From NCBI GenBank assembly GCA_020056225.1, contig JAGVIE010000042.1, positions 1-45,376 on the forward strand: a stretch of DNA of 45,376 nucleotides, written 5' to 3'. The stretch is from Bacteroidota bacterium (GTDB lineage Bacteria > Bacteroidota > Ignavibacteria > UBA10030 > SZUA-254). Positions 1 through 45,376 of this stretch are shown here, piece after piece. The notes below the pieces were generated by a model that did not search any database, had not been told where the DNA came from, and worked only from the letters and a program-made list of their open reading frames with translations. How positions within the stretch are numbered: position 1 is the stretch's first letter; each line of letters begins with the position of its first letter. Both the position numbers and the translations under genes were made by a program.

Positions 1-93
1 GGACAGGGCGCAACGGTACCAACCGGTATTTACTTCATCCGGATGATTGCCGATGAATTCTCTGCCGTTCAAAAAGTTATGTTGATGAAGTAA
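1..93 (+). CDS. 3' fragment of a T9SS cargo protein (C-terminal sorting domain)
   Basis: The window opens inside a plus-strand gene. Frame 1 reads 30 residues and a TAA stop, containing PTGIYFIRMIADEF and ending QKVMLMK. This is the last strand pair of a T9SS C-terminal sorting domain, which directs secreted proteins through the outer membrane before it is removed. The rest of the protein lies outside the window, so its function is unknown. The same 93 bases occur on the opposite strand at the right end of the window without a mismatch. A strong terminator follows at 114-148. Confidence 0.8.
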   Translation, partial: GQGATVPTGIYFIRMIADEFSAVQKVMLMK

Positions 94-99
94 TATCAT
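1..99. repeat. Left copy of a 99-bp perfect inverted terminal repeat
   Basis: Bases 1-99 equal the reverse complement of bases 45278-45376 with no mismatch, and identity stops exactly at base 100. The repeat covers the last 30 codons of a T9SS sorting domain plus nine bases after the coding end. Exact identity that stops abruptly, at both tips of the sequence, fits a contig ended at a repeated k-mer of a de Bruijn assembly graph better than a mobile-element terminal repeat. Confidence 0.9.
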
Positions 100-113
100 A
101 TAGAGATGATGTT

Positions 114-148
114 AAAACCCAATCCCACAAAATCGGATTGGGTTTTTT
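114..148 (+). terminator. Rho-independent terminator after the truncated T9SS gene
   Basis: AAAACCCAATCC (114-125) pairs perfectly with GGATTGGGTTTT (135-146) around a 9-base loop and is followed by a T run. It lies 20 bases after the TAA of the fragment and 46 bases before dusB, so it separates the two transcription units. Confidence 0.85.
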
Positions 149-193
149 ATTTGCATTCCTTCCTTTTTTTAAATAGTTTGATAATAAAGCATT

Positions 194-1198
194 ATGCAAA
201 TCGGTAAAATCAATATACAACAGGCACTTCTTTTAGCACCGATGGAAGAAGTGACAGACATCTCCTTCCGTCTCATCTGTAAGCGCCTCGGTGCTGACAT
301 CGTCTTCACTGAGTTTGTAAATTCTGACGGGCTTGTACGCAATTCAGAAAAGACTAAACAGAAAATGAATTTTCTTCCTGAGGAGCATCCAATCGGTATT
401 CAAATATATGGCGGCGATGAAACTGCGATGGAAGGAGCGGCTCGGATGGCAGAAGAGTTACAGCCGGATCTCATCGATATCAATTGCGGCTGCTGGGTTC
501 GAAAAGTTGTAGGACGAGGTGCCGGCGCAGGTCTGTTGCGTGATCTTAAAAAAATGCAGAATATAATTTCAGTGGTTGTTAGAGCCGTGAATGTTCCCGT
601 CACAGTGAAAACTCGTCTTGGATGGGATGAAAAATCTATCCAAATAGTCGAAGTTGCTAAGATGACTGAAGATACCGGTGCGCAAGCATTGACAATACAT
701 TGCCGCACCAGAGCGCAGGGGCAAAAAGGCTCACCAGATTTTCAGCATATACCTGATGTGAAGAAAGTTGTTAAAATACCGATCATTATTAATGGTGGAA
801 TCGATACTCCGGAAATCGCGAAGCGCGTATTCGATTCAACCGGCTGTGACGGAATAATGATAGCTCGCGGCGCAATTTATAATCCATGGATATTTAAGGA
901 AATCAAACATCATCTCGCAACCGGAGAGTTCTTGCCGACATCAAATTTATTAGACCGGATACAACTTCTTATTGAACACTTGAGACTCTCTGTGCAGTTT
1001 AAAGGTGAACGCAAAGGCGTGATTGAATTTAGGAAACATTACAGTGGTTATCTTCACAGTTACCCCGGTATAAATAAACTCAGGATCGAGATGATGCGAT
1101 TTACCGAACTGAAACCTGTGATAGATCATCTGGAATCTTTTAAAGACAGCTTCAACAACAATCTAACATCCCAATTGGTAGAAAGCACTATTCAATGA
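194..1198 (+). CDS. dusB: tRNA-dihydrouridine synthase (DusB family)
   Basis: FMN-dependent enzyme that reduces specific uridines of tRNA to dihydrouridine with NADPH; cytoplasmic. The 334 residues match the usual DusB length. A TIM barrel starts with the flavin-binding APMEEVTD (residues 15-22). The catalytic cysteine is Cys100 in NCGCWVRKV, followed by the GAGAGLL loop. TVKTRLGWD carries the conserved Lys139, TIHCRTRAQ carries His169, and NGGI and IARGA form the phosphate-binding end. The usual proline after the catalytic cysteine (GCP) is tryptophan here. There is no clear Shine-Dalgarno before the ATG. First gene of a plus-strand run with polX, 62 bases downstream. The family call is firm; the exact tRNA position modified is not shown. 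Confidence 0.93.
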   Translation: MQIGKINIQQALLLAPMEEVTDISFRLICKRLGADIVFTEFVNSDGLVRNSEKTKQKMNFLPEEHPIGIQIYGGDETAMEGAARMAEELQPDLIDINCGCWVRKVVGRGAGAGLLRDLKKMQNIISVVVRAVNVPVTVKTRLGWDEKSIQIVEVAKMTEDTGAQALTIHCRTRAQGQKGSPDFQHIPDVKKVVKIPIIINGGIDTPEIAKRVFDSTGCDGIMIARGAIYNPWIFKEIKHHLATGEFLPTSNLLDRIQLLIEHLRLSVQFKGERKGVIEFRKHYSGYLHSYPGINKLRIEMMRFTELKPVIDHLESFKDSFNNNLTSQLVESTIQ

Positions 1199-1260
1199 TT
1201 ATTGATTTCAGATCATTCAGATAATGTTACTCTTTCCGCTCATAATCGATTTCCATAATA

Positions 1261-3006
1261 ATGGATAAACAAGAAATCGCAGAAATATTAGATGAGATTG
1301 GAACTTTGCTGGAATTAAAAGGTGAGAATCCTTTTAAGTGCCGGGCTTACCATAATGCATCACGTACTATTAGTACACTCACACAAGATATTAAAGAACT
1401 CGTAGCACAAAACCGACTCAGAGAAATCAAGGGTATTGGTGAGGCATTATCGGATAAAATAACCGAACTCCTTGAAACAGGTAGACTCGGATATTATGAT
1501 GATTTGAAAAAGTCTCTACCTCCGGGACTTTTAGCAATGCTCAATGTTCAAGGATTAGGTCCCAAAAAAGTAAAAATACTTTTCGATAAACTTAAAATTC
1601 GAACCATCACCGAACTTCAACAAGCTGCCGCACAGCATAAGGTTGCCGCGCTGGACGGTTTCGGTGCGAAGACAGAAGAAAATATTCTTCAGGGAATTGA
1701 ATCACTCAAGAAACATGCAGACCGGCATCTTTACCCGCACGCAAAAACTACGGCTGACTGTATCCTTGATATCATAAAAACACAAAAAGGGGTTATTAGA
1801 TGTGATATAGCTGGAAGCCTCAGACGCAAGAAAGAAACTATAGGAGATGTAGATATTCTCGTCAGCGCAAAACCATCAGCGGTAAAACACATTATGAATG
1901 CATTTACCACCTATTCTGATGTTGACAAAGTAATCGCGCAAGGCGAAACGAAATCGAGTATCCTGCTGAAATCCTCGATCAACTGTGACCTAAGAGTAGT
2001 CAATGATGAAGAATATCCATTTGCCCTGGCATATTTTACAGGAAGCAAAGAACACAATGTTTCGATGCGCTCACTGGCGAAAAAATACGGTTGGAGTCTT
2101 AATGAATATGGCTTCTCAAAAATAGGTTCCGAAGAAAAGCGCGGTAACGTAAAACGAGTGATTAACTGCAAAACTGAAGAAGATATTTTTCAAGCACTTA
2201 AACTTTCCTTCATCCCCCCTGAGTTACGGGAGAATATGGGTGAAATTGATTCGGCGAGAACCGGCAATCTTCCTAACTTAATAAATAATGATGATATCCG
2301 CGGGACTTTTCATTGCCACACCAATGCCAGTGATGGTATTAATACGATGGATGAAATGGCAGAAGCCGCACAAATACTTGGATGGGAATATTTGGGAATC
2401 GCTGATCATAGTAAATCAGCCGCTTATGCAGGCGGATTGAATAATGATAAACTGAAACTTCAGATCAAAGAAATCGAAAAACAGAATAGTACATTCAAGA
2501 ACTTCCGGTTATTATCGGGGACAGAGGTAGATATATTGCCGGATGGAAGCCTCGATTGGAATGATGATATACTAAAACGGCTTGATTTCGTTGTCGCCGC
2601 TATTCACAGCAAATTCAAAATGACCGAAGTGGAATCGACGAAACGAATCATAAAAGCGATTAAGAATAAACATGTAACAATGCTCGGACATCCGACCGGT
2701 CGTTTGCTTTTGGAGCGCGATGGATATCCGGTAAACATGATCGATGTTATCAATGCAGCAGCCGACTATGGTAAAGTCATCGAACTGAATTCGCATCCGA
2801 TGCGTTTCGATCTTGATTGGAGATATTGTAAATACGCAAAAGAAAAAAGAGTCATAATCTCAATCAACCCTGATGCTCACAATATTGGTGGGCTAAACGA
2901 TGTATTCAATGGTGTTGGAATCGCACGAAAAGGCTGGATAGAGAAAACTGATGTCTTGAATACGATGAGTCTGAAGAATATTTTGAATTTTCTAAAAAGA
3001 GCATAA
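1261..3006 (+). CDS. polX: DNA polymerase X / PHP-domain 3'-5' exonuclease (PolX)
   Basis: Bacterial family X repair polymerase that fills short gaps in base excision repair, with a C-terminal exonuclease. The 581 residues match the bacterial PolX type. N-terminal helix-hairpin-helix elements are visible (IKGIGEALSDKI near 57-67, VQGLGPKKVK near 96-105, DGFGAKTEENI near 132-142). The nucleotidyltransferase motif GSLRR...GDVD (185-198) supplies Asp196 and Asp198, and NCDLRVV supplies the third aspartate, Asp243. The PHP domain starts near residue 346 with HCHTNASDG, then ADHS, GTEVDI, AAIHSKF, GHPTGR, NSHP and NPDAH, so all metal-binding motifs are present. Two genes downstream lies nth, another base excision repair enzyme. 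Confidence 0.95.
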   Translation: MDKQEIAEILDEIGTLLELKGENPFKCRAYHNASRTISTLTQDIKELVAQNRLREIKGIGEALSDKITELLETGRLGYYDDLKKSLPPGLLAMLNVQGLGPKKVKILFDKLKIRTITELQQAAAQHKVAALDGFGAKTEENILQGIESLKKHADRHLYPHAKTTADCILDIIKTQKGVIRCDIAGSLRRKKETIGDVDILVSAKPSAVKHIMNAFTTYSDVDKVIAQGETKSSILLKSSINCDLRVVNDEEYPFALAYFTGSKEHNVSMRSLAKKYGWSLNEYGFSKIGSEEKRGNVKRVINCKTEEDIFQALKLSFIPPELRENMGEIDSARTGNLPNLINNDDIRGTFHCHTNASDGINTMDEMAEAAQILGWEYLGIADHSKSAAYAGGLNNDKLKLQIKEIEKQNSTFKNFRLLSGTEVDILPDGSLDWNDDILKRLDFVVAAIHSKFKMTEVESTKRIIKAIKNKHVTMLGHPTGRLLLERDGYPVNMIDVINAAADYGKVIELNSHPMRFDLDWRYCKYAKEKRVIISINPDAHNIGGLNDVFNGVGIARKGWIEKTDVLNTMSLKNILNFLKRA

Positions 3007-3049
3007 AATTGATAATTGTATTTTACGTGATAAAATAAAGGTAATAATC

Positions 3050-3616
3050 ATGAGAAATTTATTCTGGGGTTTAATATTAATCGCATTCGGTGTGTTATTT
3101 CTTTTAGATAATTTTGGTTATGCAGACTTATCCGAGATTATACACAACTACTGGCCACTTCTTCTTGTCCTTTGGGGTTTTAGTATTTTAATGAGACCTC
3201 GGCGGCATCATCCCGTGCCGGAACCAGCAATACAGCAGAGTAGCGATTCAGATATGATAAATCAATCGAATGTATTCGGCGATATTTATAACAAAATCAC
3301 ATCAAAATATTTTAAAGGCGGATCGTTATCGACTGTCTTTGGTGATTGCGACATCGATCTTAGCGATGCAATTATTGCCGAAGGTGAACATGAACTCAGA
3401 TTGCATAGCGTTTTCGGAGATTCATTAGTTACTCTTCCTAAAGATGCCGCCGTATCTATCGCCGCAAATTCTACATTCGGCGATATTACAATTTTTAGCC
3501 AGCATAAGGGGGGATTTTCCACAAACATCAAAACCGATACGCCAACATTTTCATCTGCAACTAATCGTTTGAAAATATCAGTTAGTAAAGTTTTTGGAGA
3601 CATACGTGTTGCTTAG
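3050..3616 (+). CDS. LiaF-like membrane protein with N-terminal LiaI/LiaF-type TM pair
   Basis: 188 residues. The N-terminus has two close hydrophobic segments (about residues 3-19 and 33-47) separated by a short hydrophilic loop, typical of the LiaI-LiaF-like transmembrane region. The rest is a soluble beta-helix-like domain in which VFGD or TFGD recurs five times (NVFGD, TVFGD, SVFGD, STFGD, KVFGD), the hallmark of LiaF C-terminal domains. In Firmicutes LiaF restrains a cell-envelope stress two-component system; no such kinase is near here, so the role is unknown. It lies between polX (43 bases upstream) and nth (6 bases downstream) and is probably co-transcribed with them. Confidence 0.75.
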   Translation: MRNLFWGLILIAFGVLFLLDNFGYADLSEIIHNYWPLLLVLWGFSILMRPRRHHPVPEPAIQQSSDSDMINQSNVFGDIYNKITSKYFKGGSLSTVFGDCDIDLSDAIIAEGEHELRLHSVFGDSLVTLPKDAAVSIAANSTFGDITIFSQHKGGFSTNIKTDTPTFSSATNRLKISVSKVFGDIRVA

Positions 3617-3622
3617 AGAGGT

Positions 3623-4291
3623 ATGAAGAAATTAAAATCAGGAATGAAATCAACCGGGAATAAGATTAGCCGAACATCAACCATTTTTAGACGGTTAAAG
3701 CGGTCGTACCCTGATGCAATCACCGCCCTACAATATCAATCTGCTCTCGATCTGTTGGTTTCCACAATCCTTTCTGCGCAATGTACCGATGAGCGCGTGA
3801 ATAAAGTGACGAAAGATTTATTCCTAAAATACAAAATCGCTAAAGATTATGCTGACGCAAATCCGTTATTATTTGAGCAAGAGATTAAATCAACGGGATT
3901 CTATCATAATAAGGCAAAATATATTATTAACTGTTGCAAAGTCCTGACTAATAAATTTGGAGGGAATGTACCGGACTCGATGATAGATTTGGTTCAACTT
4001 CCCGGTGTGGGACGTAAGACTGCAAATGTCATTCTCGGAAATTATTTTAACAAACCGGAAGGCATCGTCGTCGATACACATGTGAAACGACTTTCCGAGA
4101 GGCTCGGCTTAACATCTCAATCCGATCCTGAAAAGATCGAAGCTGATTTAATGAAGATAATTCCAAGAAAAGATTGGATCCTCGCAGGGAGTTTATTGAT
4201 ATTGCATGGCAGGCAGATTTGTCAAGCTCGCAAACCGAAATGCGGTGATTGCGTTATCAATGATTTGTGTCCATCGGTGAATGATACCTAG
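3623..4291 (+). CDS. nth: Endonuclease III (DNA glycosylase/AP lyase)
   Basis: Removes oxidised pyrimidines and cleaves the abasic site in base excision repair. 222 residues, slightly longer than E. coli Nth because of a basic N-terminal tail of about 20 residues. LSAQCTDERVN (50-60) is the family signature. The helix-hairpin-helix LPGVGRKTANVIL (126-138) carries catalytic Lys132, and VDTHVKRL carries Asp151. The C-terminal [4Fe-4S] loop is complete: Cys200-x6-Cys207-x2-Cys210-x5-Cys216. The ATG at 3623 sits almost on an AGAGAGG stretch, so a start at the second ATG (3644) is possible. Last gene of the plus-strand run; it converges with comEC. Confidence 0.95.
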   Translation: MKKLKSGMKSTGNKISRTSTIFRRLKRSYPDAITALQYQSALDLLVSTILSAQCTDERVNKVTKDLFLKYKIAKDYADANPLLFEQEIKSTGFYHNKAKYIINCCKVLTNKFGGNVPDSMIDLVQLPGVGRKTANVILGNYFNKPEGIVVDTHVKRLSERLGLTSQSDPEKIEADLMKIIPRKDWILAGSLLILHGRQICQARKPKCGDCVINDLCPSVNDT

Positions 4292-4368
4292 CGGTTCTCA
4301 TCTCCTAAAATAATCTCAACTCGTGCAATACTGAAAATATATCTTCGAAATATAACCTAACCGAAATC

Positions 4369-6774
4369 TCATCTCCAATTTATTATCGACCACTTTACCC
4401 CATCCGATTCCATAACCACGGCGCCAAGTTCATCTGTGCGATAATACCTACAACCTATTGCGTCTAATCGTTGGAGTACGTCGGGTGAGGGATGATGAAA
4501 CTTATTATTATCTCCAACAGAAATTACAGCAAGATCAGGGTCGACGGTTCTCAAATATTTTACTGATGTGCCGGTTATACTGCCATGATGAGCGACTTTC
4601 AATAAATTACTCTTCAGAATATTCCCATACTCTCTCATTAACAACGCTTCAGTCTCTTGTTCTGCATCACCGGTCAGTAAAATACTCGTCTCTCCATAGA
4701 CTACCTTCATGACTATCGACCGATTATTCAGCGACATAGTCTTCCCTTCCGAAGACGATCCATATGACGGATTTAAAATATATAATCTTATGTCTTCTGA
4801 CCAATTGATCTTCATACCCTCATGTAACAAGGCACGATCCAGACTTAGAGAGTCAATGAGATGAGCATATTCACTGCATAAATCTGACTTGCACGGTAAT
4901 CCTGCGTCCATAATTCGATCGACTTTATATTTTCGCAGAATCGCTGGTATCCCTCCTAAGTGATCTGCATCCGGATGACTCAGTATCAAAGTATTAATGC
5001 GAGATATTGATTTATATTTTAGAAACGGTATTATGAATCTTGTTCCCGCATCTGCAGAAAAGGTTTTCGGTCCCGCATCTACTAACATATTCCTTCCATC
5101 CGAATATTCGATAAATATAGCATCACCTTGCCCGACATCGAGAAAAGTCAATCTAAGTAAATTATCCTGACACTGAACAATGATCGATTTGTATAACCAA
5201 ATAACCATTAGCAATAATGTTAGAATTATACACAGTTTTCTCACTTCCCTTCGCCCGATATTTGTCAGAATAGTAACTGCCGCGTAGAACGATAACGAAG
5301 ACCAGATTGATAATCTGGATTCAATATAAGCAAACGGCAGATCGCCGAAGAACTCGACCATTCGCAACAACAACCTGGTTAAGAACGACGTCAGTTCGGC
5401 GTATATCGATGCGAATCCTGTAGAGATGTATGCAATGGCAACTGCAACCATTCCCAAAGCAAGTATTACATTCGAAAGAGGAACAATAATTATGTTTGCA
5501 ACAAAACTGATTACTGAGATTTTTCCGAAGTAGATTGATGAGAACGGTAATGTTCCTACCCCCGCTGAAACAGAGACGGATAATAACGCAAATATTGCTA
5601 TGAGGAGGTGATTTTCTCTAATCACCAATGGAAATAAATTTTTCAGATTGTAAATCTTCGGGTAAAGATAAACTATTGAAAAAACAGCGGCGAATGAAAG
5701 CTGAAATCCCGGTTGAAATAGCTGTCTCGAATCAATCAATAGCAATATCATCGCGGAAAATGCCAGAGTATTGTACATGTCGTTTTTTCGTTCTATCAAT
5801 TTTGCGCAAAGGAAAACAATCGCCATTATTACAGAACGGGTAACGGAAGGTGCGCCACCCGTTAAATAATTATAATAGATTAATAGAATGCAGGTCAGAA
5901 CAATTCTTATTTTTTCAGGAACGCGCACAACCTGAAGAACGATAAATATTATAAACGTTACAATGGCTACATGCAATCCTGATACAGCAAGTATATGCAT
6001 AACTCCCGAATTAATAAAAGCTGTTTTCACATCAAGCGGGATTTCACTGCGCTCGCCGACCAACAAACCTTTCAGAAATTGTGCCACTTCACCTGCGAAC
6101 AACCGGTCGACTGTTTTTGTGATTGACTGGCGAACCTGATGCACAGCCAAGCTGAAAATATTTTCCCCCTGATCTGCTTTGATATTATCATGATTCAAAC
6201 GCTTTATGTAGAAACTCGCATAAATATCGTTCAGGTTCAGATAGTTCTTCAGGTCGAACTCACCAGGATTTCTTGCAGTCCTGATAGTCGTAAGTTCGCC
6301 AACAAGGGATACTCTTCGTCCATAATTCAAAGAAACTAAACAGTTTGTATCGACCTCGTTTTTGAAAGCGGAGATTGCTACACCTCCTGAGACTTTGAAG
6401 CTTTTATCTGCAATTATTATTGAATCGGCTTCAACAACAAAACGAATGGATCGCTCACCGACACGGGGAAGATCCGAAACAGTACCGCACAAGGTTATGT
6501 TTCTTCCGGGTGATATATAATTTACTATATTGTCGTCGGATAATAATTTGGTGTCATTGACAATCTTAATCATACCCATCAGGATTATAATTATTAAGAT
6601 GACCAATGCCGACCATCCATTCCATAATGAAGATCGTGTCAAAAAGAAATACGCAATAAGGAGAATGAGTGAAAGTAATACGATGAAAACAACTAGAACG
6701 GAATAATTCCACCCGATAATTATGCCGATGATAAACGGCGCAACGAATTTCATGGCTGGTCTATTTTTCAGCAA
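4369..6774 (-). CDS. comEC: ComEC/Rec2-type DNA internalisation channel with MBL domain
   Basis: Inner-membrane channel that carries transforming single-stranded DNA into the cytoplasm. 801 residues. Several N-terminal hydrophobic segments come first, then a soluble OB-like part (about 90-200). The competence domain has VMHILAVSGLHVAIV (about 260-275) and many further membrane helices. A C-terminal metallo-beta-lactamase-like domain carries DVGQGDAIFIE and LSHPDADHLGG with an intact HxDxDH motif, and ends with AHHGS and HHPS. The start is TTG, chosen because GGAGG lies 5 bases upstream; an ATG 21 bases later (6753) lacks such a site. It closes the ten-gene minus-strand run, 20 bases after the metalloenzyme gene. 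Confidence 0.93.
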   Translation of the reverse strand: MLKNRPAMKFVAPFIIGIIIGWNYSVLVVFIVLLSLILLIAYFFLTRSSLWNGWSALVILIIIILMGMIKIVNDTKLLSDDNIVNYISPGRNITLCGTVSDLPRVGERSIRFVVEADSIIIADKSFKVSGGVAISAFKNEVDTNCLVSLNYGRRVSLVGELTTIRTARNPGEFDLKNYLNLNDIYASFYIKRLNHDNIKADQGENIFSLAVHQVRQSITKTVDRLFAGEVAQFLKGLLVGERSEIPLDVKTAFINSGVMHILAVSGLHVAIVTFIIFIVLQVVRVPEKIRIVLTCILLIYYNYLTGGAPSVTRSVIMAIVFLCAKLIERKNDMYNTLAFSAMILLLIDSRQLFQPGFQLSFAAVFSIVYLYPKIYNLKNLFPLVIRENHLLIAIFALLSVSVSAGVGTLPFSSIYFGKISVISFVANIIIVPLSNVILALGMVAVAIAYISTGFASIYAELTSFLTRLLLRMVEFFGDLPFAYIESRLSIWSSLSFYAAVTILTNIGRREVRKLCIILTLLLMVIWLYKSIIVQCQDNLLRLTFLDVGQGDAIFIEYSDGRNMLVDAGPKTFSADAGTRFIIPFLKYKSISRINTLILSHPDADHLGGIPAILRKYKVDRIMDAGLPCKSDLCSEYAHLIDSLSLDRALLHEGMKINWSEDIRLYILNPSYGSSSEGKTMSLNNRSIVMKVVYGETSILLTGDAEQETEALLMREYGNILKSNLLKVAHHGSITGTSVKYLRTVDPDLAVISVGDNNKFHHPSPDVLQRLDAIGCRYYRTDELGAVVMESDGVKWSIINWR

Positions 6775-6794
6775 CGATGCCTCCGCAGTACTCC

Positions 6795-7712
6795 TTAAAT
6801 CAACATATTAATTATTGCAGGCGCAACATCTGTGATTTTTGTTATATTCTTTGCAAATCTTTCGTGATGCTTTCCGACAGCCAGAACCGGGACGGGATTT
6901 CTTGTATGACTTTTCGTTGATAGATCTTCTATATTGCCGTGATCGCTTGTCATCAGAAATAGAACCGATTCAGAATCAATCTTGTTAAGAATGCCTTCAA
7001 TCAATCCATCCAACTTTCGCAGTGTTTCTATTGCTTCATCTATAGATCGGCTATGTCCCGCATGATCGGTCAAATAATATTCAAAAAAAACGAAATCATA
7101 ATTTCCCGTCAGATCAACAAGACGCATACCGGCTTCCTGCGGCGTGATCGTGGAAATATCGGGATAGCCTAACTTATGCCACCGTTCATTGGTGATGTCG
7201 GCAGAAAGGGAACGGGATGCTCGCAGTGAGTTATGATCATTCAGTTTATTACCGGTCGATAGCCATGCATGTACTATGGCTGTAGTTCGGTATCTTGGAG
7301 ATTGCAAATAATCAAAAAACTGTCTCGGGAAAGCATTCGCATATAAAGCTTTTTTATTATTCGTCTGAAGTACACTGAATATATTTTGTTCCGATACAAT
7401 CGTCTTCAATGTTGAGTAAAGGTGCGGTCCAAAATGCCTGCCAATAACTTTCGCGGCATTCACACCGGTAAGGAGCGCTGCCTGTCCGGTTCCACTCTGT
7501 GGTAAGCCCGGAACCCCGAGCGTTGCATTGATCGGTTTATAAGTCATTCCTGCACGATTACGGTATGCATCGTGGAGCGTAGGCATTTCACCTCCCAATA
7601 GACTTTGATAAACCGGCATGTTACCTGTAAGGAATGGATTATCATGCTGATTTATTTTCCCGATACCAACACCGTCGAGAAAAAGGAATAATATACGCTT
7701 CGTATGATCCAT
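6795..7712 (-). CDS. Phosphoglyceromutase-like metalloenzyme (alkaline phosphatase superfamily)
   Basis: 305 residues with the metal-binding core of the alkaline phosphatase/iPGM superfamily. LFLDGVGIG near the N-terminus carries metal ligand Asp13. [13 protein letters not shown] (71-83) occupies the nucleophile position. YYLTDHAGH and TSDHGNIED supply the paired Asp/His ligands, and [10 protein letters not shown] matches the distal iPGM strand. It is much shorter than iPGM (about 510 residues) and lacks the inserted phosphotransferase domain, so it is not a glycolytic mutase. The substrate is unknown. The ATG overlaps the stop of the upstream gene (TAATG), which suggests translational coupling. 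Confidence 0.8.
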
Positions 7713-8443
7713 TATCTATTTCGATTTGTTTGCAACGCCCTAATCCATGCTCGCTCAATTTCCGGCAGTTTCTCATTAAATGATATTTCGAATACCTCTT
7801 CGATAGAGCCGCCATTCTTAAAATTTCTTAACATCAACTCGACTTTTGATACCCCGTACCGATTGACAAGAAAGTGTATCGTCGCGGCAAGTTTAGCATA
7901 AAGTTCTTTAATATCCTTCGTATTAGAAGCACGATTAAAATCTTCTCCGATATCAGTGAACGTTGCGATATTAAATCTTGCAGGTTCTCCAAATCTCGCC
8001 AGATCGTTTCCCGCATACAGAGAATACGCTTCCGTAAGCCATCCGGGACAAGCAGGGATTTTCTCAAGCACCGCACGGGCGGTAACTCGTGAAACTACAT
8101 CGGAAAGTTTATCCTTTTGGTTCTGATCGTGAGTATAATAAATATAAATCTTGCCAGATTTAAAATCACCATCTTTGAATATTCTTGATTGAGATTCTGT
8201 TCTGAACCTACCGATACTATTGAACACCGATACTTCTGTAATCGTGTTTGAAGATATCCCAAAGATATTCTTGTAATGTGAATACTTTTCTTCCAATAGA
8301 ACGCCAAGCTCGCGGATATCTTTTACGCTTATACCGTTTTCATAATGTATTTTAGAATGAACAGTCGAATGACTGCGCGTAAAGTTCATCTGCATCGAAA
8401 GCATCAACAACGAATATAAAAGGATCATGAATCTGCTAAACAT
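7712..8443 (-). CDS. Secreted peptidase MA-like protein lacking the HExxH motif
   Basis: 243 residues with an N-terminal hydrophobic signal segment (about 5-20), so probably periplasmic. The overall pattern is that of peptidase-MA-like (gluzincin) proteins: a central helix followed by PGWLTEAYSLYAGND (133-147), which matches the PxWLxEGxAxY element, and a C-terminal helical part ending in a tryptophan-containing helix. The helix that should hold HExxH reads SRVTARAVLEK (118-128), with no histidine pair, and the glutamate of the WLxEG element is followed by alanine. It is thus probably catalytically dead or a structural relative. AGGGTG precedes the ATG. It is coupled to the metalloenzyme gene by a 1-base overlap. 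Confidence 0.55.
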   Translation of the reverse strand: MFSRFMILLYSLLMLSMQMNFTRSHSTVHSKIHYENGISVKDIRELGVLLEEKYSHYKNIFGISSNTITEVSVFNSIGRFRTESQSRIFKDGDFKSGKIYIYYTHDQNQKDKLSDVVSRVTARAVLEKIPACPGWLTEAYSLYAGNDLARFGEPARFNIATFTDIGEDFNRASNTKDIKELYAKLAATIHFLVNRYGVSKVELMLRNFKNGGSIEEVFEISFNEKLPEIERAWIRALQTNRNR

Positions 8444-8452
8444 AGAAGCACC

Positions 8453-8914
8453 CTATATTTTATTTTTTTCTTTACTTTCTACTTGAACGGTAACAGGACC
8501 GTCATTTACTAACTGAACGTCCATCATAGAACGGAATATTCCGGTCTTCACTTTATCAAAACCGATTTCCTTACATAAATCTTGCACAAATGAATTGTAC
8601 AATCTTTCTGCGATTTCCGGCGGCGCCGCTTCGGTGAAACTCGGGCGGTTCCCTTTCCTAGTTTCAGCATATAGTGTAAACTGTGAAATTACCAATGCCT
8701 CACCCGATATATCCTTTATAGAAAGATTCATCTTGCCATGCTCATCATCAAATATCCTCAGGTCTGCACATCTTCCTGCAAGGTATTGAGCATCCCCGAT
8801 TGTATCGTCATTCCTTACCCCAAGGAAAATCAAAATTCCCTTGCCTATACTTCCATGGACAGAACCATTCACTGAAACACTCGACTCTTTTACACGCTGT
8901 ATCAATGCACGCAT
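8453..8914 (-). CDS. dtd: D-aminoacyl-tRNA deacylase
   Basis: Hydrolyses D-aminoacyl-tRNA, and glycine mischarged on tRNA-Ala, as a homodimer in the cytoplasm. 153 residues, close to the usual 145-150. MRALIQRVKESSVSV is the canonical N-terminus. The two active-site signatures are intact: SQFTLYA (cross-subunit SQxTL motif) and NDGPVT (NxGPxT motif with the Gly-cisPro pair). A short charged tail follows. The start lies 6 bases after the prmC stop, so the two genes are co-transcribed. Confidence 0.95.
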   Translation of the reverse strand: MRALIQRVKESSVSVNGSVHGSIGKGILIFLGVRNDDTIGDAQYLAGRCADLRIFDDEHGKMNLSIKDISGEALVISQFTLYAETRKGNRPSFTEAAPPEIAERLYNSFVQDLCKEIGFDKVKTGIFRSMMDVQLVNDGPVTVQVESKEKNKI

Positions 8915-8920
8915 ATATTT

Positions 8921-9808
8921 TTACTTACTTGCTTTCACAACTCTATTGATTCCGTTATAATCTTGGATTAAATTTATATCTCGATATCCGCTTTGCCGGA
9001 AGATGTTTGGAACACTTTCGCTTTGGTCGTATCCTATTTCAACGAAAATCGTTCCTTCGGTTTGAAGCAACCTGTTTCCAAGAGCTGCGATTGACTTATA
9101 GAAAGTCAATCCATCTGCGTGGTCGGTATTAGCAATGACGGGTTCATGATCTCTCACTTCTGGCTGTAGTGTCCGGAATTCATCCTCCGGAATGTACGGC
9201 GGATTTGAAACGATTATATCATACGGGGAGTGGATATATTTTTGTTCTGCCTCAAGTACATCGCCGTGAATAAGTGTAATTCGATCTTCGAGTTGATGAT
9301 AGCGAATGTTCGATAGAGCAACTTCCAGAGCATCCGGGCTGATATCGATAGTATCGATAATATAATGTTGCAAAAATTTTGCTATACTGATTGAAATATT
9401 TCCCGACCCCGTCCCGATATCTAAAATTCTCAATGTGCGATTCGATTCCTGCCCGAAATACTTTACAACCTGTTCCACAAGCACCTCTGTGTCTGCGCGG
9501 GGAATAAATACTCTTGCATCTACTTGAAAACGCAATCCCATAAACTCAGTCTCGCCGATAATATATTGAAGCGGTTCGTGAAGAAGACGCCTCCGAAACA
9601 GCGATTTAAAGTTAGCTAACTCATCAGGACTAAGGATATGATCGAACTTCAGATATAAATCGATCCGTTTGTAATTGAGAATATTACAGAGTAGAAGTTC
9701 GACATTAAGCCGAGCGTCATCAAATCCCTTCTCATTCAGGAATTGAGTCCCCCATTCTATCAATGAAAGAATCGACCAATCTTTATTTTCCACCGTGGAT
9801 ATTGTCAT
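8921..9808 (-). CDS. prmC: Peptide chain release factor N5-glutamine methyltransferase
   Basis: Methylates the glutamine of the GGQ motif in RF1/RF2 using SAM. An N-terminal helical domain is followed by VFIPRADTEVLVE, the SAM-binding ILDIGTGSGNISI, and the catalytic SNPPYIP (NPPY) motif; GNRLLQTEGTIFVEIGY closes the Rossmann fold. I chose the ATG at 9808 (MTISTVENKDWSIL, 295 residues), which aligns with normal PrmC starts. The frame stays open to a TTG at 9856 that would add 16 atypical residues and shorten the gap to the phosphatase gene from 64 to 16 bases. Neither start has a good Shine-Dalgarno. Confidence 0.94.
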   Translation of the reverse strand: MTISTVENKDWSILSLIEWGTQFLNEKGFDDARLNVELLLCNILNYKRIDLYLKFDHILSPDELANFKSLFRRRLLHEPLQYIIGETEFMGLRFQVDARVFIPRADTEVLVEQVVKYFGQESNRTLRILDIGTGSGNISISIAKFLQHYIIDTIDISPDALEVALSNIRYHQLEDRITLIHGDVLEAEQKYIHSPYDIIVSNPPYIPEDEFRTLQPEVRDHEPVIANTDHADGLTFYKSIAALGNRLLQTEGTIFVEIGYDQSESVPNIFRQSGYRDINLIQDYNGINRVVKASK

Positions 9809-9872
9809 GCCATTTAAATTAATATAGTGGAATGAAGATAAGAAGCCTCCGCTCAAAAATCAAATATCCGGA

Positions 9873-11624
9873 TCAGTGCACTGATTTTGCCTTGACGATA
9901 ACCAATGTAATATCATCGGATTGCGTTGTGTTTATGCTGAATTCTTTTACCGCATCAACAATAATTTTAAGTATAACTTCCGCAGATTCGTTCAGATTCT
10001 CTTTGATGATTTCTTCCAGACGATCCTCTCCGAATTCTTCCCCTTTTGAATTCATCGCTTCACTTACGCCATCGGTAAACAATACAAGAACATCTCCGTC
10101 ATCCAACTTAACTTCACCCTCCTGATAAGGCACAACCGCTTTCATGATACCGAGAATAATTCCGCCTTTATCGAGCCGTGTTATCGATCTATCTCGATGT
10201 ATGAGAAACGGCAGGTTATGACCTGCGTTTACATATTTGAATATTCTTGATTCTGTATGAAGCATCCCCCAGAAAAATGTTATAAAGCGGCCCGAACTCG
10301 TATTGTCAGATATCAAATCGTTGACTCTCTTGGTCAGCTCCGCAAGCGATAAGCCGATCGGAACCAATGCCCTGATTGTCGCTTGGAGATTAGCCATCAG
10401 GAGTGACGCCGGAGTTCCTTTCCCAGAAACGTCGCCTATCGCAATCACATATTGCTGTGAACTTAATTGTATAAAATCGTAATAATCTCCCCCAACTTGT
10501 TTAGAAGAAATATTGGTAGCCGAAACATCAAAGCGGGGAACATCAGGAAGTCTGGCAGGCAGAAGACCCTTTTGAATTTCTTTTGCAATCAACAACTCAT
10601 CTTCCATCTTCTGTTTCTCGATCGCCTCCTTGAATAGCCGTGCGTTTTCTAAAGCAATGACCGCAAGATTACCCAGTGATGAAAGAAATTCAAGATCAGT
10701 CCGTGAGTATTCTTCTCCACGCATCTTCTCGCCGACTGCCAGCAAGCCCTTGGTTTTATTCTGAAGCCGTAGAGGGATTAATGCACATATCCCAAGTTCT
10801 GTTAGAGAATCACGCCATACTGCATCGCTTTTCTTTGTGATGTCCTGGACGAGTAATGGCGCAGACAAAGACGGTATGTATGTACAGAGTTCAGAATTAA
10901 ACTGTTTATTAAGTCGAGATGCTACTACATTCATTGATCCATCTTGTTCAAGGCAGATTGCGAAACGATTGACGCCAATCTGACCCATTACGGAAAACAT
11001 CAACAGTTTCAGCAACCTATCCGGATCGAGAACGGCATTGAACTCTTTACTCATTTCAAATAATGTATTCAGTTCCTGAACTTTACCGTCAAGCCTTCGG
11101 TTCACTTGTTTCAGTTCGCCGATAAACAGGTTCTTCTCAATAGCAGATGCCGCGATATTCGCCAGCGATTTGATATAAGTCGTTTCTTTTTTTGATAGTT
11201 TCTTTTTTAATATTCCCGGAGCGAATCCGGTTATTCCTACAATCTTATCCTGTGCGCAAAGCGGTATAAAAAGATGTATCCCTTGCGATTTAAAATATTT
11301 CATCCACTGATATTTTTTTATATCTACGGCATTCGCGGAAAGAATTCTATTTGGAATCTTATCGATTTTTATCGTCGATCCTACCATGTCAAGCGGTAAT
11401 CCTTTGACATTTTCGATGCGAAACGAGTTAGAACCATTATCAAGAAGTACTACCCCGCGCAATGAAACTAATTTTCCCATCAGCGTGAGCAGAAAATGAT
11501 TTAAAATGAATTTCAGGTCGAGAGAGGAGTTAACCACCGAACTGAATTCAAATAGTGAGCGAAGCTCGAATGCTCCTTCAAAGGATTTTTGTTCAAATGA
11601 TGATTGATCGGACAGTTTGTTCAT
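9873..11624 (-). CDS. GAF-GAF-PP2C (SpoIIE/RsbU-type) serine phosphatase
   Basis: 583 residues, no membrane segments. Two GAF-like sensor domains occupy about 25-170 and 190-340 and are joined by a coiled-coil linker (GELKQVNRRLDGKVQELNTL). A signalling helix (KQKMEDELLIAKEIQKGLLP) leads into a PP2C-type phosphatase with VGGDYYDF, IGDVSGKGTPASLLMA, LFTDGVSEA and SDDITLVIV, which carry the metal-binding aspartates. By family, it should dephosphorylate a STAS anti-anti-sigma factor. That partner and the cognate kinase lie directly upstream (kinase stop 6 bases before this start). The GAF ligand is unknown. Confidence 0.9.
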   Translation of the reverse strand: MNKLSDQSSFEQKSFEGAFELRSLFEFSSVVNSSLDLKFILNHFLLTLMGKLVSLRGVVLLDNGSNSFRIENVKGLPLDMVGSTIKIDKIPNRILSANAVDIKKYQWMKYFKSQGIHLFIPLCAQDKIVGITGFAPGILKKKLSKKETTYIKSLANIAASAIEKNLFIGELKQVNRRLDGKVQELNTLFEMSKEFNAVLDPDRLLKLLMFSVMGQIGVNRFAICLEQDGSMNVVASRLNKQFNSELCTYIPSLSAPLLVQDITKKSDAVWRDSLTELGICALIPLRLQNKTKGLLAVGEKMRGEEYSRTDLEFLSSLGNLAVIALENARLFKEAIEKQKMEDELLIAKEIQKGLLPARLPDVPRFDVSATNISSKQVGGDYYDFIQLSSQQYVIAIGDVSGKGTPASLLMANLQATIRALVPIGLSLAELTKRVNDLISDNTSSGRFITFFWGMLHTESRIFKYVNAGHNLPFLIHRDRSITRLDKGGIILGIMKAVVPYQEGEVKLDDGDVLVLFTDGVSEAMNSKGEEFGEDRLEEIIKENLNESAEVILKIIVDAVKEFSINTTQSDDITLVIVKAKSVH

Positions 11625-11630
11625 TTAAGA

Positions 11631-12062
11631 TTAGTTCTCATTCTTTTTCGTAATTAACTTCACCAGATGAACCTCGCATGTCTGATTCGGTAGAATTTTA
11701 TAATCGACTTTATCCATCAGTAATTTCATAAGATGCATTCCAAGACCACCGCGGCGATAGCTGCTCAGATACTCCTGCATATTTGGAGCATGAATAGCCG
11801 ATGGGTCGAACAATTTGCCCTGATGTGTGATTACAACTTCAAATACTTTCTCGTTGGTTATTATCCGCACATCGAGTTCTTTATTGGGCGCATAATTATA
11901 GGAATGTTTTATTATGTTGGTGCATGCCTCATCGACTGCGAGAGCAATCTTGCTGACCGCTTCTTCGTCAAAACCAAAATTTCTAGCGGCATCCGATACA
12001 AAATCTCTGACAAAATAGAGTTTATCCGTTTTACTCTTTATTTTCAATTGCAACGTCTTCAC
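11631..12062 (-). CDS. RsbW/SpoIIAB-like anti-sigma factor serine kinase (HATPase_c)
   Basis: 143 residues, one GHKL ATPase domain. The N-box is AVDEACTNIIKHSY (42-55) with Glu45 and Asn49; the glycine-rich lid is RRGGLGMHLM (103-112). By family it either holds a sigma factor or phosphorylates the STAS partner. In the G1 box the usual Asp of DxGxxFDP is histidine (THQGKLFDP, His80), which could weaken adenine binding; whether this is normal in the subfamily I cannot tell. The start is GTG at 12062, with no clear Shine-Dalgarno. It lies 50 bases after the STAS gene and 6 bases before a PP2C gene. Confidence 0.88.
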   Translation of the reverse strand: MKTLQLKIKSKTDKLYFVRDFVSDAARNFGFDEEAVSKIALAVDEACTNIIKHSYNYAPNKELDVRIITNEKVFEVVITHQGKLFDPSAIHAPNMQEYLSSYRRGGLGMHLMKLLMDKVDYKILPNQTCEVHLVKLITKKNEN

Positions 12063-12112
12063 TGTTAATATTGACCCAATTCTATTTTTTTTATTAACCG
12101 ATCTAATTATGT

Positions 12113-12469
12113 TTACGATTTCAAAGAACTAAAGTTTTTGATCGCTTCGGTTTCATCTTTCGTAATATCGTACAAGAGCGGAAAACCGAGAAGATCAAAC
12201 ACGTTATATACTTTAGCAGACATGTTTGTGAGTTTTATATCTCCTTTGTGTTTTCTCACATCTTCGATATATGCCATAAAGACGCCCAATCCCGCGCTGC
12301 TTATGTACGATAAATCCTTGCAGTTAACAATGATGTTAAATTTGTTAACATCCATCAGATTCTGCAAAACTTTTTCAAGTTCAGGCGCAGTATGTGCATC
12401 AAGATAACCTTTCAGGTCAAGCACATTGATGTCATTCTTTTCTCTCAAATCGATTTTAAATTGACTCAT
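12113..12469 (-). CDS. STAS-domain anti-anti-sigma factor (RsbV/SpoIIAA-like)
   Basis: 118 residues, a single STAS domain. The phosphorylation loop is DLSYISSAGLGVFMAY (52-67); Ser58 aligns with the phosphorylated serine of SpoIIAA. Unphosphorylated protein should bind the RsbW-like kinase and free its target; the adjacent PP2C enzymes should regenerate this state. AGAGGAG lies 7 bases before the ATG, a stronger site than those of the kinase and phosphatase genes around it, which agrees with the switch protein being needed in excess. Located between the membrane phosphatase (29-base gap) and the kinase (50-base gap). Confidence 0.92.
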   Translation of the reverse strand: MSQFKIDLREKNDINVLDLKGYLDAHTAPELEKVLQNLMDVNKFNIIVNCKDLSYISSAGLGVFMAYIEDVRKHKGDIKLTNMSAKVYNVFDLLGFPLLYDITKDETEAIKNFSSLKS

Positions 12470-12498
12470 AAATATACTCCTCTTTATAAATAATAATT

Positions 12499-14628
12499 TT
12501 AAACTTTATTCCATCTCATTGCTACGATAGTCAAATCGTCTTCCGGCGTTTCGTGGTTCATGTGGTTATCCACTGCAACTATTATTGCGTCTCGAACATC
12601 AACCGCAGATTTATTACTGCTCTTTTGAACAACTTTAAGCAATCTATCATATCCGTACTCATCACCGTTGCCGGGGTGAGCTTCTATAACTCCATCAGTA
12701 TAAAAAACGACAAGATCTCCAGCCGATAATTGGACTTCTTCCTGAGCGATTGTCCTCTCGAAAAAATCACTGCTCCCCATCCCAAGCCCGAGTCCCATCG
12801 GTTTGATATATTTACCTAAACCTTGCGACACAAAAAGCATCGGGCAATGACCGGCTCGAGCAATTTTCATTTTTCCGGTCGGCAGATGCACTACCGCATA
12901 TATGATACTTATGAATGAACGCTTGTCGATAGTCCCTGTTAAGGTTTTATGTGCGTGTATTAAGAAATCACGCGGTTCTCTATAAATCTTACTCAACGAT
13001 TGAAATATTCCTTTCATCTCAGCCATATAAAAAGCCGCTGAAACTCCTTTTCCAGAAACATCTCCCACTAATATTCCAAGATGATCATCATCGAGTTGGG
13101 TGAAATCGTAATAATCGCCGCCAACTTCGAAAGCCGGCGTTGATAATGCTTCAATCTCTATCTCCTTTAGCTTTGGCAATTGCTGTGGAAGCAGCCGCTT
13201 CTGCATATCCTGCGCCAGCAGCATTTCCCGCATCAGGCGTTCGCGCTCAATGGATTTTTCGATCAGTCTCGAATTCTCTATAGCAATTGCGGCTTGATCG
13301 GCAAATGAGGAAATCACATCAATATCATCCTTATCAAAACCATATTCAACTTCTTTAGTGGCATAAAGAATTCCTATTACTATCTCATGAGACAACAATG
13401 GTACAATCGCCATCGAGTTAAACCGATTTTTATTGATGACAAAGTTCTTGGTTCTCAAATCTTCCTTGACGTTATCTATTACAATAGGTTTTCTGCCATT
13501 GATAATTAAATCACGTAGAAACTCACCGCCAGATGTCATTATGGTTTGTGAATCTTCCTGAGAAATATTCTTTAGAGATACAGTTGCCGCTTGCTTTTGA
13601 GAATTAGTGCCGCCGCCGGGATTGTGTACACCATGTTTTTTAGAAGGGATCTGGATGATCTCTAGCCAAGTGCTTTTTGCTTCGCATACCTCAAGCGTCA
13701 TTGATGTAACTGTATCGACTAATTCATTGAAATCGAATACCTGAGTAACAAGCCGGCTCAAGTTGTGAAATGAAGATACTTCGCTCGATTTACGGTCGAA
13801 TGCTTCAGCGGTGGGCAAATGAAAGAGTGTGCTCACAAACGTCATTCCAAAGTAAATCGATGCGAATAGACTGATTGTCCGCACGAAAGACTGCAACGGA
13901 GGAGAATAAAATAACAAAGCTTTGCTAACCTCCGACTCACCAGAGGATGTTACGATATTGAACGCGAGGAATATACCGAACAAAAGAAAACCATAGACAA
14001 TGCTGAAGATTTTTTCACGTTTCGTAAGATAAACGATCCATGATAACCGGATTGAATTGAAAAACATAGCAACGACTGTCAACCCGAATAACACGGACCT
14101 TATGACACTCGTCTCCATGGGACGTGTTAGAAAAGTTGAAAGTGAAGTTAAGACTATTAAGACGAGAAGAATGATAAAGTATCTGCTTGTAGCTTTCCGT
14201 CTCTTCGAGAATATGATATCGCGAATGACTAAGAAAACAACGAGCATGGTAATGCTCAAGACAACTCCGTAAATGTTCGACCATACGATAGAGTCGAAGC
14301 CGAGAGGAATTAAGAGATAATTCTTAACATCAAAACCGCTTTGTGAGATGAAAAATAATAAACTCGATGCAACACCGACTATCATACTTAACACCAGGGC
14401 GAAACCAAGTTTCTTAGCGGGATTTTGATTTTTACGCCAGAGTGATTCGATGAGCAGGTAGAAGATGCCGAATGCAACGAGGACTAAAATATCACGAACA
14501 AAAACAATCCATCCAGCCTCTATCTCAACGCTCCTCCGAATGACATCAAGAATAAAGACTATCAGAAGCAGTGAACTCGCCGCTGATATCAGGAATACTT
14601 TCTTTAATTTTGTGACAAATGATGCCAA
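12499..14628 (-). CDS. Multi-TM GAF-PP2C (SpoIIE-type) serine phosphatase
   Basis: 709 residues. The first 270 or so contain about eight hydrophobic segments, so the sensor is in the inner membrane. A GAF-like domain follows (about 290-450, beginning HNLSRLVTQVFDFNELVD), then a signalling helix (MLLAQDMQKRLLPQQLP) and a PP2C domain with VGGDYYDF, VGDVSGKGVSAAF, FYTDGVIEA and EDDLTIVAM. It is the likely membrane input of the partner-switching circuit whose STAS factor is encoded 29 bases downstream. The start must be TTG: no in-frame ATG precedes the first membrane helix and a TAA lies just upstream. The signal sensed is not evident. Confidence 0.88.
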   Translation of the reverse strand: MASFVTKLKKVFLISAASSLLLIVFILDVIRRSVEIEAGWIVFVRDILVLVAFGIFYLLIESLWRKNQNPAKKLGFALVLSMIVGVASSLLFFISQSGFDVKNYLLIPLGFDSIVWSNIYGVVLSITMLVVFLVIRDIIFSKRRKATSRYFIILLVLIVLTSLSTFLTRPMETSVIRSVLFGLTVVAMFFNSIRLSWIVYLTKREKIFSIVYGFLLFGIFLAFNIVTSSGESEVSKALLFYSPPLQSFVRTISLFASIYFGMTFVSTLFHLPTAEAFDRKSSEVSSFHNLSRLVTQVFDFNELVDTVTSMTLEVCEAKSTWLEIIQIPSKKHGVHNPGGGTNSQKQAATVSLKNISQEDSQTIMTSGGEFLRDLIINGRKPIVIDNVKEDLRTKNFVINKNRFNSMAIVPLLSHEIVIGILYATKEVEYGFDKDDIDVISSFADQAAIAIENSRLIEKSIERERLMREMLLAQDMQKRLLPQQLPKLKEIEIEALSTPAFEVGGDYYDFTQLDDDHLGILVGDVSGKGVSAAFYMAEMKGIFQSLSKIYREPRDFLIHAHKTLTGTIDKRSFISIIYAVVHLPTGKMKIARAGHCPMLFVSQGLGKYIKPMGLGLGMGSSDFFERTIAQEEVQLSAGDLVVFYTDGVIEAHPGNGDEYGYDRLLKVVQKSSNKSAVDVRDAIIVAVDNHMNHETPEDDLTIVAMRWNKV

Positions 14629-14645
14629 GAGTTACTCTCTAACAA

Positions 14646-15995
14646 TCATAGATTTATTTTGAGCCAGTTGACTGAACGAAACCTCATCATATTCATCATG
14701 GTATAAGCTACGACATATATAGGCAAAGCTAACCACGCACCTTTTAATCCACCGTGGAATGTGACACCAAATAGATAAGTCAAAGGTAGAAATATAATCC
14801 AGTGTGTCAATACTTCTACAAACATCACATAAATGGTATCCCCACCGGCTTGCAATGCACTGGCTAAGATTATACCTGATCCATAAAATATCTGGGCGAC
14901 ACCCGCTATCTGCAATATCGGGCGAGCCGCATTTATTACTGCCGTCTCGTTCGTAATCACAAGCAGAACAGCGTCAGGGAAAAATACAAAAAGAACGCCT
15001 ACAATCAAAGTAAATAGTGTTCCGAGCTTCGCTGTTTCAAATCCATACGCACTCGCTAAACGCGCACTGCCTTTACCGATGGATTGTCCAACCAATGTCT
15101 GCGCCGCAATACCGAAACCGAAGCACGGCATGATGGATATGAACAATGCGCTGATCACGACATTGCTGGCGGCTTGTTCGATAGTACCGATAATGCCGGT
15201 AATCGCAACGAATACAAGGAATCCCATAAGAATAAGTATGTTCTGCAGCGATACGGGAAGCGATATTTTAATTATTTGTGTTATAACTTCCTTAGAAATA
15301 TGGAAATGCGAATAATACTGATATTGTTTTCGATAATAGCCGATAAATGTTACAGATAAGAAGAATAACCAGCCGAGAACCATGCTTACAGAATATCCGA
15401 TACCGGCGCCAGCCAGCTCTAACTTCGGGAAGCCAAGCGCGCCGAACATGAACAGGTAATTAAAAAATATATTAAATAAATTTATGAGGATAGCAGATAT
15501 CATGAATATTTTTGTATGACCGATACCGAAGAAGAAACCCCTATAAGATACAATCAACAGGAAGAAAGGAAGACCGATAAACTGATAACGCATAAAATCG
15601 GTTCCTGCAAGAGTCACAGCATCATTCGCGGAGAAGAAATTGATGATGTTATAGGAAAAGACGTACCCTAGCGCGCCGAAAATACTGCCTACAATTAAAC
15701 AAATAAAAAGGGAATTATTCAAGACCTCGCCTACCCCGCGAGAATTGTTTTCACCTTGACGTCTTGCAATAAGCACGTGAGTTCCTGTGCTGAGACTGGA
15801 GAAGAAACTCGTAATCGCCATAGTACCGAGGAAGCCCAAACCCATAGCGGCGAGTTGAACGTGCGCGTTCTCTAACCTCCCGACCATCGCGGTATTCACG
15901 ATTGATACAATCATCTGTGATGATAAACCCGCGATCGCCGGTACTGCGATCCGCATAATATGCCTGCTTAAAATTTTGTCCAAGCTGAAAATCAT
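14646..15995 (-). CDS. MATE family multidrug/cation antiporter
   Basis: 449 residues with about twelve hydrophobic segments in two repeated halves, the normal MATE size. The N-terminus (IMRIAVPAIAGLSSQMIVSIVNTAMVG, split by the first helix) and the internal RRQGENN and QTLVGQSIGKG loops are family features; the second-half loop echoes the first, as expected from the internal duplication. Inner-membrane exporter driven by Na+ or H+. First gene of the ten-gene run, 17 bases before the membrane phosphatase. The substrate is unknown. Confidence 0.9.
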   Translation of the reverse strand: MIFSLDKILSRHIMRIAVPAIAGLSSQMIVSIVNTAMVGRLENAHVQLAAMGLGFLGTMAITSFFSSLSTGTHVLIARRQGENNSRGVGEVLNNSLFICLIVGSIFGALGYVFSYNIINFFSANDAVTLAGTDFMRYQFIGLPFFLLIVSYRGFFFGIGHTKIFMISAILINLFNIFFNYLFMFGALGFPKLELAGAGIGYSVSMVLGWLFFLSVTFIGYYRKQYQYYSHFHISKEVITQIIKISLPVSLQNILILMGFLVFVAITGIIGTIEQAASNVVISALFISIMPCFGFGIAAQTLVGQSIGKGSARLASAYGFETAKLGTLFTLIVGVLFVFFPDAVLLVITNETAVINAARPILQIAGVAQIFYGSGIILASALQAGGDTIYVMFVEVLTHWIIFLPLTYLFGVTFHGGLKGAWLALPIYVVAYTMMNMMRFRSVNWLKINL

Positions 15996-16075
15996 TCAGA
16001 CTGCCAATGGTAACCGATACAATGGAAATTTGTTTTTACCAAATTAAGAATTTCTCTCGATAATCTCAACGAAAA

Positions 16076-16108
16076 TAAAAAAACCCATTCCCTTTTCAGA
16101 ATGGGTTT
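16076..16108 (-). terminator. Rho-independent terminator after the TPR gene
   Basis: AAACCCATTC (16081-16090) pairs with GAATGGGTTT (16099-16108) around an 8-base loop. On the minus strand the stem is followed by a T-rich stretch (16080 down to 16071). It lies 24 bases after the TPR gene stop, and about 80 bases before the MATE start, so the long minus-strand run begins with its own promoter somewhere in 15996-16075. Confidence 0.85.
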
Positions 16109-16132
16109 ATTATTTCTTCTTATTTTAAAGAA

Positions 16133-16837
16133 TTACGCTGAATATTGACTGATATAACGGTCAGCATCGCGAGCAAAGGTTGATTTTGGAAACTCCTTCT
16201 TCAATCTTTTGAATAGCGTTACAGCTTTTTCCTTTTCCCCGGCAAGTCCATAACAACGCGCCGCAGAATTCAAATAATCGGGTGTATTAAAAGTGTTTGA
16301 GATTTTACCGGCGGCTTTTTCAAAACTTGATGCTGCCTTCTCATATTCTTTCTTAGCTTCATAACAATTGCCGATACCTGCAATTGCCGACGCAGTTAAA
16401 AGATCGTTCGAATTACTGAAATTGTCATACTCTTTCAACGCTTCATCGTAATTACCTGTATTATAATATGCGTTAGCAAGGTAGAAGCGCGCCAGCTCAC
16501 CTGATTCAGTACTGCCGTAATTATCGACGAGCGATTTCAAACCCATAATTCCACGTTCAGGCTGTCCGTCTATTGCGATTTTATATTGGCGTATGTCGCT
16601 TGATGCGGCATCATAGATTGTGAATACTTTGCCGAGTTCAGTGGCTGCCTTATCGTTATTCGCACGGCGGTTGTTGACAAAGATTACCGTCGCTATCACA
16701 ATCACAATTATTGCTGTAAACGCATAATTGAAATATTTTTTATTCAGATCGTAGAATGATGTCACCTTCGCATATGCTGTGATCAACCCATCCTCTTTCA
16801 TTTCTTTCCTTGTGATTTTCTTTTTGGCTTTAAGCAT
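16133..16837 (-). CDS. Membrane-anchored tetratricopeptide repeat protein (YfgM-like topology)
   Basis: 234 residues: a basic cytoplasmic tail of about 35 residues, one transmembrane helix (36-55) and a periplasmic part with TPR-type helix pairs (ARFYLANAYYNTGNYDEALKEY, split by helices; AGIGNCYEAKKEYEKAASSFEKA; AARCYGLAGEKEKAVTLF). Topology resembles YfgM, a SecYEG/chaperone-linked periplasmic TPR protein, but I see no decisive signature, so an ancillary scaffold role is only inferred. It is a monocistronic unit between tRNA-Arg and a terminator. Confidence 0.75.
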   Translation of the reverse strand: MLKAKKKITRKEMKEDGLITAYAKVTSFYDLNKKYFNYAFTAIIVIVIATVIFVNNRRANNDKAATELGKVFTIYDAASSDIRQYKIAIDGQPERGIMGLKSLVDNYGSTESGELARFYLANAYYNTGNYDEALKEYDNFSNSNDLLTASAIAGIGNCYEAKKEYEKAASSFEKAAGKISNTFNTPDYLNSAARCYGLAGEKEKAVTLFKRLKKEFPKSTFARDADRYISQYSA

Positions 16838-16876
16838 AAGTTATAAATCCTAATTTAGTTATGATAGTAAATTTTT

Positions 16877-16905
16877 ATCCCGCTTTCGTTTCACTTCAGC
16901 GGGAT
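16877..16905. other. 8-bp stem hairpin upstream of the TPR gene
   Basis: ATCCCGCT (16877-16884) and AGCGGGAT (16898-16905) form a perfect 8-bp stem with a 13-base loop. It lies 40 bases before the TPR start. No T run follows on either strand, so it is not a classical terminator; it could be a 5' UTR structure or operator. Confidence 0.4.
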
Positions 16906-16908
16906 TCT

Positions 16909-16968
16909 CAATTCAACAGATAGCTTAACTTCTCCCGCTTTGCAGGATTGTTAAGTTATGTTGAATTG
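16909..16968 (-). other. Hairpin directly after the tRNA-Arg 3' end
   Basis: CAATTCAACA (16909-16918) pairs with TGTTGAATTG (16959-16968), with an inner TTAAC/GTTAA stem (16925-16929 with 16950-16954). It begins 5 bases after the tRNA discriminator base. Its position suggests a tRNA trailer structure for processing or termination, but no T run follows. Confidence 0.45.
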
Positions 16969-16972
16969 GAAG

Positions 16973-17046
16973 TACGCCCGGCGCGATTCGAACGCGCGAC
17001 CTACAGCTCCGGAGGCTGTCGCTCTATCCATCTGAGCTACGGGCGC
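16973..17046 (-). tRNA. tRNA-Arg (anticodon CCG)
   Basis: The minus strand folds into a full cloverleaf: acceptor GCGCCCG with CGGGCGT, D-arm stem GCTC/GAGC, anticodon stem ACAGC/GCTGT with loop CTCCGGA (anticodon CCG, reading CGG), a 5-base variable loop AGGTC, and T-arm GCGCG-TTCGAAT-CGCGC. Discriminator A73 follows; no CCA is encoded, so it must be added after transcription. Pair 1:72 is G:U rather than G:C. Confidence 0.96.
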
Positions 17047-17375
17047 ATAAGGGATCGCAAGTTTCGTTCAAGGCATCGACAAAAGTAAGTATGTTAATCA
17101 AGAATTTTATCAACACCTATTTCGCTGCGGACTGTAAATGGAACGTCCTTCCCTGTTCATTCACCCACGTCAATAGGTTGCAATTCAAGAAAGGATATTC
17201 TAAAAATCTGATTTATTTGACGTTTCGAATGATTTCAATTGCACCGTAAATATAACAATTTTTAATAGGAAACTCAAACTAACTTTGGGTATCGCAATAA
17301 ACAGTTCGTATTATATTCTCCACTGTCACTTTGGGGACGTGGTTCATAGAGACAAACTCAGATTATCTAGAGCAT
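17047..17375. other. Intergenic region, 329 bp, no supported feature
   Basis: AT-rich stretch between the tRNA 5' side and the end of the decayed gene. I find only short open frames without ribosome binding sites on either strand and no strong hairpin. It should contain the tRNA promoter near 17060-17100, but I cannot define the boxes with confidence. Confidence 0.5.
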
Positions 17376-17992
17376 TTAGATTTTATATTTATTAAACCTC
17401 TTTCTAAGATTGGCTATCACTTTCTCTATTGCTTCATCCGCCTCATATTCTAACTATTGGAGTTTACTCCCTTCTGTTCGTAATTCAGAAATAATATTCT
17501 CAATTGCGTTTTCAGTCATCGATTTATCTTTAATGTCGGTAGATTTATTTTCCCTTAATCGGGTCAAATTCTCAACTTTAATAATTATACTTGAAGATAA
17601 GGTGATTCTTTTTTTATCATTTTCTTCAGATGCGATTATTGGTTGAAAAAGCGACGGCTCATAAAATAAATGAAGCGTGTATATGAAGTCATTTGTTTTT
17701 TTTGCAATCGCTCAATCGCATTTTTGTAATTATTGGATGCGTTAGTTAGCAATGACGGATGTAAGGGTGCATCATTATCAAGAGTTAGCAAGAATGTATC
17801 AATTAATCGCTTATTCTCCGCAATTGATAATTTCCATTCTCGGATAGCCTCCAAAGTTATATCAAATATCTTATCGAAATAATGTTTCTTCAATTCGAGT
17901 TCGTGCTCAGCCCCCTTTTTCAAAACTGCGATAAATTCTCTCACAGCAAGTGTGAAAATTGAAGTAAGAGCAGCAACAACCCATTCATTCAT
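17376..17992 (-). pseudogene. Decayed membrane-anchored hypothetical gene (frameshift plus in-frame TAG)
   Basis: AGGAGA lies 5 bases before an ATG at 17992. The intact frame runs 118 residues to a TAA at 17636: an N-terminal hydrophobic segment (VVAALTSIFTLAVREFI), then a charged helical region. At an A8 run (17696-17703, minus strand) the frame loses coding character (KKQMTSYTRF), while the neighbouring frame continues convincingly: QKKTNDFIYTLHLF, then PIIASEENDKKR and VENLTRLRENKSTD, to SKLQ and a TAG at 17454-17456. After that TAG the same frame still looks coding (LEYEADEAIEKVIANLRKRF) until a TAA at 17376. One missing A and one CAG-to-TAG change would restore about 205 residues. No family recognised. 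Alternatives: sequencing error in the homopolymer, or slippage at A8. Confidence 0.6.
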
Positions 17993-18058
17993 AATCTCTC
18001 CTGATGGTTAAATTATAAGAAGTGATAAACTAAAATACCGTTTCATAGTTTAAACCTT

Positions 18059-18439
18059 TCACTTATTATCTTCTTGGTAGATTATAGCTACAGCCTTAAC
18101 AATTTTTCGTTTCGATGAAGCATAGACATTACCTATTAAGATACCACCCTCTCCCTTTTCTTCAGTAGGAAGAACAATAAGTCCATCTGCTCCAATTTCT
18201 TTCGCCTTAACAATTACTTTTTCTAAAAGTTCTGTCTCACTATCACCCGATGATGCTGGATCAGCCGTTACTAATGCGATTTCTTTGTATGGTTTTTTAA
18301 CATTTTCTTTGGTAGTAAAAATATCGATATCACCACTTTTGGGATGTAGCTTTATTGACGTGAATTTTGTTATTTCTATGGATGGACCACATCCAAACAC
18401 AAATAGCATAGTGAAAAGAAATAAAATGTTTTTTTTCAT
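18059..18439 (-). CDS. Small lipoprotein, function unknown
   Basis: 126 residues with a lipoprotein signal peptide ending in the lipobox FVFGC (acylated Cys17), so it is anchored to a membrane facing the periplasm or surface. The mature part has a strand-helix pattern with KPYKEIALVTADP and a helix ELLEKVIVKAKEIGADGLIVLP. This arrangement (a strand, an amphipathic helix and a GADG-hydrophobic strand) recurs in small bacterial envelope lipoproteins of unknown role. GAAGGCAAG precedes the ATG. It stands alone between the decayed gene and the toxin-antitoxin pair. Confidence 0.75.
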   Translation of the reverse strand: MKKNILFLFTMLFVFGCGPSIEITKFTSIKLHPKSGDIDIFTTKENVKKPYKEIALVTADPASSGDSETELLEKVIVKAKEIGADGLIVLPTEEKGEGGILIGNVYASSKRKIVKAVAIIYQEDNK

Positions 18440-18573
18440 CTTGCCTTCATTGCATGAATGACATAATAATCAACCCGCTAATTATGGTTGGTAAGATAAT
18501 AATTATTTCAGCTTAATTCAACCCACACTAAAAGGAAACGGCACTCCCCGCACAAAGAATATCTGATTGTTAT

Positions 18574-18843
18574 TTAATCAAATAAATCAGAATGTGAACC
18601 ATTCCGGATTAAGATTAAATTGTTATCCTCAATTTTATATATCAATAACCAATCAGGGGTAATATGGCATTCCCGGCAATCTTTATAGCTACCATGAAGC
18701 TGATGCTCTCTATGTTTCTGTTCTAATTTTTCCTCGCAGGCAAGTTTCTCAATAACCTCTACCAGCTTGTCAATTTCCCGTCCCTGCTTTTTAGAGAGTT
18801 TATAATCTTTCTTAAACTGGTTTGTTCTCAGGATGGAGAGCAT
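18574..18843 (-). CDS. yafQ: YafQ-family type II toxin (RelE/ParE superfamily mRNA interferase)
   Basis: 89 residues. The pattern LRTNQFKKDYKLSKKQGRE, then LEQKHREHQLHGSYKDCREC, HITPDWLLIYKI and LIRNGSHSDLF is the YafQ signature: His residues of the KHREHxL stretch, Asp of the CHITPDWLL stretch and the terminal GSHSDLF histidine form the active site known for E. coli YafQ, a ribosome-dependent endonuclease. The ATG at 18843 overlaps the antitoxin stop by one base (TGATG). An upstream TTG at 18846 is possible but less likely. All catalytic residues appear present, so the toxin is likely active. Confidence 0.92.
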   Translation of the reverse strand: MLSILRTNQFKKDYKLSKKQGREIDKLVEVIEKLACEEKLEQKHREHQLHGSYKDCRECHITPDWLLIYKIEDNNLILIRNGSHSDLFD

Positions 18844-19103
18844 CAACCTTCAAGCTCAATCATCAATTCTTTTACAGTATTGAACTTCTTGACACCTTTC
18901 TTTTTTCTTGCGTCTTCAATCGCTTTTTTTGTGACCGAGTTCGGTATGTATATTTTAAACGGTATGCCTTTGAAGTTTACAACTGTAGCAAAAAACATTG
19001 TCACTGCTTGGGAAGTAGTCAATCCAAGTTTACGGAATATCTCATCGACATTTTTCTTGAGCTTCGGCTCTACTCTTGTACTTAACATCACTGTCTTAGG
19101 CAT
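18843..19103 (-). CDS. dinJ: RelB/DinJ-family antitoxin
   Basis: 86 residues from the ATG at 19103, which has GAAAGGA six bases upstream; the frame stays open to 19160 but the added residues look non-coding. The N-terminal TVMLSTRVEPKLKKNVDEIF is the ribbon-helix-helix DNA-binding part, and LGLTTSQAVTMFFATVVNFKGIPF is the RelB/DinJ signature. The C-terminus should wrap the toxin. A perfect palindrome 23 bases upstream (19126-19140) is the probable autorepression operator. Translationally coupled with yafQ. Confidence 0.92.
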   Translation of the reverse strand: MPKTVMLSTRVEPKLKKNVDEIFRKLGLTTSQAVTMFFATVVNFKGIPFKIYIPNSVTKKAIEDARKKKGVKKFNTVKELMIELEG

Positions 19104-19125
19104 AGGTGTCCTTTCTTTCTTAAAT

Positions 19126-19157
19126 AAATGTATTACATTTGCCATACAATTGCAAAT
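19126..19157 (-). promoter_or_regulatory. Candidate operator/promoter of dinJ-yafQ
   Basis: AAATGTA-T-TACATTT (19126-19140) is a perfect 15-base palindrome. A second inverted repeat, ATTTGC with GCAAAT (19137-19142 and 19152-19157), overlaps it. On the minus strand TTGTAT and TATTTA are spaced 17 bases and frame the palindrome, so a bound RHH repressor would block RNA polymerase. This is inference from family behaviour and position. Confidence 0.55.
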
Positions 19158-19792
19158 CATGTGTGATCGTAAACCTTCAAATCTTCAACAGGGATCGCTC
19201 CCTCCCGAGTAATCTTAAGTTTCTTTCCACTTACATCAACTACAGTTGACGGCAGAGATGGCGGAAGCTTGCCTGCATCAATAAACAAATCGACTTTATC
19301 ACCAAAGATATCTATCAGGGTATCACTTTCATTTAGCGTATTCTGTCCTGAGATGTTAGCGCTTGTCGAGACGATTGGGGTATGACATTCTTCGATGAGT
19401 TTTAAACAAAATCTGTTATCGGGAATACGAATGCCTATCTTTCCTTCATCAGATTTAAGCAATCGATGAATATTTTTATTAGCTTTAAAAATCATCGTTA
19501 ATGGTCCGGGCCAGTATTCTTTGCTCAGAGCCAACGCTAACGGAGTTATCTCGTCAACTAATTCCCTTAGCATCATGATGTTGTTCACGAGTACGAGCAT
19601 GGGATTGTGTTCATCTCGCCGCTTGATCCGGAAGATCTTTCTAACCGCTTCTTTATTAAACGCATCGCAACCGATTCCATAAATCGTGTCTGTCGGATAA
19701 ACGATTATACCGCCGCGCTTGATGATACGAGCCGCTTCATCAATTATCTTCGTTTGAATCCGGTGAGGATTTAATTTAATAACCTTTCCCAT
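19157..19792 (-). CDS. tsaC: L-threonylcarbamoyladenylate synthase (Sua5/YciO/YrdC family)
   Basis: Makes threonylcarbamoyl-AMP, the first step of t6A tRNA modification. 211 residues: a single YrdC domain, without the C-terminal Sua5 extension. Signatures are VYPTDTIYGIGCDA, KRRDEHNPMLVLV (the KxR..P motif), WPGPLTMIF, IGIRIPDNRF and PIVSTSANISG, which line the ATP/threonine pocket. ATG start 11 bases after waaF, last envelope-operon gene; the toxin-antitoxin pair starts 53 bases downstream. Confidence 0.93.
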   Translation of the reverse strand: MGKVIKLNPHRIQTKIIDEAARIIKRGGIIVYPTDTIYGIGCDAFNKEAVRKIFRIKRRDEHNPMLVLVNNIMMLRELVDEITPLALALSKEYWPGPLTMIFKANKNIHRLLKSDEGKIGIRIPDNRFCLKLIEECHTPIVSTSANISGQNTLNESDTLIDIFGDKVDLFIDAGKLPPSLPSTVVDVSGKKLKITREGAIPVEDLKVYDHT

Positions 19793-19803
19793 CGATCTGA
19801 TTT

Positions 19804-20862
19804 CTATATTTGCGCCGGCATTGATTTTATAAGATTGATAACCTTATCATACACAACATTCGCTGAAATCAGTTTCATACAGTCGAACGTACGTATCGGA
19901 CAACGCTTCCCACCGTGTATACTGCACGGTCGACAAGTTAATCCTTTAGTCTCGACAATAATATCGCTCGCACCATAAGGAGCAAAACCGAATTTTGGAT
20001 CTGTTGCCCCAAATATTGCAACGACCGGAGTTCCAACTGATACAGCGAGATGCATCGGCGCGCTGTCGTTAGATACCAGTACGCGACACCGGCGAATTAA
20101 CTCGGCAGACTGCAACAGCGACAGTTTCCCAGCCGCTGAATATACTTTCTTCGATGAGACTGTGCCGCGAATCTCCTCACACAAATCGGAATCTTCCCTC
20201 CCGCCGACGAGAACGATTTGATAATTTATTTGGGTTAACTTATCAATTAGTTCAATGAACCGCTCTTTCAACCAGCGTTTTGTATTCCAGACACTGCCCG
20301 GTGCAATGGAGATGAGCGTATCTAGCTGTTGAATTCCAAACTCCGAAAGTAACAAATCAACCTGCTGACGGTCATGAAGTGAAGGAAACAAGCGCGGGTA
20401 TTCCTTCACATTCGACTTAATACCCAAAACCTTTAGGAGCGAAAGATTGCGTTCGATCTCGTGGATCGAACCATCGTAATGAACTACATCGGTGAATAAA
20501 AAACTACCCGCACTTTTGTCAAAACCAATGCGTCTTTTTATTTCTGCCAACCGCACGAGAACTGCACTTCTCATTGAACGATGCGGGATGATAGCCACAT
20601 CGTATTTTTTCTTCCGAAGATTACTCGCCGACCTTATCATCCCACCCAATCCGGAATCTTTATTTCGTTTGTCGAAAATTATTACCTCATTGATTGCCGG
20701 ATGGTTAGCAGGTAAATCGGCAACGCCTGGTATGACAAGAAAATCTATAAGAGCAGTCGGATAGTGTGCCCTGAGAACCTGAATCAATGGTATTGCAAGC
20801 ACAACATCTCCGGCAAATGCCGTTTGAACGACCAAGATTCTATTTAAATCAACTTTCGTCAA
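19804..20862 (-). CDS. waaF: ADP-heptose:LPS heptosyltransferase (GT9 family)
   Basis: Adds heptose to the LPS inner core at the cytoplasmic face of the inner membrane. 352 residues with a GT-B fold: N-terminal ILVVQTAFAGDVVLAIPLI and the acceptor-side HRSMRSAVL; C-terminal SIAPGSVWNTKRWL, LVGGREDSDLCEEI and NDSAPMHLAVSVGTPVVAIFG, the nucleotide-sugar binding signature of the family. The start is TTG at 20862, since no in-frame ATG exists near the first strand. It lies 9 bases after lpxL, so both act on LPS. Assignment to WaaF rather than WaaC or another GT9 enzyme is tentative. Confidence 0.85.
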   Translation of the reverse strand: MTKVDLNRILVVQTAFAGDVVLAIPLIQVLRAHYPTALIDFLVIPGVADLPANHPAINEVIIFDKRNKDSGLGGMIRSASNLRKKKYDVAIIPHRSMRSAVLVRLAEIKRRIGFDKSAGSFLFTDVVHYDGSIHEIERNLSLLKVLGIKSNVKEYPRLFPSLHDRQQVDLLLSEFGIQQLDTLISIAPGSVWNTKRWLKERFIELIDKLTQINYQIVLVGGREDSDLCEEIRGTVSSKKVYSAAGKLSLLQSAELIRRCRVLVSNDSAPMHLAVSVGTPVVAIFGATDPKFGFAPYGASDIIVETKGLTCRPCSIHGGKRCPIRTFDCMKLISANVVYDKVINLIKSMPAQI

Positions 20863-20871
20863 GGTTGGGTG

Positions 20872-21774
20872 TTAGGAAGATGGCTCGATATTTTTCAAGG
20901 TATGCTTCCAGCGGCGGTGCATCCAGAGCCAATGATCGGGATGTTGGCGGATGTGCCCTTCCAGTTTAATAAGATGACGGCGTGTCAATTCTCTGACATT
21001 TTCATCGGTTGATCCGGTCAAATCATTTGTTTGGATCTCTTCCAGATAAATATCGTACGTGCCGTCGTGTTGACGAATCATGTATCCTATCAGTAAAGGA
21101 GCGCCGCTACGCAATGCAAAGACAGCCGGTCCCTGATGTGTGGCAACGATTGATCCAAAAAATTCAATATAAATACCATGGTCTTTATCGCCGCTCTGAT
21201 CGGGAGCTATCGCAACTATGCCGCCATTGTGTAAAGTCTTAATTATTTCCCGAACCGATAAGCCCATGGGGACGACTTTATTCCCGAACAAACAACGATG
21301 CTTGTTGATGACTTCATCGACAAAGATATTATTTTGTTTCTGCACGATGATGGTGAATGGTATCTTAGAAAAATACGACATACCCAATGCTATCAGTTCC
21401 CAATTGCCGAAATGACCGGAGAGCACAACCAAGCCCTTACCTTCTGAAAATCTGCCATTTAACAACTCAAGATTATGCGGTCTAAGAAGTTTTCGAAAAA
21501 CTTCATCGGTAAGATTCGGAAACCAGAGCAGTTCGATGAATGAGATACCAAAATTCCGGAATGAACCGCGCGCGATCGAGATACATTCTTCATCACTTTT
21601 ATCGGAAAATGCAAGGTGCAGGTTTTCAATTGCAACACGTCGTCTGCCGGGCGACAGGTGGAAACCGAGACTCCCGATATAAAACCCCAATCGCTGGGCG
21701 GACTTCAAAGGCAGTGCCAGCACCAGCCATTTGAAGATCTGAAATAAAATAAACTCTATCCTGTAGCGAATCAC
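20872..21774 (-). CDS. lpxL: Lipid A biosynthesis acyltransferase (LpxL/HtrB family)
   Basis: Transfers a secondary acyl chain to the lipid A precursor at the inner membrane. 300 residues, usual length. An N-terminal hydrophobic segment (about 7-22) anchors it. The catalytic HX4E motif is SGHFGNWE (His121, Glu126). GGIVAIAPDQSG, EFFG, QGPAVFALRSGAPL and the C-terminal HPDHWLWMHRRW are family blocks. The start is GTG at 21774, six bases after the GWxTD gene stop. LpxL, LpxM and LpxP cannot be told apart from sequence alone. Confidence 0.92.
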   Translation of the reverse strand: MIRYRIEFILFQIFKWLVLALPLKSAQRLGFYIGSLGFHLSPGRRRVAIENLHLAFSDKSDEECISIARGSFRNFGISFIELLWFPNLTDEVFRKLLRPHNLELLNGRFSEGKGLVVLSGHFGNWELIALGMSYFSKIPFTIIVQKQNNIFVDEVINKHRCLFGNKVVPMGLSVREIIKTLHNGGIVAIAPDQSGDKDHGIYIEFFGSIVATHQGPAVFALRSGAPLLIGYMIRQHDGTYDIYLEEIQTNDLTGSTDENVRELTRRHLIKLEGHIRQHPDHWLWMHRRWKHTLKNIEPSS

Positions 21775-21780
21775 CGAATA

Positions 21781-23181
21781 TCACCGCATCTTTTGGGCGT
21801 AACGTTTATACCAATCGGTATCATGTAGCTCATCCCGGTGTGTCGAGTGTACCAGAATATAATTTCCTAAACCTTCCTTATCAACGAAAACGAATTCCAC
21901 CCCACCTTGAATATTATGATAGCGCCAGACTTCATACGGATTACTTTCGCCTGTGCTTTGAGACCGTTCTATCTCATCATAATGTCCATAGATGATGTAA
22001 ACACGGCCCCTGTCGGTTTTCCATCCTTCCCTGAATCCTGAACTGTATTGGTTGTTCGCATATTCGACACGCTTGATATAATCTTCTTCCCTCTCATTGA
22101 TCATCGGCTGATCATCCGTGTCGCGTCGCTGCCAGAAATCAAACAAAAATTTCTGCTTCGCCTTCAGATCGGTTAGATTACTGTACTGCTCTCGTTCTGC
22201 AACTGATGCGATATAATGCACATGATTGAAGGCGCGGTCTATGTCCTGCTCATTCATAATCCCATACCTGCTTCCGGAGTAAATCGCCCCCGAATATGCG
22301 ATTGAAGTATCAGGCATAGAGCCATGTTTGTAAACAAAAAATTTCTTTTCGGTCTTCGCAATAATATTTTTCAGCGTATCAACCAAAGATACCCTGAACA
22401 GATACGAACCTGATCGGAGCGCAGAAAGGTTGAAAGTTCCCACCTCGACACTCGCATTATACAACCGCGGTTTGTTTTTATCTTTCACTAGAATTTCACG
22501 ACCGGCAGCGTCTAAAACCGATGCCCTGACGATTACGCTATCAGTTGTTTTATTCACGAGAAGATTATAAACAGTCGTATAGTAATACATGATGGGCAAA
22601 CCCGTTCCGTAAAGCCGGCCCGGATTTGGAATCACCTCGAGTGTATTTTTGTAAAACAAAGATTGCTCATTAACGGATGTCTTGATTGATGTGCAGAATT
22701 CAATATCGCTCAGGCATTCTTTATCCGTAGGATAACCCGTAACACGAAGCGGCAATATTGCCGTTGTCTTTCGGCTGGAATCGAGCACATCTTGACATAT
22801 CATCGTTAAACGATAATCTCCCGGCGGTAAATCAACAGTTTGCATACCGTACAATGTTTTCGGTCTGACCGAGTTGATGCTGTCTTCAATCTCGTGAGCA
22901 ACCAACCATTCTTTGCTTGAAACAGCAATAGAGTCTTTCAGGATCAACAAACTCATCAGAGCTTTACCCGTGTAATGTCCGGAGTCACGTACATAAGAAA
23001 GAATATTTTCACCGATACCATAATACAATTCGATGTAGACCTGAGTTGAGTCTCCGTAAAATTGAGCAACATCTACATCGATTCTAAATTCAGCATTACT
23101 TTTAATTGTAACCTGTGCCTGAGCAGGATAGAAATAAAATATCCATGCAAGAACTGATAACAATAACGATACTTTTTTCAC
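21781..23181 (-). CDS. Secreted GWxTD domain-containing protein
   Basis: 466 residues with a signal peptide ending near PAQAQ. The central part is beta-rich (several strand pairs around residues 160-290). The C-terminal third holds the GWxTD domain: FWQRRDTDDQP, then EGWKTDRGRVYIIYGHYDEI with the GWKTD signature, and YEVWRYHN near the end. Such proteins are found mainly in Chlorobi, Ignavibacteria and Acidobacteria; no biochemical function is established. The GTG start at 23181 has AGGAG 8 bases upstream, inside the end of yjbQ. It is sandwiched between yjbQ and lpxL in the envelope operon. Confidence 0.85.
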   Translation of the reverse strand: MKKVSLLLSVLAWIFYFYPAQAQVTIKSNAEFRIDVDVAQFYGDSTQVYIELYYGIGENILSYVRDSGHYTGKALMSLLILKDSIAVSSKEWLVAHEIEDSINSVRPKTLYGMQTVDLPPGDYRLTMICQDVLDSSRKTTAILPLRVTGYPTDKECLSDIEFCTSIKTSVNEQSLFYKNTLEVIPNPGRLYGTGLPIMYYYTTVYNLLVNKTTDSVIVRASVLDAAGREILVKDKNKPRLYNASVEVGTFNLSALRSGSYLFRVSLVDTLKNIIAKTEKKFFVYKHGSMPDTSIAYSGAIYSGSRYGIMNEQDIDRAFNHVHYIASVAEREQYSNLTDLKAKQKFLFDFWQRRDTDDQPMINEREEDYIKRVEYANNQYSSGFREGWKTDRGRVYIIYGHYDEIERSQSTGESNPYEVWRYHNIQGGVEFVFVDKEGLGNYILVHSTHRDELHDTDWYKRYAQKMR

Positions 23182-23184
23182 ATT

Positions 23185-23598
23185 CTACTCTCCTATCGCT
23201 TTTACTATAACCCTTTTTCTCCGCTGTCCGTCAAACTCGGCATAATATATTTGCTGCCACGGACCAAAATCAAGTTCACCATCCGTAATCGGGACGATGA
23301 CTTCATGGTGAAGAAGAAGACTCTTCAGATGCGCATCGCCATTTGTCTCACCCGTCCGATGGTGACGGTAATCCGGATTCGGAGGCGCTATTTTTTCCAG
23401 CCAGTCATCTATATCTTTGATCAAACCGGATTCTGCATCATTTACATAAACTCCGGCAGTGATGTGCATTGCAGAGACCAATACCATTCCTTCTTTTATA
23501 CCACTGCGCTTCACAATTTGTGTGACCTCAGTGGTGATATTGACGTACTCTCTGCGATTCTTGGTATTGAACCAAATATATTCTGTAAGTGATTTCAT
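23185..23598 (-). CDS. yjbQ: YjbQ/UPF0047 family protein
   Basis: 137 residues, one YjbQ domain. The conserved ligands are in [34 protein letters not shown] (split GDAH metal-site motif), and [16 protein letters not shown], followed by KRVIVK at the end. E. coli YjbQ has weak thiamine phosphate synthase activity, but the physiological role is unsettled. First gene of the run yjbQ-GWxTD-lpxL-waaF-tsaC; its stop codon region contains the Shine-Dalgarno of the next gene. Confidence 0.92.
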
Positions 23599-23713
23599 AT
23601 TAGATTTTACTAAACATATAAAAAAAGTTGACTAAAGGCAATCGCTATGAGTTAATAAAAAGGGTGAGTTTTTCGATTCACACGTTTAACATTGGTACAT
23701 TACCCAAAGACTA

Positions 23714-23830
23714 TTATTGAAGCATCATCCGCTTTACAGTTTGATAAGTATTCGTTGTATTGCGATCTTCATTCATCCCAACAGCTATGACGCGGTAGAA
23801 AAAAGTGAAAGCCCGGTTACCAAATCAAGG
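23714..23830 (-). pseudogene. Relic of a T9SS C-terminal sorting domain
   Basis: On the minus strand a short open stretch reads FFYRVIAVGMNEDRN and then TYQTVKRMMLQ before a TAA at 23714-23716. This copies the end of a T9SS sorting domain (FYR-hydrophobic ... K-M-hydrophobic-L), yet no upstream part of a gene exists in that frame: a TGA lies just before the conserved strand. It sits after the terminator of the 778-residue protein gene, so it is probably the tail of a deleted cargo gene. Confidence 0.6.
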
Positions 23831-23871
23831 GGAGGGGCCATTGATTAGGTGGAGGATCCGGACTTTCACTT
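23803..23871 (-). terminator. Terminator after the 8-repeat SBBP protein gene
   Basis: AAGTGAAAG (23803-23811) pairs with CTTTCACTT (23863-23871), extended by CCGG/CCGG after one mismatch, with a further AATCAA/TTGATT stem in the loop. On the minus strand a run of Ts overlaps the end of the stem. It lies about 40 bases after the stop at 23910. The rest of 23599-23713 shows nothing I can support. Confidence 0.6.
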
Positions 23872-23909
23872 ATTCAGAACTCAACCAATATTAACTCAGT
23901 CTAATATCC

Positions 23910-26246
23910 TTATTTCATCAACACCATCTTTTTGATCTGCTGATACTGACCGTCGTTTACTATTATCCTGTAGAAATAGATTCCAGACGAAAACTCGGCG
24001 GCATTGAACATTAGCTCCTGATTACCTTCATCCATCTCCTCGTTCTCAAGAAGAGTCGCCACTTCCCTGCCGAGAATATCGTATATTTTCAATGTTACGA
24101 GAGAAGCTTCCGGCAAACCGAAGCCGATGGTTGTAGTCGGGTTAAATGGATTAGGATAATTCTGATTCAGCGCGAAATTTTCCGGCGTCAGATCGAGCGA
24201 CCCCAGCTCGAACGCGAGCGGATTCATCAACGGCGCTATTGCAGGCGAAAGATACCATACGCTGTCGACCGGATTGACGCCTGTTATCACAAGCGCATCT
24301 TTTGATACAATCTTCAGAGAATCGTCGAATGCATGATTGATTCGTGAGATGACTGTATCGAGCAAGTTCCAATCGACTGACGGATATTTTCCGCCGTAGG
24401 TCATATAATTATCCGCCAGCACTGCAATCTGGCGTAGCGTTTTATTCCTGTACGGATTAGTCAGTACAGCGTCATCGTAAATAAGATCGCCGAATGTCGG
24501 TGGTGTAATCTCGGCATCACTTGCACCGATATTTACCTTCAGTGCGAGAAGCTCTCCGGCAAGATGGTTGTCGTGATACGCGCGCTTTGGATTTTTCTTT
24601 TCGCCTACGAATACTTTCGTGCCGAAGGAATCGAATCTACTCGCATCACCGGCATCAGGCATATATGCCGCTATACTGCTTCCCTTATCGAACCGCATCC
24701 AGCCGTATGAAGTCGCACTATCCGGTCGTGGGTTGCCAAGCACCAAGCCGCCCGGGTATCCGGCAAAACCCCGCTTGATCTTCGGAAAAGCAAGCCGTAT
24801 AACTTCGTTGCATACATTGCCTCCTGTTGGTTTCAGCGTGGGCAAAATAGCTACACCTTTTTGAGCAAGACTGTCTTGTGTAAACGATCGATATTTAAGT
24901 CTGTCGATATCTACGTATTTGACCGTGAGAATCTCAGAACCCTTCAGTTTCTTGCTCGTGCCCGTAACATAAACGGCATTACCGGATGAGACAATTCCAA
25001 CAGGGATGTCGTCATCGTTGGCATAACCGTTATACCTTACCTGAAGACCTAAGTTGCCGTTGTTTGCTGTATATTGCAGTAACGCATAATCTTTACCTAC
25101 CCCGGCACCCATACTTGGACCGATAATGTAAGTGCCGCTCATTGCCGTGCCTACATCTTCATCATTAGCGGTACCGTTATATGCACGCACCCAATTCGAG
25201 TCACCGTTCGATTGCGCATAGCATACAGTTGTTACATCGTGGAAACTGCCGCTCTGAATACTTTTACCCGTAACTAGAACCCGCGTGGTGCTGGATAGTG
25301 AAAGTCCGTAAGCCTGATCGTCGTTACTCGCTGTTCCGTTATAGCGGTGCACCCACTGACGCACGCCCGCCGATGAGTAGCGCATAGTCGCATAATCGTA
25401 ATCGCCCGCCTCATTTTGGCTTCCACCGGTAAGGATAACGTCTCCGGTTGAGGTTCTTACAATTGAGCGAGCTATATCGTTACGCAATCCTGTTCCATTG
25501 TAACGTGCGCCCCACAATGAATCGCCGGTAGAAGGATTATACTTGATAGTGAAGTAATCGTATCCCGAATCGACGCTAGTACCGGTGACAAAAAGATCTG
25601 TGTTTCTGTAGAGCGTCATAGCCAGCGCGCTGTCGGTTCCATTGAAAGTTCCAAGTGCAGGACCATTATACCTTTTTTCCCAAAGCAGCAGTCCGGCGGA
25701 ATTATATTTCAATGTTGCGTAATCGTACCCTGTACCCGAACCTTTGCTCCATCCTGTAATAAACACATTCATCGAATCATTCACAGCGATAGCAGAAGGT
25801 TGATCATCACCATTACCTGCGGGTCCATTATATGGCTGTGTCCATAAAAGATTACCGGAGCTATCATATTTCAACGTTACATAATCGAGACCTGAGCCAC
25901 TGACGGCGCTAGTTCCTGTAACGTAAACATTTTTTGCAGTATCGACTGCAATCGCTTTTCCCTTGTCAGTCATATTTGTGGCATAATTGTAATATGCTCT
26001 CCATTTTTCTTCACCATCGGGTGAGTACTTGATCGTCACGATATCGATTCCGGTACCGGTATTCGTCATCCAGCCGGTTACCAGAATATTGCCGCTCTTA
26101 TCAACAGTAATAGCGGCAGCCCCGCTGTTGCTGTTCCTGTAAGTACCGGCAGCATGAGCGACCCATTGACGTGTATCCTGAGAAAAAGTTAGAGAGAAGG
26201 AAAATAAAAGCAGGAATGAAAAGAGAAGAAATAGTCTCAATCTCAT
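23910..26246 (-). CDS. T9SS cargo: 8-repeat SBBP beta-propeller, shared module, sorting domain
   Basis: 778 residues. A signal peptide (LLLFSFSLTFS) is followed by eight repeats of about 50 residues (25-440) of the SBBP type, for example VYVTGTSAVSGSGLDYVTLK and LLWTQPYNG, enough for one eight-bladed propeller. Residues about 450-650 form a separate module (YRSFTQDSLA ... GELLALKVNIGASD ... FGDLIY ... INHAFDDSL) that recurs in two other proteins of this window. The C-terminal sorting domain (about 690-778) has LNQNYPNPFNPTTTIGF, YDILGREVATL and IYFYRI...KKMVLMK. It should be secreted and bound to the cell surface. No enzyme motif seen; the propeller may be adhesive or structural. Confidence 0.85.
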   Translation of the reverse strand: MRLRLFLLFSFLLLFSFSLTFSQDTRQWVAHAAGTYRNSNSGAAAITVDKSGNILVTGWMTNTGTGIDIVTIKYSPDGEEKWRAYYNYATNMTDKGKAIAVDTAKNVYVTGTSAVSGSGLDYVTLKYDSSGNLLWTQPYNGPAGNGDDQPSAIAVNDSMNVFITGWSKGSGTGYDYATLKYNSAGLLLWEKRYNGPALGTFNGTDSALAMTLYRNTDLFVTGTSVDSGYDYFTIKYNPSTGDSLWGARYNGTGLRNDIARSIVRTSTGDVILTGGSQNEAGDYDYATMRYSSAGVRQWVHRYNGTASNDDQAYGLSLSSTTRVLVTGKSIQSGSFHDVTTVCYAQSNGDSNWVRAYNGTANDEDVGTAMSGTYIIGPSMGAGVGKDYALLQYTANNGNLGLQVRYNGYANDDDIPVGIVSSGNAVYVTGTSKKLKGSEILTVKYVDIDRLKYRSFTQDSLAQKGVAILPTLKPTGGNVCNEVIRLAFPKIKRGFAGYPGGLVLGNPRPDSATSYGWMRFDKGSSIAAYMPDAGDASRFDSFGTKVFVGEKKNPKRAYHDNHLAGELLALKVNIGASDAEITPPTFGDLIYDDAVLTNPYRNKTLRQIAVLADNYMTYGGKYPSVDWNLLDTVISRINHAFDDSLKIVSKDALVITGVNPVDSVWYLSPAIAPLMNPLAFELGSLDLTPENFALNQNYPNPFNPTTTIGFGLPEASLVTLKIYDILGREVATLLENEEMDEGNQELMFNAAEFSSGIYFYRIIVNDGQYQQIKKMVLMK

Positions 26247-26282
26247 AGAAAAACTAACCCCCTTTCACGGGCATAAGTATTA

Positions 26283-28685
26283 TTATTTTAGAACAACCAT
26301 CTTCATTACACGGGTCATGATGCTTTCCCCCGAGAAAGGTTCGGCTATGACCTGATAAAAATAAACTCCTGATGATAGTCCGGATGCATCATAATCCACT
26401 ATCTGCCGCTCGGCATCCATCGACACGCGGTCGAGTAGAACGCTTACTTCCTGGCCGAGGACATTATAAATTTTCAAGGTAACCAGCGAAGGTTCTGGCA
26501 GATTGAATTCAATAGTGGTCATCGGGTTGAAGGGGTTCGGATAATTCTGACAAAGAAGAATATTATCCGGCATTTCATCGGATAAAATTGGCGCCTGCAC
26601 CTCCGGCATAGGGGTCGATGGATCTGAACTCGTCTTTAGGAACGGAATTGAAAACAGAGGTTTTGTAGATGTCACGCGGAGCGGGATCGTACCTATTGTA
26701 TCGAATTTTCCTTCGAATGCCCAATTGATCTTCTGAACGGCAGTACAGACTGAATTGTAATTCAGGTTTGGATAGTAATTCCACATGGTCAGCATACTGT
26801 CTACAGTCAGCACCAGATGACGAAGCTTTTTATTATTGAGAAGATTGGAGCTTTGCGAAGTAGTATCCTTGTAAATCAAATCGCCCAATCCATTCTGAGT
26901 TATACCGAGATCGCTTGCGGCGATGTTCAACTTCAAAGCGAGTAACTCACCTATCAGTCGGTTATTGTATCTGTTCAGACTCGGGTTTTTGATTTCACCA
27001 ATAAATCGTCTCCGGTCATAAATATAATCGAGCGGGCGCGGTGTCCATGTTTGGGGCAATGCTCTGCGTACATAGTAGAATTTTGAATATCGTTCCCAGC
27101 CGTAGAATTTAGGATTATCCCATCTCTCGACGCCGATTATAAGCCCATACGGAAAAATGCCGCGCAGGAAAATTGAATCGCGAACGTTACCGGCATTCGG
27201 CATACTCACGATCTTTTTATATTTTATGAAGCGTACCGGCTTAGCCCCCAGGCTATCCTGTGTGAATGTGCGGAAACATCCTCCGGCAGGCAGTCCGTTT
27301 GCTCCAATACGATGTGTATATATATCCGTTGAACCGTTGTTTAAATGATAGTCAGCCCATGCCACGATAGCCCCGTATAAACTATCGCTCGTAAGCTGCG
27401 GCATAAATTGGTCGAGTGGAGATGTAGAAACCGGGTTGCCGTCAGTAGTCCAGTAAGGTTGACCGAGCGAATTTAATCGCTGCGCGTAAATATCATAATC
27501 GTTCAGTCGTTTATCCTGCCATACGACTATAGAAGACGTTCCCTGCATAACAAGCTGCGGGTTATATTGATGTCCGTTCGCTCCGCAGATTGGAACACCG
27601 GTCGGCGCCCAGAGCAGAACTCCTTCACGATTAATACGCTGACCGTATATATCATAATCCGTACCGCGGCGATTATCCTGCCAAACCACGATTGCACCGC
27701 CTGTACGATCGCTTGCGATCTGAGGATAGTTCTGCGTCCCGGATACTTGAGCGAGTTGAATTCCGTTAGCCGCCCATTTGATAATACCGTTTGCGTCGAT
27801 CCGCTGTGAAAAAATATTATCATAAGTAGTGTTCCGGCGATCCTGCCATGCGAGAATCACGCCGCCGATGGTATCAGAGACCATCTGAATATTAAATTGT
27901 GTATTGGGGGATGTACATACCGGCAGACCATTCGCCGTCCATGCAGTCAAACCGGTTGATAAAATTCGCTGAGAGTAGATATCAGTCGAACCTGTTCCTA
28001 ACCTGTAATCCGACCACGCGATGATAGTACCACCTTTATGATCGATGATAAGTTTCGGTTCTATCTGATTGCTCGTATCGGTGCAAACCGGTTGTCCATC
28101 GGTTAACCACTTCTTCTGTCCAAGCGAGTCAATCCGCTGTGTATATATATCGAATTGTCCGTTTCTTCTATCCTGCCAGACAACAATGATTCCGCCCGAA
28201 CCATCTGTTACTAACTGAGGATTGTATTGATGCCCTTGTGCGCCGCAAACAAGCAAGCCGTTCGCGCCCCACGATATCGCGCCATTGCAGTCGACGCGTT
28301 GAGCATAGATATCGTAATCGTAACCGGACCGGTTATCCTGCCATACGATCAATACCCCGCCCTTCCCATCGGAAATTACCTGCGGATAATATTGATAACC
28401 TAAAGTGTTTGTTAATTTGATACCATCTGTTTGCCAGAGGAAAGAACCGGTGGGACTTACACGCTGGAGAAAAAGTTTATCGCCGTATCCATCACGTCGA
28501 TCCTGCCATACCATAATCGAACCGTTCTTCTGGTCGCTGACAAGACGAACATTCCATTGATTTCCGGTTGATGTAATGAGCGGAACAGCACTATCTGTAC
28601 GGCAGGGCCAATCAGCAGAGAGCGATCCGCTGAAAACTAATAGTACAACTAATAATTTAATACAACACTTTATCAATTTCGTCAT
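26283..28685 (-). CDS. T9SS cargo: 8-repeat WQDxR propeller, shared module, sorting domain
   Basis: 800 residues. Signal peptide (KLLVVLLVFSGSLS), then eight repeats of about 50 residues (30-470) each with VWQD(R/N)R or a variant (AWSDYR, AWADYH), followed by YDIYAQRV-like and G...W strands; this predicts one eight-bladed propeller. Residues about 472-678 repeat the module of the neighbouring 778-residue protein (FRTFTQDSLG ... GELLALKLNIAASD ... LGDLIYKD ... KINWAFEGKFDT). The sorting domain begins LLCQNYPNPFNPMTTI and ends MKMVVLK. Only 36 bases separate it from the downstream cargo gene, so they are probably co-transcribed. Confidence 0.85.
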   Translation of the reverse strand: MTKLIKCCIKLLVVLLVFSGSLSADWPCRTDSAVPLITSTGNQWNVRLVSDQKNGSIMVWQDRRDGYGDKLFLQRVSPTGSFLWQTDGIKLTNTLGYQYYPQVISDGKGGVLIVWQDNRSGYDYDIYAQRVDCNGAISWGANGLLVCGAQGHQYNPQLVTDGSGGIIVVWQDRRNGQFDIYTQRIDSLGQKKWLTDGQPVCTDTSNQIEPKLIIDHKGGTIIAWSDYRLGTGSTDIYSQRILSTGLTAWTANGLPVCTSPNTQFNIQMVSDTIGGVILAWQDRRNTTYDNIFSQRIDANGIIKWAANGIQLAQVSGTQNYPQIASDRTGGAIVVWQDNRRGTDYDIYGQRINREGVLLWAPTGVPICGANGHQYNPQLVMQGTSSIVVWQDKRLNDYDIYAQRLNSLGQPYWTTDGNPVSTSPLDQFMPQLTSDSLYGAIVAWADYHLNNGSTDIYTHRIGANGLPAGGCFRTFTQDSLGAKPVRFIKYKKIVSMPNAGNVRDSIFLRGIFPYGLIIGVERWDNPKFYGWERYSKFYYVRRALPQTWTPRPLDYIYDRRRFIGEIKNPSLNRYNNRLIGELLALKLNIAASDLGITQNGLGDLIYKDTTSQSSNLLNNKKLRHLVLTVDSMLTMWNYYPNLNYNSVCTAVQKINWAFEGKFDTIGTIPLRVTSTKPLFSIPFLKTSSDPSTPMPEVQAPILSDEMPDNILLCQNYPNPFNPMTTIEFNLPEPSLVTLKIYNVLGQEVSVLLDRVSMDAERQIVDYDASGLSSGVYFYQVIAEPFSGESIMTRVMKMVVLK

Positions 28686-29005
28686 TTAATTCTTGCATCA
28701 TTTATGCTAATAGGCGATTCATGCCTTTGTTAAACAGGCGCGATCATCTTTTCTAAATCTACAGGAATAATATCTTTGTGATCTACTAATATAACCCTGA
28801 CCATCAACTACAGACAGACTACCGTACGAAAACTTTGCTCGTTAACTTGTATGATTAATACTAAATTGGGTTGAGTGATCAGGAATATTTGGTTCTCGAA
28901 AAATCTCTGCTGGCAAAGGTGATTTTCAGCCTTTAGAGATTCGGTGTTTTTTTTGATGTATCTGTACGAATTATAAGAATTTATTTCCTTACAGTCAAGA
29001 CCGGT

Positions 29006-29040
29006 ATTCGAAATATTTAAAAAAAATGAATATTTCGAAT
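29006..29040. repeat. 12-bp-arm AT-rich inverted repeat
   Basis: ATTCGAAATATT (29006-29017) and AATATTTCGAAT (29029-29040) are perfect reverse complements separated by 11 bases that include A8. Neither strand has a T run after it. It could be an operator for the downstream minus-strand gene (start 28685) or a structural element. Confidence 0.6.
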
Positions 29041-29107
29041 AATTGTCGGTTGTGAGTTATTTTTCGATATCTGCGTTTTTTATCTTTTTATCACATTATT
29101 GCCATAT

Positions 29108-29155
29108 TATGCCACATGTCCGCCTTATTTGAATATAAAGACGGACACGGGCATA
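29108..29155 (-). terminator. Hairpin after the 1635-residue protein gene
   Basis: TATGCC/GGCATA and TGTCCG/CGGACA (29117-29122 with 29142-29147), with an inner imperfect CTTAT/ATAAAG stem, form a long hairpin 8 bases after the stop at 29163. No T run follows, so it may terminate weakly or protect the mRNA 3' end. Confidence 0.5.
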
Positions 29156-29162
29156 ATTAAGC

Positions 29163-32100
29163 TTATTTTAACATCATTATTTTTTGAGTAGTATTGAATT
29201 TCTCGCTGACCATGCGAACAAAGTAAACACCACTCGGTGCTATGCCGCCATCATCCGATAATCCATTCCACTCTATTGTATGATAGCCGGCTGATTTCTG
29301 TTCATTGACAAGAGTTCTCACCTGTCTGCCAAGTATATCATACACAACAATCCCGACGAGAGCCGTCTTAGGCACGGCAACTACAAACTTCGTCGATGGA
29401 TTAAACGGATTAGGATAATTTCCACTCAGCGAAAATTGTGTCGGCAGAACTTCACGGCTCGATACTTCGAGCGATAAACTCTTCACGACTTTACTGATTG
29501 TGATCTTACCTTCACCGTCTAACGCTTGTTTATTTTTCCCGGATTCATTAAGTACGAATGCATTCGGACCGTTAGATTTAACATTCCAGCTTATCGTAAG
29601 CGGATATGCGCTTGCATTAATGTCGATAGGTATAGCGCGAATGTTATCTAATTTTGCCGGTATCGATTCGGCATAACGCTGCGTGCCGAAACGGACATCG
29701 AACATGTCATCGAAACCTACCGGCGGCATCTCATAATACGATGCGCTATACTTAGATTCATCAACCGAACCGAAATAAAGCGTCTGGCTGATTCCGTTTT
29801 TATCGGTAATCTTCAACGAGTTCATTTCATTTAGTATGTCTTTCCGTGACGATGTTTGACGCGCAAGTACGGTAAGAGCGCTCATGTAAAGTTTTCCACC
29901 GCCGGCTGTCTTCACCCAATATGACTGTCCGGGTTCGAGTGTATCAACCGAGTTGTACGTGTTCGTGTATCCGAAGTACGATGACTTAACAATGTCTGCA
30001 GGAATCTGTTCGATTGCGCTTACCAAAACTCTCTTACTAAGAGTACCGATCATATTCCATCCATCGTTCACGAACACTGTATCGCTGAACCTATCGAAAC
30101 CGGTCATTGAGATAGTATCCTGAGCCGCAAACTTGAGCCAGTAACCTACTCCATTGCGGAGATAATCTTTTGAAACATAGTTTCCTTCGTATGCGAAGGC
30201 ATCGGATATTGCATCAGGGAAGATATTGGTTTTGAGCGAATCGCTGATGGTCAACGGCATTGATATCATGTTCCAACCGAGATTATAAACGTAGTCTTTA
30301 GATAGAGAACCCAATGCATGAGCATAATCGGACATTGTCCATAGTGAGAATGAGTTAATACCGGTTGCGTGTAAACGATGATTAACGAGATCCAGTGTAG
30401 CAGGTTGTGGCATCCAAGTAACACCGATATCAGTTGATTTCCAGAGCAATAACGATGAAGCATCCTGACCGTTCAGGTCGTTATCATCGTAATAGAAATC
30501 GGTAGATGCATTAAGACCGGCGTTGACGGATGGTGTGACATCATAGTACCGCAAAATAGATTGGTTGCCGCCATTACCGGTTTGGGGAACGCCCGTAATC
30601 CGCTTGATGGTGGTTGAGCCGGGAGCTGCGCCTGCGGCATTAAAGCTAACTCCGATTCCGCCAAATTTATTTTCAACATCTTGATTGACAAGGCGAGTTG
30701 ATTTTACGGTGCCTTGAGCAAAGTGCCCTGCTGTTTCAACAATTTCACCATTTAAAAGAACAAGGCTATCAACAACATTTATGCTTTGGTTTAATGTCAC
30801 CGTATCTAATGTGCCAATCTTTACAAATGAGTAAGTTCCCGTATTTGCTCCACCTACTATCTGTTTTGATCCTGTGAGATCTGCCGGCTGTTCTCCAAAA
30901 TCCACAAAGTACCGTCTGTAACCATTTGTAGAAACCAGATTGAGAGTACCGTTGTTTGTTATGCCGCCATTTTTCATATTGATATGCGAATAGCTGCCAG
31001 CAATGGTAGAGTTGTTTACAGTGAGACTCGCATTATTCTCGATGGTAATTCCACCGGTTAACATGGGAACTCCAGTATAACTGAAATTACCGACCGAATT
31101 TTGATTGCTGTTTGATGTGCCACCGAGAACAAGAGAACCAAAACTCTTGATCAGCAGACTTCTAATCAGCATAGAGCCTGAACCCGTTTGGTACCATGTT
31201 ACGTTCTTCGTATTTGTTCCATCACCTACAATCAAATTACCCAGACGGAAACCTGCTGAGGATTTGATACTATCCGCTGTGGAACCAAAGAGCTTGACAG
31301 TGCCTTCATTCATATTTATACCGGCACTACCATTGTCTGTTAAATTTGAGACATTCGTAAAGATATAACTGTTTGCGATCAATACTGCATCGTTGTTTCC
31401 ATTGGAAGTAAATTTTGGTCTGCCGCCGCGTAAACCACCACCACCACCGCTGCCACCCGATAGATCCAGGCGCCCATTTACAGTTAATGTTATTGTACCG
31501 GTCGGTGAAAATTGAAGAACCTGTCCCGAATCACTTCCGGTTGGAACAAAGCCAACCATTGTAAGATTCCGGCATTCTGCATCTGCAGTAATTGTCACGA
31601 CGACATTTTTTGTTGCAAACGAAACATCGTTGGTTGAAACGGGTGGAACGCCGCCGGACCATGTGCTTCCGCTATTCCAATTACCGGTTGCGATTGCTTC
31701 AAATGCACCTGCAATATTGACGGTTGGAGAAGATGCAATCAATGACAATGCACCGGTAGAACCTTTTGTCTTTACTGCAAAAGTTGTTAGACCCAGTGAG
31801 CCTGGCGTATTTAAATTGGTAATGATAACGATTCCGGTATCGGTACCTGTAACAGCCGTATTCGAAATCGTGATCACATATGGGTCACCCGACGAACCAA
31901 TTCCACTTACTGCACTGCTTGATGAAGTAAAACCTGGTCCTGCGGTTGAATACGATGAACCATCCCACGACCAAGTTGATGGAAGAGTTACGCTAACTCC
32001 GTTTAATGAATATATACCATTACCTTTTACTACAAGTGTCTCACGTACAGCAGTGACACTTGAGAATTGATTTGCCGGTTTAATCGATGCGATACCGGTT

Positions 32101-34070
32101 CCGTCTGCAGGATCTATTCCGAGGTCAATAACATCTCGAGGCGCTACTTTATAAATTTTTGCACCACCGGTCACTATATCTTTCCGCTCGTATATAATAC
32201 CAACAAGTTGCGATGAGACGGGGATAGCTTTTGTGTAGAGTCCATTATTTTTACTTATGATAATCGTGCCTGAATCAGTTCCGGTTGTAAAGTTGCTTCT
32301 CCCGGCGCTAATCGTGTCAGTAAATGTTGAACCGGCAGAATTCCAATTGACCGAATTCAATTTTATTAACCTGCCTTCATAAGACTCATTGATTGCCGCG
32401 GCATTTGCAAGTACAACCGGAGAAGGCATAACTCCTGTACCTATTACAAATAAATTTGGACCGGCAGTTGAGAGTGGTACGACTTCAGTTTGACCATTGT
32501 AAGTATCAACAGAACCAAGTATTATTAAAGAATCACCTCGGGCAATAGTAGTTGATGATACGCTTGCACGATAGATTTGTATACCATGTCCGGCTTCCTG
32601 TAAAAAGAAACTTGTGTGTGTTGGTATATCGTCGATGATTTTATCTTCTACAGTAGTAACACCCGCAACTGCTACTTTTTGAGTATTCATTTTGGAAGTA
32701 TCACCTGTTGCATTATTTCCATAACCGTCATCTCCTCCTGTACGTATGTTCGCTATAGGTATCATAGTATAGGATCTTGGAGAAGTAACAATTTCTGTGA
32801 GTGTACCACCCGATGCAGCAGTTTCAACTTTCCATATTGAGTTACCGTTTAGTAGCGAACCAACAGGGTTAGGTGATGCCAAACCAGTGATTGTTATCGT
32901 TCCCGGTGTTGAACTCAGGTTTGCACTAGGGATTGTAATAGTGTTACTTGTAAAACTTGGTGTTTTTCCGGCGAACGCACCGCCGAGCGTAACATTGCCG
33001 CTGCTGAAACCTGTAAAGTCTGATGTCGGAATTGTCAACTGGACCTCATCAAGTGGTCCCGCAGGTATACCTGTGATTGTCACTTTTACAGTCTGACTGC
33101 CAGCATTCCTTGAAAATATTGTTGCTCCGGTAAAAAGTCCGACGGTCTCATTTGTCAGCGATGCCGATCCCGCGCCATCCGGAATGAATACATTAAGAGT
33201 AATATCGGATGCAATTGCTACCGATGTATTGCGCCCGGCAGCCGGGATGCTATCCGGTACTGTAATATTTTGATTAGAGTACGTAATCAGATTCGAAGCT
33301 ACCGGAGCAGTTGATCCGAGGTTATTTGGATAATCGTAAACTTCTATCTTATCAACAGACGTCGTTCCACTCGGTAGAAGCATTGCATAACCGCCAAGTG
33401 CATTACGAAGACCGACTGCAGTTGAATAATCTGTATTCCCCTCGGCTATGGCGATAGGTGTAGTTACATAATTCACACTGTCAGGTTCACTAAACCAAAT
33501 CCCTCTCATTGTCGTTCCATTGTAAGCAACAACAATCTTATTTTCTTTTGTCGCTGTTCCATCAAGTAAATTTCCGACCAAAAAACCGGCTCCCGTACCG
33601 GCTGTCAACATCCCACTTACGGGTGCAGTAGTTCCACCTGAAAATGTTGTACCTGATGCGGCACGTGCTCTTACATTTAGCGCCGCTATTCCTGATCGAT
33701 GTGCTTTCACCGGCACCCATCCTTCCCATGCACCTGAAGCGTCAGTCATGAATTGAAAATTACCATCGTTATAACTCGTTGTATTTCCCCAGGTACCCGG
33801 AGCAGTTAAGGGACCATTTCGGTAAGTGTACAATTGATTACCTATGAGTGTAAAATTTGGATCTCCAACTTTCATAAAATGCATCGTGCTTACTTGAGCA
33901 CCTGAAACAGTTACATAAATTGCAAATGGGACAACCTGCGTAGCATCAGTGTTTCCAACCGGAATATAGGCAGGAGATTTTGTAATCGCGATTGTTCCCT
34001 GCGCCTGTATGATTCCTACCAAACCTAAGATCATCACAAGCGTCAAAAAAACTTTTAACATTGTTTTCAT
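29163..34070 (-). CDS. Giant mosaic T9SS cargo protein (1635 residues)
   Basis: Signal peptide VFLTLVMILGLVGIIQAQG. Several unlike parts follow. Residues 25-450 are beta-rich. About 475-647 (DKIIDDIPTHTSFFLQEAGH ... ARGDSLIILGSVDTYNGQTE ... YEGRLIKLNSV) look like an OB-fold domain of the type attached to secreted nucleases. From about 807 (GNWNSGSTWSGGVPPVSTND) comes a repetitive parallel-beta stretch rich in Gly, Asn and Thr, typical of pectate-lyase-like surface proteins. Two NLGWNMIS/DGWNMIGT units (about 1257-1400) end with LEPGQSYWVK. The sorting domain (about 1548-1635) has LSGNYPNPFNPSTKF, YDILGRQVRTL and TTQKIMMLK. AAAGGA precedes the ATG. Likely a large adhesin; no catalytic motif seen. 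Confidence 0.8.
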   Translation of the reverse strand: MKTMLKVFLTLVMILGLVGIIQAQGTIAITKSPAYIPVGNTDATQVVPFAIYVTVSGAQVSTMHFMKVGDPNFTLIGNQLYTYRNGPLTAPGTWGNTTSYNDGNFQFMTDASGAWEGWVPVKAHRSGIAALNVRARAASGTTFSGGTTAPVSGMLTAGTGAGFLVGNLLDGTATKENKIVVAYNGTTMRGIWFSEPDSVNYVTTPIAIAEGNTDYSTAVGLRNALGGYAMLLPSGTTSVDKIEVYDYPNNLGSTAPVASNLITYSNQNITVPDSIPAAGRNTSVAIASDITLNVFIPDGAGSASLTNETVGLFTGATIFSRNAGSQTVKVTITGIPAGPLDEVQLTIPTSDFTGFSSGNVTLGGAFAGKTPSFTSNTITIPSANLSSTPGTITITGLASPNPVGSLLNGNSIWKVETAASGGTLTEIVTSPRSYTMIPIANIRTGGDDGYGNNATGDTSKMNTQKVAVAGVTTVEDKIIDDIPTHTSFFLQEAGHGIQIYRASVSSTTIARGDSLIILGSVDTYNGQTEVVPLSTAGPNLFVIGTGVMPSPVVLANAAAINESYEGRLIKLNSVNWNSAGSTFTDTISAGRSNFTTGTDSGTIIISKNNGLYTKAIPVSSQLVGIIYERKDIVTGGAKIYKVAPRDVIDLGIDPADGTGIASIKPANQFSSVTAVRETLVVKGNGIYSLNGVSVTLPSTWSWDGSSYSTAGPGFTSSSSAVSGIGSSGDPYVITISNTAVTGTDTGIVIITNLNTPGSLGLTTFAVKTKGSTGALSLIASSPTVNIAGAFEAIATGNWNSGSTWSGGVPPVSTNDVSFATKNVVVTITADAECRNLTMVGFVPTGSDSGQVLQFSPTGTITLTVNGRLDLSGGSGGGGGLRGGRPKFTSNGNNDAVLIANSYIFTNVSNLTDNGSAGINMNEGTVKLFGSTADSIKSSAGFRLGNLIVGDGTNTKNVTWYQTGSGSMLIRSLLIKSFGSLVLGGTSNSNQNSVGNFSYTGVPMLTGGITIENNASLTVNNSTIAGSYSHINMKNGGITNNGTLNLVSTNGYRRYFVDFGEQPADLTGSKQIVGGANTGTYSFVKIGTLDTVTLNQSINVVDSLVLLNGEIVETAGHFAQGTVKSTRLVNQDVENKFGGIGVSFNAAGAAPGSTTIKRITGVPQTGNGGNQSILRYYDVTPSVNAGLNASTDFYYDDNDLNGQDASSLLLWKSTDIGVTWMPQPATLDLVNHRLHATGINSFSLWTMSDYAHALGSLSKDYVYNLGWNMISMPLTISDSLKTNIFPDAISDAFAYEGNYVSKDYLRNGVGYWLKFAAQDTISMTGFDRFSDTVFVNDGWNMIGTLSKRVLVSAIEQIPADIVKSSYFGYTNTYNSVDTLEPGQSYWVKTAGGGKLYMSALTVLARQTSSRKDILNEMNSLKITDKNGISQTLYFGSVDESKYSASYYEMPPVGFDDMFDVRFGTQRYAESIPAKLDNIRAIPIDINASAYPLTISWNVKSNGPNAFVLNESGKNKQALDGEGKITISKVVKSLSLEVSSREVLPTQFSLSGNYPNPFNPSTKFVVAVPKTALVGIVVYDILGRQVRTLVNEQKSAGYHTIEWNGLSDDGGIAPSGVYFVRMVSEKFNTTQKIMMLK

Positions 34071-34128
34071 TTGTGTTTCCTTTATAAAGAATAGTTGATT
34101 ATGGATTTTTCCATCTTAAAAAATTCAA

Positions 34129-36348
34129 TTACCTGATGAGAAGCATCTTACCTGTTATGGAGCCGCTCGGTGTTACCAATCTGTAAAAATATATACCGTT
34201 TGCCGCCTGTTGTCCATTCCCGTTCAATCCATCCCATACCACGTCTTCATGACTGCCATCGGCGCGGTCTTCATCGAGTAATACCTTAACATTTTTGCCG
34301 AGCAGATCGTACACGATCAATTTTACATGTGTAGCTTTCGGCAGGTAGAACGGTATTTTTGTCCCCGCGTTGAATGGATTCGGATAATTGGGAAACAGCG
34401 TTAAATAAGTAGGGGTTTCAGTCGTGATCGGGTTTTTGAATTCCTTTCCGCCGCCGTCAAGCGTTTTCAAAATTGTTCCTCCGTCACCGAAAACATACCC
34501 GGTGAGTGAGTCTTTGAAAAACAGTGAATGCAGATTATGATTTGTGCCGCTGGATAGCGGAAACCAATTTTGTCCGCCGTCCTGCGTTTTTACTATCGTG
34601 CCGTCCTCACCGGCAATCCATCCGTATTTCTGATCGGCAAAAAACATTTTCCTGTAATCGGAGCCGGAGGGTCTCTTTGTAATTTGATACCATGTGTTGC
34701 CGCCGTCTGAAGTTTTGAGAATTCTGCCCCAGCGACCGGCGGTGAAACCTACGTCGTGCGAAGTAAACCAGATCGTGCTTAACCGGGGAACCGGCGTGAT
34801 GTTCAACGATACCCAGCTCAATCCTTTATCTGTGCTTCTGAATATCTCGCCTTTTTTCTTCAATGTATCTTCGCCTGCACCCCATATCGTTGTAGAATCG
34901 AGTACGAAGATCGAGGAGAAACTCATCCATGAAGGAATGGATACCGGCGACCAGTTGTAACCGGCGTCGTTTGATATCATTTCTAATCCGAAATCACCCG
35001 CAGCAATAACGTTGAGCGAATCTAAAAATTTTACTGTGCGGAATATTCTATTATTCGACATTGAGCGACTTATCCAGTCGGCGCCGCCATCGATTGTCAA
35101 TAAGATTGTGCCTGTATCGCTTACAGCAATCCCGCGCTGTGCATTCCAGAATTGAACATCCACGAGACGCTCAGTTGTATTGCTCACCTGCGGTGACCAT
35201 GTATGACCGGCATCAGAACTGAATAAGATAGCACCTTTTTCACCTGTCGTCCAGAAAAGAGAATCACCCACGTAGGCAATACTTCTCAGATTAGAAAACG
35301 AACTCTGCGAGTATGGAACCCATTGAGCGCCGGCATCGGATGTATTCCACATCTTGCCATTAGTCCCTACAACCCATCCCGATGCTAAACCTTTGAAATC
35401 AATCCCGGTCAGATTTACAGTTGTGTCAATTATTTTGATATACCAGGTTGATCCGCCATTGGTTGTATTGACAATTGTACCTTTATCGCCTGCGGCGAAA
35501 CCATAATTGATGGTAACCATTTTTATACCGGATAGCGACGAATTAATGCCGGTCGGTTGTGCCCTCCACGTAGAACCGCTGTCAGTAGTATGAAAAACCA
35601 TACCGTGTGTATCCGTCATCCACCCAACCGACGGACTTAAGAAATCCATGCCCTTGAATGTATAGGGTCCCGGAGTGTTCAAGCTATCCCATTTCGTCCC
35701 GCTGTTAGTCGTCCGCAAAAATAGTCCGAAGTTCCCGCACGACCAGACTAATCGGTCGTTGAAACTTCTTATAGATTGAAGATCAACGCCCGGTTTTGAA
35801 AATTGCGGTGACCATAAAGTTCCGCCGTTGCGGGTTGAAAATATGTTTCCGCCCGAACCGGTTACCCACCCGATATCGCGGCTTGCGAAATAAATATCAG
35901 TTAATGTAACTGCCGCGCTTCCCTTTGGTATTCCGCTTGATTGGAAAGACCAGTTGTTTCCGCCGTTGGTCGTTCTAAGTATCACGCTGGAATCACCTAC
36001 CGCCCAGCCGTTATTGTCATCAACGAAATAAACAGCCCTCAGTTTTTTTTGAAGATTATCCGTTAATGTTCTGTTGAGCCATGATGATCCTCCGTCTGTT
36101 GAGACCAATATTGTTGCCGAATTACCGACAGCGATCATGTGCGAGGGAGACGTCATAATAATATCCGACAGATCGTTCCCTTGCGGGAGAGGATTCAACC
36201 AGAACCAGCCCTCAGCAGAACTGGAGACAGAAGATAATCCTGGCTGAGAATAAGAAATGGAAAAAAAGAAACAATTTATCAGCAGCAAGCCGATAATAAA
36301 AAATAAACCTTGAGAATATTTGATCGTTCGTTCTTTTGATATTGTCAT
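34129..36348 (-). CDS. T9SS cargo: 14-repeat YCF48/BNR propeller protein
   Basis: 739 residues from the ATG at 36348 (the frame opens with a TTG at 36357). After a signal peptide (FFIIGLLLINCFFFSISYSQ) come fourteen repeats of about 40-45 residues with a (T/S)T(D/N)GG..W core, such as ILRTTNGGNNW and IVKTQDGGQNW, as in YCF48-like and BNR proteins. Fourteen units would make two seven-bladed propellers. The sorting domain starts LFPNYPNPFNAGTKI (with NA in place of NP) and ends GKMLLIR. YCF48 of cyanobacteria is a photosystem II assembly factor; here only the fold is implied. Tandem paralogue of the next gene, 36 bases apart. Confidence 0.85.
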   Translation of the reverse strand: MTISKERTIKYSQGLFFIIGLLLINCFFFSISYSQPGLSSVSSSAEGWFWLNPLPQGNDLSDIIMTSPSHMIAVGNSATILVSTDGGSSWLNRTLTDNLQKKLRAVYFVDDNNGWAVGDSSVILRTTNGGNNWSFQSSGIPKGSAAVTLTDIYFASRDIGWVTGSGGNIFSTRNGGTLWSPQFSKPGVDLQSIRSFNDRLVWSCGNFGLFLRTTNSGTKWDSLNTPGPYTFKGMDFLSPSVGWMTDTHGMVFHTTDSGSTWRAQPTGINSSLSGIKMVTINYGFAAGDKGTIVNTTNGGSTWYIKIIDTTVNLTGIDFKGLASGWVVGTNGKMWNTSDAGAQWVPYSQSSFSNLRSIAYVGDSLFWTTGEKGAILFSSDAGHTWSPQVSNTTERLVDVQFWNAQRGIAVSDTGTILLTIDGGADWISRSMSNNRIFRTVKFLDSLNVIAAGDFGLEMISNDAGYNWSPVSIPSWMSFSSIFVLDSTTIWGAGEDTLKKKGEIFRSTDKGLSWVSLNITPVPRLSTIWFTSHDVGFTAGRWGRILKTSDGGNTWYQITKRPSGSDYRKMFFADQKYGWIAGEDGTIVKTQDGGQNWFPLSSGTNHNLHSLFFKDSLTGYVFGDGGTILKTLDGGGKEFKNPITTETPTYLTLFPNYPNPFNAGTKIPFYLPKATHVKLIVYDLLGKNVKVLLDEDRADGSHEDVVWDGLNGNGQQAANGIYFYRLVTPSGSITGKMLLIR

Positions 36349-36384
36349 AAATCGCAATAATAAAATATCGATTTTGCCGTAATA

Positions 36385-38688
36385 TTATTTCAGATAGATC
36401 ATCTTAATAGTCGATTGAAACTTCCAATCCTTCGAATATATTCTTGCAAAGTACATGCCCGACGGTAAGCCGTCGGCATCGAACAACACCGAATGAATCC
36501 CGGCTTTATACTCAATATCTTCGCTCAATGTGCGAACTTCCTGACCGAGCATGTTATAAACCTTGACGCTGATAACTTCGGGGTCATGTAATTCAAATGA
36601 AAGAGTAGTTACCGGATTGAATGGGTTGGGATAATTCGTAAACGACGGGGTCGGGATATTTTCCTGCATCGCGATAAATCCACCGTTCAAACCCAACTCA
36701 TTCTTCAGGATGATACCCATATTACCTACTGCCCAAACATTGCCCGGAGGATCGATGCATAATCCGTAAAGCGGTGATGTTGCGACCGATTGCTGGTATG
36801 ACCAATTCGCGCCGCCATTTGTTGTTTTTAATAATACACCGCGTGCACCGGCAACCCATCCATTAAGATTATCTTTAAAAATTACCGAATTAAAAATATT
36901 CGAGCCGCCCGATAATTGGAGAGCCCAGGTTAACCCGCCATTTGTTGTGCCTAATATTGCGCCGCCTGCTCCAACCGCCCAACCGACAGATACATCGTAG
37001 AAGTACACCGAGAAGAGCTGTTTGCGCGTTAAGCCGGTTGATGGCTGTGGATACCAATGAGCGCCGCCATCAATTGTTGTAAATATACATCCGGAACCTC
37101 CGGCAGCCCAACCATAATTGCTGTTATAAAAATAAATTGAGTTTAATTTAACACCGCTTCCGACAGAACGAGATGACCAGGATGATCCGCCGTTAGTCGT
37201 CTTCATGATCTTTCCTCCATTTCCGCAGGCGTACCCAAGCTGTGTGTTCAGGAAAAAGATCGATTGTAGCGGACGGGATGCGCCGGTCCATAGATAAGTC
37301 CAGTTTTGTCCGCCATTAGTCGTTCGCATCACCGAACCACGCGAACCGCAAACCCAGCCGTTTACTGAATCGACAAAGGAAACAGACATCAATCTTTCTC
37401 TGAAACCGGTTGAAAAGACATTCCAACTTATACCGCCATTGGTGGTTTTTGCAATAACTCCGATATTCCCACTGTCGCCCACTACAAAACCGATCAGGGG
37501 TGTCGGATATTTAATCGAAAAGAGATTAGCGTTAAAGCCGCGGTTCACTTGCTGCCAGGTTGTGCCGCTATTCGTGGTTTTTAAGATGACACCTCTGTTA
37601 CCGACAGCCCATCCGAGCGATGTATCGGCGAACTTAACATCGATTAGCCACGCTTTAGTACCTGAATTTTGCGCTTCCCACAGATTGCCGCCGTTTGTAG
37701 TGCGCAGAATAGCGCCGCCTGAACCTACAGCCCATCCATACATACTATCTATATGAATATTATCGATGTATAACCCGCTGGTTTCATTTTGTAATATCCA
37801 ATTCACGCCGCCGTTAGTAGTTTTCAAAATTCTGCCCTTGTAACCCGCAGTCCAGCCAGTAGTAGTGTTGATGAATTGAACCGATGTCAAGCGTGATGTA
37901 AGATATGGAGATGATTGACTCGACCACACGGCACCTCCATTCGTAGTATTGAATACACGTCCCGAATCTCCAACCACCCAACCTCTATTGGCATCTGCAA
38001 AATCGACGCTGTAAAAAGGAAGATATGAAATTGGTGTTGTGAACTGGCGGGTCCATGATGTTCCGCCATCCGTTGTATGTATAATTAAACCGTTGGCGCC
38101 AACCGCCCACCCAATATTGCGATCGATAAATTTTACAGTCCAGAGTAATATATTTGTAATAGAATTCAACTTGGTCCAGGATGAACCGCCGTCCGTTGTT
38201 TTTACGACTGTACCACGGCTGCCCACGGCATAAGCCACGCTCGTATCAACAACATCGATTGAAAATATTGAGCTGGATGAATAACCAAGTCCGTGCTGGG
38301 TGTCCCAACCGATTCCGCCATCGGTCGTAGAAGTATAGGTTCCCATAGCTCCGACAGCGCAAGCGCCTGTATCCCTGTAAATATCGACCGAGAAGAGCGT
38401 ATTCGCCTGTGGATATGGGTTGATCCATTTCCATGGTGAGCCGCCTGCATCAATATCCATTACCGCACTTTCTTCAGACTGGTATGAAGAACGATCTAAC
38501 GGGAGCGTCCCATCATCCTGAAGGGTATCGGCATCGACAACGTCAAGTGTATCGGCTTCAAAAGTTTGACCGATAGCGGTTTGATGCGGAAGAAATATTA
38601 TCAACGTAAGATAAAAAACAAAACCTATCAATCGAACGTCAAACCTGGTTCGATAGTCCATACTCAAAGCATCTATTGTCTTAATCAT
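36385..38688 (-). CDS. T9SS cargo: 13-14-repeat YCF48/BNR propeller protein next to the usher
   Basis: 767 residues. GAGGTG lies 6 bases before the ATG. Signal segment VFYLTLIIFLPHQTAIGQ follows a basic N-terminus. I count thirteen clear repeats with TT(D/N)GG..W (VVKTTDGGSSW, IMKTTNGGSSW and so on) and a last degenerate one (GIILKNELG), so two seven-bladed propellers are plausible. The sorting domain has SFTNYPNPFNPVTTL, YNMLGQEVRTL and STIKMIYLK. It begins 32 bases after the usher gene stop without a terminator between, so it may be transcribed with the chaperone-usher genes. Confidence 0.85.
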   Translation of the reverse strand: MIKTIDALSMDYRTRFDVRLIGFVFYLTLIIFLPHQTAIGQTFEADTLDVVDADTLQDDGTLPLDRSSYQSEESAVMDIDAGGSPWKWINPYPQANTLFSVDIYRDTGACAVGAMGTYTSTTDGGIGWDTQHGLGYSSSSIFSIDVVDTSVAYAVGSRGTVVKTTDGGSSWTKLNSITNILLWTVKFIDRNIGWAVGANGLIIHTTDGGTSWTRQFTTPISYLPFYSVDFADANRGWVVGDSGRVFNTTNGGAVWSSQSSPYLTSRLTSVQFINTTTGWTAGYKGRILKTTNGGVNWILQNETSGLYIDNIHIDSMYGWAVGSGGAILRTTNGGNLWEAQNSGTKAWLIDVKFADTSLGWAVGNRGVILKTTNSGTTWQQVNRGFNANLFSIKYPTPLIGFVVGDSGNIGVIAKTTNGGISWNVFSTGFRERLMSVSFVDSVNGWVCGSRGSVMRTTNGGQNWTYLWTGASRPLQSIFFLNTQLGYACGNGGKIMKTTNGGSSWSSRSVGSGVKLNSIYFYNSNYGWAAGGSGCIFTTIDGGAHWYPQPSTGLTRKQLFSVYFYDVSVGWAVGAGGAILGTTNGGLTWALQLSGGSNIFNSVIFKDNLNGWVAGARGVLLKTTNGGANWSYQQSVATSPLYGLCIDPPGNVWAVGNMGIILKNELGLNGGFIAMQENIPTPSFTNYPNPFNPVTTLSFELHDPEVISVKVYNMLGQEVRTLSEDIEYKAGIHSVLFDADGLPSGMYFARIYSKDWKFQSTIKMIYLK

Positions 38689-38720
38689 ATTATCACCTCA
38701 GCAATTATAATCATCAATAC

Positions 38721-41342
38721 TTATTGCGCGATTGTTAGAGTAAAATTCTGATCGCTCACGAGATCGCCGTCCGCTTTAATCAAAACGTTTATATCCCTTT
38801 TCAATGGCACACAGCGGTAGCGTAAATTTGAGAGCTGGTCAGCGTCCAATTCAAGAATATAACGACCGGGCGGCACGCCGACAAACTCAAATTCACCGGT
38901 GGAGAACGTAGTAATTGTTTTCTTGAATTTACTTGTAAAACTGTTGATCTTGTTCTCATCGATATTCTGACTCACGGCGGACAAAGTAATTTTCATACCT
39001 TCTGCCGGCATGGTTGCTTTGGTAGAGACCAACACAATGCCGCGTACAATTCCGCCGGTAACAACCGGAATATCGATGTGCCGCAAATAATTAGGTTCCG
39101 ACATAACCTGGATTCCGCCGAATTCCGGAACCCAGAGAGGATTTTCCAGGCTTTGAGGATCCAGGTAGAAATTATATTTTTCGTAACTGAAAAATCCCCT
39201 TCGATTTACCTTGTTGATAGACATCGAAGAATATTGATTTCCAAAAGTGGTATTTTGATAATATACCTTGCCTACATCTATTGGCGATTCATCTTTGTCA
39301 AATATACCATTGGCATTCTGATCGATGAATGGACGTATGACGAAACCGCGGCTGTCGATAATACTGCCGTGTACATCGCTGAATTTGACAGAGGGGTGTA
39401 CGAGATCGAAATCCAGAGTTCCGCTTCCGGCAAGGGAATATTCATAACGATCGCTTCCGAAAGTCGCGGCGCCAACCTGGGTACGAACGAACGGGAAGTA
39501 ATATGACAAACGGAAACCGATAGAATAATAACTTGGCTTGAACGCCCTCAGATAAGAGGCGGACAATATAAAATTATTTAAAATATATTTAACGCCTACG
39601 ACATCGATACTCACCAATCTGTGCTGTAGATGATCGTAACGCATATCTCCCCTGATATTTAAACCAGCCGGCATTGTAACGGCGAGTCCGGCGTTCGATT
39701 CCTGTGCGATGGTTATACGGTTTCCATTGAATTGCTTTTGCGAGAGCCACCGTGTACTGATTGTCGGTGATACTTTTGTAAGAACAGTGGAGAATGAAAC
39801 CTGAAGCTCGTCGTTGCGATAATCGGTATATTCGGTGCGTGTTCCGAACAGATTTATCACATAAGAATTGAGACCCTTGAAGAATGGGATAGAGGCAGAT
39901 GTACTCAATTCATTCATCATTCCGCTCAGATTGAATGCCGACTGAGTTCCATAGTAAGTATTCGATACTGTAAATCTCGCGGTGGATGGAAATTCCAAGT
40001 TCAGATTGGCTTGTGCGATACCTTTCGGAATAACCAATGCATCGAAGATTAAATTATCGGTTAAGCGCGCTGTTCCGGAAACCCCGCCGTAGAATTTTGT
40101 CGGATACTTAAAATCATAATATGCGATCTTCGTTCCGACTGTGAGGTTTGAAGATATACCCCAGTTTAATGCACTTGTAAAGGTTTTGATAGGTTTATTG
40201 CCTTTTGTCTTTCCGGTAGAAATTGAATATTCAGCCTCACCGGGCGGTATAAGCGAGCGCGGGACTACGAGCCGGTAACGCAGGAGGCGTTCCTGTCCCC
40301 AATTATCGAATGCGCGGACTTCCAATAGTCCATTCCCGTATAATACGGGCGCATCAAACTGATATATACCCTGATCGTCTGCTTTAAGAAAATTCATTTC
40401 TCCGATACCGCCGGAAGTCGAAACATTCATGTTTGGTTCTACGGCACCGTGAAATACTTCGCGCGTGAAAAGTCTGCGGGCGGCAGCCGGTCTGTTAGTA
40501 AACTCTATGCCGCTAATTTCCTGCGAAATCACTCCTATGTTATAGATATCCCCGAAAGTAATTTGTCTGAGATAAGGAGTATCAAAAACCGGGTAACGCA
40601 TCTTCCATCTGAAAGTGTTTTTAGTTTGCTTCGGTTGTATTACGCTGAAGAGACGCCCCGTTAAATCGCCGCCTAAAGTTTTAATACCGAAATATAAATT
40701 ATCTCTTGAATCAAGAAATTTTAGTCCAGATGACGAAGCGGGATTATTGACGAATCTTGAGTTCGAGCTCCAATCCAATCTGCCTCCATTTATGAATTTG
40801 ATTTCTCTTCCCAGTACAACCTCCGGTTCGGCGAATCGCATCGGTCGAACCCGCTGTTGGAGCGATTTTAACCGACGGGCAACTATCACGGCAGGGATAT
40901 CAAGGGCATTCTTAACTAAAATCTGAAGTTTTCTCGGATAGTAAATTAATTCAAGCTCAAAAATTTTGTTAATCGCAGCCAGGCGCAGGAATAATACGTT
41001 ATCTTTAAAAAGATAATCTTCCGGCGTTAGTTCTATGGATTTTTTGCTTTTAACTTTGGCAAGACCATTTCCGATGTCGATTGAATAAACGTTATCCGAA
41101 CTTTTAAAAATACCGCTGATTATCTGCTTCGATGAATCGTATTCTGCCTTAATGCCTAAAAACGTCAATACTTCTATCGAAGGAACATAAACGAGCGTAT
41201 CAATAACTATAATAGTAATTTCTATCGAACCTAATGTCGGCGCCTTTAACTCCACCGGTATATATTGATCGGACGGCTGTTGTGCCCACGAATATAACAC
41301 GCCGCAGATCAAAAAAACAATTTGACGGCAAATTTTTTTCAT
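38721..41342 (-). CDS. Divergent outer-membrane usher (FimD/PapC-like)
   Basis: 873 residues with a signal peptide ending YSWAQ. Residues 25-155 have a double VDTLVYVPSIEVLTFLGIK...DNVLFLRLAAINKIF arrangement, resembling the N-terminal domain of archaic ushers. The region around residues 270-390 matches the usher core: SGIEFTNRPA, then a plug-like EVFHGAVEPNMNVSTSGG, FLKADDQGIYQFDAPVLYGN, GLLEVRAFDNWGQE and VVPRSLIPPGEAEYSISTGK. A long beta-barrel follows, then DQNANGIFDKDESP (a surface-protein calcium-loop-like motif) and C-terminal Ig-like domains with FEFVGVPPGRYILELDAD. It should receive chaperone-bound subunits from the gene 20 bases upstream. Homology to typical ushers is weak, hence the reserve. 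Confidence 0.7.
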   Translation of the reverse strand: MKKICRQIVFLICGVLYSWAQQPSDQYIPVELKAPTLGSIEITIIVIDTLVYVPSIEVLTFLGIKAEYDSSKQIISGIFKSSDNVYSIDIGNGLAKVKSKKSIELTPEDYLFKDNVLFLRLAAINKIFELELIYYPRKLQILVKNALDIPAVIVARRLKSLQQRVRPMRFAEPEVVLGREIKFINGGRLDWSSNSRFVNNPASSSGLKFLDSRDNLYFGIKTLGGDLTGRLFSVIQPKQTKNTFRWKMRYPVFDTPYLRQITFGDIYNIGVISQEISGIEFTNRPAAARRLFTREVFHGAVEPNMNVSTSGGIGEMNFLKADDQGIYQFDAPVLYGNGLLEVRAFDNWGQERLLRYRLVVPRSLIPPGEAEYSISTGKTKGNKPIKTFTSALNWGISSNLTVGTKIAYYDFKYPTKFYGGVSGTARLTDNLIFDALVIPKGIAQANLNLEFPSTARFTVSNTYYGTQSAFNLSGMMNELSTSASIPFFKGLNSYVINLFGTRTEYTDYRNDELQVSFSTVLTKVSPTISTRWLSQKQFNGNRITIAQESNAGLAVTMPAGLNIRGDMRYDHLQHRLVSIDVVGVKYILNNFILSASYLRAFKPSYYSIGFRLSYYFPFVRTQVGAATFGSDRYEYSLAGSGTLDFDLVHPSVKFSDVHGSIIDSRGFVIRPFIDQNANGIFDKDESPIDVGKVYYQNTTFGNQYSSMSINKVNRRGFFSYEKYNFYLDPQSLENPLWVPEFGGIQVMSEPNYLRHIDIPVVTGGIVRGIVLVSTKATMPAEGMKITLSAVSQNIDENKINSFTSKFKKTITTFSTGEFEFVGVPPGRYILELDADQLSNLRYRCVPLKRDINVLIKADGDLVSDQNFTLTIAQ

Positions 41343-41362
41343 CTGACCTATCCAAACAATAA

Positions 41363-42235
41363 TTATGGTATTATCAGCGTTGTGGAAGTATGAATCGGAT
41401 TTGAACGCACTAATTTTGTTTTGTTGACATCCATTCTCTTCTCGGTTACGAATTCCACTTCCACTGTATATTGCCCGGGTAATATACCGCCCCGACCGAT
41501 TCTATCCAGAGTGGTCAGTGTTGTATAAACTCCCGTGTTCTTTGTTTTTGTTAAAACAGTTTTCCCGCTTTTATCGATAACTCTGATCGTTCTGCTTCCC
41601 CAATAAGCGGCGTTGCCGGTCTTGGATAAATTCATCGAGAGATTGATCGATGTATCTGCTATTTCCGCATTGAGGGAATTAACAATTATTCCGGTCGTCA
41701 GTCTACCAATCCGATAATGAAACGGTAAACTTAATTGATGGAGGATATTTATACCTTGCCTTACTCCCGTTGGAGTAGATTCAACCCGCTGGAGCTTCTT
41801 CGTTGGCTTGCTCGTCACCATTACACGTGCCCAATACTCGCCGTCTACTAAACCTGACGGCGGCGATACAAACAAACGCACCGTTTGACTCTCTCCGCCA
41901 CCGAGAATAAATCTTCTCGGAAATCCTTGCACCCATGATGCCGCCGATAATTCTGAATTTCCCGATGAATCGATGAATATGTATAATCTTCCGCTGTCGC
42001 TCGTGGTTTCATAGCCAAATTTTATGTCGAGCCACACTTCACGCTCGTCTGTACCGGTGTTTGTAACAATCAATGGAGTGGAACGGTGCGGACTTTCAAG
42101 AAACAAAAAATTGGGGGAGGTTTGAATATCGGCATGAAGTAAATTGAAGCAAATAAATACCGTAAGGAACACAATTTTTATTAATAACTTTTTGGTATTC
42201 TTCATAAAAAATCTATTTTCCGATCTCTTCCCCAT
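41363..42235 (-). CDS. PapD-like periplasmic pilus chaperone
   Basis: 290 residues from the ATG at 42235, chosen for AAAGGA 5 bases upstream; an ATG at 42205 would also give a signal peptide (KLLIKIVFLTVFICFNLLHA) and the frame extends to 42292. The mature part has two Ig-like domains: NFLFLESPHRSTPLIVTNTG (first strands), a long insertion, then ILGGGESQTVRLFVSPP and DGEYWARVMV, which match the G1-like edge and the DGEYxxxxxV signature of PapD-type chaperones; the second domain starts near GIIVNSLNAE. It should shield subunits and deliver them to the usher encoded 20 bases downstream. Confidence 0.72.
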   Translation of the reverse strand: MGKRSENRFFMKNTKKLLIKIVFLTVFICFNLLHADIQTSPNFLFLESPHRSTPLIVTNTGTDEREVWLDIKFGYETTSDSGRLYIFIDSSGNSELSAASWVQGFPRRFILGGGESQTVRLFVSPPSGLVDGEYWARVMVTSKPTKKLQRVESTPTGVRQGINILHQLSLPFHYRIGRLTTGIIVNSLNAEIADTSINLSMNLSKTGNAAYWGSRTIRVIDKSGKTVLTKTKNTGVYTTLTTLDRIGRGGILPGQYTVEVEFVTEKRMDVNKTKLVRSNPIHTSTTLIIP

Positions 42236-42299
42236 TGAATCCTTTTTTTGGGATTTGAATTCTGACAATAATATAACTAATTCTTCATTCAAACAACAA

Positions 42300-42324
42300 T
42301 CTTGTAAGATATGTTCTTACAAGA
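42300..42324 (-). promoter_or_regulatory. 10-5-10 perfect palindrome upstream of the chaperone-usher genes
   Basis: TCTTGTAAGA (42300-42309) and TCTTACAAGA (42315-42324) are perfect reverse complements 5 bases apart. The site is 65 bases before the chaperone ATG and after the terminator of the subunit gene. Size and symmetry suit a dimeric regulator. A second, weaker terminator is the alternative, since the minus strand after it is T-rich. Confidence 0.5.
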
Positions 42325-42358
42325 AAGCACTATTACGAAATCCATTTCTATTAAATCA

Positions 42359-42403
42359 AAAGGGTAGCCCGAAGTATGCTGTTCTATCCTCAAGCTACCC
42401 CTT
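42359..42403 (-). terminator. Terminator/attenuator between subunit and chaperone genes
   Basis: GGGTAGC (42362-42368) pairs with GCTACCC (42394-42400) with a 25-base loop. On the minus strand the stem is followed by CTTTTGATTT. It lies 42 bases after the stop of the DUF4402-like gene and may limit read-through, so that the subunit is made in excess over the chaperone and usher. Confidence 0.6.
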
Positions 42404-42444
42404 TACTATATTTCTGTTGTTTGCTCTACGATAACGAATTTCAA

Positions 42445-43020
42445 TTAGTTCGCAGCGTATGCAACTGTGCAGATCGCATCAGCTATATATACATCGGCAG
42501 CTGAATTTGGTGCAACTGTGAATATACCGCCAAGCTCCACAATAGTTGCAGTGGCGCCATCCGCTGTCATCCACATAGTCTCGGGAAGATTCGGATTGAA
42601 ATAATGAAATTCTGTTCCCTCACTCCAATCTGCGGAGGTACCATTATAGCTGACATATACCGCACCATTGAGACCACTAGAGGAATAAAGAATATACGGT
42701 AGTGCAAATGATACTATTACGGCTGAATTCGGGTCGCCAGTGACTTCAAAAATACCGACTGTACTGCCGCCAATGACTGCAGATAGGTATGCAGAATTTC
42801 CTGGATCTACGAATGCGCCGGCGCCATCTGGTACTAATGCAACTGGTTGTCCGACTGAAACTAACGAGACTGTAAGGTCTTGCGTCATAGCGACGGTTAG
42901 CGGTGTTCCGCTAACGTCACAAGAGACGATACAGCTTGCCGATGTGACTGCCTGTGCGAACACATTGCTCGTTCCTACGAGAGCAAGCAGTACTACTAAT
43001 ACGAACATGAATTTTTTCAT
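42445..43020 (-). CDS. DUF4402-like secreted subunit (putative pilin)
   Basis: 191 residues. Signal peptide MKKFMFVLVVLLALVGTSNVFA. The mature part is a single beta-rich domain with VTSASCIVSCDVSG (two close cysteines), LTVAMTQDLTVSLVSVG, IGGSTVGIFEVTGDPNSAVI and a C-terminal GGIFTVAPNSAADVYIAD followed by a Cys and alternating strand. This is the outline of DUF4402 proteins (FxVTGEPNAxxxI and GGTLTVAxNQAAGxYxG), small subunits found with PapD-like chaperones. A strong AAAGGAG lies 7 bases before the ATG. No polar pilin motif of type IV pili is present. Assembly into a fibre is inferred from context. Confidence 0.7.
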   Translation of the reverse strand: MKKFMFVLVVLLALVGTSNVFAQAVTSASCIVSCDVSGTPLTVAMTQDLTVSLVSVGQPVALVPDGAGAFVDPGNSAYLSAVIGGSTVGIFEVTGDPNSAVIVSFALPYILYSSSGLNGAVYVSYNGTSADWSEGTEFHYFNPNLPETMWMTADGATATIVELGGIFTVAPNSAADVYIADAICTVAYAAN

Positions 43021-43182
43021 GTTTAACTCCTTTGAATATGTTATTATTGGTGGATTAGAGAATTTAGTTAATTAGTTTTAATAAATTTTACAATCAAAAG
43101 AAAAAAAGATTATCGATTGTCCCCTATTTCTGTGACCCTTTTGTTAAAAAATTATTTATAAAATATTGAATTATAATCGGGT

Positions 43183-43225
43183 CTCTTCCGGGGTGGTCTC
43201 CTCAAAGAGGAGACCACCTGAAGAG
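43183..43225 (-). terminator. Strong hairpin after the 644-residue cargo gene
   Basis: GGTGGTCTCCTC (43192-43203) pairs perfectly with GAGGAGACCACC (43207-43218) around AAA, with an outer CTCTT/AAGAG stem. It lies 10 bases after the stop at 43235 on the minus strand. No T run follows, so termination is likely but not certain. Confidence 0.6.
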
Positions 43226-43234
43226 CTGAGATGG

Positions 43235-45169
43235 TTACTTCAATAACATCATCTTCTTAACTTGCTGGAATTGACCGTCATTAACAATCAACTGATAATA
43301 ATATACACCTGATGCCAAATTAGAAGCATTGAATTCAATATCGTTTGTACCGGCATTGAATTCCTCATTGTTAGCAAGTGTTGCCACTTCCTGACCGAGC
43401 ATGTTGAATATCTTCAACGAAATAATAGCATCCTGATCGAGCTCAAATGAAATTATCGTCGATGGATTGAACGGATTAGGATAATTCTGATCCAACTTGA
43501 ATTTCACCGGATTTGCTTCATAAACATAGTTACCGAATCCACTAGATGGCTCCAATTCAGCCCAGGTGGGTCTGTAAACTACATTAGTCTGGTATAAATA
43601 TTTCGCCGGTTTTAACACAAACGCTGACCACCAGCTTGTTGTATCGAATTTACCTGAGAAGGCTGAATTAATTTTCGATACAATGCCCAGCAATTGTTGA
43701 CCTGTCGCTAACGGAATGCCGATAGGTTTACGATCTGCGCTATCGCATGAAATATAATGATCTGCAATCCTGATTATTGAATCGATTGGTATCGCATTAG
43801 CCCATGCAGGATCGGTAATCTGTTGAGCATAGAGCAGTCTGCCGAATCCTTTATTAGCGTTACCCATAAATCCGGCATCACTAACTTCGAGATTGACTTT
43901 CAGCGCCAATAACTCTGCCAATAATTTGTTCGGTTTTCTCTTATCCGGTCCTATTGCTCCAACACCCTTCACGTATCCTTTACCATTGAAATCATTGAGG
44001 CATACTGCAGTGCCCGGTGCATCGACTCCGAAATCTTTCTTATACAACATCTTTAATACATCACCATATTTCTTGTGGAACATATATTTAAACATTCCTT
44101 TATATGGCGCTTTTGTACCATAGTATCCCGCAGTATCAGTCATACCGACAATGATACCGGTTGCAGAACCGGGATATTTTACGGCAAACATATCTGATAG
44201 AACGTTAACCCAGTTTGGCATCGGAAGACGTGTGTAAGCGTTGATACCAGCATAAAATGCCGGTTTCATCCATACGCCGCCCTTTTTAGGATACGGTAAT
44301 GTATCGAGCTTACCAAATGCATATTTCTTCGCGTAAAGGGTTTTACCCTTATCACCGATTCCTGATACTGTGACTGTCTCTCCAATAGCAACGGTGTTAG
44401 CAGGATTTGAGAAAGTAAATGTATATTTTTTTCTCTTTTTTGGTTCCGGATCAGTCGTTGCAACATCAAAAGGGCTAAAGGCGGTTAATACTACCGCTTG
44501 TGAAAATTCAACATATAATTTGGGGGCAGGTATCGTAATTTCATTTTTAAAATAAAATGTACCTTCACTGGTAACCGGAGCCTTTTTGTTTAGTTTGCCG
44601 ATCTTGCCTTTCTGATCAACTGCATAAGCAAGAGATTCAGATGTAGCTGTGAAGTAACCTTTTCCATCACCTCTCACAATTAGAACAGCTTGCTGGAAAA
44701 TATCAAAAGTATGGTGGGTGTATGTAGTGGTGGTACTCATATCGCAAAGGATAGTACCGTTTAATTCTGTTATCAACCATACGCCGCCGCTTGCACCGAG
44801 ACCTGAGGGCCAAGTGAATTGCATCTCATGTCCGTTTTCATCTGACTGGAAGCCAATCCTCCATTGATCAGTTTGTGTCGGTCGCACTAACTTGTGATAA
44901 TTTATCATCAAACCTGTTCCGATCGTATCATATCCTACTCTTGAAACAAAACGTGTGTCCATGGTCGGTTTAACTGGTGGTTGCTCTTTCTCTCCGAGTG
45001 CAGCATCAATTAGACCCGTTGCACTTGCATCTAAACCAAGTGTCAACGTATCAGTTCTGACGCCGTCCGTCGCGTATATCTGTATGCTCAACGGTTCCTG
45101 TGCTAATGCTGCAACTACTAATATAAGACACAGTCCGATCACGAGCGAAACATTTTTAAACATTTTCAT
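43235..45169 (-). CDS. T9SS cargo with shared module and sorting domain
   Basis: 644 residues from the ATG at 45169 (CGAGGT 5 bases upstream; the frame stays open to 45250). Signal peptide VSLVIGLCLILVVAALA. Residues 25-300 are beta-rich without recognised repeats. A central part carries IIVGMTDTAGYYG and GKGYVKGVGAIGP, then the module seen in two other cargo proteins (about 400-525: AELLALKVNLEVSD ... GFGRLLYAQQ ... KINSAFSGKFDT). The sorting domain has LDQNYPNPFNPSTIISF, FNMLGQEVATL and KKMMLLK. First complete cargo gene upstream of the chaperone-usher cluster, with its own terminator, so it is a separate unit. Confidence 0.82.
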   Translation of the reverse strand: MKMFKNVSLVIGLCLILVVAALAQEPLSIQIYATDGVRTDTLTLGLDASATGLIDAALGEKEQPPVKPTMDTRFVSRVGYDTIGTGLMINYHKLVRPTQTDQWRIGFQSDENGHEMQFTWPSGLGASGGVWLITELNGTILCDMSTTTTYTHHTFDIFQQAVLIVRGDGKGYFTATSESLAYAVDQKGKIGKLNKKAPVTSEGTFYFKNEITIPAPKLYVEFSQAVVLTAFSPFDVATTDPEPKKRKKYTFTFSNPANTVAIGETVTVSGIGDKGKTLYAKKYAFGKLDTLPYPKKGGVWMKPAFYAGINAYTRLPMPNWVNVLSDMFAVKYPGSATGIIVGMTDTAGYYGTKAPYKGMFKYMFHKKYGDVLKMLYKKDFGVDAPGTAVCLNDFNGKGYVKGVGAIGPDKRKPNKLLAELLALKVNLEVSDAGFMGNANKGFGRLLYAQQITDPAWANAIPIDSIIRIADHYISCDSADRKPIGIPLATGQQLLGIVSKINSAFSGKFDTTSWWSAFVLKPAKYLYQTNVVYRPTWAELEPSSGFGNYVYEANPVKFKLDQNYPNPFNPSTIISFELDQDAIISLKIFNMLGQEVATLANNEEFNAGTNDIEFNASNLASGVYYYQLIVNDGQFQQVKKMMLLK

Positions 45170-45243
45170 ATAAGACCTCGCTGAATTATGTGTGTGGATT
45201 AGAAATTTCAATTTTTTTGGGCTTGGAAAACACCTGATTAATT

Positions 45244-45274
45244 GAAGCATCCCGTTTTTTCAACGGGATGCTTC
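45244..45274 (-). terminator. Hairpin between the right-end fragment and the 644-residue gene
   Basis: GAAGCATCCCGTT (45244-45256) pairs perfectly with AACGGGATGCTTC (45262-45274) around a 5-base loop. It begins 10 bases after the stop of the truncated T9SS gene on the minus strand. The tail after it is only moderately T-rich. Confidence 0.7.
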
Positions 45275-45277
45275 GTA

Positions 45278-45376
45278 ATGATATTACTTCATCAACATAA
45301 CTTTTTGAACGGCAGAGAATTCATCGGCAATCATCCGGATGAAGTAAATACCGGTTGGTACCGTTGCGCCCTGTCC
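45278..45376. repeat. Right copy of the 99-bp perfect inverted terminal repeat
   Basis: Exact reverse complement of bases 1-99. Beyond the repeat the two flanks differ completely: here a 13-bp-stem hairpin, at the left a different terminator. So two different genomic loci carry the same sorting-domain end. Confidence 0.9.
45284..45376 (-). CDS. 3' fragment of a second T9SS cargo protein
   Basis: Minus-strand reading gives the same 30 residues as the left end (PTGIYFIRMIADEF ... QKVMLMK) and a TAA at 45284-45286. The gene starts beyond the right end of the window. The different 3' flank shows it is a second gene, not the same one seen twice, if the assembly is correct. Confidence 0.8.
   Translation of the reverse strand, partial: GQGATVPTGIYFIRMIADEFSAVQKVMLMK

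Follow-up and report, generated by a model that had tools for sequence, protein, structure and literature searches.

A probable non-classical chaperone-usher pathway beside conserved T9SS cargo genes in an Ignavibacteria genome

Introduction

The ushers of chaperone-usher (CU) pili were reportedly classified by Nuccio and Baumler. Classical CU systems (FimD/PapC with FimC/PapD) have a gene trio for subunit, chaperone, and usher, an usher whose plug follows the sixth barrel strand, and subunits with a pilin-like fold. Archaic sigma-fimbriae use SCPU-type subunits. In the available portions of the published accounts, CU pili are recorded from Proteobacteria, Cyanobacteria, and Deinococcus-Thermus (PMC4654587, PMC10104325), and a transporter table, as far as it was accessible, adds Spirochaetes to the hosts and lists no Bacteroidetes (PMC4827864). 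A conserved arginine in strand F1 (Arg89 of CsuC and EcpB) marks non-classical CU chaperones, according to the accessible part of PMC4654587. Here, we describe a locus in a 45,376-nucleotide contig of an Ignavibacteria genome (the whole stretch is hereafter termed the window), which has the gene trio, the plug position, and, at weak scores, a predicted pilin-like subunit fold in common with classical CU pili and is very probably a non-classical CU pathway.

Results

Locus layout and gene order

Three adjacent minus-strand open reading frames (ORFs; 38721-41342, 41363-42292, and 42445-43020) had been assigned in an earlier note to a CU usher, chaperone, and subunit, respectively, and both the positions and the assignments were borne out by the ORFs, the predicted usher fold, and profile comparisons (Table 1). 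The chaperone ORF would encode 309 aa from a TTG start; the ATG at 42205 was used here, which gives 280 aa. The operon contains one subunit gene and no recognisable adhesin gene, in agreement with the earlier remark that no tip adhesin is visible.

The search of related genomes that the note had proposed recovered the same adjacent genes in relatives, including proteobacterial plasmids. A chaperone homologue preceded the usher on the same strand in all 20 of the first loci and in 49 of the 50 loci of a wider set, the exception (L126) being cut by a contig end; it adjoined the usher directly in 46 of the 50, with a small ORF in between in L042, L049, and L068. One subunit gene was present in the Ignavibacteria loci and up to four in a row in other families. 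Away from the operon, the window genome has further genes of subunit type; the product of one is a T9SS cargo protein in which this domain occurs twice. The suggestion of a single or very few subunit types holds for the operon and needs correcting for other families and for the genome as a whole.

Table 1. Features of the locus and its neighbours in the window
Feature	Position	Strand	Evidence or remark
671-aa T9SS cargo protein, 5' of the subunit gene	43235..45250	-	Por_Secre_tail 7.6e-11
Pilin-like subunit, 191 aa, signal peptide	42445..43020	-	ORF; weak DUF4402; pilin-like predicted fold
Periplasmic PapD-like chaperone, 280 aa (ATG start)	41363..42205	-	Profile matches to K-12 and proteobacterial chaperones
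Usher, 873 aa	38721..41342	-	AlphaFold model, Foldseek, VIA, hhalign
Usher parts: N-terminal region; barrel; plug after strand 6	residues 25-150; ~177-646; 291-345		
Usher C-terminal part: two domains with DxNxNGxxD loop			
T9SS cargo, YCF48-like propeller and sorting tail	36385..38688	-	PF14870 8.8e-57, Por_Secre_tail 5.4e-8
Second YCF48-like protein, FlgD-type tail	34129..36357	-	PF14870 5e-55, FlgD_ig 2.3e-6
Large FlgD_ig/Por_Secre-tail protein	29163..34070	-	Place varies between loci

A divergent usher

The AlphaFold model of the usher (pLDDT 86.9, pTM 0.71) is a plugged outer-membrane barrel, the architecture on which the earlier note had staked its reading, with approximately 24-25 strands and the plug after strand 6, as in classical ushers (counted on the DSSP line). 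In a Foldseek search of the PDB, ranks 1-18 were all FimD or PapC (best 1.7e-27), and the first non-usher appeared at 2.5e-7. VIA aligned 603 residues with FimD (Z 20.0, 8.7 A), mainly covering residues 177-761. The TM-scores to FimD reached only 0.42-0.59, because no single superposition fits all of the usher domains.

As the note had supposed, the protein is far from classical ushers, to which it is linked in sequence by profiles only: hhalign aligned the family profile with seven K-12 ushers at a probability of 98.1 (E 7.3e-14), compared with 0.4 and 0.2 for the controls FhuA and LptD, respectively. PF00577 had no match in the window usher at E<=1, in the whole genome (an E. coli control does match), or, at E<=0.01, among the 29 rows of the first usher alignment, one of which is a 990-aa L062 protein. 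This protein, taken in by the first profile, is a T9SS/TIG protein rather than an usher, and the later alignments (A4 and A5) leave it out. A single weak NCBIfam usher match was found in the window usher (PefC/AfrB, E 0.029). Against solved structures, the usher profile matched only the C-terminal domain, a Bap-like stretch (E 9e-8), and SPOR, and single-sequence searches with the usher and the chaperone returned chance matches only (antibody chains and a deiminase).

The DQNANGIFD loop reported earlier is real and conserved: D674, N676, and D682 are invariant, and N678 and G679 nearly so, across 12 aligned ushers. A loop of this type recurs in three proteobacterial relatives and, lying in the C-terminal region, distinguishes the window usher from classical ones. 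Ig/prealbumin-like similarity is present in the C-terminal part as proposed, although below the cut-off (CarboxypepD_reg, 766-842, E 0.00019). Residues 25-150, which had been regarded as an extra domain, precede the barrel and align along the proteobacterial relatives; from this position, they are probably the ordinary usher N-domain. Overall, the profiles and the predicted fold identify the product as a divergent usher missed by the Pfam usher model.

A chaperone family with non-classical features

Pfam gave no match in the window chaperone at E<=1, and PapD_N was matched by 6 of the 31 aligned family members (best 8.2e-5). The PapD-like assignment was instead upheld by the family profile, which aligned with three proteobacterial relatives at E 2.2e-21 and, in an alignment limited to the first domain, with eight chaperones of E. 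coli K-12 (probability 95.9, E 6.3e-9). Against solved structures, the profile gave chance-level matches, among them a plant toxin chain (E 0.098), PapD (0.5), and Enterococcus WxL-interacting proteins (0.5).

Pro96 occurs in 31/31 aligned chaperones, and from the alignments we infer that it corresponds to the super-family proline named in the accessible part of PMC4654587. Arg127 occurs in 27/31 (the rest being His in three and Lys in one) and lines up with the EcpB arginine in a weak alignment (probability 50); thus, the arginine of non-classical chaperones appears to be conserved in this family, as in the archaic and alternative systems (Csu, CupE, and ECP). The two basic anchor residues of classical chaperone domain 1, Arg and Lys, are absent, with Phe and Pro in their places in the hhalign comparison with K-12 chaperones. 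For ECP, EcpB gave a weak profile match to the window family (50%), whereas its usher alone gave none (0.5%). A second PapD-like protein is encoded elsewhere in the window genome, near a 2108-aa T9SS protein and with no usher beside it; a similar arrangement was seen in G298.

A pilin-like subunit

The proposed DUF4402 similarity of the subunit is real, although the window protein stays under the Pfam cut-off (18.1 against 25.2 bits, E 0.0044): 12 of the 28 aligned relatives, the window included, matched DUF4402 at E<=0.01 (best 4.2e-23). None of the 28 matched SCPU (spore coat U) at E<=0.01, in contrast to the subunits of archaic sigma-fimbriae.

In the AlphaFold model (pLDDT 78.4), the first strand starts at residue 42, and residues ~24-41 are unpaired, making them a candidate donor segment. 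CU subunits made up 47 of the 50 Foldseek matches listed (best E 0.023, with none at E<=0.001) and 48 of the 50 VIA matches listed, in which Z was 6.8 for FimG and 6.7 for CsuA/B and always under 8; the model lies near CsuA/B and CsuE. With these weak scores, the predicted fold resembles the Ig fold of pilins, and its N-terminal stretch is unpaired, consistent with the incomplete Ig fold that had been anticipated.

The usher might instead bring the DUF4402-like protein to the surface singly or in a few copies, with no polymer fibre. The C-terminus of the window subunit lacks the motif glycine present in 38 of the 40 aligned subunits, which fits this alternative, as do the lone subunit gene and the operon's lack of an adhesin gene; however, an unpaired stretch precedes the first strand, and up to four subunit genes stand in a row in relatives, as in fibre systems. 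We consider surface display without a fibre improbable and prefer a fibre-forming CU pathway.

Conserved T9SS neighbours

Por_Secre_tail proteins are encoded on both sides of the trio, confirming that it shares its locus with T9SS cargo, and SprA is present in the genome (1030 bits). The usher gene is separated by 32 bp from the 36385-38688 cargo gene, which is followed after 27 bp by the 34129-36357 gene (Por_Secre_tail 20.9 bits, under the cut-off of 27) and after a further 58 bp by the 29163-34070 gene; on the other side, the gap between the subunit gene and 43235..45250 is 214 bp. T9SS-tail proteins are very common here (at least 150 scored matches, mostly to the tail), so mere adjacency to one carries no weight on its own, and the case for a link rests on the same full-length genes recurring at the same place across loci. 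A new observation is that the same T9SS cargo gene follows the usher across related loci: the homologue of 36385..38688 came directly after the usher in 15/15 Ignavibacteria-type loci in which this flank is visible, at gaps of -4 to 62 bp in eight of the nine measured loci (in L074, a 66-aa ORF overlaps). Homologues of the 34129..36357 protein were next in line in several loci, and a homologue of the 43235..45250 cargo took up the corresponding position in 9 of the 10 loci that extend to the opposite flank.

The proteobacterial relatives had no T9SS cargo visible next to them, so the T9SS association is separate from the pathway as such. The three genes could also be read as an accessory T9SS export line in which the PapD-like protein would act on T9SS cargo and not on a pilus. 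Although the conserved neighbours and the second PapD-like protein, together with the G298 arrangement, favour this idea, the same trio occurs in Proteobacteria and other families without adjoining T9SS cargo, and its usher fold and gene order are those of CU systems; we regard it as very unlikely.

Spread of the usher family

Of 296 genomes from the same phylum as the window, 64 were matched by the usher family profile (A5), 45 of them at E<1e-200; A5 members were part of the searched set, so their scores follow by construction, and the other 19 matches were weaker and partly short, down to a 120-aa frame. In L094 (Gemmatimonadales), the profile matched a 338-aa ORF only. Among viral contigs searched for relatives, four pattern matches were found and none was confirmed.

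The same usher family was found on plasmids of Polaromonas sp. E5S, Sphingopyxis indica, and Pseudoalteromonas xiamenensis, with the same three-gene order and an hhalign probability of 100 (E 1e-44) over nearly the whole length; the chaperones belong to the same family as well. Their subunits are likewise of DUF4402 type, matching it above the cut-off. These loci differ from the window in that no T9SS cargo adjoins them, and they are ~25-33% identical among themselves. The plasmid records name the genes DUF4402, 'molecular chaperone', and 'carboxypeptidase regulatory-like', leaving the usher unnamed as such. Our literature search, with subscription papers and preprints mostly outside its coverage, returned no account of this usher clade. 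The description 'undescribed clade' is therefore apt insofar as the proteins were overlooked as ushers, but they are already in databases, also from proteobacterial plasmids. On this comparative evidence, the locus belongs to a CU clade that has been overlooked, uses DUF4402 subunits, and is neither restricted to Bacteroidota nor confined to T9SS bacteria.

Motor-linked loci in relatives

In 14 of the 296 genomes, a FliF-FliG-like fusion gene follows the usher, and MotA and MotB also follow in 13 of these loci, that is, in all those uncut by a contig end; the window has no motor genes. The ten loci L117-L126 were picked on usher length hinting at the motor type, or as the only available ones of their family, and the unbiased frequency is 14/296. 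The Pfam domains (FliG_M, FliG_C, MotA_ExbB, MotB_plug, and OmpA, with YscJ_FliF_C in L044 only, at 22.4 bits, below the cut-off of 23.8) resemble those of flagellar FliF, FliG, MotA, and MotB, but here the FliF-like and FliG parts are fused and stand beside an usher. The stator Asp column D33, presumably the ion-binding Asp, is invariant (13/13). Flagellin and FlhA are missing in 11 of the 14 genomes, and most of these organisms appear to be aflagellate. Ushers of the sister lineages carry TPR/SPOR tails, and a TPR lipoprotein is also encoded in the motor-linked loci. Nine genomes have a second FliF-FliG-like gene (E 1e-69 to 1e-99). Six loci (four of these nine, together with G120 and G093) contain FliF-FliG, MotA, and MotB, but the usher, chaperone, and subunit profiles found no match there, which speaks against a motor serving only this pilus.

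This newly seen gene order, usher followed by FliF-FliG, MotA, and MotB, suggests that these relatives possess a motor-linked CU pilus; the literature search, with the coverage given above, found no account of a motor beside an usher.

Discussion

Computation yielded the folds or homology of the three products, the order of their genes from genome to genome, and the linked T9SS genes, and known CU systems provide the model for donor-strand exchange, export through the pore, and fibre formation. By that analogy, the subunit would be exported by Sec, and a chaperone strand would complete its unfinished Ig fold in the periplasm. The chaperone-subunit pair would then pass to the usher, where the N-terminal segment of the next subunit would displace the chaperone strand, and the fibre would go through the barrel once the plug shifts aside. 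In this lineage, the fibre would probably be a thin homopolymer whose production and control are shared with surface proteins exported by the T9SS, namely the beta-propeller cargo encoded after the usher. We guess that the T9SS proteins decorate or anchor the fibre, and that it has a role in attachment.

More tentatively, the usher clade may be a modular outer-membrane port, forming one surface unit with T9SS cargo in Ignavibacteria and, in the sister lineages with motor-linked loci, joined via the usher TPR/SPOR tails and the TPR lipoprotein to a FliF-FliG-like rotor and a MotA/MotB-like stator. Such a port could yield a proton-driven, possibly rotating or force-generating CU pilus in cells without flagella, a possibility that we hold with some doubt.

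A clade missed by the Pfam usher model widens the known range of CU systems, and DUF4402, a 'domain of unknown function', gains a likely role as a pilus subunit. According to PMC12199754, a rotor protein without a filament occurs in 11% of non-motile species, for which an alternative function was suggested; the motor-linked loci bear on this question. If the motor does act on the pilus, it would represent a new kind of powered appendage.

The usher, chaperone and subunit

The locus is a genuine, non-classical chaperone-usher (CU) system. Its usher had no match to the Pfam usher model (PF00577) at E ≤ 1 and a single weak usher match in NCBIfam (E = 0.029). In profile-profile comparisons, 12 Ignavibacteria-type ushers aligned with seven E. 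coli K-12 ushers at a probability of 98.1 (E = 7.3e-14, 500 columns), and a broader set of 41 ushers did so at E = 6.7e-15; the control K-12 barrels FhuA and LptD gave 0.4 and 0.2, respectively, against the usher profile. With an AlphaFold model of the usher based on 41 sequences (pLDDT 86.9, pTM 0.71), ranks 1–18 of a Foldseek search of the PDB were all FimD or PapC (1.7e-27 to 9.0e-14), beyond which came an unrelated protease (2.5e-7) and the first porin (8.5e-7). By VIA, the whole model matched FimD with Z = 20.0 (603 residues, 8.7 Å) and the FimD pore only with Z = 16.6 (360 residues, 3.9 Å). Other barrels reached up to Z = 16.0, and the pore-only score therefore fails to tell ushers from porins; on the predicted structure, the whole-protein comparison does so. 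The modelled plug (residues 291–345) comes after six barrel strands, and in FimD six strands likewise precede the plug.

The chaperone profile matched the K-12 chaperones at E = 6.3e-9, covering the first domain. Whereas classical chaperones carry two basic anchor residues, both are replaced in the window family, in which all 31 members keep a proline and 27 keep an arginine in the region of strand F1. According to PMC4654587, an F1-region arginine is what characterises archaic and alternative chaperones most; its position was equated with that of the window family through a weak EcpB alignment (probability 50).

The subunit model (pLDDT 78.4), whose first strand does not begin before residue 42, resembles CU subunits, which made up 47 of the 50 matches listed by Foldseek (best E = 0.023) and 48 of the 50 listed by VIA (best Z = 6.8). 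A C-terminal glycine-then-aromatic pattern was present in 38 of 40 aligned subunits, the window subunit being one of the two lacking that glycine.

The earlier note had seen no tip adhesin; an orphan gene and a 428-aa protein in the same genome (table) are candidates for the missing tip or surface partners. No chaperone or usher was found within the 13 kb examined around the orphan. The 428-aa protein is possibly a hybrid of pilus subunit and T9SS (type IX secretion) cargo; when 39 other related genomes were searched, six had relatives of its front part (E ≤ 0.001), some of them weak. Separately, a second PapD-like protein occurs at two loci (L061 and L062) where no usher was found and where a domain of the window's 671-aa protein recurs in large T9SS proteins nearby.

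Features of the window and of related loci (L-numbers, loci; C-numbers, contigs of the window's genome)
Feature	Location	Strand	Source
671-aa T9SS cargo	43235-45250	-	window
191-aa subunit	42445-43020	-	window
Chaperone	41363-42205	-	window
Usher	38721-41342	-	window
YCF48-like	36385-38688	-	window
YCF48-like	34129-36357	-	window
Large gene, FlgD/T9SS-type tail	29163-34070	-	window
Orphan subunit-like gene, 196 aa	L107:6250-6840	-	own genome, C60
428-aa protein, two subunit-like (DUF4402-like) domains and T9SS sorting tail	L108:6663-7949	+	own genome, C7
Second PapD-like protein (386/402 aa) adjoining 169-aa secreted protein	L061:2775-4511; L062:7867-9075	-; +	
SPOR-domain gene and TPR gene following an usher	L154:8154-8792	+	Pseudoalteromonas xiamenensis plasmid
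FliF-FliG-like fusion, TPR lipoprotein-like, MotA, MotB-OmpA(-SPOR), directly behind TPR-tailed usher	L034:10100-15009, L035, L040, L044, L117-L125		

Distribution of the usher family

As a single query, the window usher had homologues in 56 of the 296 genomes and 25 of the 140 genera of the phylum (E ≤ 1e-5), and the family profile A5 in 64 genomes and 27 genera (E ≤ 1e-10), 45 of those genomes falling below 1e-200. A scan of named genomes yielded 14 loci: nine titled Ignavibacteria or Ignavibacteriae, and five titled Chlorobiaceae, Bacteroidetes, Bacteroidota, uncultured bacterium and, as a weak match, Gemmatimonadales. On this basis the window very likely belongs to one of the Ignavibacteria, within the GTDB phylum Bacteroidota. 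A same-strand chaperone preceded the usher in 49 of 50 loci examined (L126 is cut by a contig end), itself preceded by one subunit-like gene in Ignavibacteria loci and by up to four elsewhere. The same trio, with DUF4402 subunits, lies on plasmids of Polaromonas, Sphingopyxis and Pseudoalteromonas, whose ushers match the window family over nearly their full length (E = 1e-44), none of the three matching PF00577. The suggestion of an undescribed clade in a T9SS bacterium was thus borne out in that the clade is real and overlooked (64 of 296 genomes), but it is wider than first thought and not peculiar to T9SS bacteria, as the proteobacterial plasmids attest.

Ushers of 1100–1550 aa with C-terminal repeats were observed at L033, L036-L039, L041, L128-L136 and other loci. 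SPOR domains occurred in 8 of 29 scanned ushers and TPR_2 in 3, and such tails hint at peptidoglycan anchoring. On the plasmid of the proteobacterium P. xiamenensis, a SPOR-domain gene and a TPR gene come behind the usher, which resembles the SPOR/TPR tails of Bacteroidota-type ushers.

Gene order and a probable link with type IX secretion

At 45,376 bases, the window spans one entire contig of a genome that totals 3.5 Mb in 62 contigs. From the 671-aa cargo to the large tail gene, the intergenic gaps are 214, 239, 20, 32, 27 and 58 bp, of which the 239-bp gap varies with the start codon chosen for the chaperone; from the short gaps, the stretch from the chaperone through the large tail gene looks like a single operon. 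T9SS tails are common in this genome and SprA is present, so the argument for a link lies in full-length genes retaining their order and not in proximity. A homologue of the 36385-38688 propeller, aligning over 594–769 residues, directly follows the usher in all 15 Ignavibacteria-type loci with that side visible (nine, plus six further genomes: L075/L085, L077/L082, L078/L087, L079/L089, L090 and L091), and usher identity to the window in these genomes is just 24–36%. Ahead of the subunit, where that side is visible, 9 of 10 loci (seven, plus L085 and L089) encode a homologue of the 671-aa protein; L093 has other ORFs in its place.

Motor-linked relatives

Behind the TPR-tailed usher at loci of families f29 and f30 (the latter possibly Balneolaceae) lie genes for a protein that has the middle and C-terminal domains of FliG, for a small TPR protein resembling a lipoprotein, and for MotA and MotB-OmpA; the FliF match in the fusion protein was sub-threshold (L044). 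The fusion gene was found in 14 of the 296 genomes (E < 1e-200), in all 14 at the usher locus, and was followed by MotA and MotB in 13, L126 ending at a contig edge. In MotB, the membrane-helix Asp was invariant (13/13). Flagellin and FlhA were not found at E ≤ 0.001 in 11 of the 14 genomes, a group that includes two single-contig assemblies, but were found in the remaining three; control searches were positive in four flagellated genomes. Searched with the fusion profile, the window's genome yielded nothing at E ≤ 1e-10. At G112's second locus (L068), a second usher copy is split into 160-aa and 825-aa ORFs and is followed by an incomplete FliF-like gene.

Another, divergent FliF-FliG/MotA/MotB module (L143, L144, L145 and L148; also L146 and L147) is accompanied by a 357–383-aa protein and a TPR protein; next to it, profile searches detected neither an usher nor a chaperone nor a subunit. 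Because this related module exists without an usher, synteny is the sole basis for a coupling of motor to pilus, which it suggests for the usher-linked relatives. The motor-linked form within this usher clade merits separate study.
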